Source of the DNA: Acuticoccus sp. MNP-M23
GTDB taxonomy: Bacteria > Pseudomonadota > Alphaproteobacteria > Rhizobiales > Amorphaceae
NCBI RefSeq assembly: GCF_031195445.1
Contig: NZ_CP133480.1
Coordinates: 2,032,001 to 2,096,000, forward strand
Length of the DNA stretch: 64,000 nt
Reading direction: 5' to 3'
A program made the translations under genes and the position numbers. How positions within the stretch are numbered: position 1 is the first letter of the stretch; each line of letters begins with the position of its first letter. The notes beneath the pieces were generated by a model. It was not told the DNA's origin, did not search any database, and was given only the letters and a program-made list of their open reading frames with translations. Of this stretch, positions 1-64,000 are shown in pieces.

Positions 1-1243
1 GCAGGAATGCCTTGATCGCGTCGAGCGTGTCGTAAAGGTGGATGTTGATGAGGCGGATCAGCTCGTCCCAGAAGGGGCCGGTGTCCAGAACGAGAGCCTG
101 CGGATAGATCGACAGCGCCGGAAACAGCGCAGCAACCAGCATCCCGAGGCCGAGAATGACGAGGACGCCGAGTGGCGTCGATACCGCCAGCAGCCCGTGG
201 CGGTCAGCGCGAGGCGCCTTGCGGCCGCGGTTGGCAAGCGCCTGGCACAGCCGGTCGATGGCGATGGCGAGGAGCGTGATGGCGACACCCGCCTCCAGCG
301 CATCGCCGATGGCGAGGCGCTTCAGCGACGTCAGCACGTCGCGCCCCAGCCCGCCGGCACCGATCATCGAGGCGATGATCACCATGTTGAGCGAAAGCAT
401 CACCACCTGATTGACGCCGATCATCAGGCTATCGCGCGCGGCCGGCAGCTCGATCCGCCACAGCATCTGACGCGGGGTGCAGCCGGCCATGTCGCCAAAT
501 TCCAGGAGGTCGCCGGGGACCGAGCGCAGCGCAACGATGGTCACGCGGACCATGGGCGGCATGGCGTAGATGATGGTCGCGATCATCGCGGAGACCTGGC
601 CGAAGCCGAAGAGAACGAGAACCGGCAGCAGGTAGGCAAAGACCGGGACGGTCTGCATCAGATCCAGAATGGGGGAGATGACCCGCTCGGAGGCTGAATG
701 CTTGTAGGCCAGAATGCCGAGCAAAAGCCCGACGAGGATGCCGATGGGCACGGCAACCAGCACCGAGGAGAGGGTGATCATCGCGCTTTGCCACTGGTCG
801 AAGACGGCGAGGTAGGCAAAGCAGGCGAACATCAGCACGGCGAGCCCCGTGCCGCCAACGCGCCATCCCATGAAGACCATTGCCAGCAGCAGCCCGAACC
901 AGGGCAGCGGCGCGATGTCCACCTCGGTCAGCGGCACCGTCCACCCCGAGGCCAGCAGCGCAGTCAGGGCGGCAAGCGGAAGGGACAGCACATAGGCAAC
1001 CCCCCGCGTGAAATCCTCGAACGTGAAGAGACCGAAGCTGAGATCGTCGACGAGGAAATCCATGCCATCGGAGATCCAGCTGGCGAACGGGATGACGAAT
1101 TCCCGGCGCGGATCGTCCAGCAGCGGAACATTGGGCGCGACGACGAAGATCACGGCGAGCACGGCAAGGGCGACGCACCAGAAAAGGGCGTTGTTGCGGG
1201 CCGAGGGCGCAGGGCGGGCGGCGATGGTGGCGGCGATGCTCAT
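1..1243 (-). CDS. proW: Glycine betaine/proline-type ABC transporter permease (ProW), 3' end outside window
   Basis: Inner-membrane permease of a quaternary-amine (glycine betaine, choline or proline betaine) ABC importer. The reading frame opens at ATG 1243, sharing one base with the stop of the ATPase gene (TAATG), and stays open to the window edge, giving 414 codons. A periplasm/membrane N-terminal part is followed by hydrophobic helices. A permease coupling loop is visible around residues 270-290 (AGCTPRQMLWRIELPAA), as in ProW/OpuAB. Known ProW permeases are about 280-350 residues. Here the frame continues past the first permease domain and shows a second amphipathic segment before new membrane sequence (LIRLINIHLYDTLDAIKAFL), so a tandem double-permease protein is likely. 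Family call is firm; substrate is inferred from ProX/ProV neighbours. Confidence 0.88.
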   Translation of the reverse strand, partial: MSIAATIAARPAPSARNNALFWCVALAVLAVIFVVAPNVPLLDDPRREFVIPFASWISDGMDFLVDDLSFGLFTFEDFTRGVAYVLSLPLAALTALLASGWTVPLTEVDIAPLPWFGLLLAMVFMGWRVGGTGLAVLMFACFAYLAVFDQWQSAMITLSSVLVAVPIGILVGLLLGILAYKHSASERVISPILDLMQTVPVFAYLLPVLVLFGFGQVSAMIATIIYAMPPMVRVTIVALRSVPGDLLEFGDMAGCTPRQMLWRIELPAARDSLMIGVNQVVMLSLNMVIIASMIGAGGLGRDVLTSLKRLAIGDALEAGVAITLLAIAIDRLCQALANRGRKAPRADRHGLLAVSTPLGVLVILGLGMLVAALFPALSIYPQALVLDTGPFWDELIRLINIHLYDTLDAIKAFL

Positions 1244-2328
1244 TACCCCTCCGCAAGCAGGGCGATGACGGCCTCGCGGTTGATCTGGCCGATCCGCTTC
1301 TGCCTTTTGTCGACCACCGCGAAGGGCTCGGTTTCGCCGACAACTCTTACGGCAAAGTCGCAGACCCGCTCGGACGCGCCGATCTCGCCGGCGTGGCTGA
1401 CAGCAGGGTCGAACCCTTCCATTAGCGCGCGGGCCGACAAAACCTTCGAGCGGCTGACCGCGCGCGTGAATTCCTCCACGTAAGGGGAGGCGGGCCGCAC
1501 GACGATGTCCTCCGGCGTGCCGATCTGGACGACCTCGCCGTGGTTCATGATTGCGATGCGGTCTGCGATCCGGATTGCTTCGTCAAAATCATGGGTGATG
1601 AAAACGATCGACTTGTTGAGGACCCGTTGCAGCCGCAGGAACTCGTCCTGCATCTCGCGGCGGATCAGCGGGTCGAGGGCAGAGAAGGGCTCGTCAAGGA
1701 ACCACAGCTCGGGTTCGGTCGAGAGCGAGCGGGCAATGCCGACCCGCTGTTGCTGGCCGCCGGAAAGCGCATCCGGAAAGTCGTCCTCGCGCCCCTTGAG
1801 GCCCACGAGGTCGATCATCTCCCGCGCCTTGGCCTCGCTCTCGGCCCGGCTGACGCCCTGCACTTCCAGCGGAAAGGCAACGTTGCGAACGACGGAGAGG
1901 TGGGGCAGCAGCGCAAAATGCTGGAACACCATGCTCATCTTGTGCCGACGCATCTCGATGAGATCCTTGCGGGAACAGGCAAGGAGGTCCCGTCCTTCAA
2001 AGGAAAGCTCGCCGGCGCTGGGGCGCAGCAGCATGGACAGGCAGCGGATGATGGTGGACTTGCCGGAGCCGGAAAGCCCCATGATCACGAAGATTTCGCC
2101 TTCGCGCACGTCGAGGCTGACATTGCGGACGCCCGCAGTCAGGCCTGCTTTCGAAAGGGCGGCGGGATCGGGTGAACCACCGGATTCCGCGACCATATCG
2201 CGGATTTCGCCTTCGTCGCCGAAGATTTTCCAAAGGTTGCGGCAGGAGAGCTTTACTGCCGCCGGCTCATCGCTCGAGGTGTCCGCCTGCAATGCAGTGT
2301 CGGGTCCCAAGGCTGGTGCCTCGATCAT
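1243..2328 (-). CDS. proV: Glycine betaine/proline-type ABC transporter ATP-binding protein (ProV)
   Basis: 361-residue cytoplasmic ATPase that powers uptake through ProW. Walker A is GLSGSGKS (residues 84-91), the signature is LSGGQQQR, and Walker B is LWFLDEPFSALDP. The long N-terminal extension before Walker A, including the NLWKIFG start, is typical of ProV/OpuAA rather than sugar ATPases. A short C-terminal tail (FAVVDKRQKRIGQINREAV) looks like one reduced CBS-type unit; in OpuA such domains sense ionic strength, but here only a fragment is present. Second gene of an X-V-W operon, 75 bp after proX and fused by one base to proW. Confidence 0.93.
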   Translation of the reverse strand: MIEAPALGPDTALQADTSSDEPAAVKLSCRNLWKIFGDEGEIRDMVAESGGSPDPAALSKAGLTAGVRNVSLDVREGEIFVIMGLSGSGKSTIIRCLSMLLRPSAGELSFEGRDLLACSRKDLIEMRRHKMSMVFQHFALLPHLSVVRNVAFPLEVQGVSRAESEAKAREMIDLVGLKGREDDFPDALSGGQQQRVGIARSLSTEPELWFLDEPFSALDPLIRREMQDEFLRLQRVLNKSIVFITHDFDEAIRIADRIAIMNHGEVVQIGTPEDIVVRPASPYVEEFTRAVSRSKVLSARALMEGFDPAVSHAGEIGASERVCDFAVRVVGETEPFAVVDKRQKRIGQINREAVIALLAEG

Positions 2329-2403
2329 GGAGAATCCTGTGGCTGTTTGAAGGGAAGTCTGGTGGATCGGCCGGGCAAGGCTGTCCCGACCGATCCGTTC
2401 AAG

Positions 2404-3399
2404 TCAGCTCTTGGGGATCCAGCTCTGCCAGGTGTCCTTGTTGTCCTTCAGCCAGCCGTCAACAGCCGCCTGCAGCGGCATCCCGTCGACGTCGACCTTG
2501 CCGATGAGGTCGCCCGCATCGTCATTGGTGAGCTTGAAGTTGCGGATGGCCTCGTAGGCTGCGGGCCAGACTTCTTCGCCGCCGGTCCACGCGACCTTCT
2601 TCACCCAGCCGAACGGCTTGCCGCAATCGTAGGCCATGTCCGGGTTGGTGCCCCAGCTGGGGTCCTCGTAGCAGGCGTCCTCGTACTCGGGGAATTGCAC
2701 CCACTCGCCGTCAAGGCGCATCGGCAGCCAGTGCGGGGCATAGACCCAGGCGAGGATCGGCTTCTCGCGCTGATAGGCGGACATGATCTCGGCCACGAGC
2801 GCGGCATCGGTGCCCGAGTGCATGACCTCGAAGTCGAGGCCAAGCGCCTCGACCCGCTCGTCGTCATGACCGCCCCAGGTGACGGGGCCGCCGAGGTACC
2901 GGCCCTTGGGAGCCGTCTGCGGGCTGGAGAAGAGTTCGGCGCAGTCGTTGAGGGCCTTCCAGTCCGGCAGGCCGGGGCACAGCTCGGCCACGTAGGCCGG
3001 ATACCACCAGTCTTCCTTGGCCTGGAGGCCGGTCTCGCCGAGGTCTTCGACCTTGCCGGTCTTGACTGCTTCCTGAAGAGCGGCCTTGCCCGTGGTTTCC
3101 CAGATTTCCATGGCTGCGGTCAGGTCGCCGCTTTCCAGCCCGGCGAACTGGGCGAGATAGTCGGCCTGCACGTATTCGACCTCGTAGCCCATCTCTTCCA
3201 GGACACCGCCCATGATCCGGGTCGTGATTTCCTGGCCGGTCCAGTCGTTGATCGTGAGCTTGATCGGGCGGTCCGTTTCCGGAACGGTCTGGGCCGAGGC
3301 TGCACCTGCCATGAAGGTTCCGGCCAGGAGGGCTGCGGCCCCCGCAAGACGAACGGCTTTGAAGCGGGGTGTCGCGAAGCTTCGGGTCATCACTGCCAT
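2404..3399 (-). CDS. proX: Glycine betaine/proline-type ABC transporter periplasmic binding protein (ProX)
   Basis: 331-residue periplasmic binding protein that captures a quaternary amine for ProVW. A signal peptide (residues 1-37, ending AGAASAQ) precedes an OpuAC-type domain starting near ITINDWTGQE-like sequence (KLTINDWTGQEITTRI). Several Trp/Tyr-rich stretches (ILAWVYAPHWLP, WWYPAYVAEL) fit the aromatic cage used by this family for trimethylammonium groups. ATG 3399 is chosen over a TTG six bases upstream because an AAGGA ribosome site (minus strand, about 3410-3415) is well spaced from it. First gene of the operon, divergent from a DeoR regulator 257 bp away. Confidence 0.92.
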   Translation of the reverse strand: MAVMTRSFATPRFKAVRLAGAAALLAGTFMAGAASAQTVPETDRPIKLTINDWTGQEITTRIMGGVLEEMGYEVEYVQADYLAQFAGLESGDLTAAMEIWETTGKAALQEAVKTGKVEDLGETGLQAKEDWWYPAYVAELCPGLPDWKALNDCAELFSSPQTAPKGRYLGGPVTWGGHDDERVEALGLDFEVMHSGTDAALVAEIMSAYQREKPILAWVYAPHWLPMRLDGEWVQFPEYEDACYEDPSWGTNPDMAYDCGKPFGWVKKVAWTGGEEVWPAAYEAIRNFKLTNDDAGDLIGKVDVDGMPLQAAVDGWLKDNKDTWQSWIPKS

Positions 3400-3656
3400 G
3401 GACAACTATCCTTTCTCGATCGGTGGCGCCGGAGAATTTCCGGACTTGGGCTGCGCGGGGCAGGCACGCCACGACGATTGGCGTTGAGGGCGACATGCGA
3501 ACAGCATGGGTCGGCACATCGTTGGAAGACCTCACAAATTCCCGGTCTGACCACAAATGTCAACGGAATTGCCACAAAAAGCCAAAAACCCCATTCGCAT
3601 CGCCCGAAGAATGACTATCTTCGAGCGTCTGATGTTTGGTGGAGGCGCCCTCGGTC
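3400..3656. promoter_or_regulatory. Divergent intergenic region between proX and the DeoR regulator
   Basis: About 257 bp with no supported gene. It must hold the promoters of the proXVW operon (leftward) and of the DeoR gene (rightward). An A-rich stretch lies near 3540-3600. I see no convincing perfect operator palindrome or consensus sigma-70 pair. Confidence 0.5.
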
Positions 3657-4430
3657 ATGATGCACAAGAACCAGCGCTATATGGCCATCATGCGCGCCCT
3701 TGAGCTGGCCGGCTCCTGCTCGGTGATGGATCTTGCCAGCCGCCTTGCCGTGTCCGATGAAACCGTGCGGCGGGACATCAAGGCGCTGGAGGCGCAGGGG
3801 CAAGTCATCCGCGTTCATGGGGGCGTGGTGCTGCCGGGCGGCAGCGCCGAAGCGGATTTTCGCAAGCGGATGAATCAGCAGCCGGAGGAAAAGCGCGCGC
3901 TGGCTGCGCTGGCGGCCGCCCAGGTGCGCAACGGCGATACGCTGATGATCGACAGCGGGTCGACCACTGCCTACCTCGCGCAGGCGCTGCTCGGCCACCG
4001 CGATCTCTTCGTCATCACCAACGGCACCGAGATTGCCCGAACGCTGGTGCGCGGCACGGGCAACCGCGTGCACGTTACCGGCGGCGAGGTCCGATCCGAC
4101 GACAACGGCATCTTCGGCGAGACTGCGATCAGCTTCATGCGCCAGTTCAGGGCGCGGCTTGCAATTCTCTCCATCGGCGCCGTGCACGCAAAAAGCGGCT
4201 TCATGAACTTCCACCTTCAGGAGGCGGAAATCGCCCGCTGCATGATCGAGCAATCGCTCGGCACGATGGTGGTGGCGGATCACACCAAGTTCAGCAACCT
4301 CGCGCCGGTGGCGGTCTGCGGTTTCGCCACCGTCAGCACGCTGGTCTGCGACAGGCCGCCGCCGGCCGAGATGGTGCGTCAGATCGCGGAGAATGACGGC
4401 ATCGTTCTGTCCTGCGAGCCCACAACTTAG
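3657..4430 (+). CDS. DeoR/GlpR-family transcriptional regulator
   Basis: 257-residue one-component repressor. The N-terminal winged helix (residues about 8-60) carries the DeoR signature around LASRLAVSDETVRRDIKAL, followed by RVHGGVVLPG. The C-terminal sugar-phosphate-isomerase-like sensor has the DSGSTTAYLA phosphate-binding loop and ITNGTEIA. DeoR proteins usually respond to phosphorylated intermediates, so a phospho-compound such as the product of the neighbouring kinase is a reasonable but unproven effector. ATG 3657 is preferred, with GGAGG at 3641-3645; a TTG further upstream is weaker. Divergent from proX and tail-to-tail (4-bp overlap) with the choline kinase gene. Confidence 0.9.
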   Translation: MMHKNQRYMAIMRALELAGSCSVMDLASRLAVSDETVRRDIKALEAQGQVIRVHGGVVLPGGSAEADFRKRMNQQPEEKRALAALAAAQVRNGDTLMIDSGSTTAYLAQALLGHRDLFVITNGTEIARTLVRGTGNRVHVTGGEVRSDDNGIFGETAISFMRQFRARLAILSIGAVHAKSGFMNFHLQEAEIARCMIEQSLGTMVVADHTKFSNLAPVAVCGFATVSTLVCDRPPPAEMVRQIAENDGIVLSCEPTT

Positions 4431-5353
4431 GCGCTGCCGGCCTTTACCGCTGCAAGATGTCGGGCAAAGTCGGGCGTGGCCATCAGCGTGCGGCAGCGAG
4501 CGAAGCGTTCGGTGGCGTAGGCCCAGAAATCCTCTGCCGGATTTCCGTCGGCATGCTGGATCAGGCCCCAGAGCGTCCACAACAGATCGCACATCGCCTT
4601 GTAGATCACCATCCGGCCGTAGGTTGCGGCGTCCACCTTGCCGCCCACGTAGGCCTCCATCAGCTCCCGGTCTTCTTCGGGGCCGAAACCGGCTTCGACG
4701 GAAAGGTCGCCAAGGTCCCACAGCGGGTCGTTCATGCCGGAATATTCCCAGTCGACCACCCACATGCGCGTCCCGGTGTCGAGAAAATTCTCGCAAAGCG
4801 GGTCGCAATGGCAGGGCGCAAGGGCGGCCGGATGGGCGTTCAGCGCTTCGCGAACGGCGCCGGCTTCCGCCACCACGTCATTGTAGCCCTCGGGCAGCTT
4901 GGCGTTCTTCTCGTTCAGGATCCGCAGGTAGTCGTCAATCATTGCAAAGAGTTCGAACCGGAACTCGAATGTCTTGCCGCTCTGGTGAAGCTGGCGAAAC
5001 ACCGCCGCCGCACGGGTCGGCGCCCCCGGCGTCGTGCGGAAGCGCTCCGGCGACATTGTCGGCGCATCCACATATTGCGAGATCATCAGGCCGCTCTCCA
5101 CGTCGAAGTGGATGACCTCCGGCGAGATGCCGGCATCGGCTGCCACACGCGCGTTATGCGCTTCGACCTTGCGGTCGATGTAGCTCTCGGTGCCCTGACC
5201 GGGAATGCGCAGGAGCAGGTCGCGGTCCGCCGTCTGAACGCGGAAGACGATGTTGGTCAGGCCGCCCAGCCGGGTGATCTTCACATCTTCGCGGTCGAGA
5301 CCTGCAAATTCCGTGACGCTTCTGAGGTGTTCGAAGGCCGCTGTCTCGTTCAT
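4427..5353 (-). CDS. LicA-like choline/ethanolamine kinase family phosphotransferase
   Basis: 308-residue cytoplasmic kinase of the APH/choline-kinase superfamily. Seen: the N-terminal nucleotide loop (RLGGLTNIVFRV), the catalytic loop with His-x-Asp and Asn (PCHCDPLCENFLD), and the metal-binding stretch (WVVDWEYSGMNDPLWDLGD), which is the LicA/choline kinase form of the DFE-type motif. LicA-type enzymes phosphorylate choline with ATP. Here a quaternary-amine importer lies just beyond the DeoR gene, which supports choline or a related amine as substrate. No licC/licD-like partner is visible, so a phosphocholine-decoration pathway is not supported. Its 3' end overlaps the DeoR gene by 4 bp. 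Confidence 0.82.
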   Translation of the reverse strand: MNETAAFEHLRSVTEFAGLDREDVKITRLGGLTNIVFRVQTADRDLLLRIPGQGTESYIDRKVEAHNARVAADAGISPEVIHFDVESGLMISQYVDAPTMSPERFRTTPGAPTRAAAVFRQLHQSGKTFEFRFELFAMIDDYLRILNEKNAKLPEGYNDVVAEAGAVREALNAHPAALAPCHCDPLCENFLDTGTRMWVVDWEYSGMNDPLWDLGDLSVEAGFGPEEDRELMEAYVGGKVDAATYGRMVIYKAMCDLLWTLWGLIQHADGNPAEDFWAYATERFARCRTLMATPDFARHLAAVKAGSA

Positions 5354-5551
5354 CCTCGTCTTGCTCCTGTCATGAAATTTCAACAAACTTCCAAAAAAGA
5401 CCACAGGCTGATAACACCCGCGGGATTGGATCATCAAGCGGGGCCACGCCGGCCATGCGCGTCGGCGCAAAGGCCGGATGGTTGTGAACGCTGCGCCAGC
5501 AGTGTGGTCGCGCAAGGGCCCCGGCCTGCAATAAAAGAACAAGGAGTTCCG

Positions 5552-6181
5552 ATGAGCAACGATGCTGCAAAGAGCCTCGACGTTGTCTATGCCGCGTCCA
5601 GCCCGAAGGACGTCGCCGAGCGCTATGATGCCTGGGCCAAGCGCTACGATGTTGAAATGGCGAGCCTTGGCTACCGGCATCCCACAATCTGCCTCGCCAT
5701 GCTGACCCGGCATCTGCCGAAAGGCGCGGGGCCTGTTCTGGATGCAGGCGCCGGCACCGGACTTCTGGGCGAGTGGATGGCGATTGCGGGTTACGATGCC
5801 GCCGAAGCGCTGGATATTTCGGAGGGGATGCTCGAGGTTGCGCGCTCCAAGGGGGTCTACCAGGCGTGCCGCTATGGCGTGATGGGCGAGACGCTGCCGT
5901 TCGAGGACAACCATTTTGGCGCTGTGGTGTCGGCTGGCGTCTTCACGACAGGCCATGTGGGCGCCGAAGGCTTTGCCGAGCTGGTCCGGATCACGCGATC
6001 GGGCGGTGTTCTGGTCATCACCGTCAAGGATACGCTCTGGGACGGCGACGTTGGCGCCAGCATCGTGGCGATGGCGAAGGATGGCATCTGGGACATTCTG
6101 GAAGAGACGCCCTCCTACGTTTCGATGCCTGGCCGGCCGGACACCGTGCCGTCCCGCGCGGTGGTCCTCAAGGTTCGCTAG
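5552..6181 (+). CDS. Class I SAM-dependent methyltransferase
   Basis: 209-residue cytoplasmic methyltransferase. Motif I is VLDAGAGTGLLGEW (about residues 56-69), followed by an acidic motif II region (AEALDISEGMLEVARSKG) and the post-motif LPFEDNHFGAVVSAG typical of the Methyltransf_11/25 fold. The substrate cannot be read from sequence. The N-terminal YDAWAKRYDVEM is common to a WBSCR27-like clade of unknown substrate. ATG 5552 has AAGGAG at 5541-5546. It diverges from the choline kinase gene and overlaps the 3' end of the HAD phosphatase gene by 14 bp. A role in amine or choline metabolism is only suggested by position. Confidence 0.8.
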   Translation: MSNDAAKSLDVVYAASSPKDVAERYDAWAKRYDVEMASLGYRHPTICLAMLTRHLPKGAGPVLDAGAGTGLLGEWMAIAGYDAAEALDISEGMLEVARSKGVYQACRYGVMGETLPFEDNHFGAVVSAGVFTTGHVGAEGFAELVRITRSGGVLVITVKDTLWDGDVGASIVAMAKDGIWDILEETPSYVSMPGRPDTVPSRAVVLKVR

Positions 6182-6896
6182 GCCAGCGATCGAGCTGCCG
6201 GAGCAAGGCGGGCAGTTCGGTGACATCGGCGAGCACGTGGTGGGCTTCGGCTGAAAGCTCTGCGCGCGTGCCGGTCCCGGTCAGGACCCCGATGCACAGG
6301 GAATAGCCCGCCGCGATCCCCATGCGAATGTCGTGCAGGTTGTCGCCGACCATCACGAGATCCGTCAGGGGCAGATTGCTCGCGGCGGCGAAGGCATCGG
6401 CCATGCCGGGCTCCGGCTTCACGCCGTGGCCGCTGTCGTAGCCGGCGACAAAACCGGCCTTCCCTTTCAGCCCTATGGTGTCCAGCGTTACCCGTGCGCC
6501 GCCAACGCTGTCGCTGGTGGCAACACCCGTGCGGATTCCCGCGCGCTCAAGCGCATTGAAAAGCGGCACAACGCCGGGCACGGCCACCGCAGCGGAGGCG
6601 CCTCCGGTAAAGATCCGGTCAAGCTCACGCGTGAGGCGCGCCACCTTGTGCGGGGCGCCGGCCTCAACCCAGGCGTCTGCAATCTCGATGGTGTTGCCCG
6701 CGGCAAGCAGGCTGCCGCCCTTGATCCGGCCGGTGCTCAAATCATGCCCGCCGAGCTGCAGGAGGTGCCGTGCAAGCGTCTGATCGCCAGCAGCTGCGAA
6801 TGCGGCGGCCTTGATGTTGATCGGCGCCCAGGTTGCCTCGTAATCGACCAGTGTGCCGTCCTTGTCGAAGAGAATGCCGCGCACGGGATTGGGCAT
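6168..6896 (-). CDS. HAD-superfamily hydrolase, Gph-like phosphatase
   Basis: 242-residue HAD phosphatase. Motif I is ILFDKDGTLVDYE (nucleophile Asp near residue 11), motif II lies around TGVATSD, motif III lysine is in VKPEPGMADAF, and motif IV is MVGDNLHDIRMG. Between motifs I and II lies a helical cap (subfamily I), as in phosphoglycolate phosphatases. Likely hydrolyses a small phosphate ester, which could be the kinase product or phosphoglycolate. ATG 6896 is chosen because the core begins directly after it; the upstream in-frame extension is basic and lacks HAD features. Confidence 0.82.
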   Translation of the reverse strand: MPNPVRGILFDKDGTLVDYEATWAPINIKAAAFAAAGDQTLARHLLQLGGHDLSTGRIKGGSLLAAGNTIEIADAWVEAGAPHKVARLTRELDRIFTGGASAAVAVPGVVPLFNALERAGIRTGVATSDSVGGARVTLDTIGLKGKAGFVAGYDSGHGVKPEPGMADAFAAASNLPLTDLVMVGDNLHDIRMGIAAGYSLCIGVLTGTGTRAELSAEAHHVLADVTELPALLRQLDRWPSEP

Positions 6897-7042
6897 GAAG
6901 ACAGCTCCGTTCGTTTTGCGGCTCCGGGTCCGGAAGCGCGGGTCACCGGATGCCGCTCTAACACCGGCGCTGCTGGATTTCACGGGCAGGCTGTGGATGG
7001 GCGGCCCCGTCGCCCTTGAGGCGAACCGGGCCGGGCCCCAGT

Positions 7043-8569
7043 TCAGGCGGCGAGGCTTGCTGCGCGCCTCGGCGGGCGCAGGTCATCCGTCTGGAGCGGG
7101 TCTGCCGGGCGGGACAGGCGCGGCTGCAGCACCCAGATGAGCCGCTGTTCGGCCCGCGTGAGCGCCACGTAGGCGAGGCGTTTCCACAGCGGCATTCCGC
7201 CATCGGCAAGGCCGGACCGCGCTGCGGCGCGCAGATCCGGCGCGAACACCTGCACGTTTTCCCACTGGGAGCCCTGCGCCTTGTGGATCGTCAGCGCGGC
7301 GCCGTGCACGAAGGTCGCGCCCATTTTCGCGACGAACGGCATGAACGGCTCGCCCTGGTCCGGCGATTCGATGCGCACGATGGCCCGGCAGCTCACCACC
7401 GGGTCTTCGGTGCCGATCACATGGAGCTTGGCAAACCCCGATCGCTTGCCCGGCCCCATGTAGATGGTCTGCGCCCCGCGGATGAGGCCCCGCGCCTCCA
7501 GCTCCACCCGGCGGTTCTGGTGTTTGGCGGGCAGCTCGATCCCGTCGCAGACGAGGGGTTCGCCCGGCAGAAGCTGGTCCCCCGGCGCCTCGAACGCGGT
7601 GCGGAAGGCGCGGATGAGCCGCATCCGCGTATCGTTGCGCCAGACGAGCACCGGCGAACGCGGCATCAGGTCGGCATCGACCCGGCTGGCCACCACCACC
7701 CGCGGGTCCCGCGCCGCCGCGTCCTCCACCATCTGCTCGAACGCGGCAAAGCTGAGGTCCGCCTCGCCCAGCGCGTGGGCAAGGTCCAGAATGGGGCTGT
7801 CGGCCGCCTGCCGGTGGACACGGGACAGCCGGATGATCGACGGCGCCGGCAGCGTATCGAACACCATCGCGCCGCCGCGCACCGGGGCCAGCTGTGCCGG
7901 ATCGCCGAACATCACCAGCGTTTTGAACAGGGATTTCAGGTCCGTCAGATGGCTTTCGGCAAGCATGGACCCTTCGTCCACAAAGCCGATGTCGAGCGGG
8001 TCCTTGCGCGGTGTCCAGCCGGTGATGAAGTCGCTGCCTCTGAGACCGGCGACGGCGAGCGCGCCCACCACCGAGGCGTGGGCGGCATAGGACTGGCGGG
8101 CGCGTTCCAGAAGCGCGGCATCGATCTCGCCCGGCTGGTCGGACCGCTCGCCGGTCAGCCAGTCGACAACGTGCTGATAGTCGGGGTGAAACTGCGGCCG
8201 GTACAGCATTCTGTGCAGCGTGGTCGCCGGAACGCCGCGCTGACGCAGCACGCTGGCGGCCTTGTTGGTCGGCGTGACGATGGCAAGCGTGCGGCGGCCC
8301 GGCTTGAGCTTGCCCTCCTCGGGGCCGGCGAGGACCACGCCCGCCGCTTCAAGATCCTTCACGAGGCGCGCAAGGAGATGGGTCTTGCCGGAGCCCGCCT
8401 TGCCCAGCACTGCAAGCTGCCCGGTGCCTGCCTTGCTGCGCCCCGCCGTCTTCTCCACAAGGTCGACGCCGCGTGCGGCCACCAGTGCGGCCACATTCGA
8501 CCAGGCTGCGGCCTGATCCGGCGAAAAATCATCGTGCGGGCAGGGCGGCAAAGTGGCCGGTGCATTCAT
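7043..8569 (-). CDS. RecD-like superfamily 1 DNA helicase/ATPase
   Basis: 508-residue superfamily 1B helicase-like ATPase. Walker A is GKAGSGKTHLL (near residue 55), Walker B is IGFVDEGSML, motif III is VMFGDPAQLAPV, and the C-terminal UvrD_C_2 part has TIHKAQGSQW and YVALTRAEQR. This matches the stand-alone AAA_30/UvrD_C_2 proteins related to RecD and Dda rather than the RecBCD alpha subunit, since no RecB/RecC partner is nearby. It probably acts in DNA repair or replication. ATG 8569 follows an AAGGA site; a TTG 21 bases upstream is an alternative. Stand-alone gene. Confidence 0.85.
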   Translation of the reverse strand: MNAPATLPPCPHDDFSPDQAAAWSNVAALVAARGVDLVEKTAGRSKAGTGQLAVLGKAGSGKTHLLARLVKDLEAAGVVLAGPEEGKLKPGRRTLAIVTPTNKAASVLRQRGVPATTLHRMLYRPQFHPDYQHVVDWLTGERSDQPGEIDAALLERARQSYAAHASVVGALAVAGLRGSDFITGWTPRKDPLDIGFVDEGSMLAESHLTDLKSLFKTLVMFGDPAQLAPVRGGAMVFDTLPAPSIIRLSRVHRQAADSPILDLAHALGEADLSFAAFEQMVEDAAARDPRVVVASRVDADLMPRSPVLVWRNDTRMRLIRAFRTAFEAPGDQLLPGEPLVCDGIELPAKHQNRRVELEARGLIRGAQTIYMGPGKRSGFAKLHVIGTEDPVVSCRAIVRIESPDQGEPFMPFVAKMGATFVHGAALTIHKAQGSQWENVQVFAPDLRAAARSGLADGGMPLWKRLAYVALTRAEQRLIWVLQPRLSRPADPLQTDDLRPPRRAASLAA

Positions 8570-8691
8570 TGTCGTCGATCCTTGCCGCAAGCGGTCGCAT
8601 CGCCGCCGGGTTCAACCGAATCGGCGGCGGGCCCACCATCGTCTGGATGGAACGCGGCTGCAAACTCCGCCGTTCTCCGGCGCCGATTGCT

Positions 8692-9609
8692 CTAAAGCGC
8701 CTGTGGAGCCTTCGCCCGGACCCGTTCGCGCCAGAAGGCGAACAGCCCGGCGCCAATCACGATGGCGCCGCCAAGAATGGTCCACGGGCTGACGACTTCA
8801 CCGAACACCGCAACGCCGATGGCAGAGGCGAGCACCGTCTGCAGGTAGGTGAAGGGCTGGATTGCCGAGGCCTCCGCCGCTTCAAACGCCTTGATGAGGA
8901 GGTAGTGGCCGGTCATCCCGCTGACGCACAGGATCGCCATCATGGCAGCCTCGCCCGCCGTCATCGAGGACCAGAACCACGGTCCGATGAGGGTCATGGT
9001 CAGCGCGCCGAAGAGGCCGGTGTAGTAGAAGCTCGTCATGGCAGCGTCGGTGCGGGCGGCCTTGCGGGTCATCAGCTGATAGGCCGCGAACATCACCATG
9101 GCGAGGATCGCAACGCCAATTTCCGGCGTGATCGCTCGTGTGCCTGGCCGGATGATGAGGAGCATCCCGATCAGCCCGACGCCCACTGCCGTCCAGCGCC
9201 GCCAGCCCACCTTTTCGCCCAGCACGGGGCCCGACAGCGCCACCACCAGAAGCGGCATGAACGCGAAGATGGCGTGGCTTGGCGCAAGGCCGAGCAGTGC
9301 AAAGGCCGAGATGGCAACGCAGATTTCGAGCGCGAGAAGCACACCACGGATGATCTGAAGGCGGGGCTGGCCCGAGGTGAGCCCCGCGCGAAAACCCTTG
9401 CGCCACAAAAGGAAGAGGCACACCGCGCCAAAGGCCCAGTAGCGCCACATGGTCACGAAGATGGCCGAATGGTTTTCCGCCAGCGCTTTGGAAAGCCCGT
9501 CCTGCGCGGCAAAGATGACGGTTGTGGCCACCATGAACGCGACACCGCGCAGGGTGTTCGTGCCACCGGAGGGGGTGGCGGTGACGGGGGCAGCGGAGCT
9601 TTCGACCAT
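8692..9609 (-). CDS. EamA/DMT-family transporter
   Basis: 305-residue inner-membrane protein with about ten hydrophobic helices in two EamA halves (about residues 20-150 and 165-295). Each half shows the family's helix-loop pattern; the first ends near EKVGWRRWTAVGVGLIGMLLIIRPG and the second near GEVVSPWTILGGAIVIGAGL. EamA proteins are usually exporters of amino acids or metabolites, and the substrate is unknown here. It diverges from a second, distantly related EamA gene at 9866. Confidence 0.88.
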   Translation of the reverse strand: MVESSAAPVTATPSGGTNTLRGVAFMVATTVIFAAQDGLSKALAENHSAIFVTMWRYWAFGAVCLFLLWRKGFRAGLTSGQPRLQIIRGVLLALEICVAISAFALLGLAPSHAIFAFMPLLVVALSGPVLGEKVGWRRWTAVGVGLIGMLLIIRPGTRAITPEIGVAILAMVMFAAYQLMTRKAARTDAAMTSFYYTGLFGALTMTLIGPWFWSSMTAGEAAMMAILCVSGMTGHYLLIKAFEAAEASAIQPFTYLQTVLASAIGVAVFGEVVSPWTILGGAIVIGAGLFAFWRERVRAKAPQAL

Positions 9610-9865
9610 GTGCTGCTATCGCGCGCCCGCAGACCGCGCGCAAGGGCGGGGGTGCGGTCACCACCCCTTCGCAATCAGCATGGCTGAATCGCGCGCCAGC
9701 GGCGTATTGAGAACCAATGATGGGGTCGGCCATTGCTGGACAGGCCACCGCCGGACGGGCGGGGTCGTCCGCTTCACCGCATTTTGGCGTATTCATGTTG
9801 ACATGGCAGTGCGGCGGTCGTTCTACCCGCGTGTGGCAAATGCCGCGGCACCGAACCGGTGATTT

Positions 9866-10840
9866 ATGAAAGACAGTCTTGCGGCATTCCTCGGCCTTGC
9901 CGCCTACGCCGTCCTCTCCACCCACGATGTGATCGTGAAGGGGCTCGGCGCCACATTCTCACCCATCCAGATCGTGTTCTTCAGCGCGCTCATGGGCTTT
10001 CCGATCATCACGTTCTACCTCATCGGGGACCCCACGCAGCGGCGGTTGCGCCCGGTCCACCCCTGGTGGGTGGTCCTGCGCAGCATCAGCGGGACGACGT
10101 CTGCGATCTGCGCCTTCTACGCCTTTGCGGTTCTGCCGCTCTCGGAGGCCTATTCGTTCATTTTCGCAACGCCTTTGCTCATCACGCTGTTTGCTGTGCC
10201 GCTTCTGGGCGAGCGGATCCGTCTGCGCCGCGGGCTTGCCATTCTGGTGGGGCTTGTGGGCGTGCTCATCGTCCTGCGGCCGGGCGTCAGCGCCATCAAC
10301 AGCGGGCACATCGCGGCGCTCTGCGCGGCGTTCTGCGCGGCGCTCAATGCGGTCATCGTGCGCAAGATCAGCAATGACGAGCATGTGGTGGTCATGGTGC
10401 TCTATCCGATGATCACCAATCTTCTGGTCACCGCCTTCGCGCTGCCGTTCGTTTATGTGGACGTGAAGCTGGTGGACCTCTCGCTCTTCGGCCTCACGTC
10501 CCTTCTGGTTCTGTGCGGGATGACGCTGATGGTCTCGGCCTATTCGCGCGGGTCGGCCATTGTCGTCGCGCCGATGCAATATTCGCAGATGATCTGGGGC
10601 AGCCTGTTCGGCGTCATCCTCTTCGGCGAGTGGCCGGTCTGGCAGACCTATCTGGGTGTCGCCATCATCGTCGGCTCGGGCATATACATCCTCAAGCGGG
10701 AGGCGACGCAGGACGTGTCGCGCACCACGCCCGTGCTCTCGACCAAGACGCGGATGGGCCACGCTGTCGCCTTGCGTGTCAGCTCGCTGCTGCGGCTGCG
10801 CCAGGATGGGGAAGCTGCCCGCAAGGACAGGCCGGAGTGA
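9866..10840 (+). CDS. EamA/DMT-family transporter with C-terminal tail
   Basis: 324-residue inner-membrane protein with two EamA halves and about ten helices. The first half ends near LLGERIRLRRGLAILVGLVG and the second near FGEWPVWQTYLGVAIIVGSG. After the last helix a polar, basic tail of about 45 residues (KREATQDVSRTTPVL onward) is probably cytoplasmic. Function is likely export of an unknown small metabolite. It is not a close copy of the divergent gene at 8692: helix 1 and loop sequences differ clearly. Confidence 0.88.
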   Translation: MKDSLAAFLGLAAYAVLSTHDVIVKGLGATFSPIQIVFFSALMGFPIITFYLIGDPTQRRLRPVHPWWVVLRSISGTTSAICAFYAFAVLPLSEAYSFIFATPLLITLFAVPLLGERIRLRRGLAILVGLVGVLIVLRPGVSAINSGHIAALCAAFCAALNAVIVRKISNDEHVVVMVLYPMITNLLVTAFALPFVYVDVKLVDLSLFGLTSLLVLCGMTLMVSAYSRGSAIVVAPMQYSQMIWGSLFGVILFGEWPVWQTYLGVAIIVGSGIYILKREATQDVSRTTPVLSTKTRMGHAVALRVSSLLRLRQDGEAARKDRPE

Positions 10841-10867
10841 AGATCCGCGCGGCTCGCCGGCCGGCGG

Positions 10868-11650
10868 TCACGACATGATCAGGCCGCCGTCCACGTTGAT
10901 CGTCTGCCCGGTGATGTAGGCCGCATCCGCGCTGGCGAGGAAGGCGACGAGGCCCGCAACGTCGCGTCCTTCGCCGGCCCGCTTCATGGGGATGTTCTGC
11001 ACCCAGCTTTCCATCAGCGCACCCGGTGCGAAATCACCCAGCATCTTGCCCCAGACACGGTCGTTATAGTCCCACATGTCGGTCCTGATGATGCCGGGGC
11101 AGATGGCATTCACCGTGATGCCGTCCAGCGCCACTTCCTTGGCAAGGCTCTGCGTCAGCCCGACCACGCCAAACTTCGAGGCCGCATAATGCGGCGTGTA
11201 GATGAAACCGGCCCGCGCCTGACCCGACGCGGTGTTGACGAGAGCGCCCCCGTTGCCGGACTTGCGCATCAGGCGGATCGCCTCCTGACAGCACAGGAAC
11301 ACGCCCTTGGTGTTCACCTCCATGGTGGCGTCCCATTCCTGTTCGGTCAGGTCTTCCACCTTGGCGATGGTGATGATGCCCGCGTTCTGGATTGAAACGT
11401 CGACCCCGCCGAACTCTTTTTCGGCAAAGGCATAAAGCGCCTGCACCTGCTCCTTGTCGGTGACGTTGCAGACGAACCCCTTCACTGATGCGCCGGTGGC
11501 GTCCAGCGCGCGGGCGGCGTCCGTCACGTGCGCCTCCACCGAGGCGATGACGACGTTGGCGCCCTCGGCGGCGAAGCGCTCGGCCATCGCGTATCCGATG
11601 CCCTTGTTGCCGCCGGTGATGACGACGGTCTTGCCTGCAAATCGAGCCAT
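10868..11650 (-). CDS. Short-chain dehydrogenase/reductase (SDR), sugar/polyol operon
   Basis: 260-residue NAD(P)-dependent classical SDR. The cofactor loop is TGGNKGIG (about residues 11-18), NAG is at SIQNAGI, the catalytic Ser is in NTASG, and the YxxxK motif is HYAASKFG. The C-terminus (TGQTINVDGGLIM) is the usual classical end. It lies 5 bp after the SorC-type regulator and is the last gene of the transketolase-kinase-regulator operon, so it likely oxidises or reduces a polyol/ketose intermediate of that pathway. The exact substrate is unknown. Confidence 0.88.
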   Translation of the reverse strand: MARFAGKTVVITGGNKGIGYAMAERFAAEGANVVIASVEAHVTDAARALDATGASVKGFVCNVTDKEQVQALYAFAEKEFGGVDVSIQNAGIITIAKVEDLTEQEWDATMEVNTKGVFLCCQEAIRLMRKSGNGGALVNTASGQARAGFIYTPHYAASKFGVVGLTQSLAKEVALDGITVNAICPGIIRTDMWDYNDRVWGKMLGDFAPGALMESWVQNIPMKRAGEGRDVAGLVAFLASADAAYITGQTINVDGGLIMS

Positions 11651-11655
11651 GACGA

Positions 11656-12633
11656 TTATTCCGCTGCTTCTTGTTGGTTGTTTTCGGAGACGAGGCGCTC
11701 CGCGGTGAACTTGTCGGTGACCAGAAGATCGATGACGCCGGTGCGCAGGGCGCCGCGGATGGCGCGGGTCTTGGACTGGCCGCCGGCCAGTGCGATCACG
11801 CGGTCGATGGTCGAGAGTTCTTCGAGCGTCATGCCGATCACTCTTTCGTCCAGCGGGGTTTTCACGGAGCGCCCGTCGGCATCGAAGAAGCGCAGGCTCA
11901 TGTCGCCGACGCCGCCGGCTTCCTCCACCGCCGCCAGCTCGCGGGAGGTGAAGACGTTGCCGCTGCGCGCCAGCATGCCGGATGGCTCCATGGCGCCGAT
12001 GCCCACCACGGCCACGGTGATCTTGCCGAAGAGGTCCATCGTTTCGCGCACATAGGTGTCGCTGAGGAGGACCAGCTTGGCCTCGCGCGATTGCGCCACC
12101 CCCGGCGTGTTGAGGAGATGCGCTTCGGCGCCGGTCAGCTTGGCAAGGCGGGTGGTAAGCTGGTTGGCGTGGAACTGCACCGTGGGGTCGCCCATGCCGC
12201 CCAGCGTCTGGACGACGAACTTTGCCTTGCCCGATTTCATGGGGTGGATGTTGTCGACCATCTTCAAAATGGTTTCGGACCAGCTGGAGACGCCGATGAT
12301 TTCGCCCGGCTGGAGCGTCGCTTCCAGGAAATGGGCGGCCGCTTCGCCGATCCGCGTCATGATCGCGCGGTCGCGATCCTCCGTGCATTCCACGACGATG
12401 GCTTCGGCAATGCCGAAGACCCGGCGCAGGTCCGCCTCCAGGTCGGCATAGGTGCCCGATGGCGAGACCACCGTGGTGCGGACGATTTCCTCTTCCTGCG
12501 CACGCTTGAGCATCCGCGAAACGGTCGCCTGGGAAATCCGCAGATGCTTTGCAATATCGGCCTGCCGCTGGTGCTCCAGATGATACATCTGCGCGACGCG
12601 GGCGATCATCCGAAGTTCATTGAGGCGGGACAT
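11656..12633 (-). CDS. SorC/DeoR-type sugar-binding transcriptional regulator
   Basis: 325-residue regulator. An N-terminal Sigma70_r4/HTH-like domain (QRQADIAKHLRISQATVSR, about residues 21-40) is followed by a sugar-bind domain (GVSSWSETIL, VVGIGAMEPSGML), as in SorC, DeoR of Bacillus and LsrR. These proteins bind phosphorylated sugars and release or bind their operators. ATG 12633 follows a GGAAGG ribosome site; an upstream in-frame extension overlapping the kinase gene is rejected. A perfect GTGAATA-N2-TATTCAC palindrome lies 19 bp upstream of this ATG. Related sites precede both arms of the cluster, making this protein the likely regulator of the whole region. Confidence 0.9.
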   Translation of the reverse strand: MSRLNELRMIARVAQMYHLEHQRQADIAKHLRISQATVSRMLKRAQEEEIVRTTVVSPSGTYADLEADLRRVFGIAEAIVVECTEDRDRAIMTRIGEAAAHFLEATLQPGEIIGVSSWSETILKMVDNIHPMKSGKAKFVVQTLGGMGDPTVQFHANQLTTRLAKLTGAEAHLLNTPGVAQSREAKLVLLSDTYVRETMDLFGKITVAVVGIGAMEPSGMLARSGNVFTSRELAAVEEAGGVGDMSLRFFDADGRSVKTPLDERVIGMTLEELSTIDRVIALAGGQSKTRAIRGALRTGVIDLLVTDKFTAERLVSENNQQEAAE

Positions 12634-12652
12634 GGTGACCTTCCGAATGCTC

Positions 12653-12668
12653 GTGAATAAATATTCAC
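12653..12668. promoter_or_regulatory. Predicted SorC-type operator, site A (perfect palindrome)
   Basis: GTGAATAAATATTCAC is a perfect inverted repeat with 7-bp arms around AA. It lies between the kinase stop codon and the regulator ribosome site. The core TGAATA-N2-TATTCA recurs at 15921-15934 and, with a degraded right arm, at 16070-16083. Binding by the adjacent SorC regulator is inferred. Confidence 0.68.
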
Positions 12669-14131
12669 TATACGCGGAGGACCGTGCGGGCAATCGCCTC
12701 TCGCCATGCATTGCGGGACGCGCGCACCATATCGGGAGCGGCCGTCGGATCGTGGGGCTGCCCGTGCGACGCAAATCCGGCAACGGTCGCAAGGTCGGGG
12801 AAGATCCCTGATGCCAGACCCGCAAGGTAGGCGGCGCCCATGGCGGATGCCTCCGAATCGCGGCAGGGGGCCACGGGATGGGACAGGCTGTCCGCCACAA
12901 GCTGCATGAGGAACGCGTTGGCACTGGGGCCGCCGTCGACAAAAAGGCGGCCGATGCCACCTCCCGCCGCCGTCATCGCGTCGTAAACGTCGGCGACCTG
13001 GTGGGCGAGGCTTTCGGCTGCCGCGCGCGCCACATGCGCAGGTTTCGCGCCGAACGAGAGGCCGCAGATCATCCCGCGGGCGTCCGCGTCCCAGTGGGGC
13101 GAGCCGAGCCCCACGTGCGCCGGAACGAGGCACACGCCGTTGGCGTCCGGAACCGATTGCGCAAGCGCCAGCAATTCATCGACGCCGGAAAGGCCCAGCA
13201 ATTCGGCCGACCAGGGAAAGATCGACGCGCTGACGAGAATGTTGCCCTCGAAGGCGAAGGTGGACTGGCCGTCCAGCGACCATGCGATGGTGGTGGTGAT
13301 CCCCTCCGGCGGCACGGTGAAGGCCGGAATTGTCGTCATCATCGACGACCCGGTGCCGAAGGTGATCTTGCCGTCGCCATTGCCGAAGGCGCCGTGCCCG
13401 AAAAGGGCGGCGTGGGAATCGCCAATGGCGGCGGCAATGGCGATACCGTCCGGCAGAACGCCGGTGCCCCGCGTGTGGCCGTAGATGTGCGCTGAATCGT
13501 GGACCGCCGGAAGGTACGCCGGGTCGACGCCGAAGAGCGCGCACAATGCGTCGTCCCACCGGCCTTCGGCGAGATTGAAGAGTTGCGTTCGCGCCGCATT
13601 CGAGCGGTCCGTGGCATGGACGGCCCCGCCCGAGAGCTGCCAGATCAGCCACGAATCCACCGTGCCGATGCAGATGTCAGTGTTTCCGCCGCCGTGGTTT
13701 TCCAGCAGCCACGCGGCTTTGGTCGGCGGGAACATGGGGTCGAGCGGGAGGCCGGTTCTTGCAATCACGTCCGGCTCGTGGCCGTTCTTGCGCAGCGCAT
13801 CGCAGGCGGCTGCCGTGCGCCGGCACTGCCATGTGACGACCGGGCCGAGGGGGGCGCCGGTGTTCCGGTCCCACATGAGGATGGATTCGCGCTGGTTGGA
13901 GATGCCGAGCGCCTCGATCGTCACGTCCGGCGCCTTGGCAAGGCAGCCGGCGATGGCCTTGCAGGTTGCGGTCCAGATCTTTTCGGCGTCCTGTTGGACC
14001 CAACCCGATTTCGGGTGCTCGATGGGCACGGGGGCCGAGCTGCTGGCGACGATCCTGCCCGCATCGTCGACCAGCACGGCCTTCGAATTGGTCGTCCCTT
14101 CGTCGATGGCGAGGATCACCTTGCGCGCCAC
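12668..14131 (-). CDS. FGGY-family carbohydrate kinase
   Basis: 487-residue ATP-dependent sugar/polyol kinase of the FGGY fold. Seen: the N-terminal ILAIDEGTTNSKAVLVD loop, the glycerol-kinase-like TDRSNAARTQLFNL, the second phosphate loop FGTGSSMM, and the adenosine motif FVDGGPSANAFLMQLV. Starts at GTG 14131, two bases after the transketolase stop; no ATG fits. It probably phosphorylates a ketose that the split transketolase then cleaves. In the known D-apiose route a FGGY apulose kinase (AplK) works with a split transketolase (AptAB), which is one candidate. A glycerol, xylulose or erythrulose kinase cannot be excluded. Confidence 0.87.
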   Translation of the reverse strand: MARKVILAIDEGTTNSKAVLVDDAGRIVASSSAPVPIEHPKSGWVQQDAEKIWTATCKAIAGCLAKAPDVTIEALGISNQRESILMWDRNTGAPLGPVVTWQCRRTAAACDALRKNGHEPDVIARTGLPLDPMFPPTKAAWLLENHGGGNTDICIGTVDSWLIWQLSGGAVHATDRSNAARTQLFNLAEGRWDDALCALFGVDPAYLPAVHDSAHIYGHTRGTGVLPDGIAIAAAIGDSHAALFGHGAFGNGDGKITFGTGSSMMTTIPAFTVPPEGITTTIAWSLDGQSTFAFEGNILVSASIFPWSAELLGLSGVDELLALAQSVPDANGVCLVPAHVGLGSPHWDADARGMICGLSFGAKPAHVARAAAESLAHQVADVYDAMTAAGGGIGRLFVDGGPSANAFLMQLVADSLSHPVAPCRDSEASAMGAAYLAGLASGIFPDLATVAGFASHGQPHDPTAAPDMVRASRNAWREAIARTVLRV

Positions 14132-14133
14132 GC

Positions 14134-15093
14134 CTAACTCTTGCGCTTTATCAGTGCGGCCGCACTGCTGGCGATACCCTCCGGTGACATCCCGAACTCG
14201 TCGAGCAGGAAGTTGGCCGAGCCGGTGGGCGCGAAGATGCCGGGGACGCCGAGGCGCTTCATCGGCACGGGGATCACGTCCACCACAACTTCGGCCACGG
14301 CACTGCCCAGACCGCCGAAGGTCGTATGCTCTTCGCAGGTGAGAATGGCGCCGGTGTCCTCTGCCGCTGCGACGATGGCGTCGGCGTCGATGGGGCGGAC
14401 CGACGCCATGTTGAGAACGCGGGCGGCAATGCCCTGCCCGTCGAGGATTGCGGCGGCCACCATTGCGCGGCAGGTGAGGGTGCCGTTTGCGATGATTGTC
14501 AGGTCCGCACCATCGCGCAGCATGTTGGCCTTGCCGAGCGTGAAGGCGTGATCCGCGGGCAAAAGGTCCGGCACGCCGACGCGGCTGAGCCGCAGGAAGC
14601 ACCCGCCCTGGTGGCTGGCGGCCCATCTGACGGCGGCGGCGGTCTCGATCCGGTCCGCCGGGGCGATCACCGGCACGTTGGGCAGTGCGCGGATCCAGGC
14701 AAAATCCTCGATGGAATGGTGCGTCGCGCCGAGTTCCCCGTAGGCCATACCGGCGCTGATGCCGACCAGCTTCACGTTGGTTTCGGAGTAGGCGACGTCG
14801 GCCTTGATCTGCTCCAGTGCGCGACCGGTGAGGAAGGGGGAGGCGGCGCAGACGAACGGGATCTTGCCGCCGTTGGCGAGCCCCGCCCCAACGCCGACCA
14901 TGTTCTGCTCGGCAATGCCGACATTGATCAGCCGTTCGGGAAATTTTTCGCGGAAGCCGGCGAGTTTGGACGAGCCGACCGAGTCGTTGCAGACGGCGAC
15001 AATGCTGTCGTCCGCAGCGCCGAGGCTCTCCAGCGTGGCGACAAAGGCGTCGCGGCAATCGTAGAGGCTGGCGTTTTCGAAGGGCGCGTTCAT
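14134..15093 (-). CDS. Transketolase, C-terminal (PYR plus C-terminal) subunit
   Basis: 319 residues, matching the second half of transketolase (Pyr and C-terminal domains). It includes the ThDP-activating glutamate region INVGIAEQNMVGVGAGLA (about residues 55-73) and the Transketolase_C stretch ILTCEEHTTFGGLGSAVAEV. With the partner gene at 15090 it would form the split alpha2-beta2 transketolase seen in many pentose and polyol gene clusters, moving a two-carbon unit from a ketose phosphate. The start ATG overlaps the partner's stop by 4 bp (ATGA), supporting translational coupling. Confidence 0.92.
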   Translation of the reverse strand: MNAPFENASLYDCRDAFVATLESLGAADDSIVAVCNDSVGSSKLAGFREKFPERLINVGIAEQNMVGVGAGLANGGKIPFVCAASPFLTGRALEQIKADVAYSETNVKLVGISAGMAYGELGATHHSIEDFAWIRALPNVPVIAPADRIETAAAVRWAASHQGGCFLRLSRVGVPDLLPADHAFTLGKANMLRDGADLTIIANGTLTCRAMVAAAILDGQGIAARVLNMASVRPIDADAIVAAAEDTGAILTCEEHTTFGGLGSAVAEVVVDVIPVPMKRLGVPGIFAPTGSANFLLDEFGMSPEGIASSAAALIKRKS

Positions 15094-15911
15094 CGTCCCG
15101 CCTCCTCAAGCTCGGCCATGGCCTGCTTGTACTGCTCCGCGCTGGGCACCTTGTGATGCCAGGCGACATTGTCGGACATGAACGAGATGCCCTGACCCTT
15201 GTTGGTGCGCGCGACTATGCACCTCGGTTTGCCCGGAACCACCTTGTCCGCCGCAAGCGCATTGCAGATCTGGTCCATGTCGTGGCCGTCGATTTCCTCC
15301 ACGGCCCAGCCGAAGGCTTCCAGCTTGGGCCGCAGGGGCGCCACGTCGTTGGTGTCGGCAACGCGTGCGCCCTGCTGGAGGCGGTTGTGGTCGATCACGA
15401 GCGTCAGGTTGTCCAGCTTGAACTGGGATGCGGCCATGATGGCTTCCCAGTTGGAGCCTTCCTGCATTTCGCCATCGCCGGTGATGACGAAGGTGCGCCA
15501 TTTTTCCCGGCTGAGCTTCGCCGCCACGGCCATGCCGACGGCAATGGGCAGCCCGTGGCCGAGCGGGCCCGTGTTGGTTTCGACGCCCGGCACCTTGGTG
15601 CGGGTGGGGTGCCCGTTGAGGCGTGAGTGGGGCTTGAGGAAGGTGGCGATTTCCTCCTTTGCGATGAAGCCCTTTTCGGCAAGGACGATGTAGAGCGCCA
15701 GCGCGGTGTGGCCCTTGCTCAGCACCAGCCGGTCGCGCTGCGGATCGCGCGGCGCATCCGGGTCGACCGACATGATCTTGAAATACAGCGCCGTCAGGAG
15801 GTCGGTGACGGACATTTCGCCGCCAATATGCCCCGCGCCAGCCTCATACACGGCCTGCAGGTCGCGCCGTCTGATCTTGTTGGCGATTGCTCGCAATTCG
15901 CTGGATTGCAT
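15090..15911 (-). CDS. Transketolase, N-terminal (PP) subunit
   Basis: 273-residue thiamine-diphosphate-binding half of a split transketolase. It has the N-terminal GHIGGEMSVTDLLTALYF segment, the metal/ThDP loop ITGDGEMQEGSNWEA (GDG-x-NE type, about residues 142-156), and the substrate-region NTGPLGHGLPIAVGMA. First gene of the minus-strand operon. ATG 15911 is preferred to a more upstream in-frame start because AGGA lies 7 bases before it and the region upstream is an operator palindrome. Usual full-length transketolases are about 650 residues; the two subunits here total 592. Confidence 0.92.
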   Translation of the reverse strand: MQSSELRAIANKIRRRDLQAVYEAGAGHIGGEMSVTDLLTALYFKIMSVDPDAPRDPQRDRLVLSKGHTALALYIVLAEKGFIAKEEIATFLKPHSRLNGHPTRTKVPGVETNTGPLGHGLPIAVGMAVAAKLSREKWRTFVITGDGEMQEGSNWEAIMAASQFKLDNLTLVIDHNRLQQGARVADTNDVAPLRPKLEAFGWAVEEIDGHDMDQICNALAADKVVPGKPRCIVARTNKGQGISFMSDNVAWHHKVPSAEQYKQAMAELEEAGR

Positions 15912-15920
15912 GGCTCGTCC

Positions 15921-15934
15921 TGAATATATATTCA
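15921..15934. promoter_or_regulatory. Predicted SorC-type operator, site B (perfect palindrome)
   Basis: TGAATATATATTCA is a perfect 14-bp inverted repeat with the same arms as site A (TGAATA/TATTCA). It ends against the ribosome site of the transketolase N subunit gene, so a bound regulator would cover the leader. Confidence 0.68.
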
Positions 15935-16069
15935 ATTAAAGTAAAACATGCATCAGATTGGAGTGTCAAGCGGTCCGTGGCGCGCTGTATGGCCGATGAG
16001 CCCATTAACCTGACGCTAAAGCCAGATTGACAGACTCCGCCTGATCCGGTACGAAATAAACAACGCTAT

Positions 16070-16083
16070 TGAATAAATATGCG
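16070..16083. promoter_or_regulatory. Predicted SorC-type operator, site C (one good half-site)
   Basis: TGAATAAATATGCG keeps the left arm, the AA spacer and TAT of the right arm found in site A, but loses the outer TCA. It lies 13 bp before the permease ATG and immediately before its GGGAGG ribosome site, the same position relative to the gene as sites A and B. Confidence 0.5.
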
Positions 16084-16096
16084 GTTGGGAGGTGTG

Positions 16097-17080
16097 ATGT
16101 CCGCTTCAACGTCGGCCGGGTCCGCGGGAAGACAGAGGATTTCCGAGTTCTTTTCGCTCAGCGGCGCCACCGGCCCGTTGATCGGCCTGATCCTCCTGTG
16201 CGCATTCCTGTCCTTTGCGACGGATTCCTTCCTGTCCTTCCGCAATTTCCTGAACATCGCCGACCAGATCACCGTTCTGGGCATCATGGCGGTGGGGATG
16301 ACGTTCGTGATCCTCATCGGCGGCATCGACCTCTCGGTGGGGTCGGTGCTCGCCCTGTCGATGATGGTGCTCGGCTTTCTCAACGTGACCGCCGGGCTGC
16401 CGATGACGGTCGCGATCCCCGGCGCACTGATGGCGGCCGCCGTCTGCGGCGCGATTTCGGGACTGCTGATCACGACGTTCAGGGTGCCGGCCTTCATTGC
16501 CACCCTGGCGATGATGTCGATCGCCCGCGGTGTCGCCAACATGATCACCAATGGCTCGCAGATCATCGGCTTCCCGGCATGGTTCAACATGGGCGCAATC
16601 ATCCGGCACTTCGGCTTTCTGACGATGACGGTCGCCGTGATGCTGGTGGTCTTCGCCGCCGCAATCCTGTTCCTGCGTGTGCGGGAAGAGGGCCGCTCGC
16701 TCTACGCCATCGGCGGCAATCCCGAAGTGGCACGCCTTGCCGGGATCAACGTCAAGCTGACGACCGTGCTCGTCTATACGGTGTGCGCGCTGCTGTCCGG
16801 CCTTGCAGGCGTCTTGCTCGCCGCAAGGCTCGACTCGGTTCAGCCAAGCTCCGGTGTTGCCTACGAGCTTGACGCCATTGCCGCGGTGGTCATCGGGGGC
16901 ACCAGCCTGTCCGGCGGCACGGGCGGTGTCGTCGGCACGCTGATCGGCGTCCTTGTGATCGGCGTCCTGCGCAACGGGCTGAACCTCTTGAGTGTGTCGC
17001 CCTTCCTGCAGGCGGTCATCATCGGCCTCGTCATCGTCCTTGCCGTGGCGGCGGAGACGTTCAAGCGCCGCCGAAACTGA
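16097..17080 (+). CDS. Ribose-type ABC transporter permease (RbsC-like)
   Basis: 327-residue inner-membrane permease of the BPD_transp_2 family. It has about 8-10 helices and the family motif around AIGGNPEVARLAGINVK, the cytoplasmic coupling loop, followed by GGTSLSGGTGGVVGTLIGV. ATG 16097 is preferred because GGGAGG (16087-16092) sits 4 bp before it. An ATG at 16079 lies inside operator site C and has no ribosome site. First gene of a permease, binding protein, ATPase, SDR operon. The substrate is probably the pentose or polyol processed by the divergent kinase/transketolase genes. Confidence 0.92.
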   Translation: MSASTSAGSAGRQRISEFFSLSGATGPLIGLILLCAFLSFATDSFLSFRNFLNIADQITVLGIMAVGMTFVILIGGIDLSVGSVLALSMMVLGFLNVTAGLPMTVAIPGALMAAAVCGAISGLLITTFRVPAFIATLAMMSIARGVANMITNGSQIIGFPAWFNMGAIIRHFGFLTMTVAVMLVVFAAAILFLRVREEGRSLYAIGGNPEVARLAGINVKLTTVLVYTVCALLSGLAGVLLAARLDSVQPSSGVAYELDAIAAVVIGGTSLSGGTGGVVGTLIGVLVIGVLRNGLNLLSVSPFLQAVIIGLVIVLAVAAETFKRRRN

Positions 17081-17196
17081 ACTCAGGGGCCGCGCATCAT
17101 CGGCGTGCCCCCCAAACGAATGGTCCGAGCAGTCGGGCTGCAAGAGGTCCTATCCCCAGCGAGCCGGACCCAAACATCAATGAGGAGACGTTCAAG

Positions 17197-18138
17197 ATGA
17201 CCAATCTCAAGAAACTGCTGGCAGCGGCTGCGGTCGTCGCCCTTGCCGGGCCTGCCGCGGCGCAAGGCGTTGGCGGTGTCTCGAAAATCGGCCTCGCGGT
17301 CCCCAACCTGCAGGCTGACTTCTTCAACCAGATCAAGCTGGGCATCGAAGGCTACGCCGAAAAGCTGGGCATCGAAGTCATTGTCGTGGACGCCAAGAAC
17401 GACACGGCGACCCAGGTCAGCCAGGTGCAGGACCTGATCACCCAGGGCATCGACGCCTTCATCTACATTCCGGCCGGTGCGGCTGCCGCTGCGGTGCCGA
17501 CCCGTCTGGCACGGGCCGAAGGCATCCCCGTCATCAACGTTGACCGCGAGCCCGAAGGCGCCGCCGGCGACACCGTGATCTACGGCGAAAACGTGCGGTC
17601 CGCCTACGAGGTCTGTGACCACATCATCGGTCTGGCCGAGGGCGAGGGCAAGATGGTCATCATCCACGGCCAGAAGGGGACCACCCCCGAAGTCCAGCGC
17701 TTCGAAGGCTGCAAGATGGCCATCGACGAAAACCCGGGCATCGAACTGGTCGCCCAGCAGTGGAGCCAGCAGTGGTCGCCCGATGAAGGGTTCCAGATCG
17801 CGCAGAACATGCTGCAGGCCAACGGCGACATCAAGATCATCTTCGGTCAGGCCGACGGCCTTGCCATGGGTGCAGCCAAGGCCGTGGAAGTGGCCGGGCT
17901 TGCTGATCAGGTGATCGTTGGTGGCTATGATGGCGATGGCGCCGCGCTCGAGTCTCTGGTGGCTTGCGACACCCCGTTCATCGTGACGGCAACACAGAGC
18001 ACGCAGGCCATGGGCGTTCTCGCGGTCAACGCGGCCATTGCAGTTGCCAACGGCGCTTCGGTTCCGGCGCGCCAGATCCCGAACGCTGTGCTCACCACCT
18101 GCGACAACGCCGCGGCATTCGTCGAAAAGCACCCCTGA
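17197..18138 (+). CDS. Ribose-type ABC transporter periplasmic binding protein (RbsB-like)
   Basis: 313-residue type I periplasmic sugar-binding protein. The signal peptide is residues 1-23 (LAAAAVVALAGPAAAQG). The Peripla_BP_4 domain begins at KIGLAVPNLQADFFNQI, has NVDREPEGAAGDTVIYGEN (typical DRE/ND hinge residues), and ends with the TQSTQAMG segment. A GAGGAG site precedes ATG 17197. The ligand is unknown; context suggests a sugar alcohol or a pentose. Four closely spaced cysteines near the C-terminal half (CDHIIG, EGCKMA, ACDTP, TTCDN) are unusual and could form two disulfides. Confidence 0.93.
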   Translation: MTNLKKLLAAAAVVALAGPAAAQGVGGVSKIGLAVPNLQADFFNQIKLGIEGYAEKLGIEVIVVDAKNDTATQVSQVQDLITQGIDAFIYIPAGAAAAAVPTRLARAEGIPVINVDREPEGAAGDTVIYGENVRSAYEVCDHIIGLAEGEGKMVIIHGQKGTTPEVQRFEGCKMAIDENPGIELVAQQWSQQWSPDEGFQIAQNMLQANGDIKIIFGQADGLAMGAAKAVEVAGLADQVIVGGYDGDGAALESLVACDTPFIVTATQSTQAMGVLAVNAAIAVANGASVPARQIPNAVLTTCDNAAAFVEKHP

Positions 18139-18177
18139 GCACACGGTTTCCGGCACGCTGATACAAAGGGCGATCCC

Positions 18178-19671
18178 ATGACACGTGAAGGCACGGCGCC
18201 GATCCTGGCCCTGCGGAACATCAAGAAGTCCTACGGGCCGATTGAGGTGCTGCGGGGCATTGATCTGGATTGCCATGCCGGCGAGGTCACGGCGTTGCTT
18301 GGCGAGAACGGTGCCGGCAAATCCACAGTGTCGAACATCATCTCCGGGACGGTCCCCCCTTCGGCCGGAAAAATGCAATGGCAGGGCGCGCGCTACGCGC
18401 CCGCCAACCCCCGCGAAGCCATGGATGCGGGCGTGGGCATGATCCACCAGGAGCTTCACCTGCTCCCGCATCTGTCCATTGCCGAAAACGTGTTCGTGGG
18501 CCGCTACCCGACACGGGCGGGGATGGTCGACCGCAAGACGATGGAAGAGCGGGCCCACGAGGGCCTCCAGCGGCTCGGCCTCGAAATTTCGCCGCGCCGG
18601 CTGGTGCAGGGCCTGTCGACGGCCAACCAGCAGCTGATCGAGATCGCCAAGGCGCTGACGTTGAAGGCCCGGCTTCTGATCCTCGACGAGCCCACCGCGG
18701 CCCTTGGCGGTGACGAAACGTCCAGGCTGTTCGAGCAGATCGCGCGCCTGAAGGAAGAAGGCGTCGGGATCATCTACATTTCCCACCGTCTTGAAGAGAT
18801 CAAGCGGATCGCCGACCGCATCGTGGTGATGCGTGACGGCGAAAAGGTGCAGGAATTCGAGAGCGCCGATGTTCCCGTGCGCACCATCGTGGAGGCCATG
18901 GTCGGCCGCAGTCTCGACCGGATGTTTCCGCAAATTCCGGTGCCGAAGGACGAAACCGTTCTGGAGGTGCGCGACCTCAAGTCGGCGCTGGGCAGTTTTT
19001 CCGGCGTCAACTTCAAGGTTCGCAAGGGCGAAATCTTCGGCATTGCCGGACTTGTGGGCGCCGGGCGGACCGAGCTGGTGCGCGCGATCGCAGGCGTCGA
19101 TCCGGTGTCCGGCGGAAAGGTGCTGCTGAACGGCGACGAGATCACCCCGCGCAAACCCTCAGATGCAATCCGGAACGGCATTGTCCTCGTCCCCGAGGAC
19201 CGCAAGCTGCAAGGCCTCGTCCTCAAGCATTCCATTGCGGAGAACATCGCCTACGCAAACATGAATCAAGTCTCTGCCAAGGGCTGGATCGCCGGGCGCA
19301 GGATCAGATCGTTCGCCGACCAAAACATCGCGAAGTTCGGCGTGAAGGGCAAGGCGCAGCAGAACGCGGACGAAATGTCGGGCGGCAACCAGCAGAAGGT
19401 GGTGATTGCCAAATGGCTGGCCCGCAACCCACGGGTGGTGGTTCTGGACGAGCCCACCCGCGGGATCGATGTCGGCGCCCGGTCCTCGATCTATGACATC
19501 ATCGTCGGCCTTGCGAATGAAGGTGTGTCGGTGATCGTCGTCAGCTCCGACCTTGAGGAGGTGCTTGGCGTCTCCAATCGCATCATGGTCATGGCGCAAG
19601 GCAAGCAGGCCGGAACCCTGAACCGCGACGAGGCCAACGACGTCTCGATCATGGAACTGGCCACCATCTGA
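18178..19671 (+). CDS. Ribose-type ABC transporter ATP-binding protein (RbsA-like)
   Basis: 497-residue fused double ATPase. The first domain has Walker A LLGENGAGKST (about residues 39-49) and Walker B LLILDEPTAALGG. Its signature (QGLSTANQQLIEIA) departs from LSGGQ, as usual for domain 1 of this family. The second domain has the GLVGAGRTEL degenerate P-loop, signature MSGGNQQKVVIAK and Walker B VVLDEPTRGIDVGA. It energises the upstream permease, and its operon position is conserved with RbsA/XylG-type systems. Confidence 0.94.
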   Translation: MTREGTAPILALRNIKKSYGPIEVLRGIDLDCHAGEVTALLGENGAGKSTVSNIISGTVPPSAGKMQWQGARYAPANPREAMDAGVGMIHQELHLLPHLSIAENVFVGRYPTRAGMVDRKTMEERAHEGLQRLGLEISPRRLVQGLSTANQQLIEIAKALTLKARLLILDEPTAALGGDETSRLFEQIARLKEEGVGIIYISHRLEEIKRIADRIVVMRDGEKVQEFESADVPVRTIVEAMVGRSLDRMFPQIPVPKDETVLEVRDLKSALGSFSGVNFKVRKGEIFGIAGLVGAGRTELVRAIAGVDPVSGGKVLLNGDEITPRKPSDAIRNGIVLVPEDRKLQGLVLKHSIAENIAYANMNQVSAKGWIAGRRIRSFADQNIAKFGVKGKAQQNADEMSGGNQQKVVIAKWLARNPRVVVLDEPTRGIDVGARSSIYDIIVGLANEGVSVIVVSSDLEEVLGVSNRIMVMAQGKQAGTLNRDEANDVSIMELATI

Positions 19672-19703
19672 CCCCCCGCAATCGCAACTGCCGGAAACCC
19701 CAC

Positions 19704-20495
19704 ATGCCCGACATTTTTCTCAATGCGCCAGCGCTGTTCGATCTCTCCGGCCGCACGGCGCTGGTCACAGGCGCAGGCAGCGGGATCGGGCAGCGCATCG
19801 CCATCGGTCTGGCGCAGTGCGGGGCCGACGTGGCGCTGGTGGATCGGCGCACCGATGGCGGCCTTTCCGACACCGCGAGCCTCGTTGCAGCAGCCGGCCG
19901 CAAGTCGGTTCAGGTGGCTGCCGACGTGACGTCTGCCGACGCGCTGGCCGAGGCGGTTGCGCAGACCGAAGCCGAGCTTGGTCCGCTGACGCTCGCGGTC
20001 AACGCCGCCGGGATTGCCAACGCAAACCCCTGCGAGGAGATGGGCGAGGACCAGTACCAGACCCTGATGGACATCAACCTCAAGGGCGTCTGGTTGTCGT
20101 GCCAGGCGGAGGCGCGCGCCATGCTGGCGCACGGCAAGGGCGGTTCCATCGTCAACATCGCGTCAATGTCGGGCGTCATCGTGAACCGCGGCCTCAACCA
20201 GGTGCACTACAACGCATCGAAGGCCGGCGTCATTCACATGTCGAAGTCGATGGCGATGGAATGGGTTGGCCGCGGCATTCGCGTGAATTCGATTTCGCCC
20301 GGCTACACCGCAACTCCCATGAACACCCGCCCCGAAATGGTCCACCAGACCAAGGAATTCGAAAACCAGACGCCGATGCAGCGAATGGCCGACGTCAACG
20401 AGATGGTCGGCCCGGCGGTGTTCCTTCTGTCGGACGCAGCATCCTACTGCACCGGGGTCGATCTTCTGGTCGACGGCGGCTTCTGCTGCTGGTAG
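19704..20495 (+). CDS. Short-chain dehydrogenase/reductase (SDR), transporter operon
   Basis: 263-residue classical SDR. The cofactor loop is VTGAGSGIG (about residues 22-30), an acidic NAD-type residue region is ALVDRRTD, NAAG is present, the catalytic Ser is in NIASMSG, YxxxK is HYNASKAG, and the C-terminus is GVDLLVDGGF. It resembles polyol dehydrogenases (sorbitol, arabitol, threitol types) by length and by the MPDIFLNAPALFDLSG start. Last gene of the ABC operon, convergent with the tartrate dehydratase gene 19 bp away. It likely oxidises the imported polyol or reduces a ketose. Confidence 0.87.
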   Translation: MPDIFLNAPALFDLSGRTALVTGAGSGIGQRIAIGLAQCGADVALVDRRTDGGLSDTASLVAAAGRKSVQVAADVTSADALAEAVAQTEAELGPLTLAVNAAGIANANPCEEMGEDQYQTLMDINLKGVWLSCQAEARAMLAHGKGGSIVNIASMSGVIVNRGLNQVHYNASKAGVIHMSKSMAMEWVGRGIRVNSISPGYTATPMNTRPEMVHQTKEFENQTPMQRMADVNEMVGPAVFLLSDAASYCTGVDLLVDGGFCCW

Positions 20496-20514
20496 CCGCC
20501 GTCAGCCTTTTAAG

Positions 20515-21678
20515 TCAGGCCAGTTCGCGCATCACCGCAATCAACTTCGACTTTGCCTCGAAGCCGACGCCGGGGATCTGCGGCAAGCCGACCTGGCTGT
20601 TGTTGACGGCAATGCCGTCGGCAAAGCCGCCGAAGGGCTGGAACACGTCCGGGTAGCTCTCGTTGCCGCCAAGGCCGAGCCCGGCGGCAATGTTGAGCGA
20701 CATCTGGTGCCCCCCGTGGGGCACCGCCCGCCGCGGCGACCAGCCTAGCTCTTCCATCACCTTCAGAGTGCGCAGATACTCCACCAGCCCGTAGGAGAGC
20801 GCGCAGTCGAACTGGAGGATGTCGCGGTCGGGCCGCATCCCGCCGTAGCGCAGGAGGTTGCGCGCGTCCTGGTGGCTGAAGAGGTTCTCGCCGGTGGCAA
20901 GCGGGCCTGAGTAGACCTCGCCGAGCCGGGCCTGAAGGTCGTAGTCCAGCGGGTCGCCGGCTTCCTCGTACCAGTGGAGGCCGTAGGGTTCGAGCGCCTT
21001 GGCGTAGGCAAGCGCGGTCTCAAGGTCGAACCGGCCGTTGGCGTCGACGGCGAGGCGGCGGCCTTCGCCCACCACCTCCAGCACCGCCTCGATGCGGGCA
21101 AGGTCTTCGGCGAGCGGGGCGCCGCCGATCTTCATCTTCACCACGTCGTAGCCCCGCCCGAGATAATCCTCCATCTCGGCCTTCAGCTTCCCGTGGTCCT
21201 TGCCGGGGTAGTAGTAGCCGCCGGCAGCGTAGACCCATACGCTGTCGTCCGCCTCGCCGCCGCGGAAACGGTCCGCCAAAAGGCGCCACAGCGGCACGCC
21301 GGCAATCTTGGAGACGGCGTCCCAGACGGCCATGTCGATGGTGCCGACCGCGACGGAGCGTTCGCCGTGCCCACCCGGCTTCTCGTTTGTCATCATGGTG
21401 TCCCAGATGGCGAACGGGTCGAGGTTGTCGTTTTCTTCATCCGCCAGCGTGGCGGGGTCTGCCTCCATGATGCGCGGGATGAAGCGGTCGCGCATGAGCG
21501 GCCCTTGCCCATAGCGGCCGTTGGAGTTGAAGCCGTAGCCCACCACCGGCTTGCCGTCCCGGATCACGTCGGTGATCACCGCGACAACGGAGCAGGTCAT
21601 CTTCGAGAAGTCGATGTAGGCGTTGGCGATGGGGGAGGCGATGGAAGCCGTCGTCTCGCGGATTTCGGTGATGCGCAT
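20515..21678 (-). CDS. tarD: D(-)-tartrate dehydratase, enolase superfamily
   Basis: 387-residue enolase-superfamily enzyme that would dehydrate D-tartrate to oxaloacetate. The sequence follows the structurally known Bradyrhizobium TarD closely (NAYIDFSKMT, GFNSNGRYGQG, MTNEKPGGHGERSVAVGTID). Expected catalytic positions are all present: general bases K183 (in KMKIGG) and H321, metal ligands D212, E238 and E264, the His-Asp dyad partner D291, and K100. These sit one residue off the TarD numbering I recall, apart from K100 (two). Ends beside a convergent SDR gene and is last in a tartrate operon containing two tartrate/malate-type dehydrogenases and a Tct transporter. Confidence 0.93.
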   Translation of the reverse strand: MRITEIRETTASIASPIANAYIDFSKMTCSVVAVITDVIRDGKPVVGYGFNSNGRYGQGPLMRDRFIPRIMEADPATLADEENDNLDPFAIWDTMMTNEKPGGHGERSVAVGTIDMAVWDAVSKIAGVPLWRLLADRFRGGEADDSVWVYAAGGYYYPGKDHGKLKAEMEDYLGRGYDVVKMKIGGAPLAEDLARIEAVLEVVGEGRRLAVDANGRFDLETALAYAKALEPYGLHWYEEAGDPLDYDLQARLGEVYSGPLATGENLFSHQDARNLLRYGGMRPDRDILQFDCALSYGLVEYLRTLKVMEELGWSPRRAVPHGGHQMSLNIAAGLGLGGNESYPDVFQPFGGFADGIAVNNSQVGLPQIPGVGFEAKSKLIAVMRELA

Positions 21679-21694
21679 GGCGGTCCTTCCGGGC

Positions 21695-22768
21695 TTACGC
21701 GAGGGCGTCGGTGATGGCCTTGCCGCAGGCTTCGGTGTTGGCGGTGCCGCCGAGGTCGCGGGTGCGCAGACCCTTGTCGGTGAGGCTGGCTTCGATGGCA
21801 GTGAGGATGCCGGCGGCAGCTTCGGCGTGCCCGAGGTGCTCCAGCATCATCGCGCCGGCCCAGATCTGGCCGATGGGGTTGGCGATGCCCTGGCCCGCAA
21901 TGTCCGGCGCCGAGCCGTGGACCGGCTCGAAGAGGGACGGATAGTCCTTCTCCGGGTTGATGTTGCCGGATGGCGCAATGCCGATGGTGCCGGTGCAGGC
22001 GGGCCCGAGGTCGGACAGGATGTCGCCGAAGAGGTTGGAGGCGACCACAACGTCGAACCGGTCCGGGTTGAGGACGAAGTGGGCGGCCAGAATGTCGATG
22101 TGGTACTTGTCCCACGTGATGTCCGGATAGTTCTTCGCCATCTCCTCAACCCGCTCGTCCCAGTAGGGCATGGTGATGGAGATGCCGTTTGACTTGGTGG
22201 CGGAGGTCAGCTTCTTGCGCGGCCTCGTCTGCGCAAGTTCGAAGGCGTAGCGCAGCACGCGGTCGATGCCGACGCGGCTCATCACCGTCTCCTGCATGAC
22301 GATTTCGCGCGGCGTGTTCGGGTACATCTTGCCGCCGACGGAGGAATATTCGCCCTCCGTGTTCTCGCGCACGATCCACATGTCGATATCGCCGGGGCCG
22401 CGGCCCGCCAGCGGCGAGGGCACGCCCGGCATCAGCCGCGCGGGGCGAAGGTTGACGTACTGGTCGAAGTCGCGCCGGAAGTGGATCAGCGAGCCCCACA
22501 GCGAGATGTGGTCCGGCACCGTGGCGGGCCAGCCGACGGCGCCGAAATAGATGGCGTCGTGGCTGCCGACCTGTTCGCGCCAGTCCTCCGGCATCATACG
22601 GCCGTGCTTGGCGTAGTAGTCGCACGAGGCGAAGTCGAACGTGTCGAACTGGAGATCGAGGTCGTAGCGCCTGGCGGCGGCCTCCAGCACGCGCAGGCCC
22701 TCGGGGACGACCTCCTTGCCGATGCCGTCGCCGGCGATGACGGCGATTTTCAGCCGGTTCTCACGCAT
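21695..22768 (-). CDS. Tartrate dehydrogenase/decarboxylase-like beta-decarboxylating dehydrogenase (TtuC-type)
   Basis: 357-residue isocitrate/isopropylmalate-dehydrogenase-family enzyme. Seen: IAGDGIGKEVVPEG at the N-terminus, the substrate loop RENTEGEYSSVGG, the catalytic Lys region TKSNGI, metal-binding Asps in ASNLFGDILSDLGP, and the NAD adenine loop HGSAPDIAGQGIANPIG. The Asp-containing SDLGPACTGTIGIAPSGN stretch fits the TtuC/DmlA branch, which oxidises tartrate, D-malate or meso-tartrate with NAD. Lies 16 bp before the tartrate dehydratase gene in the same operon; which diastereomer it prefers cannot be read from sequence. Confidence 0.88.
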   Translation of the reverse strand: MRENRLKIAVIAGDGIGKEVVPEGLRVLEAAARRYDLDLQFDTFDFASCDYYAKHGRMMPEDWREQVGSHDAIYFGAVGWPATVPDHISLWGSLIHFRRDFDQYVNLRPARLMPGVPSPLAGRGPGDIDMWIVRENTEGEYSSVGGKMYPNTPREIVMQETVMSRVGIDRVLRYAFELAQTRPRKKLTSATKSNGISITMPYWDERVEEMAKNYPDITWDKYHIDILAAHFVLNPDRFDVVVASNLFGDILSDLGPACTGTIGIAPSGNINPEKDYPSLFEPVHGSAPDIAGQGIANPIGQIWAGAMMLEHLGHAEAAAGILTAIEASLTDKGLRTRDLGGTANTEACGKAITDALA

Positions 22769-22779
22769 GGGTGTCGTCC

Positions 22780-23856
22780 TCAGTCGTTGCGGCCGCGGAT
22801 GGCGGCGATCACCGCGTCCGTCACCTGACGCGTGGTTGCCTTGCCGCCAAGGTCGGGCGTGTGGAGGGCGGGATCGGCGGTGATGGTCTCGACGGCGTGC
22901 ATCAGCCGGTCGGCGGCGGGCTTCTCGCCAAGATGCTCCAGCATCATCGCGGCGGTCCAGAAGGTCGCGACCGGGTTGGCGATCCCCTTGCCGGTGATGT
23001 CGAACGCGGAGCCGTGGATCGGCTCGAACATCGACGGCGTGTCCCGCTCCGGGTTGAGGTTGGCGGTCGGCGCGATGCCGATGGAGCCGGCGAGCGCTGC
23101 CGCAAGGTCGGACAGGATGTCGGCGTGGAGGTTGGTGGCGACGATGGTGTCGAGCGAGCCCGGCTTCAGCGTCATGCGCACGGTCATCGCGTCGACCAGC
23201 ATCTTGTCCCACGTCACCTCGGGAAAGTCCTTCGCGACCTCTGCCGCGATCTCGTCCCACAGCACCATCCCGTGGCGCTGCGCGTTGGACTTGGTGACGA
23301 CCGTGAGGAGCTTGCGGGGGCGGGACTGCGCCAGCTGGAAGGCGAAGCGCATGATCCGCTCGACGCCGGCTCTGGTGAAGATCGAGACGTCCGTTGCGAT
23401 TTCCAGCGGCAGGCCGGGGTGGGAGCGGCCGCCCTGTCCGGCATATTCGCCCTCGGAGTTTTCGCGCACGATCACCCAGTCGAGCTCCGGGCCGTCCACG
23501 TGGCGCAGCGGGCTCTGGATGCCGGGGAGGATGCGGGTTGGGCGGACGTTGGCGTACTGGTCGAGCGGCTGGCAGATGGCGAGGCGCAGGCCCCATAAGG
23601 TGAGGTGGTCGGCAACGTCGGGCGCACCGACGGCGCCGAACAGGATGCTGTCGAACGCGCGCAGCTGGTCGGCGCCGTCCGCCGGCATGAACGCGCCGGT
23701 CTGCTTGAAACGGTCGGTGCCCCAGTCGAAATTTTCGACGTCGAGGGTGAAGCTGCCGTCGCGCAACGCCAGCACGTCCAGCACCTCGAGGGTGGCGTCG
23801 ACCACTTCCACGCCGATGCCGTCGCCCGGGATCGCGGCAATCTTGTGCGTTCGCAT
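22780..23856 (-). CDS. Second tartrate/D-malate-type beta-decarboxylating dehydrogenase
   Basis: 358-residue paralogue of the preceding enzyme. It has IPGDGIGVEVVDATLEV, RENSEGEYAGQGG, TKSNAQRHGM, TNLHADILSDLAAALAGS and EPIHGSAFDITGKGIANP. Compared with its neighbour, the active-site segments are alike but many surface stretches differ, so this is an old duplication. The active-site loop TKSNAQRHG (versus TKSNGISIT next door) suggests a different substrate or stereoisomer; D-malate or L/meso-tartrate are candidates. 11 bp separates the two genes. Confidence 0.87.
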   Translation of the reverse strand: MRTHKIAAIPGDGIGVEVVDATLEVLDVLALRDGSFTLDVENFDWGTDRFKQTGAFMPADGADQLRAFDSILFGAVGAPDVADHLTLWGLRLAICQPLDQYANVRPTRILPGIQSPLRHVDGPELDWVIVRENSEGEYAGQGGRSHPGLPLEIATDVSIFTRAGVERIMRFAFQLAQSRPRKLLTVVTKSNAQRHGMVLWDEIAAEVAKDFPEVTWDKMLVDAMTVRMTLKPGSLDTIVATNLHADILSDLAAALAGSIGIAPTANLNPERDTPSMFEPIHGSAFDITGKGIANPVATFWTAAMMLEHLGEKPAADRLMHAVETITADPALHTPDLGGKATTRQVTDAVIAAIRGRND

Positions 23857-23871
23857 TTGTACTCCGAAGAT

Positions 23872-25857
23872 CTAGAAAAGGACGCCGTTCGGCATCCGCA
23901 GAAGAAGAACATTGGCCATCAGCCACCAGAAGCCGGCGACGATGGTGACACCCGTCGTGGCCCAGATGAGCCACGTTTTCAGGCCCGGCCGGTCGTAGTC
24001 GGCAACCACCATGGTGGCGAAGAAGGCCGCAAGGCTGGTGACGAAGAAGCCGATGACGGGAAGCAGCACCACGTAGGCGAGCATGATGGCGCCAAGGCCG
24101 ATGCGCCGCGCCGGTCCCCCGCCGCTGCCCGCCGCCGGCACGGCAACGGGCGTGCGCCCGGCAAGGCCCAGCGCGATGAACGCCAGCGAGAGCACGATGA
24201 GGATCACGCCGATGGTGGACGGGAACACGGCACCCAGCGGCGAAAGGCTTTGGGTGCCAAGGAGAATGAGCACGCCGACGCCGACGAACGCGGCGCAGAT
24301 GACCATGCCCGGCACGTCGCGCCCGCGCTCCGTCACTTTCGCCGGGGCCGTTGTGCCCGCTGCCCGTGCCGCCTTTTTCTTCGCCATCTGCTCCGCGACA
24401 ATGGGGTAGGCCAGCGTCAGCACCGCGGCGATGATGATGCCAATGCTGATCGGGCGGCCGAAGAACATCTCCGCCAGCCGGTTGGACGCATTGCCGATGA
24501 GGTAGGTCTGCACGAACCCCTGTTCGGCGATGGAGCCCAGCACGAGGCCGAGGACGATGGGCGAGGGGGCGAAGCCGTAGCGCGCCAGCACCCAGGCGAT
24601 GAGGCCGAGGCCGACCATCAGCTGCGCGTCGTCCACGTTGGAGTGGATCGCGAACGAGCCGATGATGGTGAGGAGCGCCACGGTCGGCGCCAGCACCGCC
24701 TTGGGGATCTTGATCATCGTGCCATAGGCGTAGCGGCCGAGGAGCATCCCGATGGGGAGCATCAGGATGGTTGCGATCAGAAGGCCCCAGATGAAGGTGT
24801 AGACGACGCCCGCCTCGTTGGAGAACAGCGTCGGCCCGATCTTGATGCCTTGCACCAGAAGCGCGCCCAGAATGATCGCGTCGGGTGGCGTGCCGGGGAT
24901 GCCGAGCACCAGCGTCGGGATGAAGCCGCCGCCGACGGTGGCGTTGTTGGCCGCCTCCGTGGCGATCACGCCTTCGGGCGCACCCTTGCCGAAGCGCTCC
25001 GGCGTCTTGGATGCACGCCGCGCTTCGGTATAGGAGACCAGCCCCGCGATGGAGCCGCCCGCGCCCGGCAAAATGCCGATGACGGTGCCGATGATCGATG
25101 AGCGGACGATATTGAACTTGCCGGCCCAAGCGATCCGCCAGCTTTCCGGCAGGCGCAGGCCCCCGGTTTCGGCGGGCTTCAGGTGCGGGTCGCGGGTGGC
25201 GACAAGGTCGAGAAGGACGGGAATGCAGTAAAGGCCGATGATGGCGGACGTGAGGTCGATGCCGCCCAGGAAGCGCTGCATGCCCAGCGTATAGCGCACG
25301 TCGCCGCCGACGACGGCAACGCCGATCATCGACAGGAACAGGCCGATGCAGGCGCCGATCAGGCCCTTCAGCGTATTGCCGACCGAGAGCGCGGCAATCA
25401 GCGTGAGGCCGAAGATGGCGAGCCAGAAATATTCCGTCGGGCCGAATGCGAGCGCCACCCTGGCAAGCGGCGGGGCCAGCAAAAGGAGGCTGATCGCGCC
25501 GACGATGCCGCCGACCACCGAGGCGATGGTGGCCAGAGAGATGGCAAGCCCGCCATCGCCGCGCTTGGCCATGGGAAAGCCGTCGAACGTGGTTGCGATG
25601 GCCGACGGGGTGCCCGGCGTGTTGACGAGAATGGCGGCATAGGCGCCGCCATAGATCGCGCCGGTGTAGATCGCGCCGAGGGCGATGAGGCCCGCGGCGG
25701 GATCCATGGTGAAGGTGAAGGGGACCAGTACGGCCACCGCCATGGTCGCGGAGAGCCCGGGAAGGGCGCCCACCACCGTGCCGAGGATGACGCCGACAAG
25801 CGCCAGCATCAGGTTGAACGGCGTCAGCGCGTCCCAGAGGTAGCCGATGATCTCCAT
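23872..25857 (-). CDS. Tripartite tricarboxylate transporter permease, TctA-TctB fusion
   Basis: 661-residue inner-membrane protein joining both membrane subunits of a tripartite tricarboxylate transporter. Residues about 1-490 are TctA (about 10-12 helices), with the conserved GALPGLSATMAVAVLVPFT near residue 30 and GILPGAGGSIAGLVSY near residue 265. A basic linker (MAKKKAARAAGTTAPAK, about residues 489-505) leads to a four-helix TctB/DUF1468 domain (about residues 510-655). In the Salmonella prototype TctA and TctB are separate genes. ATG 25857 lies 13 bp after the tctC stop. Likely imports tartrate or a related C4 acid using a cation gradient. Confidence 0.9.
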   Translation of the reverse strand: MEIIGYLWDALTPFNLMLALVGVILGTVVGALPGLSATMAVAVLVPFTFTMDPAAGLIALGAIYTGAIYGGAYAAILVNTPGTPSAIATTFDGFPMAKRGDGGLAISLATIASVVGGIVGAISLLLLAPPLARVALAFGPTEYFWLAIFGLTLIAALSVGNTLKGLIGACIGLFLSMIGVAVVGGDVRYTLGMQRFLGGIDLTSAIIGLYCIPVLLDLVATRDPHLKPAETGGLRLPESWRIAWAGKFNIVRSSIIGTVIGILPGAGGSIAGLVSYTEARRASKTPERFGKGAPEGVIATEAANNATVGGGFIPTLVLGIPGTPPDAIILGALLVQGIKIGPTLFSNEAGVVYTFIWGLLIATILMLPIGMLLGRYAYGTMIKIPKAVLAPTVALLTIIGSFAIHSNVDDAQLMVGLGLIAWVLARYGFAPSPIVLGLVLGSIAEQGFVQTYLIGNASNRLAEMFFGRPISIGIIIAAVLTLAYPIVAEQMAKKKAARAAGTTAPAKVTERGRDVPGMVICAAFVGVGVLILLGTQSLSPLGAVFPSTIGVILIVLSLAFIALGLAGRTPVAVPAAGSGGGPARRIGLGAIMLAYVVLLPVIGFFVTSLAAFFATMVVADYDRPGLKTWLIWATTGVTIVAGFWWLMANVLLLRMPNGVLF

Positions 25858-25870
25858 TGTCGGCGCCGGC

Positions 25871-26827
25871 TTACTTGGTGATGCCGAGCGACTTGGCGCC
25901 TGCGGTGTATTCCGCCACGCGCTCTTCCATGAATGCCGGCATCTCCGCATAGCCGATGTTGGTGAGGACGAAGCCGCCGTCTTCCATCTTCTTCACGAAG
26001 TCGGGCCGGGCGTTGATCTCGGACACGATGTCGGAAATCCGCTTGCGCATCTCTTCCGAAGCCGACGCCGGAACCGCAACGCCGCGGTAGGCGCCGCCGA
26101 CGAGGTCATAGCCGAGTTCCTTGAAGGTCGGCACGTCGGGGAACGCGGGCATCCGCTCTTCGGCGGCGACAGCCAGCATCCGCATCTCGTCGCCCTGGTT
26201 GACGCCCGACGTCGCGTAGTTGAAGCCGGCAGTCGTCTGCTGGCCGAGGATCGCAGTGATCGACGGGCCGGTGCCGGAGAAAGGCACGTAGGTGGTGATG
26301 ACGTCCGCCAGCTCATTGAACTGGACGGCGGCGAGGTTGTTCGCCGAGTTGGAGCCGGAGCCTGCGAAGGTCACGAGGCCGGGGTTTTCCTTGGCGTAGC
26401 TGACGAGGTCTTCCAGCGTCTGGAACTCGCTGTCCTTCGCCACGAAAATCGCGTTGGGCGTGTAGTGGAAGTAGTTGACCGGGGTCAGCTCCTCGGTGGT
26501 GTAGCCGACCGAGCCTGCCATCGGCTGCAGCACCGTGTGCGGCAGGTTGATGCCCATCACGGTGTAACCGTCACCCTCGATGGAATTGAGCTGAGACCAC
26601 GCCTGCGCGCCGCCTGCACCTGCCTGATACTGGATGACCACGTCCTGACCCGTGACGGGTTCCCACTCGGACTGCTGGTAGCGTGCCGAAACGTCGGACT
26701 CGCCGCCCGCGTTGAACGGGATGATGTAGGTCATCGCCTTGGTGGGGAAATTCTCGGCGGTCTGGGCCGCCAGCGGTGTCGCAACGGCAAATGCCGCGAG
26801 CGCCGTGGTGATGGCGAAAATCTTCAT
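25871..26827 (-). CDS. Tripartite tricarboxylate transporter substrate-binding protein (TctC/Bug family)
   Basis: 318-residue periplasmic binding protein. A signal peptide (residues 1-22, ending TPLAAQTA) precedes a Bug-type domain: YIIPFNAGGESDVSARY and YQAGAGGAQAWSQL contribute the two carboxylate-binding loops of this family. ATG 26827 is selected because a strong AAGGAGG site lies just upstream; the longer open frame before it is not supported. First gene of the operon tctC, tctAB, two dehydrogenases, tarD. Divergent from a LysR regulator. Confidence 0.93.
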   Translation of the reverse strand: MKIFAITTALAAFAVATPLAAQTAENFPTKAMTYIIPFNAGGESDVSARYQQSEWEPVTGQDVVIQYQAGAGGAQAWSQLNSIEGDGYTVMGINLPHTVLQPMAGSVGYTTEELTPVNYFHYTPNAIFVAKDSEFQTLEDLVSYAKENPGLVTFAGSGSNSANNLAAVQFNELADVITTYVPFSGTGPSITAILGQQTTAGFNYATSGVNQGDEMRMLAVAAEERMPAFPDVPTFKELGYDLVGGAYRGVAVPASASEEMRKRISDIVSEINARPDFVKKMEDGGFVLTNIGYAEMPAFMEERVAEYTAGAKSLGITK

Positions 26828-27118
26828 GGGATCCTCCTTGAGCCTGTTGTTCTTGTCGTTTCCTCGCGAATGGCCCTGAGGCCGCGCGCGACCCCGCTGC
26901 ACAATGTGCGGCAGGACGGTCACGAAAGAGAAGCAGCCCGCCGGGCCGATGGCCTGGCGGCTGGTCCGCGTCTCCTCCCAGCCCGGATCGTCCGGCAATG
27001 CGGTTGCCATCGGTCCGGTTAAAACACCCGCCTCTCTGGGCAGTTGGTCCTAGCCTATATTTTTTCCGGCGGTTTATGATGTGAAATTGTTCAATTCATT
27101 ATTGCGTCAGGGTTCACA
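26828..27118. promoter_or_regulatory. Divergent promoter region, tartrate operon / LysR regulator
   Basis: 291 bp without a supported gene. Its right part is AT-rich, and an AATTG-TT-CAATT inverted repeat (27085-27096) lies 22 bp before the LysR start. A divergent regulator plus a short palindrome is the usual arrangement for autoregulated LysR control, but a T-N11-A box with longer arms is not clear. Confidence 0.5.
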
Positions 27119-28009
27119 ATGGCGGCCTCCGACCTTGCCTTCTTCGTGCTTCTGGCCCGGCGCGAGAGTTTCAGCGCCACGGCACGTGAACTCGGCGTTT
27201 CCGCATCGGCCGTCAGCCGGCGGCTGGTGCGGCTGGAGGACCGGCTGGGCGTGCGGCTTCTCAACCGCACCACCCGCCGCGTCAGCCTGACGGGGGAGGG
27301 CAAGTCCTATTTTGGCGAGGCCGTGCGCATTCTGGGCGACATCGAGGCGCTGGAACACAGCCTGTCCAAGGCGCGCGACACGCCGTCTGGCCTTCTCCGG
27401 ATCAACGCCACTCTGGGCTTCGGCCGGGCCTATCTCTCACCGGCCATTGCCGAGTTTCGCGGGCTTTATCCGGATGTCGAGATCCAGCTCGTCCTCACCG
27501 ATGCACCGCTGAACCTGGTGGAGGAGGGGCTTGACCTTGGCATCCGCTTCGGCTCGCCGCCGGCCAGCCGGATGATCACCCGTCTCCTGCAACGCAACCG
27601 CCGTTTTCTGTGCGCAGCGCCAGCCTATATTCAGGCCCACGGCATACCGCAGACACTGGCCGCATTGCAGGCGCACGACTGCATCGTCCTGCGTCAGGAC
27701 CATGACACCTACGATGTCTGGCGGTTCGACGAGGTCGATGGCGGGGTGCCGTCGGCCAAGGTCGCCGGATCGTTGAGCACCAATGATGGGGAGATTGCGC
27801 TGGGCTGGGTGCTGGGCGGGCATGGCATCATGCTGCGCTCGGAGTGGGACATTGCGGGCCACCTGCGGGAGGGGCGCCTTCGCAAAATTCTGCCGCAATA
27901 CTGGCAGACGGCAAATATCGCGGCGGTCTACCCGGAGCGCCACAACCTGTCGGCCAAGGTCCGCGCCTTCGTGGACTATCTCGGCTCGCGCCTTCCCACC
28001 GCCCGTTAG
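27119..28009 (+). CDS. LysR-family transcriptional regulator (DmlR/AaeR-like)
   Basis: 296-residue LysR regulator. The N-terminal helix-turn-helix (residues about 3-62) includes SFSATARELGVSASAVSRRL and RRVSLTGEG. The C-terminal co-inducer domain begins near GLLRINATLGFGR, of the type found in DmlR and CrgA-like regulators. E. coli DmlR activates the D-malate dehydrogenase gene, so divergence from an operon with two DmlA/TtuC-type enzymes makes tartrate or malate a likely co-inducer. It converges on the fasciclin gene through a strong GC hairpin. Confidence 0.9.
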   Translation: MAASDLAFFVLLARRESFSATARELGVSASAVSRRLVRLEDRLGVRLLNRTTRRVSLTGEGKSYFGEAVRILGDIEALEHSLSKARDTPSGLLRINATLGFGRAYLSPAIAEFRGLYPDVEIQLVLTDAPLNLVEEGLDLGIRFGSPPASRMITRLLQRNRRFLCAAPAYIQAHGIPQTLAALQAHDCIVLRQDHDTYDVWRFDEVDGGVPSAKVAGSLSTNDGEIALGWVLGGHGIMLRSEWDIAGHLREGRLRKILPQYWQTANIAAVYPERHNLSAKVRAFVDYLGSRLPTAR

Positions 28010-28026
28010 GATAAAGCGCAAGGGGA

Positions 28027-28059
28027 CGCGCGCCCCAACCTTTGGGGCCGGGGCGCGCG
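28027..28059. terminator. GC-rich hairpin between convergent genes
   Basis: CGCGCGCCCC (28027-28036) pairs perfectly with GGGGCGCGCG (28050-28059) around a 13-nt loop. It sits in the 61-bp gap between two convergent stops and so may end transcription from both sides. No U-tract follows. Confidence 0.5.
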
Positions 28060-28070
28060 GAGAGGCCCGA

Positions 28071-28577
28071 TCAGGGCATGAGCACGCCGTCGATCACATG
28101 GACGACGCCGTTTGAGGCCGCCACATCCGTCGCCACCACGTTGACGGTGTTGCCCTGGCCATCGGTAAGCTGAACGCCGCCATCGACGAATGCGGCTGCG
28201 AAGCTGGCGCCGTTGACGGTTTCGACGGCAACTTCATCGTCGCCGGCTTCGATCATGCCGATCAGGTCGGCCGCCATCACTTCCGATCCGATCACATGGT
28301 AGGTGAGCACACCGGCGAGAGCGTCCTTGTCGGCGAGGAGCCCGTCGAGCGCGCCGTCGGGAAGGGCTGCGAATGCATCATTGGTCGGGGCGAACACGGT
28401 GAACGGGCCTTCGCTGTTCAGCGTATCGACGAGACCGGCTTCGCTGACCGCCGTCACCAGGGTGGAAAGCGTCGGCGTGGCTTGCGCCGTTGCGACGATG
28501 GTTGCGTCCTGCGCCAGAGCGCTGCCGCTGAAAAGCACGGCGAGGCCAAGAGTTGCTGCGCGAATGTGACTATTCAT
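28071..28577 (-). CDS. Secreted fasciclin (FAS1) domain protein
   Basis: 168-residue exported protein with a signal peptide (residues 1-22, SGSALAQ) and one FAS1 domain. Family motifs: TVFAPTNDAFAALP (H1), a YHVI stretch, and NGVVHVIDGVL (H2) at the C-terminus. FAS1 proteins mediate adhesion or have stress-linked envelope roles; bacterial single-domain forms are of unclear function. Standard GGAGGAA site 7 bp before ATG 28577. Transcribed alone, with no pathway link to its neighbours. Confidence 0.93.
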   Translation of the reverse strand: MNSHIRAATLGLAVLFSGSALAQDATIVATAQATPTLSTLVTAVSEAGLVDTLNSEGPFTVFAPTNDAFAALPDGALDGLLADKDALAGVLTYHVIGSEVMAADLIGMIEAGDDEVAVETVNGASFAAAFVDGGVQLTDGQGNTVNVVATDVAASNGVVHVIDGVLMP

Positions 28578-28867
28578 GTCGTTCCTCCGAATTCGAAACC
28601 GGTTGGTTCCGTGATCAGGGCATGTATGTCAGAAGGCCGGAAAAGAATGAGGGCTGCGGCGAACTGCGCAGCGACAAGTTGTCCGCGGCACGAAATCAGA
28701 AAAACGCCTGGCCGCAGAGATATTATAGTGAAGCAATATGTCGCATATCTTTCATTTGCATTCGTGGGTCAGTCGAGCGCGGGCGCCGGGCTGGCGACTG
28801 TCGCCATGCGCCCCACAATCCGCCCGTCTCCTGTGGGGGTGTGACCGTCACCGTCGAGCTTCGCTGG
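28578..28867. promoter_or_regulatory. Intergenic region upstream of the fasciclin gene
   Basis: 290 bp without a supported gene. On the minus strand a TATAAT hexamer occurs at 28722-28727 (plus-strand attata), but no TTGACA-like hexamer is 16-18 bp upstream, so this is at best a weak promoter with a leader of about 145 nt. I see no repeat or RNA gene. Confidence 0.3.
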
Positions 28868-30124
28868 TCAGCCGCCATATTCGAGGATGATGAGGCCGCC
28901 ATTGTAGTCGTTGGCGTAGACGAGGCCGTCCGCGTCGACGAAGACGTCGCAGCTCTGGATCACCTTGTTGCGGTTGGGGCGGTGGTCGACCAGCGTCTCC
29001 GGCGCTGCGGGAACGTATGCCGCCGTCTCCACCGGGCGGTAGGGGTCGGCGATGGAGAACACGCGCACGCCGGCGTTCTGGTAGGTGGTGAAGATCAGCT
29101 CTTCGCTGACGAGGCCGTCGGGGCGGTTTTCGTAAAGGTTGTGCGGGCCGAAGTGGCCGCCCTTGGCCTTGTAGTCCGCCTCGTCCGGCTGCGGGAAGGT
29201 CGCGATCGAGACCGGATTGTCGCGAACGGCGTTGTTGAAGACCCAGATGTGCTTCACGCCGTCTTCCTGGTGGTCGAGCACGGCTTCGTCCAGCACCACC
29301 AGCAGCTCGCGGTTGGGGAGCGGCAGGCAGTTGTGGGTGCCGCCGCCGTAGGGCGGGCTCCAGTTCATGTGCTTGATCAGCTGCGGCGCCGTGCGGTCGG
29401 CAATGTCGAGGATCACCATGCCGGCGTCGCGCCAGGCGGCGTAGGCGGTGTCGCCGTGGATGATGGCGTGGTGGAGGCCATAGCGCTTGCCGGCCGGCCA
29501 GTCCGGCGTTTCGCCGCCGGCCGAGTGCATGCCGGGGATCCACCAGCGGCCGATTTCGCGGGGGGCCGTGGGGTCCGACATGTCGATGGTGATGAAGCAA
29601 TAGTCCGAATAGCCGTCCAGCAGCGCGGAGGCGTAGGCGTACTGGCCGCCGGTGTACCAGATGCGGTGCACGCCGCCGCCCTCCACCGGCATGAAGCCGA
29701 TCTGCCGCGGCTCGGCGGGGTTCTTGATGTCGTAGACGGCCATGCCGGCGGTCCAGTCGCGCTGGCGCTTGCCCACCTCATCGGTCCCCACCGTCTTGCC
29801 GACGGAGGTGGTGTAGTAGGCCTTCTCGTCGGCGAACTCGGTGGCGGCGAACATGTCCTTGGCGTTGATGACGAGGAGGAGGTCGCCAGCGCTCTGGAGG
29901 TGGATGTTCCAGGTGTTTTCCGGCGCGGCGACGTAGGCCGAAGGCTTGGGGTTCTTCGGGTCGCGCACGTCGATGACGCTGAAGCCCTTGGAGAACATGT
30001 GCCCGGTTATCGCGAAGCCCTTGTTCACCATCAGCTGGACGCCGTCGGGGCGTCCGCCCTGGTCGCTGTGGCCGATGAGGGTCAGGTTGCGGGCGTGGTC
30101 GGCGGCCGGGTGTGCGTCACTCAT
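28868..30124 (-). CDS. LVIVD-repeat beta-propeller protein
   Basis: 418 residues of repeating LVIVD-type units: GFSVIDVRDPKNPK, GMAVYDIKNPAEPRQIG, FITIDMSDPTAPREIG, GMVILDIADRTAPQLI and GVRVFSIADPYRPVE, spaced about 40-80 residues. Such repeats form beta-propellers. No signal peptide is seen, so it is probably cytoplasmic. Aromatic and His-rich loops (GLHHAIIHGDTAYAAWRD, GGGTHNCLPLP) might bind a ligand or metal. It lies 74 bp after the binding-protein gene of a sugar ABC operon, in the same direction, so a co-regulated enzymatic or sensing role is plausible but unproven. Confidence 0.8.
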   Translation of the reverse strand: MSDAHPAADHARNLTLIGHSDQGGRPDGVQLMVNKGFAITGHMFSKGFSVIDVRDPKNPKPSAYVAAPENTWNIHLQSAGDLLLVINAKDMFAATEFADEKAYYTTSVGKTVGTDEVGKRQRDWTAGMAVYDIKNPAEPRQIGFMPVEGGGVHRIWYTGGQYAYASALLDGYSDYCFITIDMSDPTAPREIGRWWIPGMHSAGGETPDWPAGKRYGLHHAIIHGDTAYAAWRDAGMVILDIADRTAPQLIKHMNWSPPYGGGTHNCLPLPNRELLVVLDEAVLDHQEDGVKHIWVFNNAVRDNPVSIATFPQPDEADYKAKGGHFGPHNLYENRPDGLVSEELIFTTYQNAGVRVFSIADPYRPVETAAYVPAAPETLVDHRPNRNKVIQSCDVFVDADGLVYANDYNGGLIILEYGG

Positions 30125-30198
30125 GGCGGGGTTCCTGGGCGGAGAGGGGAGGGTCGCGCCCCCGCGTTTGCGGCGGGAGCGCGGTTGGTGCGGGGGCT

Positions 30199-31308
30199 TT
30201 AGTTGACGCCCCAGATCTTGGCGTAGATGGCCGGATAGTCGTTGTTCGGGTCGTAGATGTTGTTCGGGCCGCCATCGAACGCGATGTTGTCGGGCGTGAA
30301 GAGGTGCGGCGGGGCCACGTAGCCGGAGTCCTTTTCGCCCGCCAGCGCGCGGTTGATCTCGTCGATCACCTGCCAGCCCTGAAGCCGCAGCGGCTCGGCA
30401 ACGGTTGCCGCCTGATACTGCTTGTCGCGGATGCGCTGGAACGCCGCCTCGCTGCCGTCACCGGCGGAGATGTTGACGGGCGGGCCCTCGCCGTCGATGC
30501 CGGCGGAGGCCAGCGAAGGCGCCATGAAGTCGAACGTCAGGTCGTTGATGGAGAGCGAGTAGGTCCAGTCCGCGCCATAACGCTGGAGGAGCGAGGTGGT
30601 GAGCGGCGGCATCCGGGTGGACGTGTCGGAGAGCGGCGTGTCGACGAATTCGAGCACCGTGCAGCCGGAGCAGGCCTTGATGACCTCTTCCATCTTGCGC
30701 GCCTTGGCGACGGCAAGCTCGTAGACGCTGTCTGTGAACACCACCGCGCCGGCTTTCCCGTCCGACTGAGTGATCGCGTAGGAGGCGGCGGCTTCGGCGA
30801 CCACCATCGGGTCGGTCGACACGTTGGTGAAGACCGGCAGCGTCGGGTGCGGGCCGACGGTGGAGTAGGCGTGCCAGCCGACGAGCTTGATGCCGGCGTC
30901 CGCGGCCTGCTGGATCAGCGTTGCCTGCTCGTTGACGTCGATGCCGCCGAGCACAATGGCATCGGGCTGCAGCGCGATCGCCTGGGTGAGGCCGCTGGAG
31001 CGGCCCGAAACGGTGCCCTGCCCGTCGATGGTGCGCACGTCCCAGCCGATCTTTTCGCCGGCCTCGATCACGCCTTCGCCGGCACCGCGGGCGCCGCCGT
31101 TGCGCTGGTCGGTCGACACATAGACGACCACCTTGTCCGGCTGCGCGGCGGGGCCGGTGGTGGGTCCGTCCCACGGCGGGTTGGGCTTGGAGTAGGTGTC
31201 GACCAGCTCCTGCGCCCGGGTCAGATCGTCCTGCGCCATGGCCGGCGTCAGCATGGCGCAGGTGGCCACACCGGCCATCAGCGCCGCAGCAATCAGAGTT
31301 CTATGCAC
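30199..31308 (-). CDS. Sugar-type ABC transporter periplasmic binding protein
   Basis: 369-residue type I binding protein with a signal peptide (residues 1-25, TPAMAQDD). The Peripla_BP_4 core includes VVYVSTDQRNGGARGAGEG, DAIVLGGIDVNEQ and the late NISAGDGSEAAFQRI hinge. Compared with classic RbsB (about 290 residues) it is about 50 residues longer, with a PWDGPTTGPAA insert near the N-terminus and an aspartate/asparagine-rich C-terminus. GTG start with GGGAG six bases upstream. The ligand is unknown; the protein is co-operonic with permease and ATPase genes and is followed by an LVIVD protein. Confidence 0.9.
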   Translation of the reverse strand: MHRTLIAAALMAGVATCAMLTPAMAQDDLTRAQELVDTYSKPNPPWDGPTTGPAAQPDKVVVYVSTDQRNGGARGAGEGVIEAGEKIGWDVRTIDGQGTVSGRSSGLTQAIALQPDAIVLGGIDVNEQATLIQQAADAGIKLVGWHAYSTVGPHPTLPVFTNVSTDPMVVAEAAASYAITQSDGKAGAVVFTDSVYELAVAKARKMEEVIKACSGCTVLEFVDTPLSDTSTRMPPLTTSLLQRYGADWTYSLSINDLTFDFMAPSLASAGIDGEGPPVNISAGDGSEAAFQRIRDKQYQAATVAEPLRLQGWQVIDEINRALAGEKDSGYVAPPHLFTPDNIAFDGGPNNIYDPNNDYPAIYAKIWGVN

Positions 31309-31334
31309 GTTTCACTCCCTTGGGACGTGTTGTT

Positions 31335-32429
31335 TTACCCGCGGCTCGTGTCGTCCCGGCTGGCCGTGGGGGATGGTGTTGCCGGCGCGTCGGTGACGGG
31401 CCGGTGCTTGTGGCGCACGCTGCCGCGCTTGCGCTGGGCGTAGCCGGCGAGGCCGATGGCGAAGACCAGCGTCACGCCGTTGAACAGCGGCTCGACGAAG
31501 AAGGCGCCGCCCATCTGCTGGATGCCGGAGATGCCGACGGCAAGAATCGCCACCGCGGCCACCGTGCCCCAGACGTTGACGCGCCCCGGCTTGATGGTGG
31601 TGGAGCCGAGGAAGGCGCCCACCAGCGCCGGCAGGAGATATTCGAGGCCGACGCTGGCCTGCCCGATGCGCAGTTTGGCGGCGAGAATGGCGCCGGCCAG
31701 CGCGGTCAGCACGCCGGAGGTGATGAAGGCGCCCAGCACATAGCGCCGCGTCGGGATGCCGTTCAGCTCGGCGGCGCGCGGGTTGGCGCCGATGGCATAA
31801 AGATAGCGCCCCACGGGAAGATACTCGGTCACCACCCACAGCACCACGGCGATGCCAAGCACGTAGAATGCGGCAATCGGCAGGCCGAACACCTGCGTCG
31901 TGTAAAGGTCGGTGAAGGCGGCGGGCAGTGAGCCGATGATCTGGCGCCCACCGGTGTACCAGAGCGCGATGGCGTAGATTACCGTGCCCGTGCCGAGCGT
32001 CGCGATGAAGGAATCGATCTGCGCCAGCTCGACCAGAACGCCGTTGAAAAGCCCGAGCATCGCGCCAAGGAACAGGACGATGAGAACGGCCTGCCACCAC
32101 TCGAACCCGAACTGCGTCTGCAACCCGATGGCGAGGATATGCCAAAGAACGATGCCGTATCCCACCGTGAGGTCGATCCGGCCGGCCATCATCGGCACCA
32201 TCGCCGCCAGCGAGAGGAGGGCGATGATTGCCTTGTCGCCCAGAATCGAGCGCAGGTTCAGCATGGTGGGGAACGTGCGGGGCAGGAGCACCGAGAAGGC
32301 GATGATGAGGATCACCAGCAGGATCGGGATGCCGTAGACCGGCAGCAGGCGGGCAATCTTCGCGCCGCGCGACATGTGCCGCAGCTCGAACGCGGTGGGT
32401 TCGAGGGCGTTGGACTTGAGCGAATTCAT
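31335..32429 (-). CDS. Sugar-type ABC transporter permease
   Basis: 364-residue inner-membrane permease (BPD_transp_2) with about nine helices. Motifs include MMAGRIDLTVGYGIVLWH near residue 80, AIGANPRAAELNGIP at the coupling loop, and LGSTTIKPGRVNVWGT. A polar, basic C-terminal tail (QRKRGSVRHKHRP onward) extends beyond the last helix. ATG 32429 overlaps the ATPase stop by 4 bp (ATGA), so translation is coupled. It partners the ATPase upstream and the binding protein downstream; the substrate is unknown. Confidence 0.92.
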   Translation of the reverse strand: MNSLKSNALEPTAFELRHMSRGAKIARLLPVYGIPILLVILIIAFSVLLPRTFPTMLNLRSILGDKAIIALLSLAAMVPMMAGRIDLTVGYGIVLWHILAIGLQTQFGFEWWQAVLIVLFLGAMLGLFNGVLVELAQIDSFIATLGTGTVIYAIALWYTGGRQIIGSLPAAFTDLYTTQVFGLPIAAFYVLGIAVVLWVVTEYLPVGRYLYAIGANPRAAELNGIPTRRYVLGAFITSGVLTALAGAILAAKLRIGQASVGLEYLLPALVGAFLGSTTIKPGRVNVWGTVAAVAILAVGISGIQQMGGAFFVEPLFNGVTLVFAIGLAGYAQRKRGSVRHKHRPVTDAPATPSPTASRDDTSRG

Positions 32430-33997
32430 CGGCCGGGCTCCGTGCGGGCCGGGGCGGCCGCTGTGCGAGAGGGGGTCGCGCGGGCAGGCTCCACCAGAGC
32501 GGCCGCATGGGTGAGTCGCTCCATGGACAGCTCGTCCTGATCGAGCGTGGCGACGATCCTGCCGTCGCGGAAGACCAGTGCGCGGTGGCAGATGGCGCAC
32601 ACCTCCTCAAAGTCGGTGGAGATGAGGATCAAGGTGAGGCCGGCGCTGACCGCGGCACCGAGGAGGCGGTAGATTTCGCCCTTTGCACCGACGTCGACGC
32701 CCGCCGTGGGGTCTTCGAGGATGAGGACCGCGCCGCCGATGCGCATCCAGCGCGCGAAGACGACCTTTTGCTGATTGCCGCCCGAAAGGGTCTCCATCGG
32801 CGCATCGGGATCGTTGGGCGAAAGGGTGACGCGCTCGCCGAGGCGGCGCGTTTCCGCAGCCTCGCTGGCGGGGGTGCGGAGCCCGAAGAGGGAGCGCCCG
32901 CCGGCGGCCGGGTTGAGGAACATGTTTTCGCGCACGGTGAGCCGGTGGGCCACCGAATCCGAGGTGCGGTCCCCGGCAACGAACCCGATCCCGTTTGCGA
33001 TGGCACTGCGCGGGCCGGACAGCTCCAGCGCCCGGCCATCCAGCACCACCGAGCCGGCATCCCGCGCGCGGTCGCCGAACACCGCACGGCCGATGTCTTC
33101 CTGCCCCGCACCGCGCAGCCCCACAAACGCGACGATCTCGCCCTTGCCGATTGTGCAGTCCACCGGGCCGATGCCGTCCACCATCAGGCCCTCCAGCTTG
33201 AGGGCAGTGTCGCCGGACGGCCGGGGCGGCCGCACGAACAGGCTTTCGGGCGGCCGGCCGATAATCATCTGCACCAGCGCGTCGGGGTTGGTTTCGCGGG
33301 TGGGGCGCACCCCCACAAGGCGGCCATCGCGGAGGACGGCGAGGCGGTCGGAAATCGCCATCACCTCATCGAGCCGGTGCGACACGTAGATGATGGCGAC
33401 ACCCCGCTCGCGCAGTCGCCGCAGGACCTTGAACAGAACGTCCACCTCGTCCTTGGGAAGGCTGGCGGTCGGCTCGTCCAGCACCAGCACGGAGGCATTC
33501 ATGCTGACCGCGCGGGCAATGGCGACGAGGGATTTTTCGGTGCGGCTCAGCTCCTGGATCCGGCGGTCGGGATCGATGTCGCCGGCGACGACGGAGAGTG
33601 CCTCCACCGCCTCGCGCGAGGTGGCGCGCCAGTCGATCAGCCCGAGAGGGCGGCGATAGCCCTTGTAGATCGCGATATTCTCCGCGACCGTCATCCACTC
33701 GATCAGCCCCAGATCCTGATGGATGAACGACACGCGGCCGCCCGCCGAGCGCGGGGTGTAGGGCGCGCCATCAAAGCGGATCTCGCCCTGGTCCGGCTGA
33801 TGGACGCCCGCCAGGATCTTGATCAGGGTTGATTTGCCGGCGCCATTTTCGCCAAGCAGGGCAAGAACTTCACCCGGATAGATTTCGAAGGATACGTCGT
33901 CGACGGCAACTGTGCCGCCAAACGTCTTCTTCATTCCACGGAAAGACAGAATGGGCGAGCGGGTTTCTCCCGCCGCCACAATTTCAGGCGCCACCAC
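32426..33997 (-). CDS. Sugar-type ABC transporter ATP-binding protein (double ATPase)
   Basis: 523-residue fused ATPase of the RbsA/XylG type. Domain 1 has Walker A LLGENGAGKST, the signature region LSRTEKSLVAIA and Walker B LVLDEPTASLP. Domain 2 has a degenerate P-loop in VGLRGAGQEDIG, signature LSGGNQQKVVFAR and Walker B VLILEDPTAGVDVGA, with EDPT in place of DEPT: the catalytic Glu and preceding Asp are swapped. That may reduce hydrolysis at site 2, as is common for second halves of this family. GTG start; GGGGGA precedes it. First gene of the operon. Confidence 0.91.
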   Translation of the reverse strand: MVAPEIVAAGETRSPILSFRGMKKTFGGTVAVDDVSFEIYPGEVLALLGENGAGKSTLIKILAGVHQPDQGEIRFDGAPYTPRSAGGRVSFIHQDLGLIEWMTVAENIAIYKGYRRPLGLIDWRATSREAVEALSVVAGDIDPDRRIQELSRTEKSLVAIARAVSMNASVLVLDEPTASLPKDEVDVLFKVLRRLRERGVAIIYVSHRLDEVMAISDRLAVLRDGRLVGVRPTRETNPDALVQMIIGRPPESLFVRPPRPSGDTALKLEGLMVDGIGPVDCTIGKGEIVAFVGLRGAGQEDIGRAVFGDRARDAGSVVLDGRALELSGPRSAIANGIGFVAGDRTSDSVAHRLTVRENMFLNPAAGGRSLFGLRTPASEAAETRRLGERVTLSPNDPDAPMETLSGGNQQKVVFARWMRIGGAVLILEDPTAGVDVGAKGEIYRLLGAAVSAGLTLILISTDFEEVCAICHRALVFRDGRIVATLDQDELSMERLTHAAALVEPARATPSRTAAAPARTEPGR

Positions 33998-34403
33998 GTT
34001 TCCCCCTGGAACTCCGGCCGAATTTCTCGGCTCTTTAGTTTTTCGGCAAATTATGTTGCCGCATTTCCAGATTTGAAGACCAGTAGAGCCTATATCTTAT
34101 GGGGCGGCAAGCGGCGTCTTCGGCTTCGTGCCGGTTGAACAAAATGGTGGATCGGAGACCTTCGCGCGGGACGATCCGCTCGCGTTCGGTGCAGAATAAT
34201 GGGCAAGGCGGTGCCGTCGCCTTCGCGAGCATCCGCGCTGAAAGGCAGGGCTGAGTGCGCCGCGCGCGGTGATGCTCCGGCCGGATTGCCTATAAATCAG
34301 GTCTATATTGGTCAGTTATTGATCTGAAATAGAACCGATAATTATTGACAGCAATCAATTGTTTCTATGAAAATGTCGCACGTGGAGCGGTGGCCGCTTC
34401 CTT
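33998..34403. promoter_or_regulatory. Divergent 406-bp control region between sugar ABC and Liv-type operons
   Basis: No supported gene; a 65-codon minus-strand frame (34035-34232) lacks any recognisable feature and a good ribosome site. Two AT-rich pockets flank a GC-rich middle. One (34020-34110) contains the CGGCAA-N6-TTGCCG palindrome near the sugar operon. The other (34270-34375) contains TTGACA at 34345-34350 with TATGAA 15 bp later, and an imperfect ATTGATCTG/CAG-CA-ATCAAT inverted repeat (34318-34359), upstream of the Liv-type operon. Confidence 0.5.
34044..34061. promoter_or_regulatory. Perfect inverted repeat upstream of the sugar ABC operon
   Basis: CGGCAA-ATTATG-TTGCCG, with perfect 6-bp arms, lies 47 bp before the GTG start of the ATPase gene. 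Size and symmetry fit an operator for a dimeric regulator, but no cognate regulator gene is adjacent. Confidence 0.45.
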
Positions 34404-35192
34404 GTGGGAGAGTCTGGTTTGGAGCATGCGGCGGCCCTTGCAACCAACGGCGTGTCGATGGACTTCGGTGCATTCCGCGCCGTCGACAGCGTCTCGCTTT
34501 CCATCGCGAGAGGCTCGATCACGGGCCTGATCGGGCCCAACGGCGCGGGCAAGTCCACCTTCTTCAATCTCATCGCAGGCGACCTTCGGCCAAGCGAGGG
34601 CAAGGTCTCGCTGGGCGGGGCGGACGTGACCGGGCTCACCCCCGATGCGCTCTTCCGCAAGGGCCTTGCGCGCACATTCCAGATCCCCCGGCCATTTCGC
34701 CGGATGAGCGTTCTGGAAAACGTGATGCTGGCCCCGCAGGGGCAGGCCGGTGAGACTGTGCTGGGCGCGGTTTTCGGGCGGGCGCGGATGCGGGCCGAAG
34801 AAGAGCGCCTGCGGGTGCGGGCGCTCGATATCCTCGATTTCATGACGCTGGCCGACCTTGCCGACCATCCGGCCGGCAAGCTCTCGGGCGGCCAGATGAA
34901 GCTCCTGGAGCTGGCCCGTGCGCTGATGGGCGAGCCGTCCATCATCCTGCTGGACGAGCCGGCTGCCGGCGTGAACCCCTCGCTGACCCGGATCCTCATC
35001 GACCGCATCGAAGAGCTGAACCGGCAGGGCAAGACCTTCTTCATCATCGAGCACGACATGGATTTCGTCATGCGCCACTGTCAGCCGGTCATCGCTCTGG
35101 CGGAAGGGCGGGTGGTCTTCGAGGGCACGGCAGAAGAGGCGCAATCCAACGCGCTTCTTCTGGAAGCCTATCTCGGGACACCGGTCCATTGA
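34404..35192 (+). CDS. Branched-chain-amino-acid-type ABC transporter ATP-binding protein (LivG-like)
   Basis: 262-residue cytoplasmic ATPase. Walker A is GLIGPNGAGKST (about residues 42-53), followed by the LivG-type GLARTFQIPRPF, signature LSGGQMKLLELAR and Walker B IILLDEPAAGVNP. The typical LivG tail is FIIEHDMDFVM. The start is uncertain: GTG 34404 gives the length above, while TTG 34419 has a GGGAG site 8 bp before it and starts at LEHAAAL. First gene of a G-F-H-M-K operon for an amino acid or a related small acid. Confidence 0.91.
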   Translation: MGESGLEHAAALATNGVSMDFGAFRAVDSVSLSIARGSITGLIGPNGAGKSTFFNLIAGDLRPSEGKVSLGGADVTGLTPDALFRKGLARTFQIPRPFRRMSVLENVMLAPQGQAGETVLGAVFGRARMRAEEERLRVRALDILDFMTLADLADHPAGKLSGGQMKLLELARALMGEPSIILLDEPAAGVNPSLTRILIDRIEELNRQGKTFFIIEHDMDFVMRHCQPVIALAEGRVVFEGTAEEAQSNALLLEAYLGTPVH

Positions 35193-35917
35193 CCGGCGCA
35201 CCGCCCGTCCTTTCGGTGGCAGGGCTGGAAGCCGGCTATACGCGGGATCTTCCCATCCTGCGCGGCATCAATCTTTCGCTTGAGGCGCAGAGCCTCACCA
35301 CCATCATCGGCCCCAACGGCGCCGGCAAGTCCACGCTGATCAAGGCGATTGCGGGGATCGTTCCGGTCAGCGCCGGTTCGATCAAGCTGAACGACCGCGA
35401 TATCGTCGGCATCCGTACCGACCAGATCGGCGGGCTGGGCCTTGCCTACGTGCCGCAGAACGACAACGTCTTCCGCAGCCTGACCATCGCCCAGAACCTC
35501 CTGCTGACGCTGCGCCGGGCGCCGGACCGGAAGACGCGGCTGGCCGAGTTGTACGACCTGTTTCCCGCTCTGGCCGAAAAGAAGACCGAGCGTGCCGGTT
35601 CGCTTTCGGGCGGGCAGCGGCAGATGCTGGCGGTGGCCATGGCGCTGGCGCTCCACCCGCGTGTGATCCTGATGGACGAACCGTCCGCCGGGCTTTCCCC
35701 CAAGGTGGCGCAGGATGTGCTCGGTCTCGCACGCCAGCTTACGCGCGAGGGCGTCTCCATCCTTCTGGTGGAGCAGAACGTGAAGCAGGCGCTCGCCGTC
35801 TCAGACTATTGCTACGTCCTTGCCGAGGGTCGCAATCAGGTGGATGGCCCGGCGGACAAGATCCTGTCCGACCCGGTGGTCGGCGAGATCTACCTTGGCG
35901 GCAGAAGGATGGCCTGA
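35189..35917 (+). CDS. Branched-chain-amino-acid-type ABC transporter ATP-binding protein (LivF-like)
   Basis: 242-residue ATPase. Walker A is IIGPNGAGKSTLIK (about residues 38-51), LivF-type AYVPQNDNVFRSLTIAQNL, signature LSGGQRQMLAVAMA and Walker B VILMDEPSAGLSP. The frame begins with TTG 35189 overlapping the LivG stop by 4 bp (TTGA); a GTG at 35216 is a shorter alternative. Ends with TGATG overlap into the LivH-like gene. Works as a heterodimer with LivG. Confidence 0.92.
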   Translation: MTGAPPVLSVAGLEAGYTRDLPILRGINLSLEAQSLTTIIGPNGAGKSTLIKAIAGIVPVSAGSIKLNDRDIVGIRTDQIGGLGLAYVPQNDNVFRSLTIAQNLLLTLRRAPDRKTRLAELYDLFPALAEKKTERAGSLSGGQRQMLAVAMALALHPRVILMDEPSAGLSPKVAQDVLGLARQLTREGVSILLVEQNVKQALAVSDYCYVLAEGRNQVDGPADKILSDPVVGEIYLGGRRMA

Positions 35918-36831
35918 TGCTACAAAATGCTGTCGACGGCATCCTCAACGGCGCCATCATCTCGCTGGGTGCCATCGGGCTGACGCTGGTCATGCACCTC
36001 TTGCGGTTCGCCAACTTCTCCTACGCCGAACTTCTGGCCATCGGCGCTTACGTCGCGCTGGTGTTCGACCGGCTGTTCGTCGCCCTGGTGCCGGCGTTCG
36101 ATGCCAAGATCGGCCCGCTCAGTCTCACCATTGCGCTGGCGCTCGCCGGCCTGGTCGCCATCGTGGCGGCGGGTCTGTCCGCGGTGGTGATCGACCGCCT
36201 CGTCTTCAAGCGAATACGGGAAAAGGCGGACACGCTGTCGATGGTGTTCGCCTCGTTCGGCGTCGCGCTGATCGTGCGCAACCTGATCTCGCTGATCTTC
36301 GGGCTGAAGACCCAGCTTTATTCCAACGACATCGCCTTTGCGATCGTCGTCAGCACCGACCCGTTCCTCCTCGTCAAGCCGGACCAGGTGTTCGTGCTCA
36401 TCGCAGCCGTCACCATCATGCTGATCTTCCACCTCGTCCTGTCGCGCACCGCGTTCGGCTACGCGCTGCGGGCGGTGGCGGAGAATCCGCAGCTGGCAGA
36501 GGTGTCCGGCGTTCGGCTGTCGCGGATCATCAACATGGTCTGGCTGATTGGCGGCGGGCTGTCGGGCGCTGCGGGCGTCCTTTATGCGCTCACCAACAAC
36601 ATGTCGCCGCTCCTTGGCCACAACTTCGTCCTGCCGGTGTTTGCCGCCACCATTGTCGGCGGGATCGGCAGCGTCTACGGCGCGGTGCTTGGGGGGTTCG
36701 TGGTCGGGATCGCGTCGGCGCTGGCGCTGATGATCCTGCCGTCGGGCTATATTCCCGCCATGCCGTTTCTCATCATCCTTGCCGTCCTCATGGTGCGGCC
36801 GCACGGCTTCTTCGGGGAGGAGCGGCCGTGA
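35917..36831 (+). CDS. Branched-chain-amino-acid-type ABC transporter permease (LivH-like)
   Basis: 304-residue inner-membrane permease with about eight helices. LivH motifs: GLTLVMHLLRFANFSYAELL near residues 20-45, the coupling loop ALRAVAENPQLAEVSGV, and ATIVGGIGSVYGAVLGGFVV. ATG 35917 overlaps the LivF stop by one base (TGATG); the stop overlaps the LivM start by 4 bp (GTGA). Confidence 0.94.
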   Translation: MLQNAVDGILNGAIISLGAIGLTLVMHLLRFANFSYAELLAIGAYVALVFDRLFVALVPAFDAKIGPLSLTIALALAGLVAIVAAGLSAVVIDRLVFKRIREKADTLSMVFASFGVALIVRNLISLIFGLKTQLYSNDIAFAIVVSTDPFLLVKPDQVFVLIAAVTIMLIFHLVLSRTAFGYALRAVAENPQLAEVSGVRLSRIINMVWLIGGGLSGAAGVLYALTNNMSPLLGHNFVLPVFAATIVGGIGSVYGAVLGGFVVGIASALALMILPSGYIPAMPFLIILAVLMVRPHGFFGEERP

Positions 36832-37811
36832 TCGGGATTGTCTCTTATCTGGCGTTCTTCGCAACGGTGGCGGGTATTCTTGCCATCGCCGTCCTCGGTC
36901 TCAATCTGCAATGGGGCAACACCGGCCTCTTCAACGGTGGCGTGGTCGCCTTCTTCGGCGCCGGCGCCTACGGGACCATGATCCTGGGCGGGCGGCCCGA
37001 GCTGGGCCAGTTCGGCGGGTTCGAGCTGCCTTATGTGGTCGCGCTCGCGGGCGGCATTGCGCTGTCCGGCATCGTTGCGTGGATCGTCGGGCTTCTCACC
37101 TTGCGGCTGCGGCACGATTATCTGGCCATCGCCACGTTCGGCGTCGCCGTCGCGTTCGAGACCGTGGCACGCAACGCTGAATGGCTGACCGGCGGGGCCA
37201 AGGGGCTGCGCGGCCTGCAACGGCCGCTGGAAGCCATGGTGGGCGACAACTTCACCTACGGCCTCGTCTTCCTCGGGCTGGTGCTGATTGCGCTTCTTGC
37301 GGTCTACATCTTCCTCGAAAGGCTGGTGGATTCGCCCTACGGCCGGGTGCTGCGCGCCATCCGCGAAGACGAGACGGCGGCCCGCTCGCTCGGCAAGGCC
37401 CCCGCCCGCCTGCGGCTGGAAGCATTCATTCTCGGCTCGATGATCATGGGCCTGTCCGGCGGGCTTTACACAGGCTTCTACGCGTTCATCAGCCCGCAGG
37501 ACCTTGCCCCAATCCTCACCTTCCAGATCTGGGCGATGCTGATTGTCGGCGGTGCCGGCAACAACCGCGGTGCGATCCTGGGCACCTTCCTGATCTGGGC
37601 GTCGTGGACTGCGAGCGGTTTCATTTTAGCAAAATATGCGCCGACAGATGTGCAACTCTACACCGGCTCGATCCAGTACATCCTGATCGGGCTGGTCATT
37701 GTCGGCATGCTGCTCTGGCGACCGGAGGGGCTGCTGCCCGAACGCATCAGGCGCAGCCGCACAGGTGGCGGCGGCGCCGAAAAATCTGCCCGTAAACTGG
37801 CAAGGGGATGA
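36828..37811 (+). CDS. Branched-chain-amino-acid-type ABC transporter permease (LivM-like)
   Basis: 327-residue inner-membrane permease. It has ILGLNLQWGNTGLFNGG-type first-helix motifs (AVLGLNLQWGNTGLFNGGVV), RLRHDYLAIATFGVAVAFE, the EAA-like coupling loop RVLRAIREDETAARSLGK, and MLIVGGAGNNRGAILGTFL. GTG 36828 overlaps the LivH stop by 4 bp. The Arg/Gly-rich C-terminus (RRSRTGGGGAEKSARK) is cytoplasmic and poorly conserved. The stop overlaps the next ATG by 4 bp (ATGA). Confidence 0.93.
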   Translation: MIGIVSYLAFFATVAGILAIAVLGLNLQWGNTGLFNGGVVAFFGAGAYGTMILGGRPELGQFGGFELPYVVALAGGIALSGIVAWIVGLLTLRLRHDYLAIATFGVAVAFETVARNAEWLTGGAKGLRGLQRPLEAMVGDNFTYGLVFLGLVLIALLAVYIFLERLVDSPYGRVLRAIREDETAARSLGKAPARLRLEAFILGSMIMGLSGGLYTGFYAFISPQDLAPILTFQIWAMLIVGGAGNNRGAILGTFLIWASWTASGFILAKYAPTDVQLYTGSIQYILIGLVIVGMLLWRPEGLLPERIRRSRTGGGGAEKSARKLARG

Positions 37812-39076
37812 AAGCCGAGATGAAGAACATGAGTGTGAAACTGGGACTGGCGGCTGCGGCTGCGACGGTCCTCATGGCCGGCCCCGCTGCGGCGGCATGC
37901 CCGGTCAAGGTCGGCATCGCGTACCCAACGTCGGTGGACTGGGGCAAGCCCATTGCCGAAACCACCCTGTGGGTGGCCGACATGATCAACGAGGCCGGCG
38001 GTGTGGACGGCTGCGAGGTCGAAACGATCCTGCGCGATACGCAGACCGACCCCAAGGTGGGCGTGGATGCCGCCAAGGCGCTGGTCGACCTCGACAAGGT
38101 GCAGCTTCTGATCGGCGCCGTCGCGTCGGGGGTGACGCTGCCGATCCTCACGTCGGTCACCGTGCCGGCGGGCGTGATGGATATCTCCTGCTGTTCGTCA
38201 TCCACCCGCCTCACCGAGCTTGCGGCCGAAGGCGGCACCAAGGGGCTGTGGTTCCGCACCTTTGCCACCTCGCAGGTGCAGGCTGCGCTGGCTGCGATGA
38301 TCGCCGGTGACGAGGGCTACAAGAAGATCACCATGTTCTACAAGAACGACGACTGGGGGCAGGATCTGGCGCGCCTCACAGCCGAAATGTTCGATGCTGC
38401 GGGCATCGAGGTGATGGATTCCATCGCCATCACCGACGGTCAGCCCAGCTACCGCGCCGAGGTGACACAGGCGCTCGCCACCCAGCCCGATGCGATCTAC
38501 CTGGCGCTCTACCCGCGCGAAGGCATTTCGGTTGCGCGGGAATGGATTTCGCTTGGCGGCACGACCAAGATGGTGGGCGCCAACGCGCTCAAGTCCGACG
38601 AATTCCGCGAAGCGGTCGGCATGACCTATCTCGGCGATTTCGTGGGGTCCGACACCGCCTCGCCGCGGGTCGACTCCGCCACGGCCTTTGTGGATGCCTA
38701 CCGCGAGAAATTCGGCTCCGACCCCAGCGGTCCCGGCCTTGCCAATGCGTTTGACGCGGCAGCGGTCGCGCTCCTCGCCTATCACGCGGCAGGGTCTGAT
38801 GCGACGGGCGCCGAGATTGCGGCCAAGGTGCCGATGGTGACCGATCCCGCCGGCGAGAAGGTCGGCGGCGATGTCGAGGGCTTCAAGAAAGCGCTGGAAC
38901 TCCTTGGCGAAGGCAAGTCCGTCTCGTTCCAGGGTGGCACTGGCGCAGTGGTCTTCGACAAGAACGGCGACGTTGCCGCCCCCGGCGTGGAGTGGAAGTT
39001 CTCGGAAGATGGCATCGAAGAGACGCGCTACTTCACGGCGGAAGACGTGAACGCGTTCGCCGCCGGCAAGAACTGA
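37808..39076 (+). CDS. Branched-chain-amino-acid-type ABC transporter binding protein (LivK-like)
   Basis: 422-residue periplasmic binding protein (Peripla_BP_6). The signal peptide is at residues about 1-29 (LMAGPAAAA), and the mature protein begins CPVKVGIAYPTSVD. Family features include the YKKITMFYKNDDWGQDLARLT ATP-domain-like segment, VNAGNAL-like VGANALKSDEF and late GDVEGFKKALELL. Longer than LivJ/K (about 370), like hydrophobic- or urea/amide-binding members. Last gene of the operon, followed by a 13-bp-stem hairpin. An internal ATG at 37820 is a possible alternative start; the first ATG overlaps the LivM stop. Confidence 0.92.
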   Translation: MKAEMKNMSVKLGLAAAAATVLMAGPAAAACPVKVGIAYPTSVDWGKPIAETTLWVADMINEAGGVDGCEVETILRDTQTDPKVGVDAAKALVDLDKVQLLIGAVASGVTLPILTSVTVPAGVMDISCCSSSTRLTELAAEGGTKGLWFRTFATSQVQAALAAMIAGDEGYKKITMFYKNDDWGQDLARLTAEMFDAAGIEVMDSIAITDGQPSYRAEVTQALATQPDAIYLALYPREGISVAREWISLGGTTKMVGANALKSDEFREAVGMTYLGDFVGSDTASPRVDSATAFVDAYREKFGSDPSGPGLANAFDAAAVALLAYHAAGSDATGAEIAAKVPMVTDPAGEKVGGDVEGFKKALELLGEGKSVSFQGGTGAVVFDKNGDVAAPGVEWKFSEDGIEETRYFTAEDVNAFAAGKN

Positions 39077-39091
39077 GCGGCACCCTGCGAT

Positions 39092-39125
39092 CGGACGGCT
39101 GGGCCACAGCGCGCCCGGTCGTCCG
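39092..39125. terminator. Hairpin after the Liv-type operon
   Basis: CGGACGGCTGGGC (39092-39104) pairs with GCCCGGTCGTCCG (39113-39125): 13 pairs with two G-U wobbles and an 8-nt loop, 16 bp after the binding-protein stop. The following stretch is only weakly T-rich, so termination may be partial, allowing read-through into 39138. Confidence 0.5.
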
Positions 39126-39137
39126 CCTCTTGCGGAG

Positions 39138-39818
39138 ATGACCAGAGTGCTCAGCGTCAACGTGGTCGGGCGCGGCCGGATCGGCAGCGCCGTCGCCGGA
39201 TGGATTTCAGCCTCCGGCGCATACCGCCTGCAGGACATCATCACCCGCGACAGCGATGGCTGGCGGCCTGCGGCCCTCACTATTGAGGCCGCCGGGCCGG
39301 ACGCGCTGCGCAATTATGGCGCGCAGCTTCTGGCCGAGGGCGAGGTGTGGAGTGTGGGCGCCGTGGCGCTGGCCGACAGTGCGCTTGGTGATGCTTTGCA
39401 GGAGTGTGCGGCGGAGCACGGCCACCGCCTGCGGCTCTTCACCGGCTGGGCGGCCGGGGTGACGCTGGTTCCGCGCAATATGCCGGGCACGCTGCACGTG
39501 CGGCAGGAGGCGCCGGGGCTTGCATCAGCGCCGGGCACGCTGTTCAGCGGTCCGCTGGCAGAGGCTGCCGCCCGCTTCCCCGATTATCTGAACACCGCCT
39601 GCGCGGCGGCGCTGGCTGGTCCTGGCATCGGATCTACCACAATCGAGCTGGTATGCTCGAAGGCGGGTGGCCCGCACAGGATCACGGCTGAATTCTGCTC
39701 CGCCGTCAGCACGGTGCGAACCGTGACGGATTTTACGCCGGATCCGCCGCTGCACCCGGTTGCGGCGGCAATCATCGCGGCGCTGGAACACTGCCTTCGC
39801 CCGCTTGCCTATGGCTGA
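39138..39818 (+). CDS. Aspartate-dehydrogenase-like protein (NadX/DUF108 family)
   Basis: 226-residue NAD(P)-binding protein. N-terminal Rossmann motif VVGRGRIGSAVAGW (residues 9-22) with EAAGPDALRNYGAQLLAEG, then SVGALAD-type sequence (VWSVGAVALADSAL). The C-terminal domain keeps FPDYLNTACAAALAGPGIG and GGPHRITAEF, matching the family's N-x-H-x-I region that carries the catalytic His. Known members make iminoaspartate or the reverse amination of oxaloacetate, but this protein is shorter than the usual 260-270 residues. It could act on another amino acid imported by the Liv-type system just upstream. Confidence 0.78.
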   Translation: MTRVLSVNVVGRGRIGSAVAGWISASGAYRLQDIITRDSDGWRPAALTIEAAGPDALRNYGAQLLAEGEVWSVGAVALADSALGDALQECAAEHGHRLRLFTGWAAGVTLVPRNMPGTLHVRQEAPGLASAPGTLFSGPLAEAAARFPDYLNTACAAALAGPGIGSTTIELVCSKAGGPHRITAEFCSAVSTVRTVTDFTPDPPLHPVAAAIIAALEHCLRPLAYG

Positions 39819-39825
39819 TGCGGGT

Positions 39826-40200
39826 TCAGGGCTCGAGCAGGAAGAACGGGCGGCCGAGCTTTGCTTCAAGGCGCATCACCTGGTCGAGCCGCATCCCGTC
39901 GCGGTCCTTGCGCACCAGATTTATCATCGCCGCAACAGTCTCTGCCGACGGCACGTCCATGATGAGATACCAGGTGAAGTCCGGTGAGCCCGGCTGACCG
40001 ACCATGAAGAGGTCGTCGTCAACGGTCGCAAGGCACTTGGCGCCCATCTCTTCCCACTCGGCAAACAGCGCCTTCATCCGCGGCAGGATCTCGTTGCGCC
40101 GCGCTTCGCCGGTCGCGTCGAACCAGCCGCTGGTCGATGCGCCGAGAAAGATCACGCGAAGGGGTTCGCCCATCCGGGGCGCCTGGAATTCCACGGCCAT
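39826..40200 (-). CDS. Small conserved-looking protein of unknown function
   Basis: 124-residue soluble protein, no signal peptide or membrane helix. It contains VIFLGASTSGWFDATGEARR, a central CLATVDDDLFMVGQPGSPDF with Trp/Tyr following, and a C-terminal LEAKLGRPFFLLEP. Predicted alternating strands and helices suggest a ferredoxin-like alpha/beta dimer, but I do not recognise the family with certainty. It lies 37 bp after the SDR gene on the same strand, with an AGGA site before ATG 40200, so it probably belongs to that operon. A small binding or decycling role is possible; function unknown. Confidence 0.7.
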   Translation of the reverse strand: MAVEFQAPRMGEPLRVIFLGASTSGWFDATGEARRNEILPRMKALFAEWEEMGAKCLATVDDDLFMVGQPGSPDFTWYLIMDVPSAETVAAMINLVRKDRDGMRLDQVMRLEAKLGRPFFLLEP

Positions 40201-40237
40201 GGTCTCATCCGTCCTGTTGTGTTTGCGGCAATGCGCG

Positions 40238-40999
40238 TCAGCGCATCAGAAGGCCGCCGTTGATGTCGAGCGTTGCACCGGTGACGAAGGCTGCGGCGGG
40301 AGATGCAAGGTACACCGCGGCGGCGCCGACCTCGGCATCGCTGCCCAGCCGCTTGACCGGGATCTGGCCCGCCAGCGCCTGCACCTTGTCCTGCGGCAGG
40401 GAGCGGCTCATCGGCCCCTCGATGGCGGCCGGCGCTATGGCGTTGACGCTCACCCCATCGGCAGCCAGCTCCAGCGCAAAGCACTTGGTCAGCGCCAGGA
40501 TGCCGCCTTTGGAGGCGGAGTAGTGCGCGCCGCCCACAAGCCCGCCCCGCTGTCCGGCCAGCGAGGACAGGTTGATGATCCTGCCCGATTTGCGGGCGCG
40601 CATCCGCCGGCCGGCCGCGCGGCAGCCGATGAAATAGCCTGTGAGGTTGACGCCCATCACCTCATCCCACTCGGCAATGTCCATGTCCCACACGGAGGTT
40701 GCGATGGTTCGGGCGGCGTTGTTGACCAGAATGTCGACGGGCTTGCCGAAGGTCGCTTCCATCCGGTCGAGCGCGGCATCCCAGGCCGGCTCGTCGCGCA
40801 CGTCGAACTGTTGGCCGATGGCACGGCCCTGCCCGTCGTCCAGCTCTTGCGCGGTGGCGATAACCGCCTCGGCCACATCGCACAGCATCACGCTGGCGCC
40901 GGCCTCCAGCAGCGACCGTGCAATCGCCAGCCCAAGGCCTTGCGCTGCCCCCGTGACGAGAGCGGTCTGGCCCGTCAGATCAAACGGTTCTGCGTTCAC
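40238..40999 (-). CDS. Short-chain dehydrogenase/reductase (SDR)
   Basis: 253-residue classical SDR with TGAAQGLG (about residues 16-23), an acidic residue in MLCDVAEAV suggesting NAD preference, NNAA, catalytic Ser in NLSSLAG, YxxxK in HYSASKGG, and the C-terminal GATLDINGG. GTG start with AGGAG seven bases upstream. Divergent from a GlcD-like flavoprotein gene, with a repeated GCAAC(C/T)GAAAA box between them. The substrate may be a 3-hydroxyacid or a polyol; no better assignment is possible. Confidence 0.88.
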   Translation of the reverse strand: MNAEPFDLTGQTALVTGAAQGLGLAIARSLLEAGASVMLCDVAEAVIATAQELDDGQGRAIGQQFDVRDEPAWDAALDRMEATFGKPVDILVNNAARTIATSVWDMDIAEWDEVMGVNLTGYFIGCRAAGRRMRARKSGRIINLSSLAGQRGGLVGGAHYSASKGGILALTKCFALELAADGVSVNAIAPAAIEGPMSRSLPQDKVQALAGQIPVKRLGSDAEVGAAAVYLASPAAAFVTGATLDINGGLLMR

Positions 41000-41067
41000 G
41001 TGCAGGCTCCTGGCAGTTGGGTTGTCCGGTCAGCGTCGGATGACATTAGGCAAAATGTGTTTCATGG

Positions 41068-41102
41068 GCAACTGAAAACGGTATATAACGCAACCGAAAA
41101 TG
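41068..41102. promoter_or_regulatory. Direct repeat GCAAC(T/C)GAAAA, 22-bp period
   Basis: GCAACTGAAAAC (41068-41079) and GCAACCGAAAAT (41090-41101) are in the same orientation, exactly 22 bp apart, about two helical turns, between the divergent SDR and flavoprotein genes. A third copy, GCAACCGAAAT, lies at 42630-42640 upstream of the GntR gene. This pattern suits a regulator binding one face of the DNA. Confidence 0.5.
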
Positions 41103-41168
41103 CGATGGCCTCGGCGCGCGAGGCCGGCGGGATTGCGAGCGGTGCGGCGCCTGAACGGAAGGATGACG

Positions 41169-42569
41169 ATGCCAGACATTGTGGAAGCCCTGACCCGGGC
41201 CCTCGGACCCGAAATCGTGACGCCTGGCGAAGCTGTGCCCGAGCGCCACTGCCAGGACTGGGCCGGCCTCCCGCCAACCCGGCCGCTGGCGCTGATCCGC
41301 CCGCGCAACCGCGATGAGGTGGCAAGTGCGCTCGCCCTTTGCGCCGCGCAGGGCGTCAAGGTGGTGCCGCAGGGCGGGCTGACCGGCATTTCGGGCGCGG
41401 CACATCCCCGCGCGGATGGCGTCGTCCTCTCGCTGGAGCGGATGAACCGGATCCGTTCCGTCGATGCCGAGAGCGGCACCATGGTGGCGGAGGCCGGCGT
41501 GGTGCTGGAGGTTGCGCAGACTGCCGCCGCGGAAGCCGGGCTGCTGCTGGCCATCGACATTGGCGCGCGCGGGTCCTGTCAGCTCGGCGGCGTCATTGCC
41601 ACCAACGCGGGCGGCCACAATGTGGTGCGGTACGGCATGGCGCGCGAGCAGGTGCTCGGCCTCGAGGTGGTGCTAGCCGACGGCACGATCCTCGACGACA
41701 TGAATGCCCTCATCAAGAACAACGCCGGGCTGGAGCTGCGCCAGCTCTTCATCGGGTCCGAGGGGCTTCTGGGCGTGGTCACGGCCTGCGTTTTGAAGCT
41801 GCATCCGGCACAGCCCCTGCGCGAAACCGCTCTCATCGGGTGCGCCGGAACGGCGGAGGCGCTAAGTCTCCTGGGCGCGGCGAAGGCGACCCTCGGCCCG
41901 ATGCTGACCAGCTTTGAAGTGATGTGGCCGAGCTTTTACGAAACCATGGCCGCGCGCTGCGCCATCACACCGCCGCTGGACGGCCGCCACGGCGCCTACA
42001 TCATCCTCGAAGCGTCGGGGACGGAGGCAAACCCGCCCCGCGCCCCTTTGGAGCGGCTTCTGGAGGGGGCATTCGAGGACGGGACCATCGCCGACGCGAT
42101 GCTCGCCAGCTCCCTTGCCCAGGCGCACGAATTCTGGCGGATCCGCGAGACGCCGGCTGAATATGCAAGCGTCATCGGCCCGATCATTCCGTTCGATGTC
42201 AGCCTGCCCGCATCCGCCCTTGCAGCCGCAATCGGCCGGCTCGAAGGCGAGATCGAGGCGCGCTGGCCGGGCGCGATTGCCATGAGCTACGGCCATATCG
42301 GCGACAACAACTTGCACCTCGTGGTCCACATCCCGGCGGATGGCGGCGAGCCGCCGGACGGCGCGGTGAAAGCGCTGGTCTACGGCATCGTGCGGGATCT
42401 CGGCGGTACGGTTTCGGCCGAGCACGGCATCGGCGCCATCAAGCGCGCCTATATGGGGCATTCGCGCACCCCGGCGCAGATTGCCACCATGCAGGCGATC
42501 AAGGCCGCGCTCGATCCCCGCGGTATCCTTAACCCGGAAAAGAGCTTCGACGGTCTTCCGCCGGGGTGA
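41169..42569 (+). CDS. FAD-linked 2-hydroxyacid dehydrogenase/oxidase (GlcD-like)
   Basis: 466-residue flavoprotein of the PCMH/FAD_binding_4 plus FAD-oxidase_C family. FAD-binding residues are seen in VVPQGGLTGISGAAHP and RGSCQLGGVIATNAGGHNVV; the C-terminal metal/substrate part has SYGHIGDNNLHLVVHIP and AEHGIGAIKRAYM. Family members include D-2-hydroxyglutarate dehydrogenase, D-lactate dehydrogenase and the glycolate oxidase subunit GlcD. Glycolate oxidase needs partner subunits GlcE/F, which are absent here, so a stand-alone D-2-hydroxyacid dehydrogenase is more likely. ATG 41169 is preferred (GGAAGG at 41157-41162), with ATG 41163 also possible. Confidence 0.88.
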   Translation: MPDIVEALTRALGPEIVTPGEAVPERHCQDWAGLPPTRPLALIRPRNRDEVASALALCAAQGVKVVPQGGLTGISGAAHPRADGVVLSLERMNRIRSVDAESGTMVAEAGVVLEVAQTAAAEAGLLLAIDIGARGSCQLGGVIATNAGGHNVVRYGMAREQVLGLEVVLADGTILDDMNALIKNNAGLELRQLFIGSEGLLGVVTACVLKLHPAQPLRETALIGCAGTAEALSLLGAAKATLGPMLTSFEVMWPSFYETMAARCAITPPLDGRHGAYIILEASGTEANPPRAPLERLLEGAFEDGTIADAMLASSLAQAHEFWRIRETPAEYASVIGPIIPFDVSLPASALAAAIGRLEGEIEARWPGAIAMSYGHIGDNNLHLVVHIPADGGEPPDGAVKALVYGIVRDLGGTVSAEHGIGAIKRAYMGHSRTPAQIATMQAIKAALDPRGILNPEKSFDGLPPG

Positions 42570-42610
42570 GGCTCGACGGGCATGCGCCCGCTTGTGATCG
42601 GGTTCGGAGC

Positions 42611-42651
42611 AATCTAATATCAGATAAATTTGCAACCGAAATTATGAAATT
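42611..42651. promoter_or_regulatory. Operator-like sequences upstream of the GntR regulator
   Basis: TCTAATATCAGA (42611-42622) is a near-palindrome with 5 of 6 pairs. GCAACCGAAAT (42630-42640) matches the repeat at 41068-41102. AAATTTG occurs at 42624 and 42645. These lie 80-120 bp before the GntR start. Confidence 0.35.
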
Positions 42652-42732
42652 TGAAGGCCTGTGTGTTGTTGCGGGCCCTGCAGACTCTTCGCGGCAATGC
42701 TCTTTTTTCCGGATGAGTGGTGAGGCAGCCAT

Positions 42733-43524
42733 ATGGGTATCCGTCAGGATCAGACCACCAAGCATGCGTTCAGGCCCGTTGCCACCAAGCGCAGCGCGGA
42801 CCTTGCCGTCGACGCCATCGCCCAGGCGATTTTCTTCTGCCACGTCAATATCGGCGAACGTCTTCCGTCCGAGGTGACCTTGTCCCGGCAGCTGGGCATC
42901 AACCGCTCTGCGCTGCGCGAGGCGCTGAAGCGGATGGAGGCCGACGGCATCCTGGAGGTGCGGCCGGGCGCTGCGGGCGGCACCTTCGTCACCGGCCGCC
43001 CGCCTGAAACCTACATCCAGCTCTTCCTTCCCGCGCCGGCCGAAGTGGCGGACTTTGTGGAGATCCTCATCACGCGACGCGCCATCGAGCCGCAGATTGT
43101 GGAGCTTGCGGCCGCCCGCGCCACCGCGCAGGACATCGAGGAGATGCGGGCGATCCTCGCACCGCTGGAGGGGATGCGCGGCAAATCCCGCGACGTGGAT
43201 GACGATATCGAGACGCTGTCTCGGGCGGCACTGCAGTTCAACACTGCCCTTGGCAAGGCAACCCACATCAAATTTCTGGAAACGATCATGCAGGTGCTCA
43301 GCCAGCAGATCGAGCCGGTCCGCCGGATGGCAACGCGGGATGACCCCGCCGCCGCCATCGATACGCTCTTTCGCACACTGTCGGCGCTGGAAAAGAACGA
43401 CAGGGATCTCATTTCGACCGAGCTGGAGCGCCGCTTCAACTATCTGGAACGCGCCTGGGAGAAGAAGACCGGCCGCAAACTATGGCGCGGATCTCCGAGT
43501 TTTCTGCCATCGGATGCGGCCTAG
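42733..43524 (+). CDS. FadR-family GntR transcriptional regulator
   Basis: 263-residue regulator with an N-terminal winged helix (residues about 20-95; RLPSEVTLSRQLGINRSALR and GILEVRPGAAGGTFV) and an all-helical FCD effector domain (about 105-240, RRAIEPQIVELAAARAT). FCD proteins sense carboxylic acids through a metal site with conserved Asp/His residues. The gene is downstream of the flavoprotein in the same direction, so it may regulate the SDR/flavoprotein pair in response to a hydroxyacid. GCAACCGAAAT and TCTAATATCAGA precede it. Confidence 0.9.
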   Translation: MGIRQDQTTKHAFRPVATKRSADLAVDAIAQAIFFCHVNIGERLPSEVTLSRQLGINRSALREALKRMEADGILEVRPGAAGGTFVTGRPPETYIQLFLPAPAEVADFVEILITRRAIEPQIVELAAARATAQDIEEMRAILAPLEGMRGKSRDVDDDIETLSRAALQFNTALGKATHIKFLETIMQVLSQQIEPVRRMATRDDPAAAIDTLFRTLSALEKNDRDLISTELERRFNYLERAWEKKTGRKLWRGSPSFLPSDAA

Positions 43525-43581
43525 CTGCGATCTTCTGCGCTGCCGACATTGTTGTAGCCGCGCGTTTGGGTGAGATGGTCC

Positions 43582-43598
43582 CGCGCCAGCAAGGCGCG
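43582..43598. terminator. Small GC hairpin after GntR gene
   Basis: CGCGCC-AGCAA-GGCGCG has perfect 6-bp arms, located 57 bp after the GntR stop and 18 bp before the TetR start. It may weakly end GntR transcription or form a leader hairpin for TetR; no U-tract follows. Confidence 0.3.
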
Positions 43599-43616
43599 TG
43601 AGAAGGGACGTCTGAC

Positions 43617-44297
43617 GTGGCGGCGACGAAAACACCCGGACGGCGGCTTGGCCGTCCACCCCGCGATGGGCGCAGCGGCACCGACGACGTGAAAGCGACT
43701 CTCCTTGCCGTCGCGTCGCAGGAGTTCGCGGCCGAAGGGTTCGCGGGGGCCCGCGTCAACCGGATCTGTGCGCTGTCGAACACCAACGTGCGGATGCTGT
43801 ACCATTATTTCGGCAGCAAGGACGGGCTCTACGAAAAGACGCTGGAGCATGCGCTGGGGCAACTGCGCGCCGCCGAGCTGGATGTGAAGGTCGAGGGAGC
43901 GGAGCCGTTCGAGGCATTGCTGCTCCTGTTCGACTTCATCCATGCCCATTTCGATGCCAACCCGACGCTGATCAGGCTCCTCAGTGCTGAAAACCTGAAC
44001 AAGGCACGGCATCTGAAAACCATGGAGGCGATCCCGCAGATGTCGTCGCCCGTGGCCGAGCGGGTCCGGCGGCTGGTGACGCGCGGGCAGGCGAGCGGCT
44101 CCGTCCGGCAAAGCATCGAGCCGCTTCGCCTTTATGTGATGATGGTGGCGCTGTCCTACTTCCATCTCTCCAACGTCCACACCCTGTCTGCCATCTTCGA
44201 TGAAGATCTGAGCCGCGAGCCGTGGCGCCGGCAGCAGCACGCCGACGCACGGGGGATGGTTGCGGCCTATCTGACGCCCGAACGAACCGACCCGTAG
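43617..44297 (+). CDS. TetR-family transcriptional regulator
   Basis: 226-residue TetR protein. The N-terminal HTH (about residues 28-75) reads FAAEGFAGARVNRICALSN then MLYHYFGSKDGLYEK, the usual recognition helix region. The C-terminus includes LLRLLSAEN-like helices (TLIRLLSAENLNKARHLK). A basic N-terminal arm (TKTPGRRLGRPPRD) may contact the minor groove. GTG start with AAGGGA 9 bp upstream. It lies just before the BMP-type transport operon in the same orientation, with a perfect GCAAACGC-N10-GCGTTTGC palindrome between, so it is the likely repressor of that operon. Confidence 0.9.
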   Translation: MAATKTPGRRLGRPPRDGRSGTDDVKATLLAVASQEFAAEGFAGARVNRICALSNTNVRMLYHYFGSKDGLYEKTLEHALGQLRAAELDVKVEGAEPFEALLLLFDFIHAHFDANPTLIRLLSAENLNKARHLKTMEAIPQMSSPVAERVRRLVTRGQASGSVRQSIEPLRLYVMMVALSYFHLSNVHTLSAIFDEDLSREPWRRQQHADARGMVAAYLTPERTDP

Positions 44298-44354
44298 CAA
44301 CGGCGCATCCGACCCTGCGCAGCAGTCTGGCATGCCGCTTGCCTTCCTAATTCA

Positions 44355-44380
44355 GCAAACGCTTACTTTTTTGCGTTTGC
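44355..44380. promoter_or_regulatory. Perfect inverted repeat upstream of the BMP-type operon
   Basis: GCAAACGC-N10-GCGTTTGC with perfect 8-bp arms, 17 bp before the binding-protein start and just before its GGAGGG site. It may be an operator for the TetR protein at 43617 or a hairpin; the T-run (44367-44372) is in the loop, not after the stem. Confidence 0.55.
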
Positions 44381-44397
44381 CAGCGGAGGGTTCAAGA

Positions 44398-45462
44398 ATG
44401 CGCAGACTCATCCTCGGTGCGCTCGTCGCATCGTCCATTGCCGGGCTGACCGGCGTTGCTCAGGCCGCAGACAAGATCGGCTTCATCTACGTCGGCCCGG
44501 CGGCGGACTTCGGCTACAACATGTCGATGGATCTCGGCCGCGAGTTCGTCGAGGCCAACGTCGCCGACGTGGAGACCACCGCGTTCGAGGCGATACCGGA
44601 AACGGCGGAGGTCGAGCGCGTGATGGAGCGGCTCATCAACACCGGCCACAACATCATCTTCGCCACCAGCTACGGCTACCTCGACCATGCCATCAAGCTC
44701 GGTGAAAAATTCCCGGACGTTGCCTTTCTCCATGCCGGAGGGCTGAAGACGTCGGACAACGTGGGCACCTACTGGGCCGACAGCGATGCGGGCATGTATC
44801 TGGCCGGCGTCACCGCCGGTTCGGTCAGCAAGACGGGCAAGCTCGGTTTCGTCGGCGCATTCCAGATCCCGCAGCTTCTCCGCTCCATCAATGCGTTCAC
44901 GCTGGGGGCGCAAAGCGTCAATCCGGACGCCACCACCACGGTCATCTGGACCGGCGGCTGGTGGGAGCCCCAGAAGGAGGCCGAAGCGGTCAACGCCTTT
45001 GCCGACGAGGGGATCGACGTGATCGCCGAACAAGTGGATTCGCCGATCACCATCGCCCAGACCGCGCTGAAGCGCGACGTCCACGTCATCGGCAAGGATG
45101 TCGACATTTCGGACCGTGCGGGCGACGCATGGCTCACCGGCGTTTCCTGGAACTGGGGACCGATGATGGTGGAGATGGTCGAACAGATCCGGGCCGGAAC
45201 GTGGACGCCCAGCCACGTGCGCGGCGACCTTGGCACCGGCAGCGCCGTGCTCGACCCGTTCGGCCCGGCAGTGCCTGCCGCCACGGCGGACGAGGTGATG
45301 GGCCTCAAGGCTGACATTCTCTCCGGCGACAAGGCCGTGTTTGCCGGTCCGATCGTGGCGCAGGACGGGACCGTGGTCGTGCCCGAGGGGGACACCATGT
45401 CGATGGAAGCCATCGAGACGATGGATTTCCTCGTCGAGGGCGTCATCGGCTCGGCGAGCTGA
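44398..45462 (+). CDS. BMP/basic membrane lipoprotein-family ABC transporter binding protein
   Basis: 354-residue exported binding protein (Bmp/PnrA-type, known for nucleosides and nucleobases). The signal peptide is residues 1-22 (GLTGVAQAADKIG). Family pattern: KIGFIYVGPAADFGYN near the N-terminus, GYLDHAIKLGEKFPDVAFLH and SDAGMYLAGVTAGSVSKTGK. No lipobox Cys is seen, so it is likely free in the periplasm. ATG 44398 follows GGAGGG; a longer frame starting at 44332 overlaps the operator palindrome and lacks a site. First gene of an import operon. Confidence 0.91.
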   Translation: MRRLILGALVASSIAGLTGVAQAADKIGFIYVGPAADFGYNMSMDLGREFVEANVADVETTAFEAIPETAEVERVMERLINTGHNIIFATSYGYLDHAIKLGEKFPDVAFLHAGGLKTSDNVGTYWADSDAGMYLAGVTAGSVSKTGKLGFVGAFQIPQLLRSINAFTLGAQSVNPDATTTVIWTGGWWEPQKEAEAVNAFADEGIDVIAEQVDSPITIAQTALKRDVHVIGKDVDISDRAGDAWLTGVSWNWGPMMVEMVEQIRAGTWTPSHVRGDLGTGSAVLDPFGPAVPAATADEVMGLKADILSGDKAVFAGPIVAQDGTVVVPEGDTMSMEAIETMDFLVEGVIGSAS

Positions 45463-45532
45463 CCCGATGACCGCCCGGATGATGGGGACGGGACCGTCCC
45501 AGGCCTGGCAGGTGAGCGCTTCTGAGGTGGAC

Positions 45533-46234
45533 ATGACCCGCCCTGCGCTGCCGGTCCGCCCGCTCAGACTGGACGCTGCGCCGCGCAACATCGTGCTCGA
45601 CGCCAACAAGACCGCACTCGTGATCGTCGACATGCAGAATGATTTCTGCACCGCCGGCGGCTACATGGACAGCCGCGGCATCGACGTGACGCCCAACCGC
45701 GCGCCCATTGCGCCGTTGCAAAGGCTCGTACCGGCGGCGCGGGCGGCGGCGATACCGGTGATCTGGGTCAACTGGGGGGTCCGCAAGGACCTCCTCAACA
45801 TCGCCCCGTCGGTGCGCTTTGCCCACAACCCGGACGGCGAGGGCAGCGACATTGCCTCGCCCATTCCCGGCACCCGCTCCGAAATTCTGGCGCTGGGGAG
45901 CTGGGGTGCGGAGGTGGTGGACGAACTCAACGCCAAAGGCGGCGACATTCAGGTCACCAAGCACCGGTTCAGCGGCTTCTGGGACACCGACCTTGATGCG
46001 ATCCTGCGCAATCTCGGCGTCAAGTCGCTCCTGATCGGCGGCGTCAATCTCGACCAGTGCGTGATGACCACTCTGGAGGACGCCAGCTTCCTTGGCTACG
46101 ACGTGGTCCTGGTGGAGGACGGCGCAGCCACCACGTCACCGGCCTGCTGCACCGAAGCTGCGCTCTACAACATCAAGCTCCTGTTCGGCTTTGTCACCCG
46201 TGCCGATGCCATCGTTGAGGGGCTGGGGGCATGA
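45533..46234 (+). CDS. Cysteine hydrolase, isochorismatase-like (RutB-type) amidohydrolase
   Basis: 233-residue cytoplasmic hydrolase. The Asp-Lys-Cys triad is visible: Asp in LVIVDMQNDFC, Lys in VTKHRFSGFWDTD, and Cys in GGVNLDQCVMTTLEDAS. RutB and related amidases hydrolyse ureidoacrylate, peroxyureidoacrylate or similar carbamoyl compounds. Two starts are possible: ATG 45533 (chosen, GAGG before it) and ATG 45467, right after the binding-protein stop. Followed by an overlapping RidA-like gene, just as RutB is paired with RutC in the E. coli pyrimidine pathway. Confidence 0.87.
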   Translation: MTRPALPVRPLRLDAAPRNIVLDANKTALVIVDMQNDFCTAGGYMDSRGIDVTPNRAPIAPLQRLVPAARAAAIPVIWVNWGVRKDLLNIAPSVRFAHNPDGEGSDIASPIPGTRSEILALGSWGAEVVDELNAKGGDIQVTKHRFSGFWDTDLDAILRNLGVKSLLIGGVNLDQCVMTTLEDASFLGYDVVLVEDGAATTSPACCTEAALYNIKLLFGFVTRADAIVEGLGA

Positions 46235-46701
46235 CGGCACCCGGTATCACAGCGCGGCTTTCCGAACTCGGCATCACGCTGCCCGTGGTGCCGGAGCCGA
46301 TCGCGCGCTTCCGTCCATTCCGGCGGGCGGGAAACATCATCTATCTCGCCGGTCAGGTTTGCGAATGGAACGGGTCGGTGACGCACACCGGCGCGCTGGG
46401 GCAAGTCCATGACCTTGCCGCCGGCCAGGCTGCGGCGCGCGTGTGCGGCCTCAACCTCATTGCGGCGCTGCAGCACGCGCTCGGCGATCTGGACAAGGTC
46501 GACCACTGCGTGCGGCTCGGCGGTTTCGTCCACTGCGTGCCGCAATATGACAGTGTGCCCCACGTCATCAACGGCGCGTCCGACCTGATGGTGGCCGTTT
46601 TCGGCGAGGCCGGGGAGCATTGCCGCACCGCGGTCGGCGTGGCGAGCCTGCCGCGGTGCGCCGCCGTCGAAGTGGATGCGATCTTTGCGGTGAAACCATG
46701 A
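46231..46701 (+). CDS. RidA (YjgF/YER057c/UK114) family protein
   Basis: 156-residue trimer-forming protein of the RidA superfamily. It has GNIIYLAGQVCEWNG, then ALQHALGDLDKVDHCVRL and the C-terminal CRTAVGVASLPRCAAVEVDAIF, whose Arg corresponds to the ligand-binding Arg of RidA. It is longer than RidA itself (about 130). Known members deaminate 2-aminoacrylate-type enamines or hydrolyse pathway intermediates, as in RutC (aminoacrylate). ATG 46231 overlaps the hydrolase stop by 4 bp, so the two are translated together. Confidence 0.88.
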   Translation: MTAPGITARLSELGITLPVVPEPIARFRPFRRAGNIIYLAGQVCEWNGSVTHTGALGQVHDLAAGQAAARVCGLNLIAALQHALGDLDKVDHCVRLGGFVHCVPQYDSVPHVINGASDLMVAVFGEAGEHCRTAVGVASLPRCAAVEVDAIFAVKP

Positions 46702-48185
46702 GCGCGGCGCCTCTGGTACGCCTGCGCGGCATCACCAAACGCTTCGGCACCCTCATCGCCAACGAGGCCGTCGACCTTGATATCGGCCGGGGCGAAGTGG
46801 TTGCGCTCCTGGGCGAGAACGGCGCCGGCAAGAGCACCTTGATGAAGGTGCTCTACGGCTACAGCCCAGCGGACGCCGGCACCATCGAGCTTGATGGCGC
46901 GCCGGTGTCGCTCACCTCGCCCCGTGCCGCGATGGCGGCGGGCATTGGCATGGTGTTTCAGGAATTCACGCTGATCCCGGCCATGAGCGTGATGGAAAAC
47001 CTCCTCCTTGGCTGGCCCGGTGCCCGCGCGGTGCGCCGCCGCACCGAGACGCGGGACGTGATGGCACGGCTTGCGCATCTTGCGCCGGAGATCGGGGGGC
47101 GAACGCTGGTGCGAGACCTGTCGGTGGGCGAGCGCCAGCTTGTGGAGCTTGCCAAGGTGCTCAACATCGACGCGCGCCTTGTGATCCTCGACGAGCCGAC
47201 GTCGGTGCTGACGCCGCAGGAGGCGGCCCGTCTTTACGGCCTTGTGCGCACATTGGCGGGCGAAGGGCGCGCGGTGGTGATGATCACGCACAAGCTGGCC
47301 GACGTGCGCGCCTGTGCCGACAAGGTTGCGGTGATGCGCCGGGGCCGGCTGGTGGATGCCGCCCCCATCGGCAACCGCAGCGACGATGCGCTTGCGCACG
47401 CCATGGTCGGCGCCGCCGTCACGCGGAGCACGCGCGGCACGGCACGGACGCAAGGGCCGCCGCGGCTGGTGCTGAAGGACCTGTGCTGCGAGGGGACACC
47501 GGCCGCGCGCAACATCGAACTTTCGGTGCGCGCGGGTGAGATCCTGGGCGTGGCGGGCGTTGCCGGCAACGGCCAGTGGGCGCTCGCCGAAACGGTGGCG
47601 GGGCTGGTCGCGCCCGTCAGCGGCGAGGTTCTTCTTGACGGCGTCAAGGTGGCGCGGCGGCATGAGCGCGATGCCTTCGCCTCGCCAGTCGCCTACATTC
47701 CCGAAGAGCCCATCCGCAACGGCGTGGTCGGTTCGCTCACGCTGGCACAAAATCTGGCGCTGCGCGGCCTGGCGCAACGTGCCACCCGGCTGGAGCCGGA
47801 TCAGACGCGCGCAACGCTCGAAGCCTTCGACGTGCGGCCGCCGGAGCCGCACCGGCGTGCGGCCACACTGTCGGGCGGCAACCTGCAAAAACTCGTCGCG
47901 GCGCGGGAGCTGGGCGCAGAACCGCGCGCCATCGTGGTCTGCTACCCCACCATGGGGCTCGATATCAGCGCCACGGAGGCGCTGCTGGGGCGCCTCGTCG
48001 CCCACGCCGAAGCGGGCGCCGCCGTCTTGTGGATCGGTGAGGAAATCACCCAGCTTCTCGATATTGCAGACAGGATTGTGGTGATGCACCAGGGCCGTGT
48101 TGTGGCGGAGCGCCGTCCGGCAGACACCACCGCTGCCGAAATCGGCCTTTTCATGGCCGGTGGTGGCCGGGCGGAGGCGGCCTGA
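46698..48185 (+). CDS. BMP-type (nucleoside) ABC transporter ATP-binding protein
   Basis: 495-residue double ATPase. Domain 1 has Walker A LLGENGAGKST, signature LSVGERQLVELAK and Walker B LVILDEPTSVLTP. Domain 2 has GVAGVAGNGQWALAE, signature LSGGNLQKLVAARE and a degraded Walker B AIVVCYPTMGLDISA, where Asp-Glu is replaced by Cys-Tyr. The second site therefore probably does not hydrolyse ATP. This is the YufO/NupO-type pattern of nucleoside importers. ATG 46698 overlaps the RidA stop by 4 bp; the longer open frame upstream overlaps RidA and is rejected. Confidence 0.9.
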   Translation: MSAAPLVRLRGITKRFGTLIANEAVDLDIGRGEVVALLGENGAGKSTLMKVLYGYSPADAGTIELDGAPVSLTSPRAAMAAGIGMVFQEFTLIPAMSVMENLLLGWPGARAVRRRTETRDVMARLAHLAPEIGGRTLVRDLSVGERQLVELAKVLNIDARLVILDEPTSVLTPQEAARLYGLVRTLAGEGRAVVMITHKLADVRACADKVAVMRRGRLVDAAPIGNRSDDALAHAMVGAAVTRSTRGTARTQGPPRLVLKDLCCEGTPAARNIELSVRAGEILGVAGVAGNGQWALAETVAGLVAPVSGEVLLDGVKVARRHERDAFASPVAYIPEEPIRNGVVGSLTLAQNLALRGLAQRATRLEPDQTRATLEAFDVRPPEPHRRAATLSGGNLQKLVAARELGAEPRAIVVCYPTMGLDISATEALLGRLVAHAEAGAAVLWIGEEITQLLDIADRIVVMHQGRVVAERRPADTTAAEIGLFMAGGGRAEAA

Positions 48186-49198
48186 TGCGCTGGCTTCTCA
48201 CCCCTGCCATTGCAGCAAGCCTGTTCCTCGCCGCGGCAAGCCTCTTCATTGCCGCCATTGGCGAGCCGCCCCTTGCCACGCTCGCCAACCTCGCGCGCTA
48301 CGCCTTCGGCGACGCGTACTCCCTGTCCGAAAGTCTGGTGAAGGCGGCGCCCATCCTGTTCTGCGCGCTTGCGATCATCCTGCCGGCCCGGCTCGGCCTC
48401 ATCTCGGTGGGGGCGGACGGTCAGCTTTACGTGGGCGCCCTGTTCGGCACCGGCATCGTTCTGGCGGTGCCGGGTGCGCCGGGCGTGGTTCTCCTGCCGC
48501 TGATGCTCGCCGGCGGCGCGGTGGGCGGCGCGCTCTTTGCGGCCGTGCCGGCGCTCCTGCGGGCGCGCTTTGCCGTCAACGAGACCATCACCACGCTGCT
48601 CCTCAATTATGTGGGGGTGCTTCTCGTCAATTTTGCGGTCTACGGGCCGTGGAAAGACCCGGCCAATCTCGGCTGGCCGGCCACCATCGCGTTCCCGCAA
48701 GGGGCAACGGTGCCCGGCCTCTTCGGCACGCGGGCGCACTGGGGCCTCGTGCTCGGCGTCCTCCTGGCGCTGACGCTGTTTGCGGTGTTCGGGCGCGGAC
48801 GGGTGGCAACGCGCCTTCTGGTGCTGCGTGAAAACGAGCGCGTCGGGCGGATGATGGGTCTCAGCTTTTCGCGCATGGTCCTCGTCACCATGGCAATCGG
48901 CGGAGCGCTTGCCGGCCTTGCGGGGATCATCGAAGCGTCGGCCATCCAGGGGCGGCTGCAGCCGGGGCTGTCGCTGGGCTACGGCCTTTCCGGCTTTCTG
49001 GTCGCCTGGCTGTCGGGCCACAATTTCCTGCTCGCCATTCCGCTGTCGGTGCTGATCGGCGGGCTGATTGCGGCCGGGGACACGCTTCAGCTTTTCGCCA
49101 AGGTGCCGGCATCCAGTGTCACCGTCCTGCTCGGCATCCTGTTTGCGGCAATGCTGGCGGCGGCAGGCCTTGCCGGCAAACTGAAGAAGGCGGCCTGA
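48185..49198 (+). CDS. BMP-type ABC transporter permease 1 (YufP-like)
   Basis: 337-residue inner-membrane permease (BPD_transp_2) with about nine helices. Motifs include LVKAAPILFCALAIILPARL, then VGADGQLYVGALFGTG and LRARFAVNETITTLLLNYV, all typical of nucleoside-type permeases such as NupP. ATG 48185 shares one base with the ATPase stop (TGATG). Pairs with the shorter permease at 49200. Confidence 0.92.
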   Translation: MRWLLTPAIAASLFLAAASLFIAAIGEPPLATLANLARYAFGDAYSLSESLVKAAPILFCALAIILPARLGLISVGADGQLYVGALFGTGIVLAVPGAPGVVLLPLMLAGGAVGGALFAAVPALLRARFAVNETITTLLLNYVGVLLVNFAVYGPWKDPANLGWPATIAFPQGATVPGLFGTRAHWGLVLGVLLALTLFAVFGRGRVATRLLVLRENERVGRMMGLSFSRMVLVTMAIGGALAGLAGIIEASAIQGRLQPGLSLGYGLSGFLVAWLSGHNFLLAIPLSVLIGGLIAAGDTLQLFAKVPASSVTVLLGILFAAMLAAAGLAGKLKKAA

Positions 49199-49199
49199 G

Positions 49200-50141
49200 A
49201 TGGAAGGTGCAGAATTTGCCGGCGCATGGGCCGCAGCCTCGTTGCGGGCTGCAACGCCGCTGTTGTTTGCGCTGGTGGGCGAAACCATCGTCCAGCGCAC
49301 GGCGATCATCAACCTCGGGGTGGAGGGGCAGATGCTGGTCGGCGCCTGCGCCGGATTTGCCGCGGCAAGCGTGTTCGGCGACCCGGCGCTGGCGCTCATC
49401 ATCGGCGGGGCGACGGGGCTTTGCCTCTCGCTGGTCCATGCCGCGCTGGTGCTGGGCGCCAGCGCCAACCAGATCGGCAGCGGCATTGCCGTTTGGATGC
49501 TGGGGCTTGGCCTCAGCGCCTATTTCGGCCGCGCCTTCGTGGGGGCCGAGGTTGTTGGCTTCGGCCCGCTCTTCGCCCATGCGGACACCGGTCTGCCCTT
49601 TGTCGACCAGCTCCTGTCGCAGCTGACCGTTGCAACGGTCATTGCCGTTCTTCTGGTGCCGGCGGCGGGGTTCTGGCTCTACCGCACGCGCGCCGGGCTG
49701 CGGTGGCGCGCTGTGGGCGAGTCGTTCGCAGCAGCGCGCGCGCTTGGTTTGCGGCCGGCCCGGATCCAGTTTGCGGCCATTCTGGTCGGCGGATTTCTGG
49801 CCGGTGTCGGCGGCGCGGTCCTCAGCGTGGACTATACGCAGACCTGGGCGCAGGACATCACCAAGGGCCGCGGGCTGGTGGCGGTGGCGCTGGTCATCGC
49901 CGCGCGCTGGAACCCCTGGCTGGCACTGCCCGTCGCGCTTCTGTTTGGCGGCAGCGAGGCGATGGTGCTGCGGCTTCAGGCCCGCGGCGTGGAGGTTTCG
50001 TCCTACCTTCTGGCGACCACGCCCTACCTGATCTGCATCGCCGTCGTGTGGTTGAGCTATGCCCGGCTGCGCGGCTCCGGCGGCATGCCGTTCGAGCTGC
50101 GCGGGGTGTTCGGCGGGGCCGGGACAAAGGGCGACCGTTGA
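49200..50141 (+). CDS. BMP-type ABC transporter permease 2 (YufQ-like)
   Basis: 313-residue inner-membrane permease. It has ATPLLFALVGETIVQRTAII, then NLGVEGQMLVGACAGF and the coupling loop WRAVGESFAAARALGLRP. One base separates it from permease 1. It converges on the Mo hydroxylase gene, with only 2 bp between the two stop codons. Confidence 0.92.
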   Translation: MEGAEFAGAWAAASLRAATPLLFALVGETIVQRTAIINLGVEGQMLVGACAGFAAASVFGDPALALIIGGATGLCLSLVHAALVLGASANQIGSGIAVWMLGLGLSAYFGRAFVGAEVVGFGPLFAHADTGLPFVDQLLSQLTVATVIAVLLVPAAGFWLYRTRAGLRWRAVGESFAAARALGLRPARIQFAAILVGGFLAGVGGAVLSVDYTQTWAQDITKGRGLVAVALVIAARWNPWLALPVALLFGGSEAMVLRLQARGVEVSSYLLATTPYLICIAVVWLSYARLRGSGGMPFELRGVFGGAGTKGDR

Positions 50142-50143
50142 CC

Positions 50144-52495
50144 TCAGACCGCCGGCTTGCGCGCGGCGGCCTGAATGGCGTTCCACAACACCAACGGCGT
50201 TGCCGGCAGCTCCGTCACTTCGGCGCCGATGGTGGCCAGGGCATTGTTGATGGCGCCCAGAATTGCCGCCGGTGCGCCGGATGTGCCCGCCTCGCCAACG
50301 CCATGCGGCGCGAACGCATCGCCCGGCGCGGGCGGCAGGTGGATGCACTCCATCGGCGGCACCATGTCGGCGCGCGGCATTGCATAGTCCATGAACGAAC
50401 CGGTGAGGGGTTGGCCCGAATCGTCCATCCGGATCGCTTCGCACAGCACCTGTCCGAGCCCCTGTGTTGCACCGCCCAGCATCTGCGCGTCGACACTCGC
50501 CGGGTTGACGATGGTGCCCGCGTCGTGGGCGACGAGAAGCCGTTCCACTTCCACAGTGCCGGTATCCCGGTCGATGGCGACGCAGGCGGCAAAGGCGGCC
50601 GCGGCGTTCATGGCATCGGGCGCGGGAACATGACGGCCGACCACGGTGAGCCCCGCCTCGTGCGCGCGCGGCAGAAGATGCGGCTTGAAGTGGCAGAGGT
50701 TCGCCAGCTCCCGGATCGACATCAGCGGCGCGCCACCGCCGTCGACAACGTGTCCGCCCGACAGCGAAAGCTCGGGCGCATCGCACTGGTGGAGGAGGGC
50801 GGCGGTGGCCAGAAGCCGTTCGGCCATGCGGACGGCGGCATCGCGCGCGGCCTGGCCGCCCACGGCGGTGCCGCGCGAGCCGAATGCGCCGCCGCCATAG
50901 GGGGAGTTGGCGCTGTCGCCGGAGGTGACGGCAACGTCCGCCGGTTCAATGGCGAGCGTATCGGCAACCACCTGCGCCAGCATCTGGTCGGCGCCCTGGC
51001 CCTGGTCGGTATGGCCGGTGGCCAGCCGCACCACGCCGGAAGGCTCCATCCGCAGCACAGCGGTTTCGGTGCAGGCCACGTGGACACCGCCGTCGCCGTA
51101 ATAGCGCGGGCCGTTGGCGGTCAGCTCCAGCAGGCACGCAACACCGACACCGCGCAGGCGGCCATCGTCCGTCCCGGGCCGGTCGGCAAGGCTTGCTGCC
51201 AGCGCATCCAGACATTCGGCCATGCGGTAGCGTTCGATCTGAATGCCGCCCGGCGTGGTCACGGGGCCGGCGGACAGGTCATGAAGGTGGCGCAGACGAA
51301 ACGCGATGGGGTCCTCTCCGCGTGACCGGGCGGCCTTGTCCATCAGGGCTTCGGTGATGAGGCAGGCGACCGGATGGCCGACGCCGCGGTAGTGGCCGAG
51401 CGGCGGGCGGTTCTGGAAGGCAAGCGTTGCCTCCACCGCCACAGACGGCACCGCGTAGGGCGCGCCGAAGATGCGCTGCGCCAACCCCGCTTCGCCAAAG
51501 CTGGTGCGCGGATAAAGGGAAAAGGCGCCGACACCGCAAAGATCCTCCAGCTTGAGACCGGTGATCTTTCCGCTGCCATCCATGGAGATCTGGCCGGTCA
51601 GCTGGTGGTCTCGCGCCTGCCCGTCGCTGAGGAGGCTTTCGCTGCGGGTGGCGACGAAGCGCACCGTGCGGCCAAGCCGGACCGCTGCGCAGACGGTTGC
51701 CATCTCGTCCTTGTGGAGTTGCTGCTTGAGGCCGAAGGCACCGCCGACATCGTCGCAGATCACCCGCACCTTGTGCTCGGGAATGTTGAGGAGCCGGGCG
51801 TAGACGTCCTGCATCTGGTGCGGATGCTGGTGGGACTGGCGGACGGTCAGCGTGCCGTCGGCCGCGTCGTAGTCGGCAACGAGGCCGCGGGTTTCCATCG
51901 GCTGCGGGGCGACACGGGCGAGAGAGAGGCTGACGGTGAGGCAGGTCGCCCCGGCCGCTTCCGCGCAGTCGCGGCCGAGCCGGGCGTGAAGGTTGGCGGG
52001 GCCGCCGCCTCCAAGGTTCGCGTGGAGGGCGGGGGCCGTGCCCTCAAGCGCCGCGCGCGCGCTCACCACCGGGTCGAGAGACCGGATCGACAGGCCAACC
52101 AGCTCCGCAGCATCGCGCGCGGCATCCGCCGTTTCGGCGACCACCAGCACGACGGGCTCGCCCACGTAGCGCACGGTGCCGTCGGCCAGCGGGCCTTCGG
52201 CAGGCACCCGCGCGTCCGGAAAGGCACCGTGGATTGCCTGCCAGGGCTGGCAGAGGCTGGAAAGATCCTGCGCGGTGAACACCGCCACCACGCCGGGCGC
52301 CGCGAGCGCCGCTGCGGTGTCGATGCCTTCGATCTCGCCGTGTGCCTCGGGGGAGCGCACGAACACGGCGTGGAGCATGTCGACCGAGCGGGTGTTGGCG
52401 ACGAAACGGCCGCGGCCCCGGATGAGGCGATCCCATCGCACGTTTGGCAGCGAGCGGCCGAGTGCGCCGGGCGAAACGGTGTGTGCAGTGTCCAT
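50144..52495 (-). CDS. Molybdenum hydroxylase large subunit (xanthine dehydrogenase/CO dehydrogenase family)
   Basis: 783-residue molybdopterin-cytosine-dinucleotide-type large subunit. Domain a/b hammerhead is at the N-terminus (RGRGRFVANTRSVDMLHAVF). Mo-cofactor motifs: GGAFGLKQQLHKDEM, LGHYRGVGHPVAC, GHTDQGQGADQMLAQVVAD and GGAFGSRGTAVGGQA. The catalytic Glu is in GVGEAGTSGAPAAI. The form I CO dehydrogenase AYXCSFR loop is absent (HYRGVGH stands there). The FAD and iron-sulfur subunits normally encoded beside it are missing here. ATG 52495 has GGAGATCC before it. It may hydroxylate a heterocycle linked to the convergent nucleobase-type transporter operon. Confidence 0.87.
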   Translation of the reverse strand: MDTAHTVSPGALGRSLPNVRWDRLIRGRGRFVANTRSVDMLHAVFVRSPEAHGEIEGIDTAAALAAPGVVAVFTAQDLSSLCQPWQAIHGAFPDARVPAEGPLADGTVRYVGEPVVLVVAETADAARDAAELVGLSIRSLDPVVSARAALEGTAPALHANLGGGGPANLHARLGRDCAEAAGATCLTVSLSLARVAPQPMETRGLVADYDAADGTLTVRQSHQHPHQMQDVYARLLNIPEHKVRVICDDVGGAFGLKQQLHKDEMATVCAAVRLGRTVRFVATRSESLLSDGQARDHQLTGQISMDGSGKITGLKLEDLCGVGAFSLYPRTSFGEAGLAQRIFGAPYAVPSVAVEATLAFQNRPPLGHYRGVGHPVACLITEALMDKAARSRGEDPIAFRLRHLHDLSAGPVTTPGGIQIERYRMAECLDALAASLADRPGTDDGRLRGVGVACLLELTANGPRYYGDGGVHVACTETAVLRMEPSGVVRLATGHTDQGQGADQMLAQVVADTLAIEPADVAVTSGDSANSPYGGGAFGSRGTAVGGQAARDAAVRMAERLLATAALLHQCDAPELSLSGGHVVDGGGAPLMSIRELANLCHFKPHLLPRAHEAGLTVVGRHVPAPDAMNAAAAFAACVAIDRDTGTVEVERLLVAHDAGTIVNPASVDAQMLGGATQGLGQVLCEAIRMDDSGQPLTGSFMDYAMPRADMVPPMECIHLPPAPGDAFAPHGVGEAGTSGAPAAILGAINNALATIGAEVTELPATPLVLWNAIQAAARKPAV

Positions 52496-52797
52496 GGATC
52501 TCCGTATCACAAATCGCGCACCGGCCGCGTTGCGCGCCGGCAGGCTTGTTTCCGCGCCGGGCCGCGTTTGTCCGTATGCATTCCGGAGGCCGACACAACG
52601 TCCGGCCCCGGTTGTGCCGCGGCTGTGGCCGGCGTGATCAAGGTCAATGCTGTACTGCGGCAACGTCCTTACGCTCCGCCCGCAAACGAGTTCGACGAGA
52701 CCGGGCTGACCCGCTAAGGGCGCAGTGGCGAGGATGCTGGCCAGCGACGGGGCACGCCGTGTTTCCGGCGTGACCGTCCATGTTGACGGAGGCTTTC
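52496..52797. promoter_or_regulatory. 302-bp divergent region between Mo hydroxylase and MaoC-Pta genes
   Basis: No supported gene. It is GC-rich throughout, with a CACGCCG-N6-CGGCGTG inverted repeat (52753-52772) 25 bp before the MaoC-Pta ATG. No consensus promoter hexamers stand out. Confidence 0.45.
52753..52772. promoter_or_regulatory. Inverted repeat upstream of MaoC-Pta
   Basis: CACGCCG-TGTTTC-CGGCGTG has perfect 7-bp arms and 6-nt loop. It is close to the ribosome site (GGAGG at 52788), so it is either an operator or a leader hairpin. Confidence 0.35.
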
Positions 52798-54225
52798 ATG
52801 TCCGCGCGTGAACGAGGCGATGACGGGGCACCCATGCAATATATCGAGAACCGGACCTATGGCGAGATCGAAGTCGGCGATACCGCCGCGCTGACCCGCA
52901 CGCTGAAGCCGGAAGACATCGAGCTGTTCGCCGTCATGTCGGGCGACGTGAACCCCGCCCATGTCGATGCCGAATACGCCAGAACCGACATGTTCCACGG
53001 CGTGATTGCACACGGGATGTGGGGCGGCGCGCTGATCTCTGCCGTCCTTGGCACCGAGCTGCCGGGCCCTGGCACCATCTTCCTCAATCAGACGCTGCGT
53101 TTTTCGGCGCCCGTGGGGATCGGCGATACGGTGGTGGTCAGCGTGACGGTCACCGAAAAGCGGCCCAACGGGCGCCTCCTTCTCGACTGTACATGCCGCA
53201 ACCAGACGGGCGCGACGGTGATCGAAGGCGTGGCGGAGGTGATTGCCCCGCGCGAAAAAGTGCGCCGGCCGCGCGCGGTGCTGCCGGCGGTGCACCTGCA
53301 CGTGCAGGGCGCCCAGTATGCCAAGCTGATTGCTGCGACCGAGGCACTCGACCCTGTCCGCACAGCCGTCGTGCATCCTTGCGACGCCCTCTCCATCACC
53401 GGCGCCTTGGAAGCGGCGCGGGGCGGGATGATCGTGCCGGTTCTGGTCGGTCCGCGCGCCAGGATCGAAGCGGCTGCGGCCGCCGCGGGGCTGAGCCTCG
53501 ACGGGATCGAGATCGTCGATACGCCGCACAGCCATGCGGCGGCTGCCTCGGCAGTAGCGCTGGCGCGCGCCGGCACGGTGGAAGCGATCATGAAAGGCTC
53601 GCTCCACACCGATGAACTGATGGACGCGGTGGTGGAGCGCAGCGGCGGGCTCAGGACCGAACGGCGGATGAGCCACATCTACGCACTGGACGTTCCGACC
53701 TATCCCAAGCCGCTCCTCATCACCGATGCAGCGATCAACATCTATCCGGACCTCGGGGTGAAGCGGGACATCGTGCAGAATGCCATCGACCTTGCCCACG
53801 CCCTCGGCATCGAATTGCCGAAGGTCGCCATCCTGTCGGCGGTGGAGACGGTCAACCCGCGGATCACCTCCACGCTGGAGGCCGCGTCGCTCTGCAAGAT
53901 GGCCGACCGGGGGCAGATTACCGGCGGCTTGCTGGACGGGCCGCTGGCGTTCGACAATGCCATCTCGCCGGTGGCGGCGGCGGCGAAGGGCATCCGCTCA
54001 CAGGTTGCGGGCGATGCCGACATTCTGGTCGCGCCGGATCTTGAGGCGGGCAACATGATGGCCAAGCAGCTCATCTACCTTGCCGGGGCGGATGCGGCGG
54101 GGATCGTCCTTGGCGCGCGGGTGCCGATCATCCTCACCAGCCGCGCCGACAGCCGGGCCGCGCGGCTGGCGTCCTGTGCGCTGGCACAGCTCTTCATCAG
54201 CCGCACGCCTGCGCGCCAGCTATGA
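52798..54225 (+). CDS. Bifunctional MaoC (enoyl-CoA hydratase)-phosphate acetyl/butyryltransferase
   Basis: 475-residue fusion. Residues about 20-145 form a MaoC hot-dog domain with the hydratase Asp/His pair in MSGDVNPAHVDAEYA. Residues about 165-470 form a PTA_PTB domain (TAVVHPCDALSITGALEAA, IMKGSLHTDELM, PDILVAPDLEAGNM-like ILVAPDLEAGNMM). Would exchange an acyl-CoA with phosphate to make an acyl-phosphate for the adjacent kinase; the R-specific hydratase half could feed it 3-hydroxyacyl or enoyl-CoA. GGAGG lies before ATG 52798; an ATG 18 bases upstream is less well placed. Overlaps ackA by 4 bp. Confidence 0.9.
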   Translation: MSARERGDDGAPMQYIENRTYGEIEVGDTAALTRTLKPEDIELFAVMSGDVNPAHVDAEYARTDMFHGVIAHGMWGGALISAVLGTELPGPGTIFLNQTLRFSAPVGIGDTVVVSVTVTEKRPNGRLLLDCTCRNQTGATVIEGVAEVIAPREKVRRPRAVLPAVHLHVQGAQYAKLIAATEALDPVRTAVVHPCDALSITGALEAARGGMIVPVLVGPRARIEAAAAAAGLSLDGIEIVDTPHSHAAAASAVALARAGTVEAIMKGSLHTDELMDAVVERSGGLRTERRMSHIYALDVPTYPKPLLITDAAINIYPDLGVKRDIVQNAIDLAHALGIELPKVAILSAVETVNPRITSTLEAASLCKMADRGQITGGLLDGPLAFDNAISPVAAAAKGIRSQVAGDADILVAPDLEAGNMMAKQLIYLAGADAAGIVLGARVPIILTSRADSRAARLASCALAQLFISRTPARQL

Positions 54226-55406
54226 GCGATACGGTCCTCGTCCTCAATGTCGGTTCGTCGAGCATCAAGTTTGCGCTTTATGGCGACCCCGCCGCCCGCC
54301 CGCTCCTGCGCGGCAAGATCGCCGGCATCGGCATTGGCGCTGGCCCGGTTCTGTCCGCGCGCGACGAAGCCGGAAACGTGGTGCCGGCGGACGAGATTCC
54401 GGCGCAGGACCCGGCGGCGGGACATGATGCCCTCATCCCGTCGCTGCTGACGTGGCTGGCCGGCTATCAGCGCGGCACCCGCATTGTGGCGGCAGGGCAC
54501 CGGGTGGTCCATGGCGGGCGGGACCTTGCGGGTCCGCAGATGGTAAGTGATGCGCTGCTTGCAGAACTTGACGCGCTGGTGCCGCTGGCGCCGCTCCATC
54601 AGCCGCACAATCTGGCGGCCATTCGCGCGGTGTCCGCCTTCATGCCCGGCCTGCCGCAGGTTGCCTGTTTCGACACCAGCTTCCACCGCACGCAGGATCG
54701 CCTGGCCCAGCTGTTTGCCCTGCCCCGTGCGCTGACAGACGCGGGGATCATCCGCTACGGCTTTCACGGCCTCTCCTACGAATATGTGGCCAGCGCGCTG
54801 CCGGTTCATCTGGGCGGCCGCGCCGAGGGGCGCGTGCTCGTGGCACACCTTGGCAACGGGGCGAGCGTCTGCGCCATGCGGGCGCGCCAAAGCGTTGCCA
54901 CCTCCATGGGGTTCACCGCGCTCGACGGGCTGATGATGGGTCGCCGCTGCGGTGCCATCGACCCCGGCGTCCTCCTTCATCTGATGGAAGGGCACGGGAT
55001 GACAGCGGCAGAGGTGGCGCATCTTCTTTACGAGGAATCGGGTTTGTTCGGCGTGTCCGGCCTCACCAACGATGTGCGCGTGCTGGAGGCAAGCACTGCC
55101 CCCGAGGCGCAGGAGGCGCTTGCGCTTTTTGCCTATCGCGCCGCTTGCGAGATGGCATCGCTCGCCGCCGCCATGGAGGGGCTGGACGCCATCGTCTTCA
55201 CGGCCGGCATCGGCGAAAATTCTGCGCTGGTGCGTGATGCGATCTGCGCCCGGCTCGGCTGGCTGGGCGTTGCGCTGAACAAGGACGCCAACGCCGCCAA
55301 TGCGGCGCGCATCAGCGCAGCTTCGTCGCGCGTGGATGTGCTGGTGCTGCCGACCGACGAAGAAGGCGTCATCGCCCGCGCCACCCGCGCGCTCACTTCG
55401 GGCTGA
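54222..55406 (+). CDS. ackA: Acetate/propionate kinase
   Basis: 394-residue cytoplasmic kinase converting acyl-phosphate plus ADP to carboxylate plus ATP, or the reverse. Family motifs: VLVLNVGSSSIKFALY (Asn9), GHRVVHGG, ACFDTSFHRT, RYGFHGLSYEYVA, HLGNGASVCAM, MGRRCGAIDPGVL and FTAGIGENSALVRD. ATG 54222 overlaps the MaoC-Pta stop (ATGA), so the pair is translated together. Its 3' end overlaps that of a TetR gene by 14 bp. Confidence 0.94.
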   Translation: MSDTVLVLNVGSSSIKFALYGDPAARPLLRGKIAGIGIGAGPVLSARDEAGNVVPADEIPAQDPAAGHDALIPSLLTWLAGYQRGTRIVAAGHRVVHGGRDLAGPQMVSDALLAELDALVPLAPLHQPHNLAAIRAVSAFMPGLPQVACFDTSFHRTQDRLAQLFALPRALTDAGIIRYGFHGLSYEYVASALPVHLGGRAEGRVLVAHLGNGASVCAMRARQSVATSMGFTALDGLMMGRRCGAIDPGVLLHLMEGHGMTAAEVAHLLYEESGLFGVSGLTNDVRVLEASTAPEAQEALALFAYRAACEMASLAAAMEGLDAIVFTAGIGENSALVRDAICARLGWLGVALNKDANAANAARISAASSRVDVLVLPTDEEGVIARATRALTSG

Positions 55407-56004
55407 CGCGCAGAAGGGTCATGAAGGTTTCGATTGCGGTGTCGCAACGCGCCGCCACCGCGGCCGATGACAGCGGGGGCATCACGCCGATCACACGCCG
55501 GATCTGAAGGTCGCCGACCAGAAGGCCGATGAGCCACCCCGTCATGTCCGCCGCCGGAGGATCACCGGGCGCGCGCAGCCGCGCCACCAGCGTTTCGATA
55601 AGGGGCTGGATCTCGTTGCGGCCCCCTGCCGAAATGGCCGCGCCAAGCTCCCCCGTGGGATCGGACGCCGCGGCCCGGTTGAGCAGGATCGCCCGCTCGC
55701 CGAGAATCATCGTGAGAAAGACCGGTGCAAACTGCCGGAGCGCTTCGGCGGGATCGTCCGCCGTCGCGGCGGCCTCCAGCACGGTTTTGATCTCGGCGGC
55801 ATTGTCCCGCACCATCGCCTCGAACAGGCCGCGCTTGTCGCCGTACCAGCGATACAGCGTTTCGTTCGACGCTTTCGCCGCCCGCGCGATGCTCAACATC
55901 GACGCGCCGGAATAGCCCTTTTCAGCCAGAAGCGCGTAGGCCGCCCGCACGATCGCCTCGTGCCGCGGCTTCCTGTTTTCGTCCCGCATGGTGCTGTCCG
56001 ACAT
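55393..56004 (-). CDS. TetR-family transcriptional regulator
   Basis: 203-residue TetR protein. The HTH (residues about 18-55) reads GYSGASMLSIARAAKASN then ETLYRWYGDKRGLFEAMV. The C-terminal half is a TetR_C domain (AVFLTMIL-like APVFLTMILGERAILLNRAA) that should bind a small hydrophobic inducer. ATG 56004 is preferred; a longer frame upstream runs into the operators. Divergent from a DUF1772 membrane protein with two perfect inverted repeats in the 78-bp gap, arms CCGTAC/GTACGG and GCGTAC/GTACGC, which are the likely binding sites. Confidence 0.91.
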   Translation of the reverse strand: MSDSTMRDENRKPRHEAIVRAAYALLAEKGYSGASMLSIARAAKASNETLYRWYGDKRGLFEAMVRDNAAEIKTVLEAAATADDPAEALRQFAPVFLTMILGERAILLNRAAASDPTGELGAAISAGGRNEIQPLIETLVARLRAPGDPPAADMTGWLIGLLVGDLQIRRVIGVMPPLSSAAVAARCDTAIETFMTLLRVSPK

Positions 56005-56018
56005 GGTGTTGCAGCAAT

Positions 56019-56036
56019 CCGTACACAATGGTACGG
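56019..56036. promoter_or_regulatory. Predicted TetR operator 1
   Basis: CCGTAC-ACAATG-GTACGG: perfect 6-bp arms, 6-bp spacer. 14 bp upstream of the TetR ATG. It shares CGTAC-N6-GTACG with operator 2. Confidence 0.72.
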
Positions 56037-56046
56037 ATGTGGCAAG

Positions 56047-56064
56047 GCGTACCGATATGTACGC
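56047..56064. promoter_or_regulatory. Predicted TetR operator 2
   Basis: GCGTAC-CGATAT-GTACGC: perfect 6-bp arms, 6-bp spacer. 6 bp before the GGGGAGG site of the DUF1772 gene; its centre is 28 bp from that of operator 1. Confidence 0.72.
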
Positions 56065-56082
56065 TTATGAGGGGAGGTGACA

Positions 56083-56589
56083 ATGCGTCTTGCAAGCCTG
56101 GTCATGATTTTCGTTTCGCTGCTGTCCAGTGCGGCGATCTTCGGCTTTTTCTATGCGTGGGTGTGCTCAACCATGTGGGGTCTGGATGCTGCCGACCCGC
56201 GGGTCGCCATCGCGGCAATGCAGGCGATGAATGCTTCGGTCCGCAACGCGGTGTTTGCGCCGGTCTTCTTCGGCACACCCGTCTACCTCGCGGTGACGGC
56301 AGCCCTCCTGTGGGCACGCCGCGCGCGGCAGAGCGCCGGCCTGTTTGCACTGAGCGCCGCGGTTTCCCTCGTTCTCGGTGCCGGGCTCACGATGGCCGTC
56401 AACGTGCCGATGAACGAGGCGCTGGCGCTTGTCGTCATTCCGGATGATCCGGATGCTGCCCGCGCGATCTGGCAGGATTTTTCGGCCCCCTGGCAGGTGT
56501 GGAACCAGATCCGCACCGCCGGCTCCGGGGCTGCGTTCCTGATTGCGGTTCTGGCGGTGCTCAAACTGCCGCGGGCGGCCGGCGCCTGA
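56083..56589 (+). CDS. DUF1772-type small integral membrane protein
   Basis: 168-residue inner-membrane protein with four hydrophobic stretches (about residues 3-27, 60-80, 88-112 and 145-162), and a polar segment near MNEALALVVIPDDPDAAR. This matches the DUF1772 (anthrone-oxygenase-like) fold, where an N-rich motif such as VNVPMNEAL is conserved. Biochemistry is unknown; such proteins are often next to TetR regulators and may handle a hydrophobic compound. GGGGAGG (56071-56077) decides ATG 56083. Probably the main target of the divergent TetR. Confidence 0.82.
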   Translation: MRLASLVMIFVSLLSSAAIFGFFYAWVCSTMWGLDAADPRVAIAAMQAMNASVRNAVFAPVFFGTPVYLAVTAALLWARRARQSAGLFALSAAVSLVLGAGLTMAVNVPMNEALALVVIPDDPDAARAIWQDFSAPWQVWNQIRTAGSGAAFLIAVLAVLKLPRAAGA

Positions 56590-56741
56590 CGCGCTTGGGG
56601 CGGGCGCCGGTCCAGAGTGTCGCAATGTGGCGGGGCTGCAACAGCCGGATTTCGTCCAAGTCTTCGTGCTGATAACGCCTTGCGGTCAAAAGATGTCGAG
56701 GGGAAGCTGCCGCCGTCCTGTGGTGTAGAAAGTGAGCTGAA

Positions 56742-59700
56742 ATGCCTGGCCCAAATTCTCGGCGGCTCCTGATGCTCACGACCGCGCTCACCTCGGGCGG
56801 GCTGTTGCTGGCAAGCCCGGTAGTGGCCCAGACGGCCGGATGCACAAGCGTTAATGGCACCTGCACATTCTCGGACGGTTCGTCGGAACAGGGTTCTTAT
56901 TCTGCCGTCCCGTTCGTTTATTCCAGCACCGGCTCGGCCGGTTCGGGCAGCACCGACGGGGGGACTGGCGGGGGCGGCAGCTTCGTTTACGATTCTCCCG
57001 TTGTGGTCCAACTGCCATTGTCCAGCGGTGCCGCCTATCCCTATGCCACGGCCATCGAGTCGGCCGGCGGGGCCGGGTCCACCGGCGGTCCGTCTGCCGG
57101 CGGTGCTGGTGGCAACCTCAACATCAATGCCGGTGCCAACAGCGCGATCCTGGACATCACCGAATATTTCTCGACCATCGGTAACATTCAGGCCCGGCTT
57201 GTCACGTCCACCGGCGGAAACGGCAACGATAACAACACCAACGACAAAAGCAACGGTGGCGCCGGAGGCGCTGGCGGCGATATCACCTACACCGGCAATT
57301 CGCAGGGAAGTTCGGTCAGCACGAGCTTGACCGGCACGTCCGGTCCAGGCGTCATCTCCGCCACCTTCCTGCAAAGCAGCGGCGGCCAGGGCGGCCGCGG
57401 CAACGAAGGCGCGACCTTCACGCCCTACGGCGGCGCGGGCGGTGCTGGCGGCAATGTCACCGTCAACGGCGCGGGCCCGCAATACGTCGGCTCGTCAGAC
57501 TACCCGGTTGTTGCCGGTTCCGTGTTCGGTCTGGCAGCGTTCTCCTTCGGCGGCAGCGGTCCGGACGATTTCAACAGCGCTGCGAATGAAACCCAGGGCG
57601 GGGGCGGTGCCAGCACCGGCGGGCAGGGCGGCACCGTGGCCGTCACCATGGAAGAGAACGACAACGTCTTCGTCTACGGCCAGAGCACCGCTGGTGAAAT
57701 GCGCGGCGTCTACGCCAGGAGCCAGGGCGGCAATGGCGGCTGGTCCTATAATGTGGGCGTCGACAAGGATTTCACCGACGGCGGCAACGGCGGCGCAGGC
57801 GGTGCGGCATCAGTCACGCTGAATGCGTCGGCGGCGGTGGTCCAGTCCGGCACGGCCGTCTCCGACAATCAGAGCGCTGCCGTGGTCGCGATGTCCATCG
57901 GCGGCGAAGGCGGGGTCGGCCAGTCCGGCACCACGGGCGGCAGCGGCGGTGCGGGCGGTGCAGCCACCGTGACGGTGACATCCGAACCGCTGGGGATCGG
58001 CGGCGAGGCGATTCTCGGCAGCGGTACCGGCGTCGACGGGATCTGGGCCTACACCCGCGGGGGCACCGGCGGCGACGGTCTCGACAATGCCAACAGCTCT
58101 ACCGGCGGCGTGGGCGGCAATGGCGGCACCGTCGCCGTCACCGTGGATCTTCAGTCCGACCAGTCGATCGTGGCGGAAGCCTCTTCGGCGGGCAGCGATT
58201 CGGGGCGCGGGATTGCCGCCCAGTCGATCGGTTATTTCGGTGGCGAAGGGTCGGACGGCAACGCGGTGTTCGGCAGCCCCGGTTCGGCCGGGGGCGGCGG
58301 CAACGGCGGCGCGGTCACCGTCCGCATGAACAGCGGCAACATCAGCACCGACGGCACCAACGATGCCGGTTCGGGCCTCAATTTCGCGCACGGCATTCTG
58401 GCGCAGTCCATCGGTGGCGGCGGCGGGGACGGCGGCGACTTTCAGGGGCTTTTCGGCGGCGAGGGCGGTGCCGGCGGCAAGGGCGGCAATGGCGCCGACG
58501 TGACCGTCGTCAACGCCGCGCCCATTGCCACCAAAGGCACTCAGGCCAACGGGATCCTCGCCCAGTCCATCGGTGGCGGGGGCGGCAGCGGCGGCGTTTC
58601 GTCGGCGGCGCTCGTGGCGCTTGGCGGCAATGGCGGGTCGAGCGGCACCAGCGGCACGGTCTCGGTCACCAACAGCGGGGCGATCAGCACGCTTGGCTAT
58701 GGCGCGTCCGGCATTCTGGCACAGTCCATTGTGGGCGCTGGCGGGGCGGCAGGGGTTTCCAGCGGCGCAGTCAGCATCGGCGGCACCGGCGGTTCGGCTT
58801 CCACCCAGGCGCCGGGCACGCTGACGGCCACCAACACCGGGTCGATCGTCACGGCAGGCAACGCGGCCATCGGCCTCCACGCCCAGTCCATCGGCGGGGG
58901 CGGCGGCAGTGCCTCCGGCGGCGACGGTTCGGACCAGTCCTCGGGCATCTACACCCTGGGCACCAAGGGCGGCGGCGGCGGCGCTGGCGGCGCCGTCACC
59001 ATCGCGGACGTGGGCACAATCACCACGGCTGGCAACTACGGCTACGGGGTGCTGGCCCATTCCATCGGTGGCGGCGGCGGCAATGGCGGCGATGCGTTTT
59101 CGGCGAGCATTCTCGGCACGGTCACCGCAGCGGTGGGCGGCCAGGCCGGCGGGGGCGGCAATGGCGGGGCGGTGACGGTGAAAAACACCGTGCCGTTCGC
59201 CGTCAGCACGGCAGGGCAGGCGGCGACGGGGATCTACGCGCAGTCGGTCGGCGGGGGCGGCGGTACGGGCGGGGATGCGTCCACCAAGGCGCTCGTCACG
59301 CTGGTTCAGATCGGGATCGGCGGTGATGGCGGCGATGCCGGCAACGGCGGGAATGTGGCGGTCGCGCTGGACGGCGGCTCCATCACGACGGCAGGGACGC
59401 AGGCGGGCGGCGTCAAGGTCCAGTCGGTGGGGGGCGGCGGCGGTTCGGGCGGCAACGCGTCGTCTTCATCGGCGGGCGTGGTTTCGCTCGGGTTTGCGGT
59501 CGGCGGCTTTGCCGACGGCGGCGGCAACGGCGGAACGGCATCGGCAGCCCTCACCGACGCGACAATCAGCACCGCAACCAGCGCGGCGGGCACCAACGAC
59601 GCCATCGGCGTGCTCATCCAGTCCATCGGCGGCGGCGGCGGCACAGGCGGTGCGGCCACCGCGTCCGCCATCACCACCGGCGTGCCGGTGGACCCCGAAG

Positions 59701-62700
59701 ACCCCGACGTCACGCTGTCGCTCAACGCCCAGTTCGCGCTGGGCGGCGCGGGCGGCGACGGCGGCAACGGCGCGGCGGCATCCGCAACGGTGGCGGACGG
59801 CTCCACCGTCACCACCAATGGCGCGGGCTCGCACGGCGTTCTGGTGCAGTCCATCGGCGGGGGCGGCGGGTCTGGCGGCGATGCGTCCACGGCCACCACC
59901 ACCTTTCCCGATTCCACCGACACCTACACGCTCACCATCAATGCGGCGATGGGCGGCTCGGGCGGTGATGGCGGCGCGGGTGGCGCGGCGTCAGCCACTG
60001 TGGGGTCCAGCAGCGGAACGGCGGCAAGCCCCACGACCATTGCCACAAAGGGGGCCTACGCCAACGCGGTGGTGGTGCAGTCCATCGGTGGTGGCGGCGG
60101 CAACAGCGGGACGCCGACGAGCGTGACGAACCAGCTGCGCGGGGCCGGCAAATTCAACGTGACGATGGATGTGGGTGCGGCCAACATCCTGTCCAGCGAG
60201 CTGGGGGCAGATGGCGGTGCGGCCAGCGTGACGCTGTATGAAGACGCGGTGCTGACCACCACCGGCGACGGATCCCGCGCGGTGGTTGCCCAGTCCATCG
60301 GCGGTGGTGGCGGCACCCTTCAGGGCGGCGAACTGTCTCTCGGCGGTACGGTCAACACCGATGCTGACGAAGAAAAGGGCAGCTACACCGGCGCGGTCAC
60401 GGTCGGCCTCGGCGGTACCGGCGGCCAGGGCGGCGCAGGCGGTGCGGTCACCGTCGACATGAACGGCGCGTCCATTGTCACCGCCGGACTCGATGCCGAC
60501 GGTGTGCTGGCCCAGTCCATCGGCGGGGGTGGTGGCCTTGCCGGCTCGGTGGGGTCCTCCAGCAACACGGCGGACGACGACAGCAGCGGAATTTCGGACG
60601 ATGACGACGACGATATCGACGTCACGCTGACCACCTCCGTCGGTGGCAGTGGCGGCACGGGCGGGACCGGCGGCGCGGTTGCGGTCAACTATCGCGGCAG
60701 CACCGCCACCAGCGGCAGCTGGGCCGACGGCGTGGTGGCGCAGTCCATCGGCGGCGGCGGCGGGACGGGGGGCACAGCGCTCTCGTCGTCCACGGGCGAA
60801 ACCGGGCAGGTGGACATCAGCGTCGGCGGCTCGGGCGGGTCGGGCGGCAACGCGGGCGCCGTTTCGGTGACCTACAACGACAATGCCCCAGGCGCGTTCA
60901 TCGACACCGCGGGTTATATGGCCCACGGCACGCTTGCCCAGTCCATCGGCGGGGGCGGCGGCCAGGGCGGAGACGGGTCGGACTCCGCCAGCGGCACCCT
61001 CAGCGTCGGCGGCAGCGATGGCGGCTCCGGCGGTGCGTCGGGCAATGGCGGCAGCGTCAGCCTGTCCGGCTACATCAACACGTCTACGCAGGGCGACGAC
61101 GCCCACGCGGTCGTTGCGCAGTCCATCGGTGGCGGCGGGGGGATTGCGGGAAGCGGAACGTCGGATACGGCGGACGGTGGCGATGACAGCTATTCGATCG
61201 ACCTTTCGGTCGGTGGTTCGGGCGGCAGCGGCGGTGCGGGCGGCATGGTCACCATCTCGGTCGGAACCGACATGAACACATATGGCGAGCGGGCGTTCGG
61301 CATTGTCGCCCAGTCCATCGGGGGTGGCGGCGGGATCGGCGGCGCTGGCAACGCGGACAATCTTGCAAGCGTCAACCTCGGCGGCTCGGGCGGGGGTGGC
61401 GGTGACGGCGGCGCGGTGTCCGTCACGCTCACCTCCGGGAGTGTGTCCACGCGCGGCACCGGCGCTCACGCGGTCATCGCGCAGTCCATCGGCGGTGGTG
61501 GAGGCCTTGCCGGCGCGGCGGGCAGCGGGCCGCTCAGTCTCATCTCGCGCGCGGGCGGCGCTTCCGGCAATGGCGGGGCCGTCACGGTGGTCTCCGATGC
61601 GGCGATCACGACATCGGGCAACTACGCCTACGGCATTCTGGCGCAGTCCATCGGGGGCGGCGGCGGCTTTGGCGGCGATGCCGACGGGACCTTCGCCGGG
61701 GCCAATTCCGGCGGTTCCGGCACGGCGGGCACGGTGACCGTCACCACCAACAGCACAGTCAGCGCAACCGGCGCAGGTGCCATCGGCATTCTGGCGCAGA
61801 GCGATGCGCCGAGCGGTGCCGGCGACATCACCATCGCCGTCAATGCCGACATCACCGGCGGCAGCGGCAGCGACGGCTATGCGGTGTACGCAGCGGGCGG
61901 CAGCGTCAACCAGCTCCTCGTGCAAAGCGGGGTCAGCATCACCCCCGGTTCCGGCGGCTATGCGGTGGGCTATTCGTCGAACCTTGCGCAGTCCACCGCT
62001 CCGGCGGCCAATGCGGCCAGCCTTGCCACGGCGCCCGGCCTGATCATTCGCAACGCCGGCACATTGCGCGGCAGCGTCCGCGGGCAGCGGGTCGATGGCG
62101 CGGAAACGGTCACGGTCCGGAACCTGCGGCGCGGCCTGCTGGTCGATGCCGGGCGCTACGCCGCCAACGTCAACAATCGCGGCCGCCTCGTCATCGGCGA
62201 TGGCACGGACGAGACCCGGCAGCTCACCATTCGGGGCAATTTCAGCCAGACCGGCGCCGGCACCACCGAAACGGTGGCAGACTTCCAGGGCGGGCGCGCC
62301 AGCGCCATCAATGTGAAGGGCAATGCGGACCTCGCCGGTACGCTGAAGGTGGACGCCAGCACCATCTACCGGGGCCGCACCGCCACGCTGATGACCGTGA
62401 GCGGTGCCATCACCGGCACCATCGAGGCCATGGATACTCCTGCGGTAGATTATGAGACGACCACCCGCGGCGGGACGGTGCGCATCGGCGTCGCGGGCAC
62501 CCGCTTCGGCAGTGCGTTCGACCAGCTCACGCCGAACCAGAGCACCGCAGGCGGCCACCTCGATGCGTTGTTCGCGGCCAGGGCCGGGCGCTACGCTGCG
62601 GTGCTGGCGGAGTACAACCGGCTTTCGCAACTGGGCGACGACGGGGCGGCCTATGCCGCGGCGGTCAATGCGCTGTCGCCGGGCGGCTCCCAGGCGGCTG

Positions 62701-63614
62701 CCGCCGCGCAGGCGGTCCTCACCCAAAGCCGGCTCAACAAGGCGCTGAGCTGTCCCCATTTCCAGGGCGACAACGCACTGGTCTCCGAAGGCACCTGCAC
62801 ATGGGGCGGGCTTGCGGCCTCGTCGATCGATCAGGGCGGGCAGGGCGGCTATGACGGCACCTTGTGGGGCTTTGCCGCCGGTGCGCAGGTGGAGGTGCAG
62901 CCAAACTGGTATCTCGGCTTTGCCGGCGGCTACGAAAGCAGCGACTTCGGCAGCGCCGACGGCTTGTCTTCGGCCGATGGCGACACGGTGTTCGCATCGC
63001 TCGCGCTGAAGCGTCAGCTGGGCGGGTTTCTTCTATCCGGCGCGATATCCGGCAGCTACGGGTGGTACGATGTCGACCGCACCGTCGCCGGCCCCGGCTT
63101 TTCGGCAAAGGCAACCGCAGACAGCGACATCTATACGCTCGGGGCGCGCGCCAGGGTGTCCTACACGGCCGCAAGCGAGGTCGCCTACGTCCGTCCCTTC
63201 CTCGATCTCGATGCGGTTTATGCAAACTCCAGCGCCTACACCGAGCGTGGCGCGGGACTCTTCAACCTCAGCGTTTCGGGCCAGGAGCAGACGGCATTCG
63301 TCGCCACCCCGGCGGTGGAAATCGGCGCGCGGCTGAAAGCGTTCGGCGAATGGGACGCGCGGCTCTACGCAACCGCCGGAATCAGCCTCTCCACCGAGGA
63401 CGACTGGAAGACCGACGCCCGGCTCGTTTCGGCCCCGCTCAATGCGGGGACGTTCCAAACCACGCTGCCGGTGGCGGACGTGTTCGCCCGTGTCGGGGCA
63501 GGCATGCAGATATCGAACACGTCAGGCTTTGACGTGCGGGCCGATTACGAGGGCGCCTTCGGCAACGATTTTTCGAGCCATTCCGGCACGTTGCGCCTGG
63601 TCAAGCGGTTCTGA
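56742..63614 (+). CDS. Giant glycine-rich autotransporter (type V secretion)
   Basis: 2290-residue exported surface protein. The signal peptide spans residues about 1-30 (LLLASPVVAQ). The passenger, about residues 31-2010, is glycine-rich, with 17 good copies of a (A/V/I)QS(I/V)GGGGG module plus several degraded ones, spaced about 60-110 residues. From about residue 2020 to the end is an autotransporter beta-barrel (GLAASSIDQ, then alternating strands), ending with Phe (SGTLRLVKRF), as outer-membrane barrels do. The protein is probably adhesive or structural; no protease or lipase motif is seen. Cysteines occur only near the passenger start and just before the barrel. No partner genes are nearby. 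Confidence 0.9.
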   Translation: MPGPNSRRLLMLTTALTSGGLLLASPVVAQTAGCTSVNGTCTFSDGSSEQGSYSAVPFVYSSTGSAGSGSTDGGTGGGGSFVYDSPVVVQLPLSSGAAYPYATAIESAGGAGSTGGPSAGGAGGNLNINAGANSAILDITEYFSTIGNIQARLVTSTGGNGNDNNTNDKSNGGAGGAGGDITYTGNSQGSSVSTSLTGTSGPGVISATFLQSSGGQGGRGNEGATFTPYGGAGGAGGNVTVNGAGPQYVGSSDYPVVAGSVFGLAAFSFGGSGPDDFNSAANETQGGGGASTGGQGGTVAVTMEENDNVFVYGQSTAGEMRGVYARSQGGNGGWSYNVGVDKDFTDGGNGGAGGAASVTLNASAAVVQSGTAVSDNQSAAVVAMSIGGEGGVGQSGTTGGSGGAGGAATVTVTSEPLGIGGEAILGSGTGVDGIWAYTRGGTGGDGLDNANSSTGGVGGNGGTVAVTVDLQSDQSIVAEASSAGSDSGRGIAAQSIGYFGGEGSDGNAVFGSPGSAGGGGNGGAVTVRMNSGNISTDGTNDAGSGLNFAHGILAQSIGGGGGDGGDFQGLFGGEGGAGGKGGNGADVTVVNAAPIATKGTQANGILAQSIGGGGGSGGVSSAALVALGGNGGSSGTSGTVSVTNSGAISTLGYGASGILAQSIVGAGGAAGVSSGAVSIGGTGGSASTQAPGTLTATNTGSIVTAGNAAIGLHAQSIGGGGGSASGGDGSDQSSGIYTLGTKGGGGGAGGAVTIADVGTITTAGNYGYGVLAHSIGGGGGNGGDAFSASILGTVTAAVGGQAGGGGNGGAVTVKNTVPFAVSTAGQAATGIYAQSVGGGGGTGGDASTKALVTLVQIGIGGDGGDAGNGGNVAVALDGGSITTAGTQAGGVKVQSVGGGGGSGGNASSSSAGVVSLGFAVGGFADGGGNGGTASAALTDATISTATSAAGTNDAIGVLIQSIGGGGGTGGAATASAITTGVPVDPEDPDVTLSLNAQFALGGAGGDGGNGAAASATVADGSTVTTNGAGSHGVLVQSIGGGGGSGGDASTATTTFPDSTDTYTLTINAAMGGSGGDGGAGGAASATVGSSSGTAASPTTIATKGAYANAVVVQSIGGGGGNSGTPTSVTNQLRGAGKFNVTMDVGAANILSSELGADGGAASVTLYEDAVLTTTGDGSRAVVAQSIGGGGGTLQGGELSLGGTVNTDADEEKGSYTGAVTVGLGGTGGQGGAGGAVTVDMNGASIVTAGLDADGVLAQSIGGGGGLAGSVGSSSNTADDDSSGISDDDDDDIDVTLTTSVGGSGGTGGTGGAVAVNYRGSTATSGSWADGVVAQSIGGGGGTGGTALSSSTGETGQVDISVGGSGGSGGNAGAVSVTYNDNAPGAFIDTAGYMAHGTLAQSIGGGGGQGGDGSDSASGTLSVGGSDGGSGGASGNGGSVSLSGYINTSTQGDDAHAVVAQSIGGGGGIAGSGTSDTADGGDDSYSIDLSVGGSGGSGGAGGMVTISVGTDMNTYGERAFGIVAQSIGGGGGIGGAGNADNLASVNLGGSGGGGGDGGAVSVTLTSGSVSTRGTGAHAVIAQSIGGGGGLAGAAGSGPLSLISRAGGASGNGGAVTVVSDAAITTSGNYAYGILAQSIGGGGGFGGDADGTFAGANSGGSGTAGTVTVTTNSTVSATGAGAIGILAQSDAPSGAGDITIAVNADITGGSGSDGYAVYAAGGSVNQLLVQSGVSITPGSGGYAVGYSSNLAQSTAPAANAASLATAPGLIIRNAGTLRGSVRGQRVDGAETVTVRNLRRGLLVDAGRYAANVNNRGRLVIGDGTDETRQLTIRGNFSQTGAGTTETVADFQGGRASAINVKGNADLAGTLKVDASTIYRGRTATLMTVSGAITGTIEAMDTPAVDYETTTRGGTVRIGVAGTRFGSAFDQLTPNQSTAGGHLDALFAARAGRYAAVLAEYNRLSQLGDDGAAYAAAVNALSPGGSQAAAAAQAVLTQSRLNKALSCPHFQGDNALVSEGTCTWGGLAASSIDQGGQGGYDGTLWGFAAGAQVEVQPNWYLGFAGGYESSDFGSADGLSSADGDTVFASLALKRQLGGFLLSGAISGSYGWYDVDRTVAGPGFSAKATADSDIYTLGARARVSYTAASEVAYVRPFLDLDAVYANSSAYTERGAGLFNLSVSGQEQTAFVATPAVEIGARLKAFGEWDARLYATAGISLSTEDDWKTDARLVSAPLNAGTFQTTLPVADVFARVGAGMQISNTSGFDVRADYEGAFGNDFSSHSGTLRLVKRF
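58398..61680 (+). repeat. Coding repeat array, QSIGGGGG modules
   Basis: Within the autotransporter passenger, about 17 repeats of the DNA pattern cagtccatcggcggcggcgg (with silent variants) recur at irregular intervals of roughly 150-350 bp, each following an A/V/I codon. Between them come TV-rich strands (AVTVTNSGAI types) that would form beta-helix rungs. Silent differences between copies indicate selection on protein sequence rather than recent DNA duplication. Confidence 0.82.
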
Positions 63615-63708
63615 CGGCGGCACCCCGACGCCGGGCGGGCCTGCCGCGAGCCGAAACATTCTTGCAGCCTTGCCTGTTGACCCTAAATGCCCGAGCGCGG
63701 CACACACG

Positions 63709-63744
63709 GGCCGCGACCGGATCCGTATTGCCGGCGTCGCGGCC
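63709..63744. terminator. Hairpin after the autotransporter gene
   Basis: GGCCGCGAC (63709-63717) pairs perfectly with GTCGCGGCC (63736-63744) around an 18-nt loop, 94 bp after the autotransporter stop. It may terminate that transcript or act on the gene at 63800. No U-tract follows. Confidence 0.4.
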
Positions 63745-63799
63745 GCTCATGCCGGGGGCGAACCCGGCCACTTGAACAAAGAACACACTGTTGGACACA

Positions 63800-64000
63800 A
63801 TGGACCTGACTGTTGCCATCGATCCGGGTTCCGGCGGGCATGACGATCTGATCATGACGATCCCTCTCCTGGGGTTGGAGATCTGCGCTGACACGTACTA
63901 TTTTGCCATTGCGCTGGAAGATGCCGGGTCGGAGTTCGACCAGAGCGATGTGAAGAAGGGCGTCGCCTCGCTTCTCAGACGCTGGTCCGAGGCATCAAAA
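63800..64000 (+). CDS. Start of an unidentified gene, cut by right edge
   Basis: An open frame of 67 codons, beginning at ATG 63800 (MDLTVAIDPGSGGHDDL), has no stop before the window ends. A TTG nine bases upstream is also in frame; no good ribosome site is seen. The visible part mixes hydrophobic (LIMTIPLLGLEICADTYYF) and acidic residues and ends in a likely helix with basic residues. The family cannot be recognised. Confidence 0.4.
   Translation, partial: MDLTVAIDPGSGGHDDLIMTIPLLGLEICADTYYFAIALEDAGSEFDQSDVKKGVASLLRRWSEASK

Follow-up and report, generated by a model that had tools for sequence, protein, structure and literature searches.

Three palindromic sites sharing the consensus TGMATAWWTATKCA were found in an uncharacterised sugar gene cluster. 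As this common sequence is retained in related clusters of many bacteria, both arms of the cluster are very probably switched off by a single repressor. The cluster lies in the window, i.e., the whole 64,000-nucleotide stretch of DNA that was analysed. We consider it quite probable that the palindromes are operators of the SorC-family repressor encoded in the cluster, with both divergent promoters being blocked and the third site acting as a roadblock; this repressor may also limit its own gene. These findings provide an operator code, a local regulon, and a promoter architecture that can be tested, for a cluster present in many alphaproteobacteria, both rhizobia and others; a Rhizobium leguminosarum cluster induced in the alfalfa rhizosphere very likely belongs here as well. 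Furthermore, the natural variation in sites and spacing can readily serve to test how paired and single operators are used by SorC tetramers, as well as repressor autoregulation by an in-operon roadblock.

Gene content and the three sites

The cluster consists of two divergent operons (Table 1). The best PDB match of tktN is 6yak, the N-terminal component of a split-chain transketolase. For the permease, whose start was taken as the ATG at 16097, the ribose permease model scored best but below its cut-off, while the top solved-structure matches of the sugar-binding protein were sugar- or ribose-binding types of modest similarity. The 77 records of plasmid relatives of the kinase all showed less than 60% identity, and those among the 12 listed carried generic names only. 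A split-transketolase pathway serves the sugars apiose and apulose, from which the idea of these two as substrates came; a search gave nothing usable on them, and the candidate was set aside. No paper on the split transketolase was found in the open-access literature search.

Table 1 Genes, operators, and promoters of the cluster, with positions in the window.
Feature	Position	Strand	Basis or remark
SDR1, short-chain dehydrogenase	10868..11650	-	adh_short + adh_short_C2; directly after regulator gene
SorC-family regulator (SorC/DeoR subfamily, 325 aa)	11656..12633	-	Pfam Sugar-bind PF04198, 2.6e-67
Operator 3 (regulator site), GTGAATAAATATTCAC	12653..12668		68/78 loci, in the kinase-regulator gap
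FGGY carbohydrate kinase	12668..14131	-	nearest are glycerol kinase models, scores below their cut-offs
Split transketolase, C-terminal half	14134..15093	-	Transket_pyr + Transketolase_C
Split transketolase, N-terminal half (tktN)	15090..15911	-	Transketolase_N; first gene of operon
Operator 1, main copy (transketolase arm)	15920..15935	-	core TGAATATATATTCA at 15921-15934; 78/78 loci
Operator 1, degraded second copy, ATGCATGTTTTACTTT	15938..15953	-	18 bp 5' of main copy, overlaps -10
Transketolase operon promoter (predicted)	15940..15969	-	TTGACA 15964-15969, spacer 17-18, -10-like TTTTAC/TTTACT ~15940-15946
ABC operon promoter (predicted)	16027..16055	+	TTGACA 16027-16032, 17-bp spacer, -10-like TACGAA 16050-16055
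Operator 2, degraded second copy, ACGAAATAAACAACGC	16051..16066	+	18 bp 5' of main copy, overlaps -10
Operator 2, main copy (permease arm)	16069..16084	+	core TGAATAAATATGCG at 16070-16083; 78/78 loci
CUT2-type sugar ABC permease	16097..17080	+	BPD_transp_2; opens divergent operon
Periplasmic sugar-binding protein, kin of ribose-binding proteins	17197..18138	+	profile + structure matches
Sugar ABC ATPase	18178..19671	+	profile matches
SDR2, short-chain dehydrogenase	19704..20495	+	NF004774 above cut-off

A sequence-only reading of this DNA had reported three related sites, each 9-19 bp upstream of a start codon. All three sites were confirmed as real and lie where that reading had placed them, with gaps of 19 bp to the regulator start (12633), 9 bp from the core of operator 1 to the tktN start (15911), and 13 bp from the core of operator 2 to the permease start. 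Operator 3 is located inside the operon, its first base being the final one of the kinase stop codon. The same reading had described the regulator and transketolase sites as perfect palindromes; this holds for TGAATATATATTCA (14/14) but not for GTGAATAAATATTCAC (14/16), which has perfect 7-bp arms around a mismatched AA centre. TGAATAAATATGCG is a poor palindrome, since no more than 8 of its 14 positions agree with the reverse complement.

Exact matches to TGAATANNTATTCA are limited to two places in the whole 5.16 Mb genome, both in this cluster, while the reversed control gave none; about 0.006-0.01 are expected from the window composition. With at most one mismatch to the ortholog-derived TGMATAWWTATKCA, four genomic places were found (control, 0), three of which are the sites described here. 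The fourth (L004:1501) was set aside as a chance match, no sugar gene being recognised in its 3-kb stretch. Within the window, the count at up to three mismatches was not significant (3 found versus 2.83 expected from shuffles) and is thus uninformative.

Conservation of the operators and their likely binding protein

Conservation among orthologous loci argues most strongly for the reality of the sites. The comparison covered 78 loci, comprising the window and 77 of 80 fetched loci, since L031, L052, and L057 have an incomplete cluster and were left out. As a side observation, L031 carries an exact regulator site and L057 a partial one, while L052 shows no exact match upstream of its regulator. 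Grouping the 78 loci by how similar their divergent regions are left 51 representatives, on which palindromic EM was run separately for three upstream regions, those of the regulator, transketolase, and permease genes. The divergent region of four representatives (L037, L039, L044, and L079) is 175-178 bp long, so that their two 90-bp EM windows overlap by 2-5 bp. All three runs yielded the same palindrome, TGMATAWWTATKCA, with log-likelihoods of 462, 423, and 428 versus 24-33 in shuffled sets (six each). Both divergent sites are present in 78/78 loci and the regulator site in 68/78. One operator family for the regulator gene and both divergent arms, as the reading had claimed, is therefore supported, the motif being present and not absent upstream of the orthologous operons. 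Off-target matches in the 51 representatives stayed at chance level (15 versus 16.4 per shuffle set). The regulator site is the strongest palindrome class, with a mean of 14.29 matches to the 16-position consensus compared to 12.94 and 12.92 for the other two. It is absent from 10 of the 51 representatives and from 7 of 15 later same-layout loci, which indicates that it is not essential.

The later set consisted of 36 loci, or 29 after removal of seven identical to earlier ones; it may include close relatives of the training loci and is hence not fully independent. Both divergent sites were found in all 15 later loci of the same layout and the kinase-regulator site in eight; in a ninth (L109), a site precedes the second copy of the regulator gene. 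In another layout, the cluster is rearranged so that the regulator and tktN are transcribed divergently; 7/7 such loci have sites between the two genes, the one nearest the regulator being centred 66-82 bp before its start. The operators thus follow the regulator gene and its targets. Three of the 29 loci (L103, L125, and L126) had no site at a score of at least 13.

The protein most likely to bind these sites, as judged from co-conservation, is the regulator itself. The reading had called it SorC-type, which agrees with its effector domain (residues 63-315; this domain has about 250 residues in the SorC family) and with its HTH (residues 3-58), which aligns with those of SorC, DeoR, and LsrR, structures that the regulator matches over nearly its whole length. 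The Pfam HTH models all scored below their cut-offs on this protein. Because the effector domain starts at residue 63, the HTH is of the 50-60-residue homeodomain-like type and not the ~100-residue winged type of CggR; no CggR chain appeared among its 18 structure matches. The regulator reached 211 bits with the DeoR model NF053881 (cut-off, 420), making it a relative of DeoR but not DeoR, and its profile and structure matches place it in the SorC/DeoR subfamily of the SorC family. The sites, too, are of the palindromic TGAA...TTCA type that this subfamily has close to its promoters. Subfamily members are tetramers in solution as well as on DNA, where a dimer of dimers uses a two-part operator, and a sugar phosphate releases them; the second copies at the divergent promoters may be used in this manner. 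The recognition-helix stretch SQATVSR is found in 73 of the 78 regulators and close variants in four, the one other row having a shifted start.

Proximity alone is no proof that the SorC protein binds, and the motif might be recognised by a different transcription factor. We regard this as very improbable, given that three of the four consensus matches in the genome lie within the cluster, that the operators move with the regulator gene in rearranged clusters, and that the TGAA arm is common to the operator of DeoR, a SorC-family member. Two close regulators, those of L125 and L126, have the recognition helix changed to PQARVSR and lack a site; this is weak evidence, since it was probably a single evolutionary event. 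The closeness of the sites to start codons could also mean that the palindromes work as RNA hairpins at ribosome sites instead of in DNA, an explanation that is hardly credible. What is fixed is the letters, not the pairing: the variable arm position keeps a possible pair in 83 of 143 sites. In addition, the stems would be very A+U rich, and, as transcription of the transketolase arm is inferred to start at or inside the main operator, its RNA may hold only part of the operator.

Divergent promoters and the in-operon site

Both divergent sites are accompanied by a promoter of the form TTGACA-N16-18, and the strong operator surrounds the inferred +1 or follows it closely. TTGAC is located upstream of the site in 50/51 representatives for the transketolase arm and in 51/51 for the permease arm. 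In the window itself, the -10s of the two divergent promoters are weak (3-4 of 6), and a promoter search there returned 0 promoter-like sites. The degraded second copies average 9.67 (operator 1) and 8.80 (operator 2) of 14 consensus matches across the 51 representatives, versus 4.45 at control offsets; for operator 1, the offset of -18 ranked top after the main site, followed by -14 (8.06). This second copy occurs at both divergent promoters only, with none at the regulator site. Blocked initiation is the simpler explanation there, because the operators cover TTGACA promoters or immediately follow them and the second copy covers the -10; the arrangement fits initiation occlusion by a SorC/DeoR-type tetramer. 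The reading had considered repression by blocking transcript elongation; the conserved TTGACA promoters disfavour this at the two divergent sites, whereas it is the best reading at the regulator site.

The regulator site is the unusual third site of the cluster: it lies within the operon and overlaps or abuts the stop codon of the kinase. Upstream of it, 0/41 loci reached 9 of 12 consensus matches to a sigma-70 promoter, a threshold attained in 48/51 and 34/51 cases at the divergent sites; the mean promoter score was 6.12, whereas random windows taken within the kinase gene gave 5.83, and TTGAC occurred in 2/41. The likeliest use of this site appears to be a roadblock. It could instead be the operator of an ordinary internal promoter driving the regulator and SDR1 genes, i.e., classic autoregulation of initiation, which is possible if doubtful. 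Such a promoter would account for three observations: 68 of the 78 loci have a strong operator directly 5' of the regulator start; in rearranged clusters, the regulator has an upstream region with operator to itself; and TATAG at the kinase stop codon, just 5' of the site, occurs in many loci. However, TATAG is also a product of the coding end plus the stop codon, and the promoter counts given above stand against this explanation, although the site may have an unusual promoter.

At the divergent sites, one tetramer might bridge both operator pairs to form a repression loop, with the spacing held to whole helical turns. The spacings in the 51 representatives cluster at 137-141, 146-151, 158-161, 167-170, and 190-195 bp, the best period within 6-20 bp is 10.6 (R 0.61, n=50, leaving out one representative with 305 bp; 0/5000 smoothed nulls), and known SorC regulators are tetramers, according to excerpts of PMC11229326. 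However, five representatives fall off these clusters (107, 133, 183, 184, and 187 bp), and relatedness inflates the period test: the null fraction was 0.041 with the 25 distinct spacings, and again 0.041 with 15 phylogenetically independent pairs (mean cosine 0.18). Moreover, the tandem second copy is a nearer partner for each tetramer. The loop is only suggested by these data, and we consider it unlikely.

The mechanism that we favour combines a block of initiation with a roadblock. In the absence of inducer, a tetramer would sit on each divergent promoter, one dimer on the strong palindrome (about +1 to +20) and the other at the -10, on the degraded copy that lies 18 bp farther upstream. 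This would block initiation at the split-transketolase/kinase/regulator/SDR operon as well as at the ABC-transporter/SDR operon. The repressor on the third palindrome would most likely stall read-through RNA polymerase, lowering the expression of the regulator and SDR1 as negative autoregulation by roadblock. An inducer, probably a phosphorylated pathway intermediate, would free all sites. More tentatively, two kinds of operator may work jointly: strong and degraded copies paired at an 18-bp pitch, which shut both divergent promoters and keep a helical phase that allows looping, and a promoterless, near-ideal single palindrome at the stop codon of the gene before, serving as a roadblock (or as a third loop anchor 3.3 kb off) and setting the repressor level. 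The in-operon arrangement has been maintained in 68 of the 78 loci examined.

Comparison with known systems

In E. coli, the lac O3 operator is located at the end of lacI, and LacI, a protein of a different family, is autoregulated by a roadblock at this site. Here, the operator precedes the regulator gene, after the kinase gene. EryD, a SorC-type regulator, acts on an erythritol operon that also contains an FGGY kinase, and no split transketolase is known from that operon. EryD of Ochrobactrum and Brucella is, like the regulator here, an alphaproteobacterial protein, and it represses a sugar-alcohol operon as a homotetramer, the form proposed for our repressor; in contrast, its operator eryO is given in excerpts of PMC10190533 as a 29-bp sequence between -35 and -10, with no TGMATA...TATKCA palindrome.

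Locus L095, from R. leguminosarum strain 3841, contains this cluster together with the three sites, and its gene content makes it very likely the RL2718-2722 cluster. As in our cluster, two transketolase genes lie beside a CUT2 transporter there, and RL2719 (transketolase) and RL2720 are both up in the alfalfa rhizosphere (excerpts of PMC3333776). RL2720 is called a binding protein in those excerpts and RbsA in excerpts of PMC8407117; neither set of excerpts describes a regulator or operator for RL2718-2722. Open-access literature searches found no paper for the motif strings and, for SorC regulons, no description of this operator.

A close likeness also exists to DeoR of Bacillus subtilis, for which the following comparison draws on excerpts of PMC11229326. 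DeoR belongs to the same subfamily and binds as a tetramer to the two-part dra-nupC-pdp operator with TTGAACAAAATTTCAA; the half-operator is palindromic with TGAA/TTCA arms, and a palindrome is joined by a weaker second part near one promoter. DeoR gave no binding to single half-operators, so a lone third site would be weak if neither its better palindrome nor a partner farther away made up for this. The two systems differ in the motif (TGMATA here, TGAACA in DeoR), in the base-contacting R39 of DeoR, which in our reading of the alignment corresponds to Gln here, and in pitch (18 bp versus the ~20-bp half-operator spacing inferred from the 39-bp DeoR operator). Unlike the DeoR operator, which lies at -60 to -21, the second copy here falls over the -10, and the cluster combines two divergent promoters with an in-operon site.

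Operator sites in the transketolase-permease cluster

The genes of the cluster were assigned to families by searches, and their two divergent arms are listed together with the operators in the table below. The first three minus-strand genes overlap or nearly touch (gaps of -4 and 2 bp), and 34 bp separate the kinase from the regulator. The latter carries a SorC sugar-binding domain and an HTH aligning with SorC, DeoR, and LsrR; its assignment as a DeoR ortholog was rejected (NCBIfam score 211 versus a cut-off of 420 bits). Adjoining the cluster are a gene of the enolase superfamily (MR_MLE) and one for a TctA/TctB transporter; the former is not kept with the cluster (a single 25% match among 80 loci). 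Elsewhere in the window, an open frame of 2290 aa begins much like a signal peptide and is glycine-rich within the first 586 residues read; it had no Pfam or NCBIfam match and possibly encodes a large secreted or autotransporter-like protein.

Coordinates of genes and operators in the window
Feature	Position	Strand
SDR	10868-11650	-
SorC-type regulator	11656-12633	-
Regulator operator (16-base)	12653-12668	
FGGY kinase	12668-14131	-
Kinase stop codon	12668-12670	
Transketolase C half	14134-15093	-
Transketolase N half (tktN)	15090-15911	-
Transketolase-arm operator (16-base)	15920-15935	
Permease-arm operator (16-base)	16069-16084	
Permease, sugar-binding protein, ATPase, second SDR	16097-20495	+
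MR_MLE and TctA/TctB genes	20515-25950	
2290-aa open frame	56742-63614	+

All three sequences proposed as operators by the sequence-only reading were found in place, at 19, 9, and 13 bp upstream of the start codons of the regulator, tktN, and permease genes, as its 9-19 bp range had it. It had described the regulator and transketolase-arm sites as perfect palindromes, which holds for the latter (14 bp), while in the former two perfect 7-bp arms flank a mismatched AA centre; the permease-arm site has a single good arm (8/14 self-match). Within the window, loose motif matching stayed at chance level (3 versus 2.83 expected). In the whole genome (5,158,509 bases), the exact pattern occurred at two places, both in this cluster, and its reversed control at none, with about 0.006-0.01 matches expected from the window composition; allowing up to two mismatches gave 31 places versus 6 for the control. 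The ortholog consensus TGMATAWWTATKCA, with at most one mismatch, matched four places in this genome, namely the three sites and one (stretch L004) with no clear target.

Conservation of the operator family

These sites form a real operator family. A regulator scan supplied the 80 best of 108 related stretches; judging by their titles, we take them to be mostly Rhodobacterales and Hyphomicrobiales. The permease faced tktN, together with kinase and regulator, in 77 of these 80, giving 78 loci with the window, which were thinned to 51 representatives. Palindromic EM, run on each upstream region by itself (regulator, 70 bp; tktN, 90 bp; permease, 90 bp), yielded GTGAATAatTATTCAC, nTGAATAatTATTCAn, and nTGaATAatTATtCAn, respectively, with log-likelihoods of 462.2, 423.3, and 427.6 versus 24.4-32.7 for six shuffled sets each. 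The averaged matrix, applied to entire loci at a score of at least 11, located both divergent sites in 78/78 loci and the regulator site in 68/78 (41/51 representatives); at a score of at least 15, the representatives retained 50/51, 50/51, and 41/51. Elsewhere in the 51 representatives the matrix gave 15 matches, versus a mean of 16.4 for each shuffled set when all bases were counted. The recognition-helix stretch SQATVSR was present in 73 of the 78 loci.

A further 36 stretches, minus 7 duplicates, supplied 29 loci, scanned at a score of at least 13. Both divergent sites occurred in all 15 loci of the same layout; the kinase-regulator site occurred in eight, none was present there in six, and in L109 it was absent from that gap and present before a second regulator copy. 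In seven rearranged loci (regulators 54-59% identical), the regulator diverges from tktN; all seven had sites in the intervening region, the centre of one lying 66-82 bp ahead of the regulator start. Of the remaining seven, L106 and L131 had a site before tktN; L113, with kinase and regulator only, had the regulator site plus another; L128 had a single unplaced site; and L103, L125, and L126 had none at this threshold. The L125 and L126 regulators read PQARVSR for SQATVSR and the operator is absent, a possible natural specificity change. Two genomes (L109; L103/L106) carry two close regulator copies each, those of L109 starting about 2 kb apart with SDR1 in between.

Paired divergent sites and a single in-operon site

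Aligned on the operators, TTGAC was found at the divergent promoters in 50/51 (transketolase side) and 51/51 (permease side) representatives; the -10 directly precedes the main operator on the former side and precedes it by about 19 bp on the latter. If transcription is taken to start 7 bases downstream of the -10, the first base of the main operator is at about +1 and +7, respectively. Each main operator has a degraded second copy exactly 18 bp upstream, matching 9.67 (transketolase) and 8.80 (permease) of 14 consensus letters versus 4.45 at control offsets (runner-up offsets -14, 8.06, and -21, 7.49). The left arm is best preserved on the transketolase side, and the outer right-arm letters plus part of the left arm on the permease side; since the part overlapped by the -10 is opposite in the two copies, the -10 is insufficient alone to explain them. 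A variant arm, TATGCA, is mostly gene-side at both promoters (20 versus 4 and 19 versus 4 one-sided cases); at the regulator, 36/41 sites keep the standard letter in each arm.

Distances between the main operators cluster at 137-141, 146-151, 158-161, 167-170, and 183-195 bp, with outliers of 107, 133, and 305. The best period within 6-20 bp was 10.6 (R 0.61, n=50, 305 omitted; 0/5000 smoothed nulls); the null fraction was 0.041 for distinct spacings only (n=25) and likewise for 15 independent tree pairs (mean cosine 0.18 at 10.5). This periodicity suggests, but does not establish, looping between the divergent operators.

The most complete palindromes are those at the regulator (mean 14.29 of 16), reaching at least 15 in 20/41 versus 6/51 and 2/51 at the divergent sites (rank tests ignoring relatedness, 2e-6 and 1e-7). 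In 21/41 representatives, the first base of the 16-base site is also the final base of the kinase stop codon; in the other 20, the site begins from 11 bases before to 2 after that base. The stop is TAG or TAA in 37/41 representatives with the operator and TGA in 6/10 without, and lies inside the operator (offset -7) in 15/41; operator and stop codon thus seem to constrain each other. No second copy was detected at this site (4.00 versus 4.43 for control), and upstream promoter scores averaged 6.12 of 12 versus 5.83 inside kinase coding sequence, none of 41 reaching 9. With no promoter detected, the simplest use of the site would be a roadblock, at which bound repressor would stall read-through polymerase; the main rival is an unusual internal promoter. 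The elongation block advanced in the sequence-only reading is therefore likely at the regulator site only, the divergent sites lying at TTGAC promoters.

A probable single local repressor and known systems

With sites before both arms in 78/78 loci, a single local repressor governing both, as first proposed, is the best reading. One tetramer per divergent promoter could occupy the strong and degraded pair and exclude polymerase, and the regulator's palindrome, single but stronger, would fit a site that must function without a neighbour. An operator common to both arms predicts joint induction, as reported for Rhizobium leguminosarum: PMC3333776 describes RL2720-2 as up 4- to 25-fold with arabinogalactan, not galactose or arabinose, and RL2720, RL2719 (one of two adjacent transketolases), and the SDR RL2725 as raised in the alfalfa rhizosphere. 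The strain 3841 locus (L095) has the same cluster and all three sites, and its gene content suggests that it is RL2718-2722. A literature search, open-access and mostly at listing level, returned no description of this operator.

This kind of system is already known, the interesting parts being the single in-operon site and the sites paired at 18 bp. According to PMC11229326, known SorC/DeoR proteins are dimers of dimers, and the 39-bp DeoR operator comprises a palindrome and a weaker part, single half-operators not being bound. The proposed roadblock at the regulator site can be likened to LacI at O3, as portrayed in PMC3711431.
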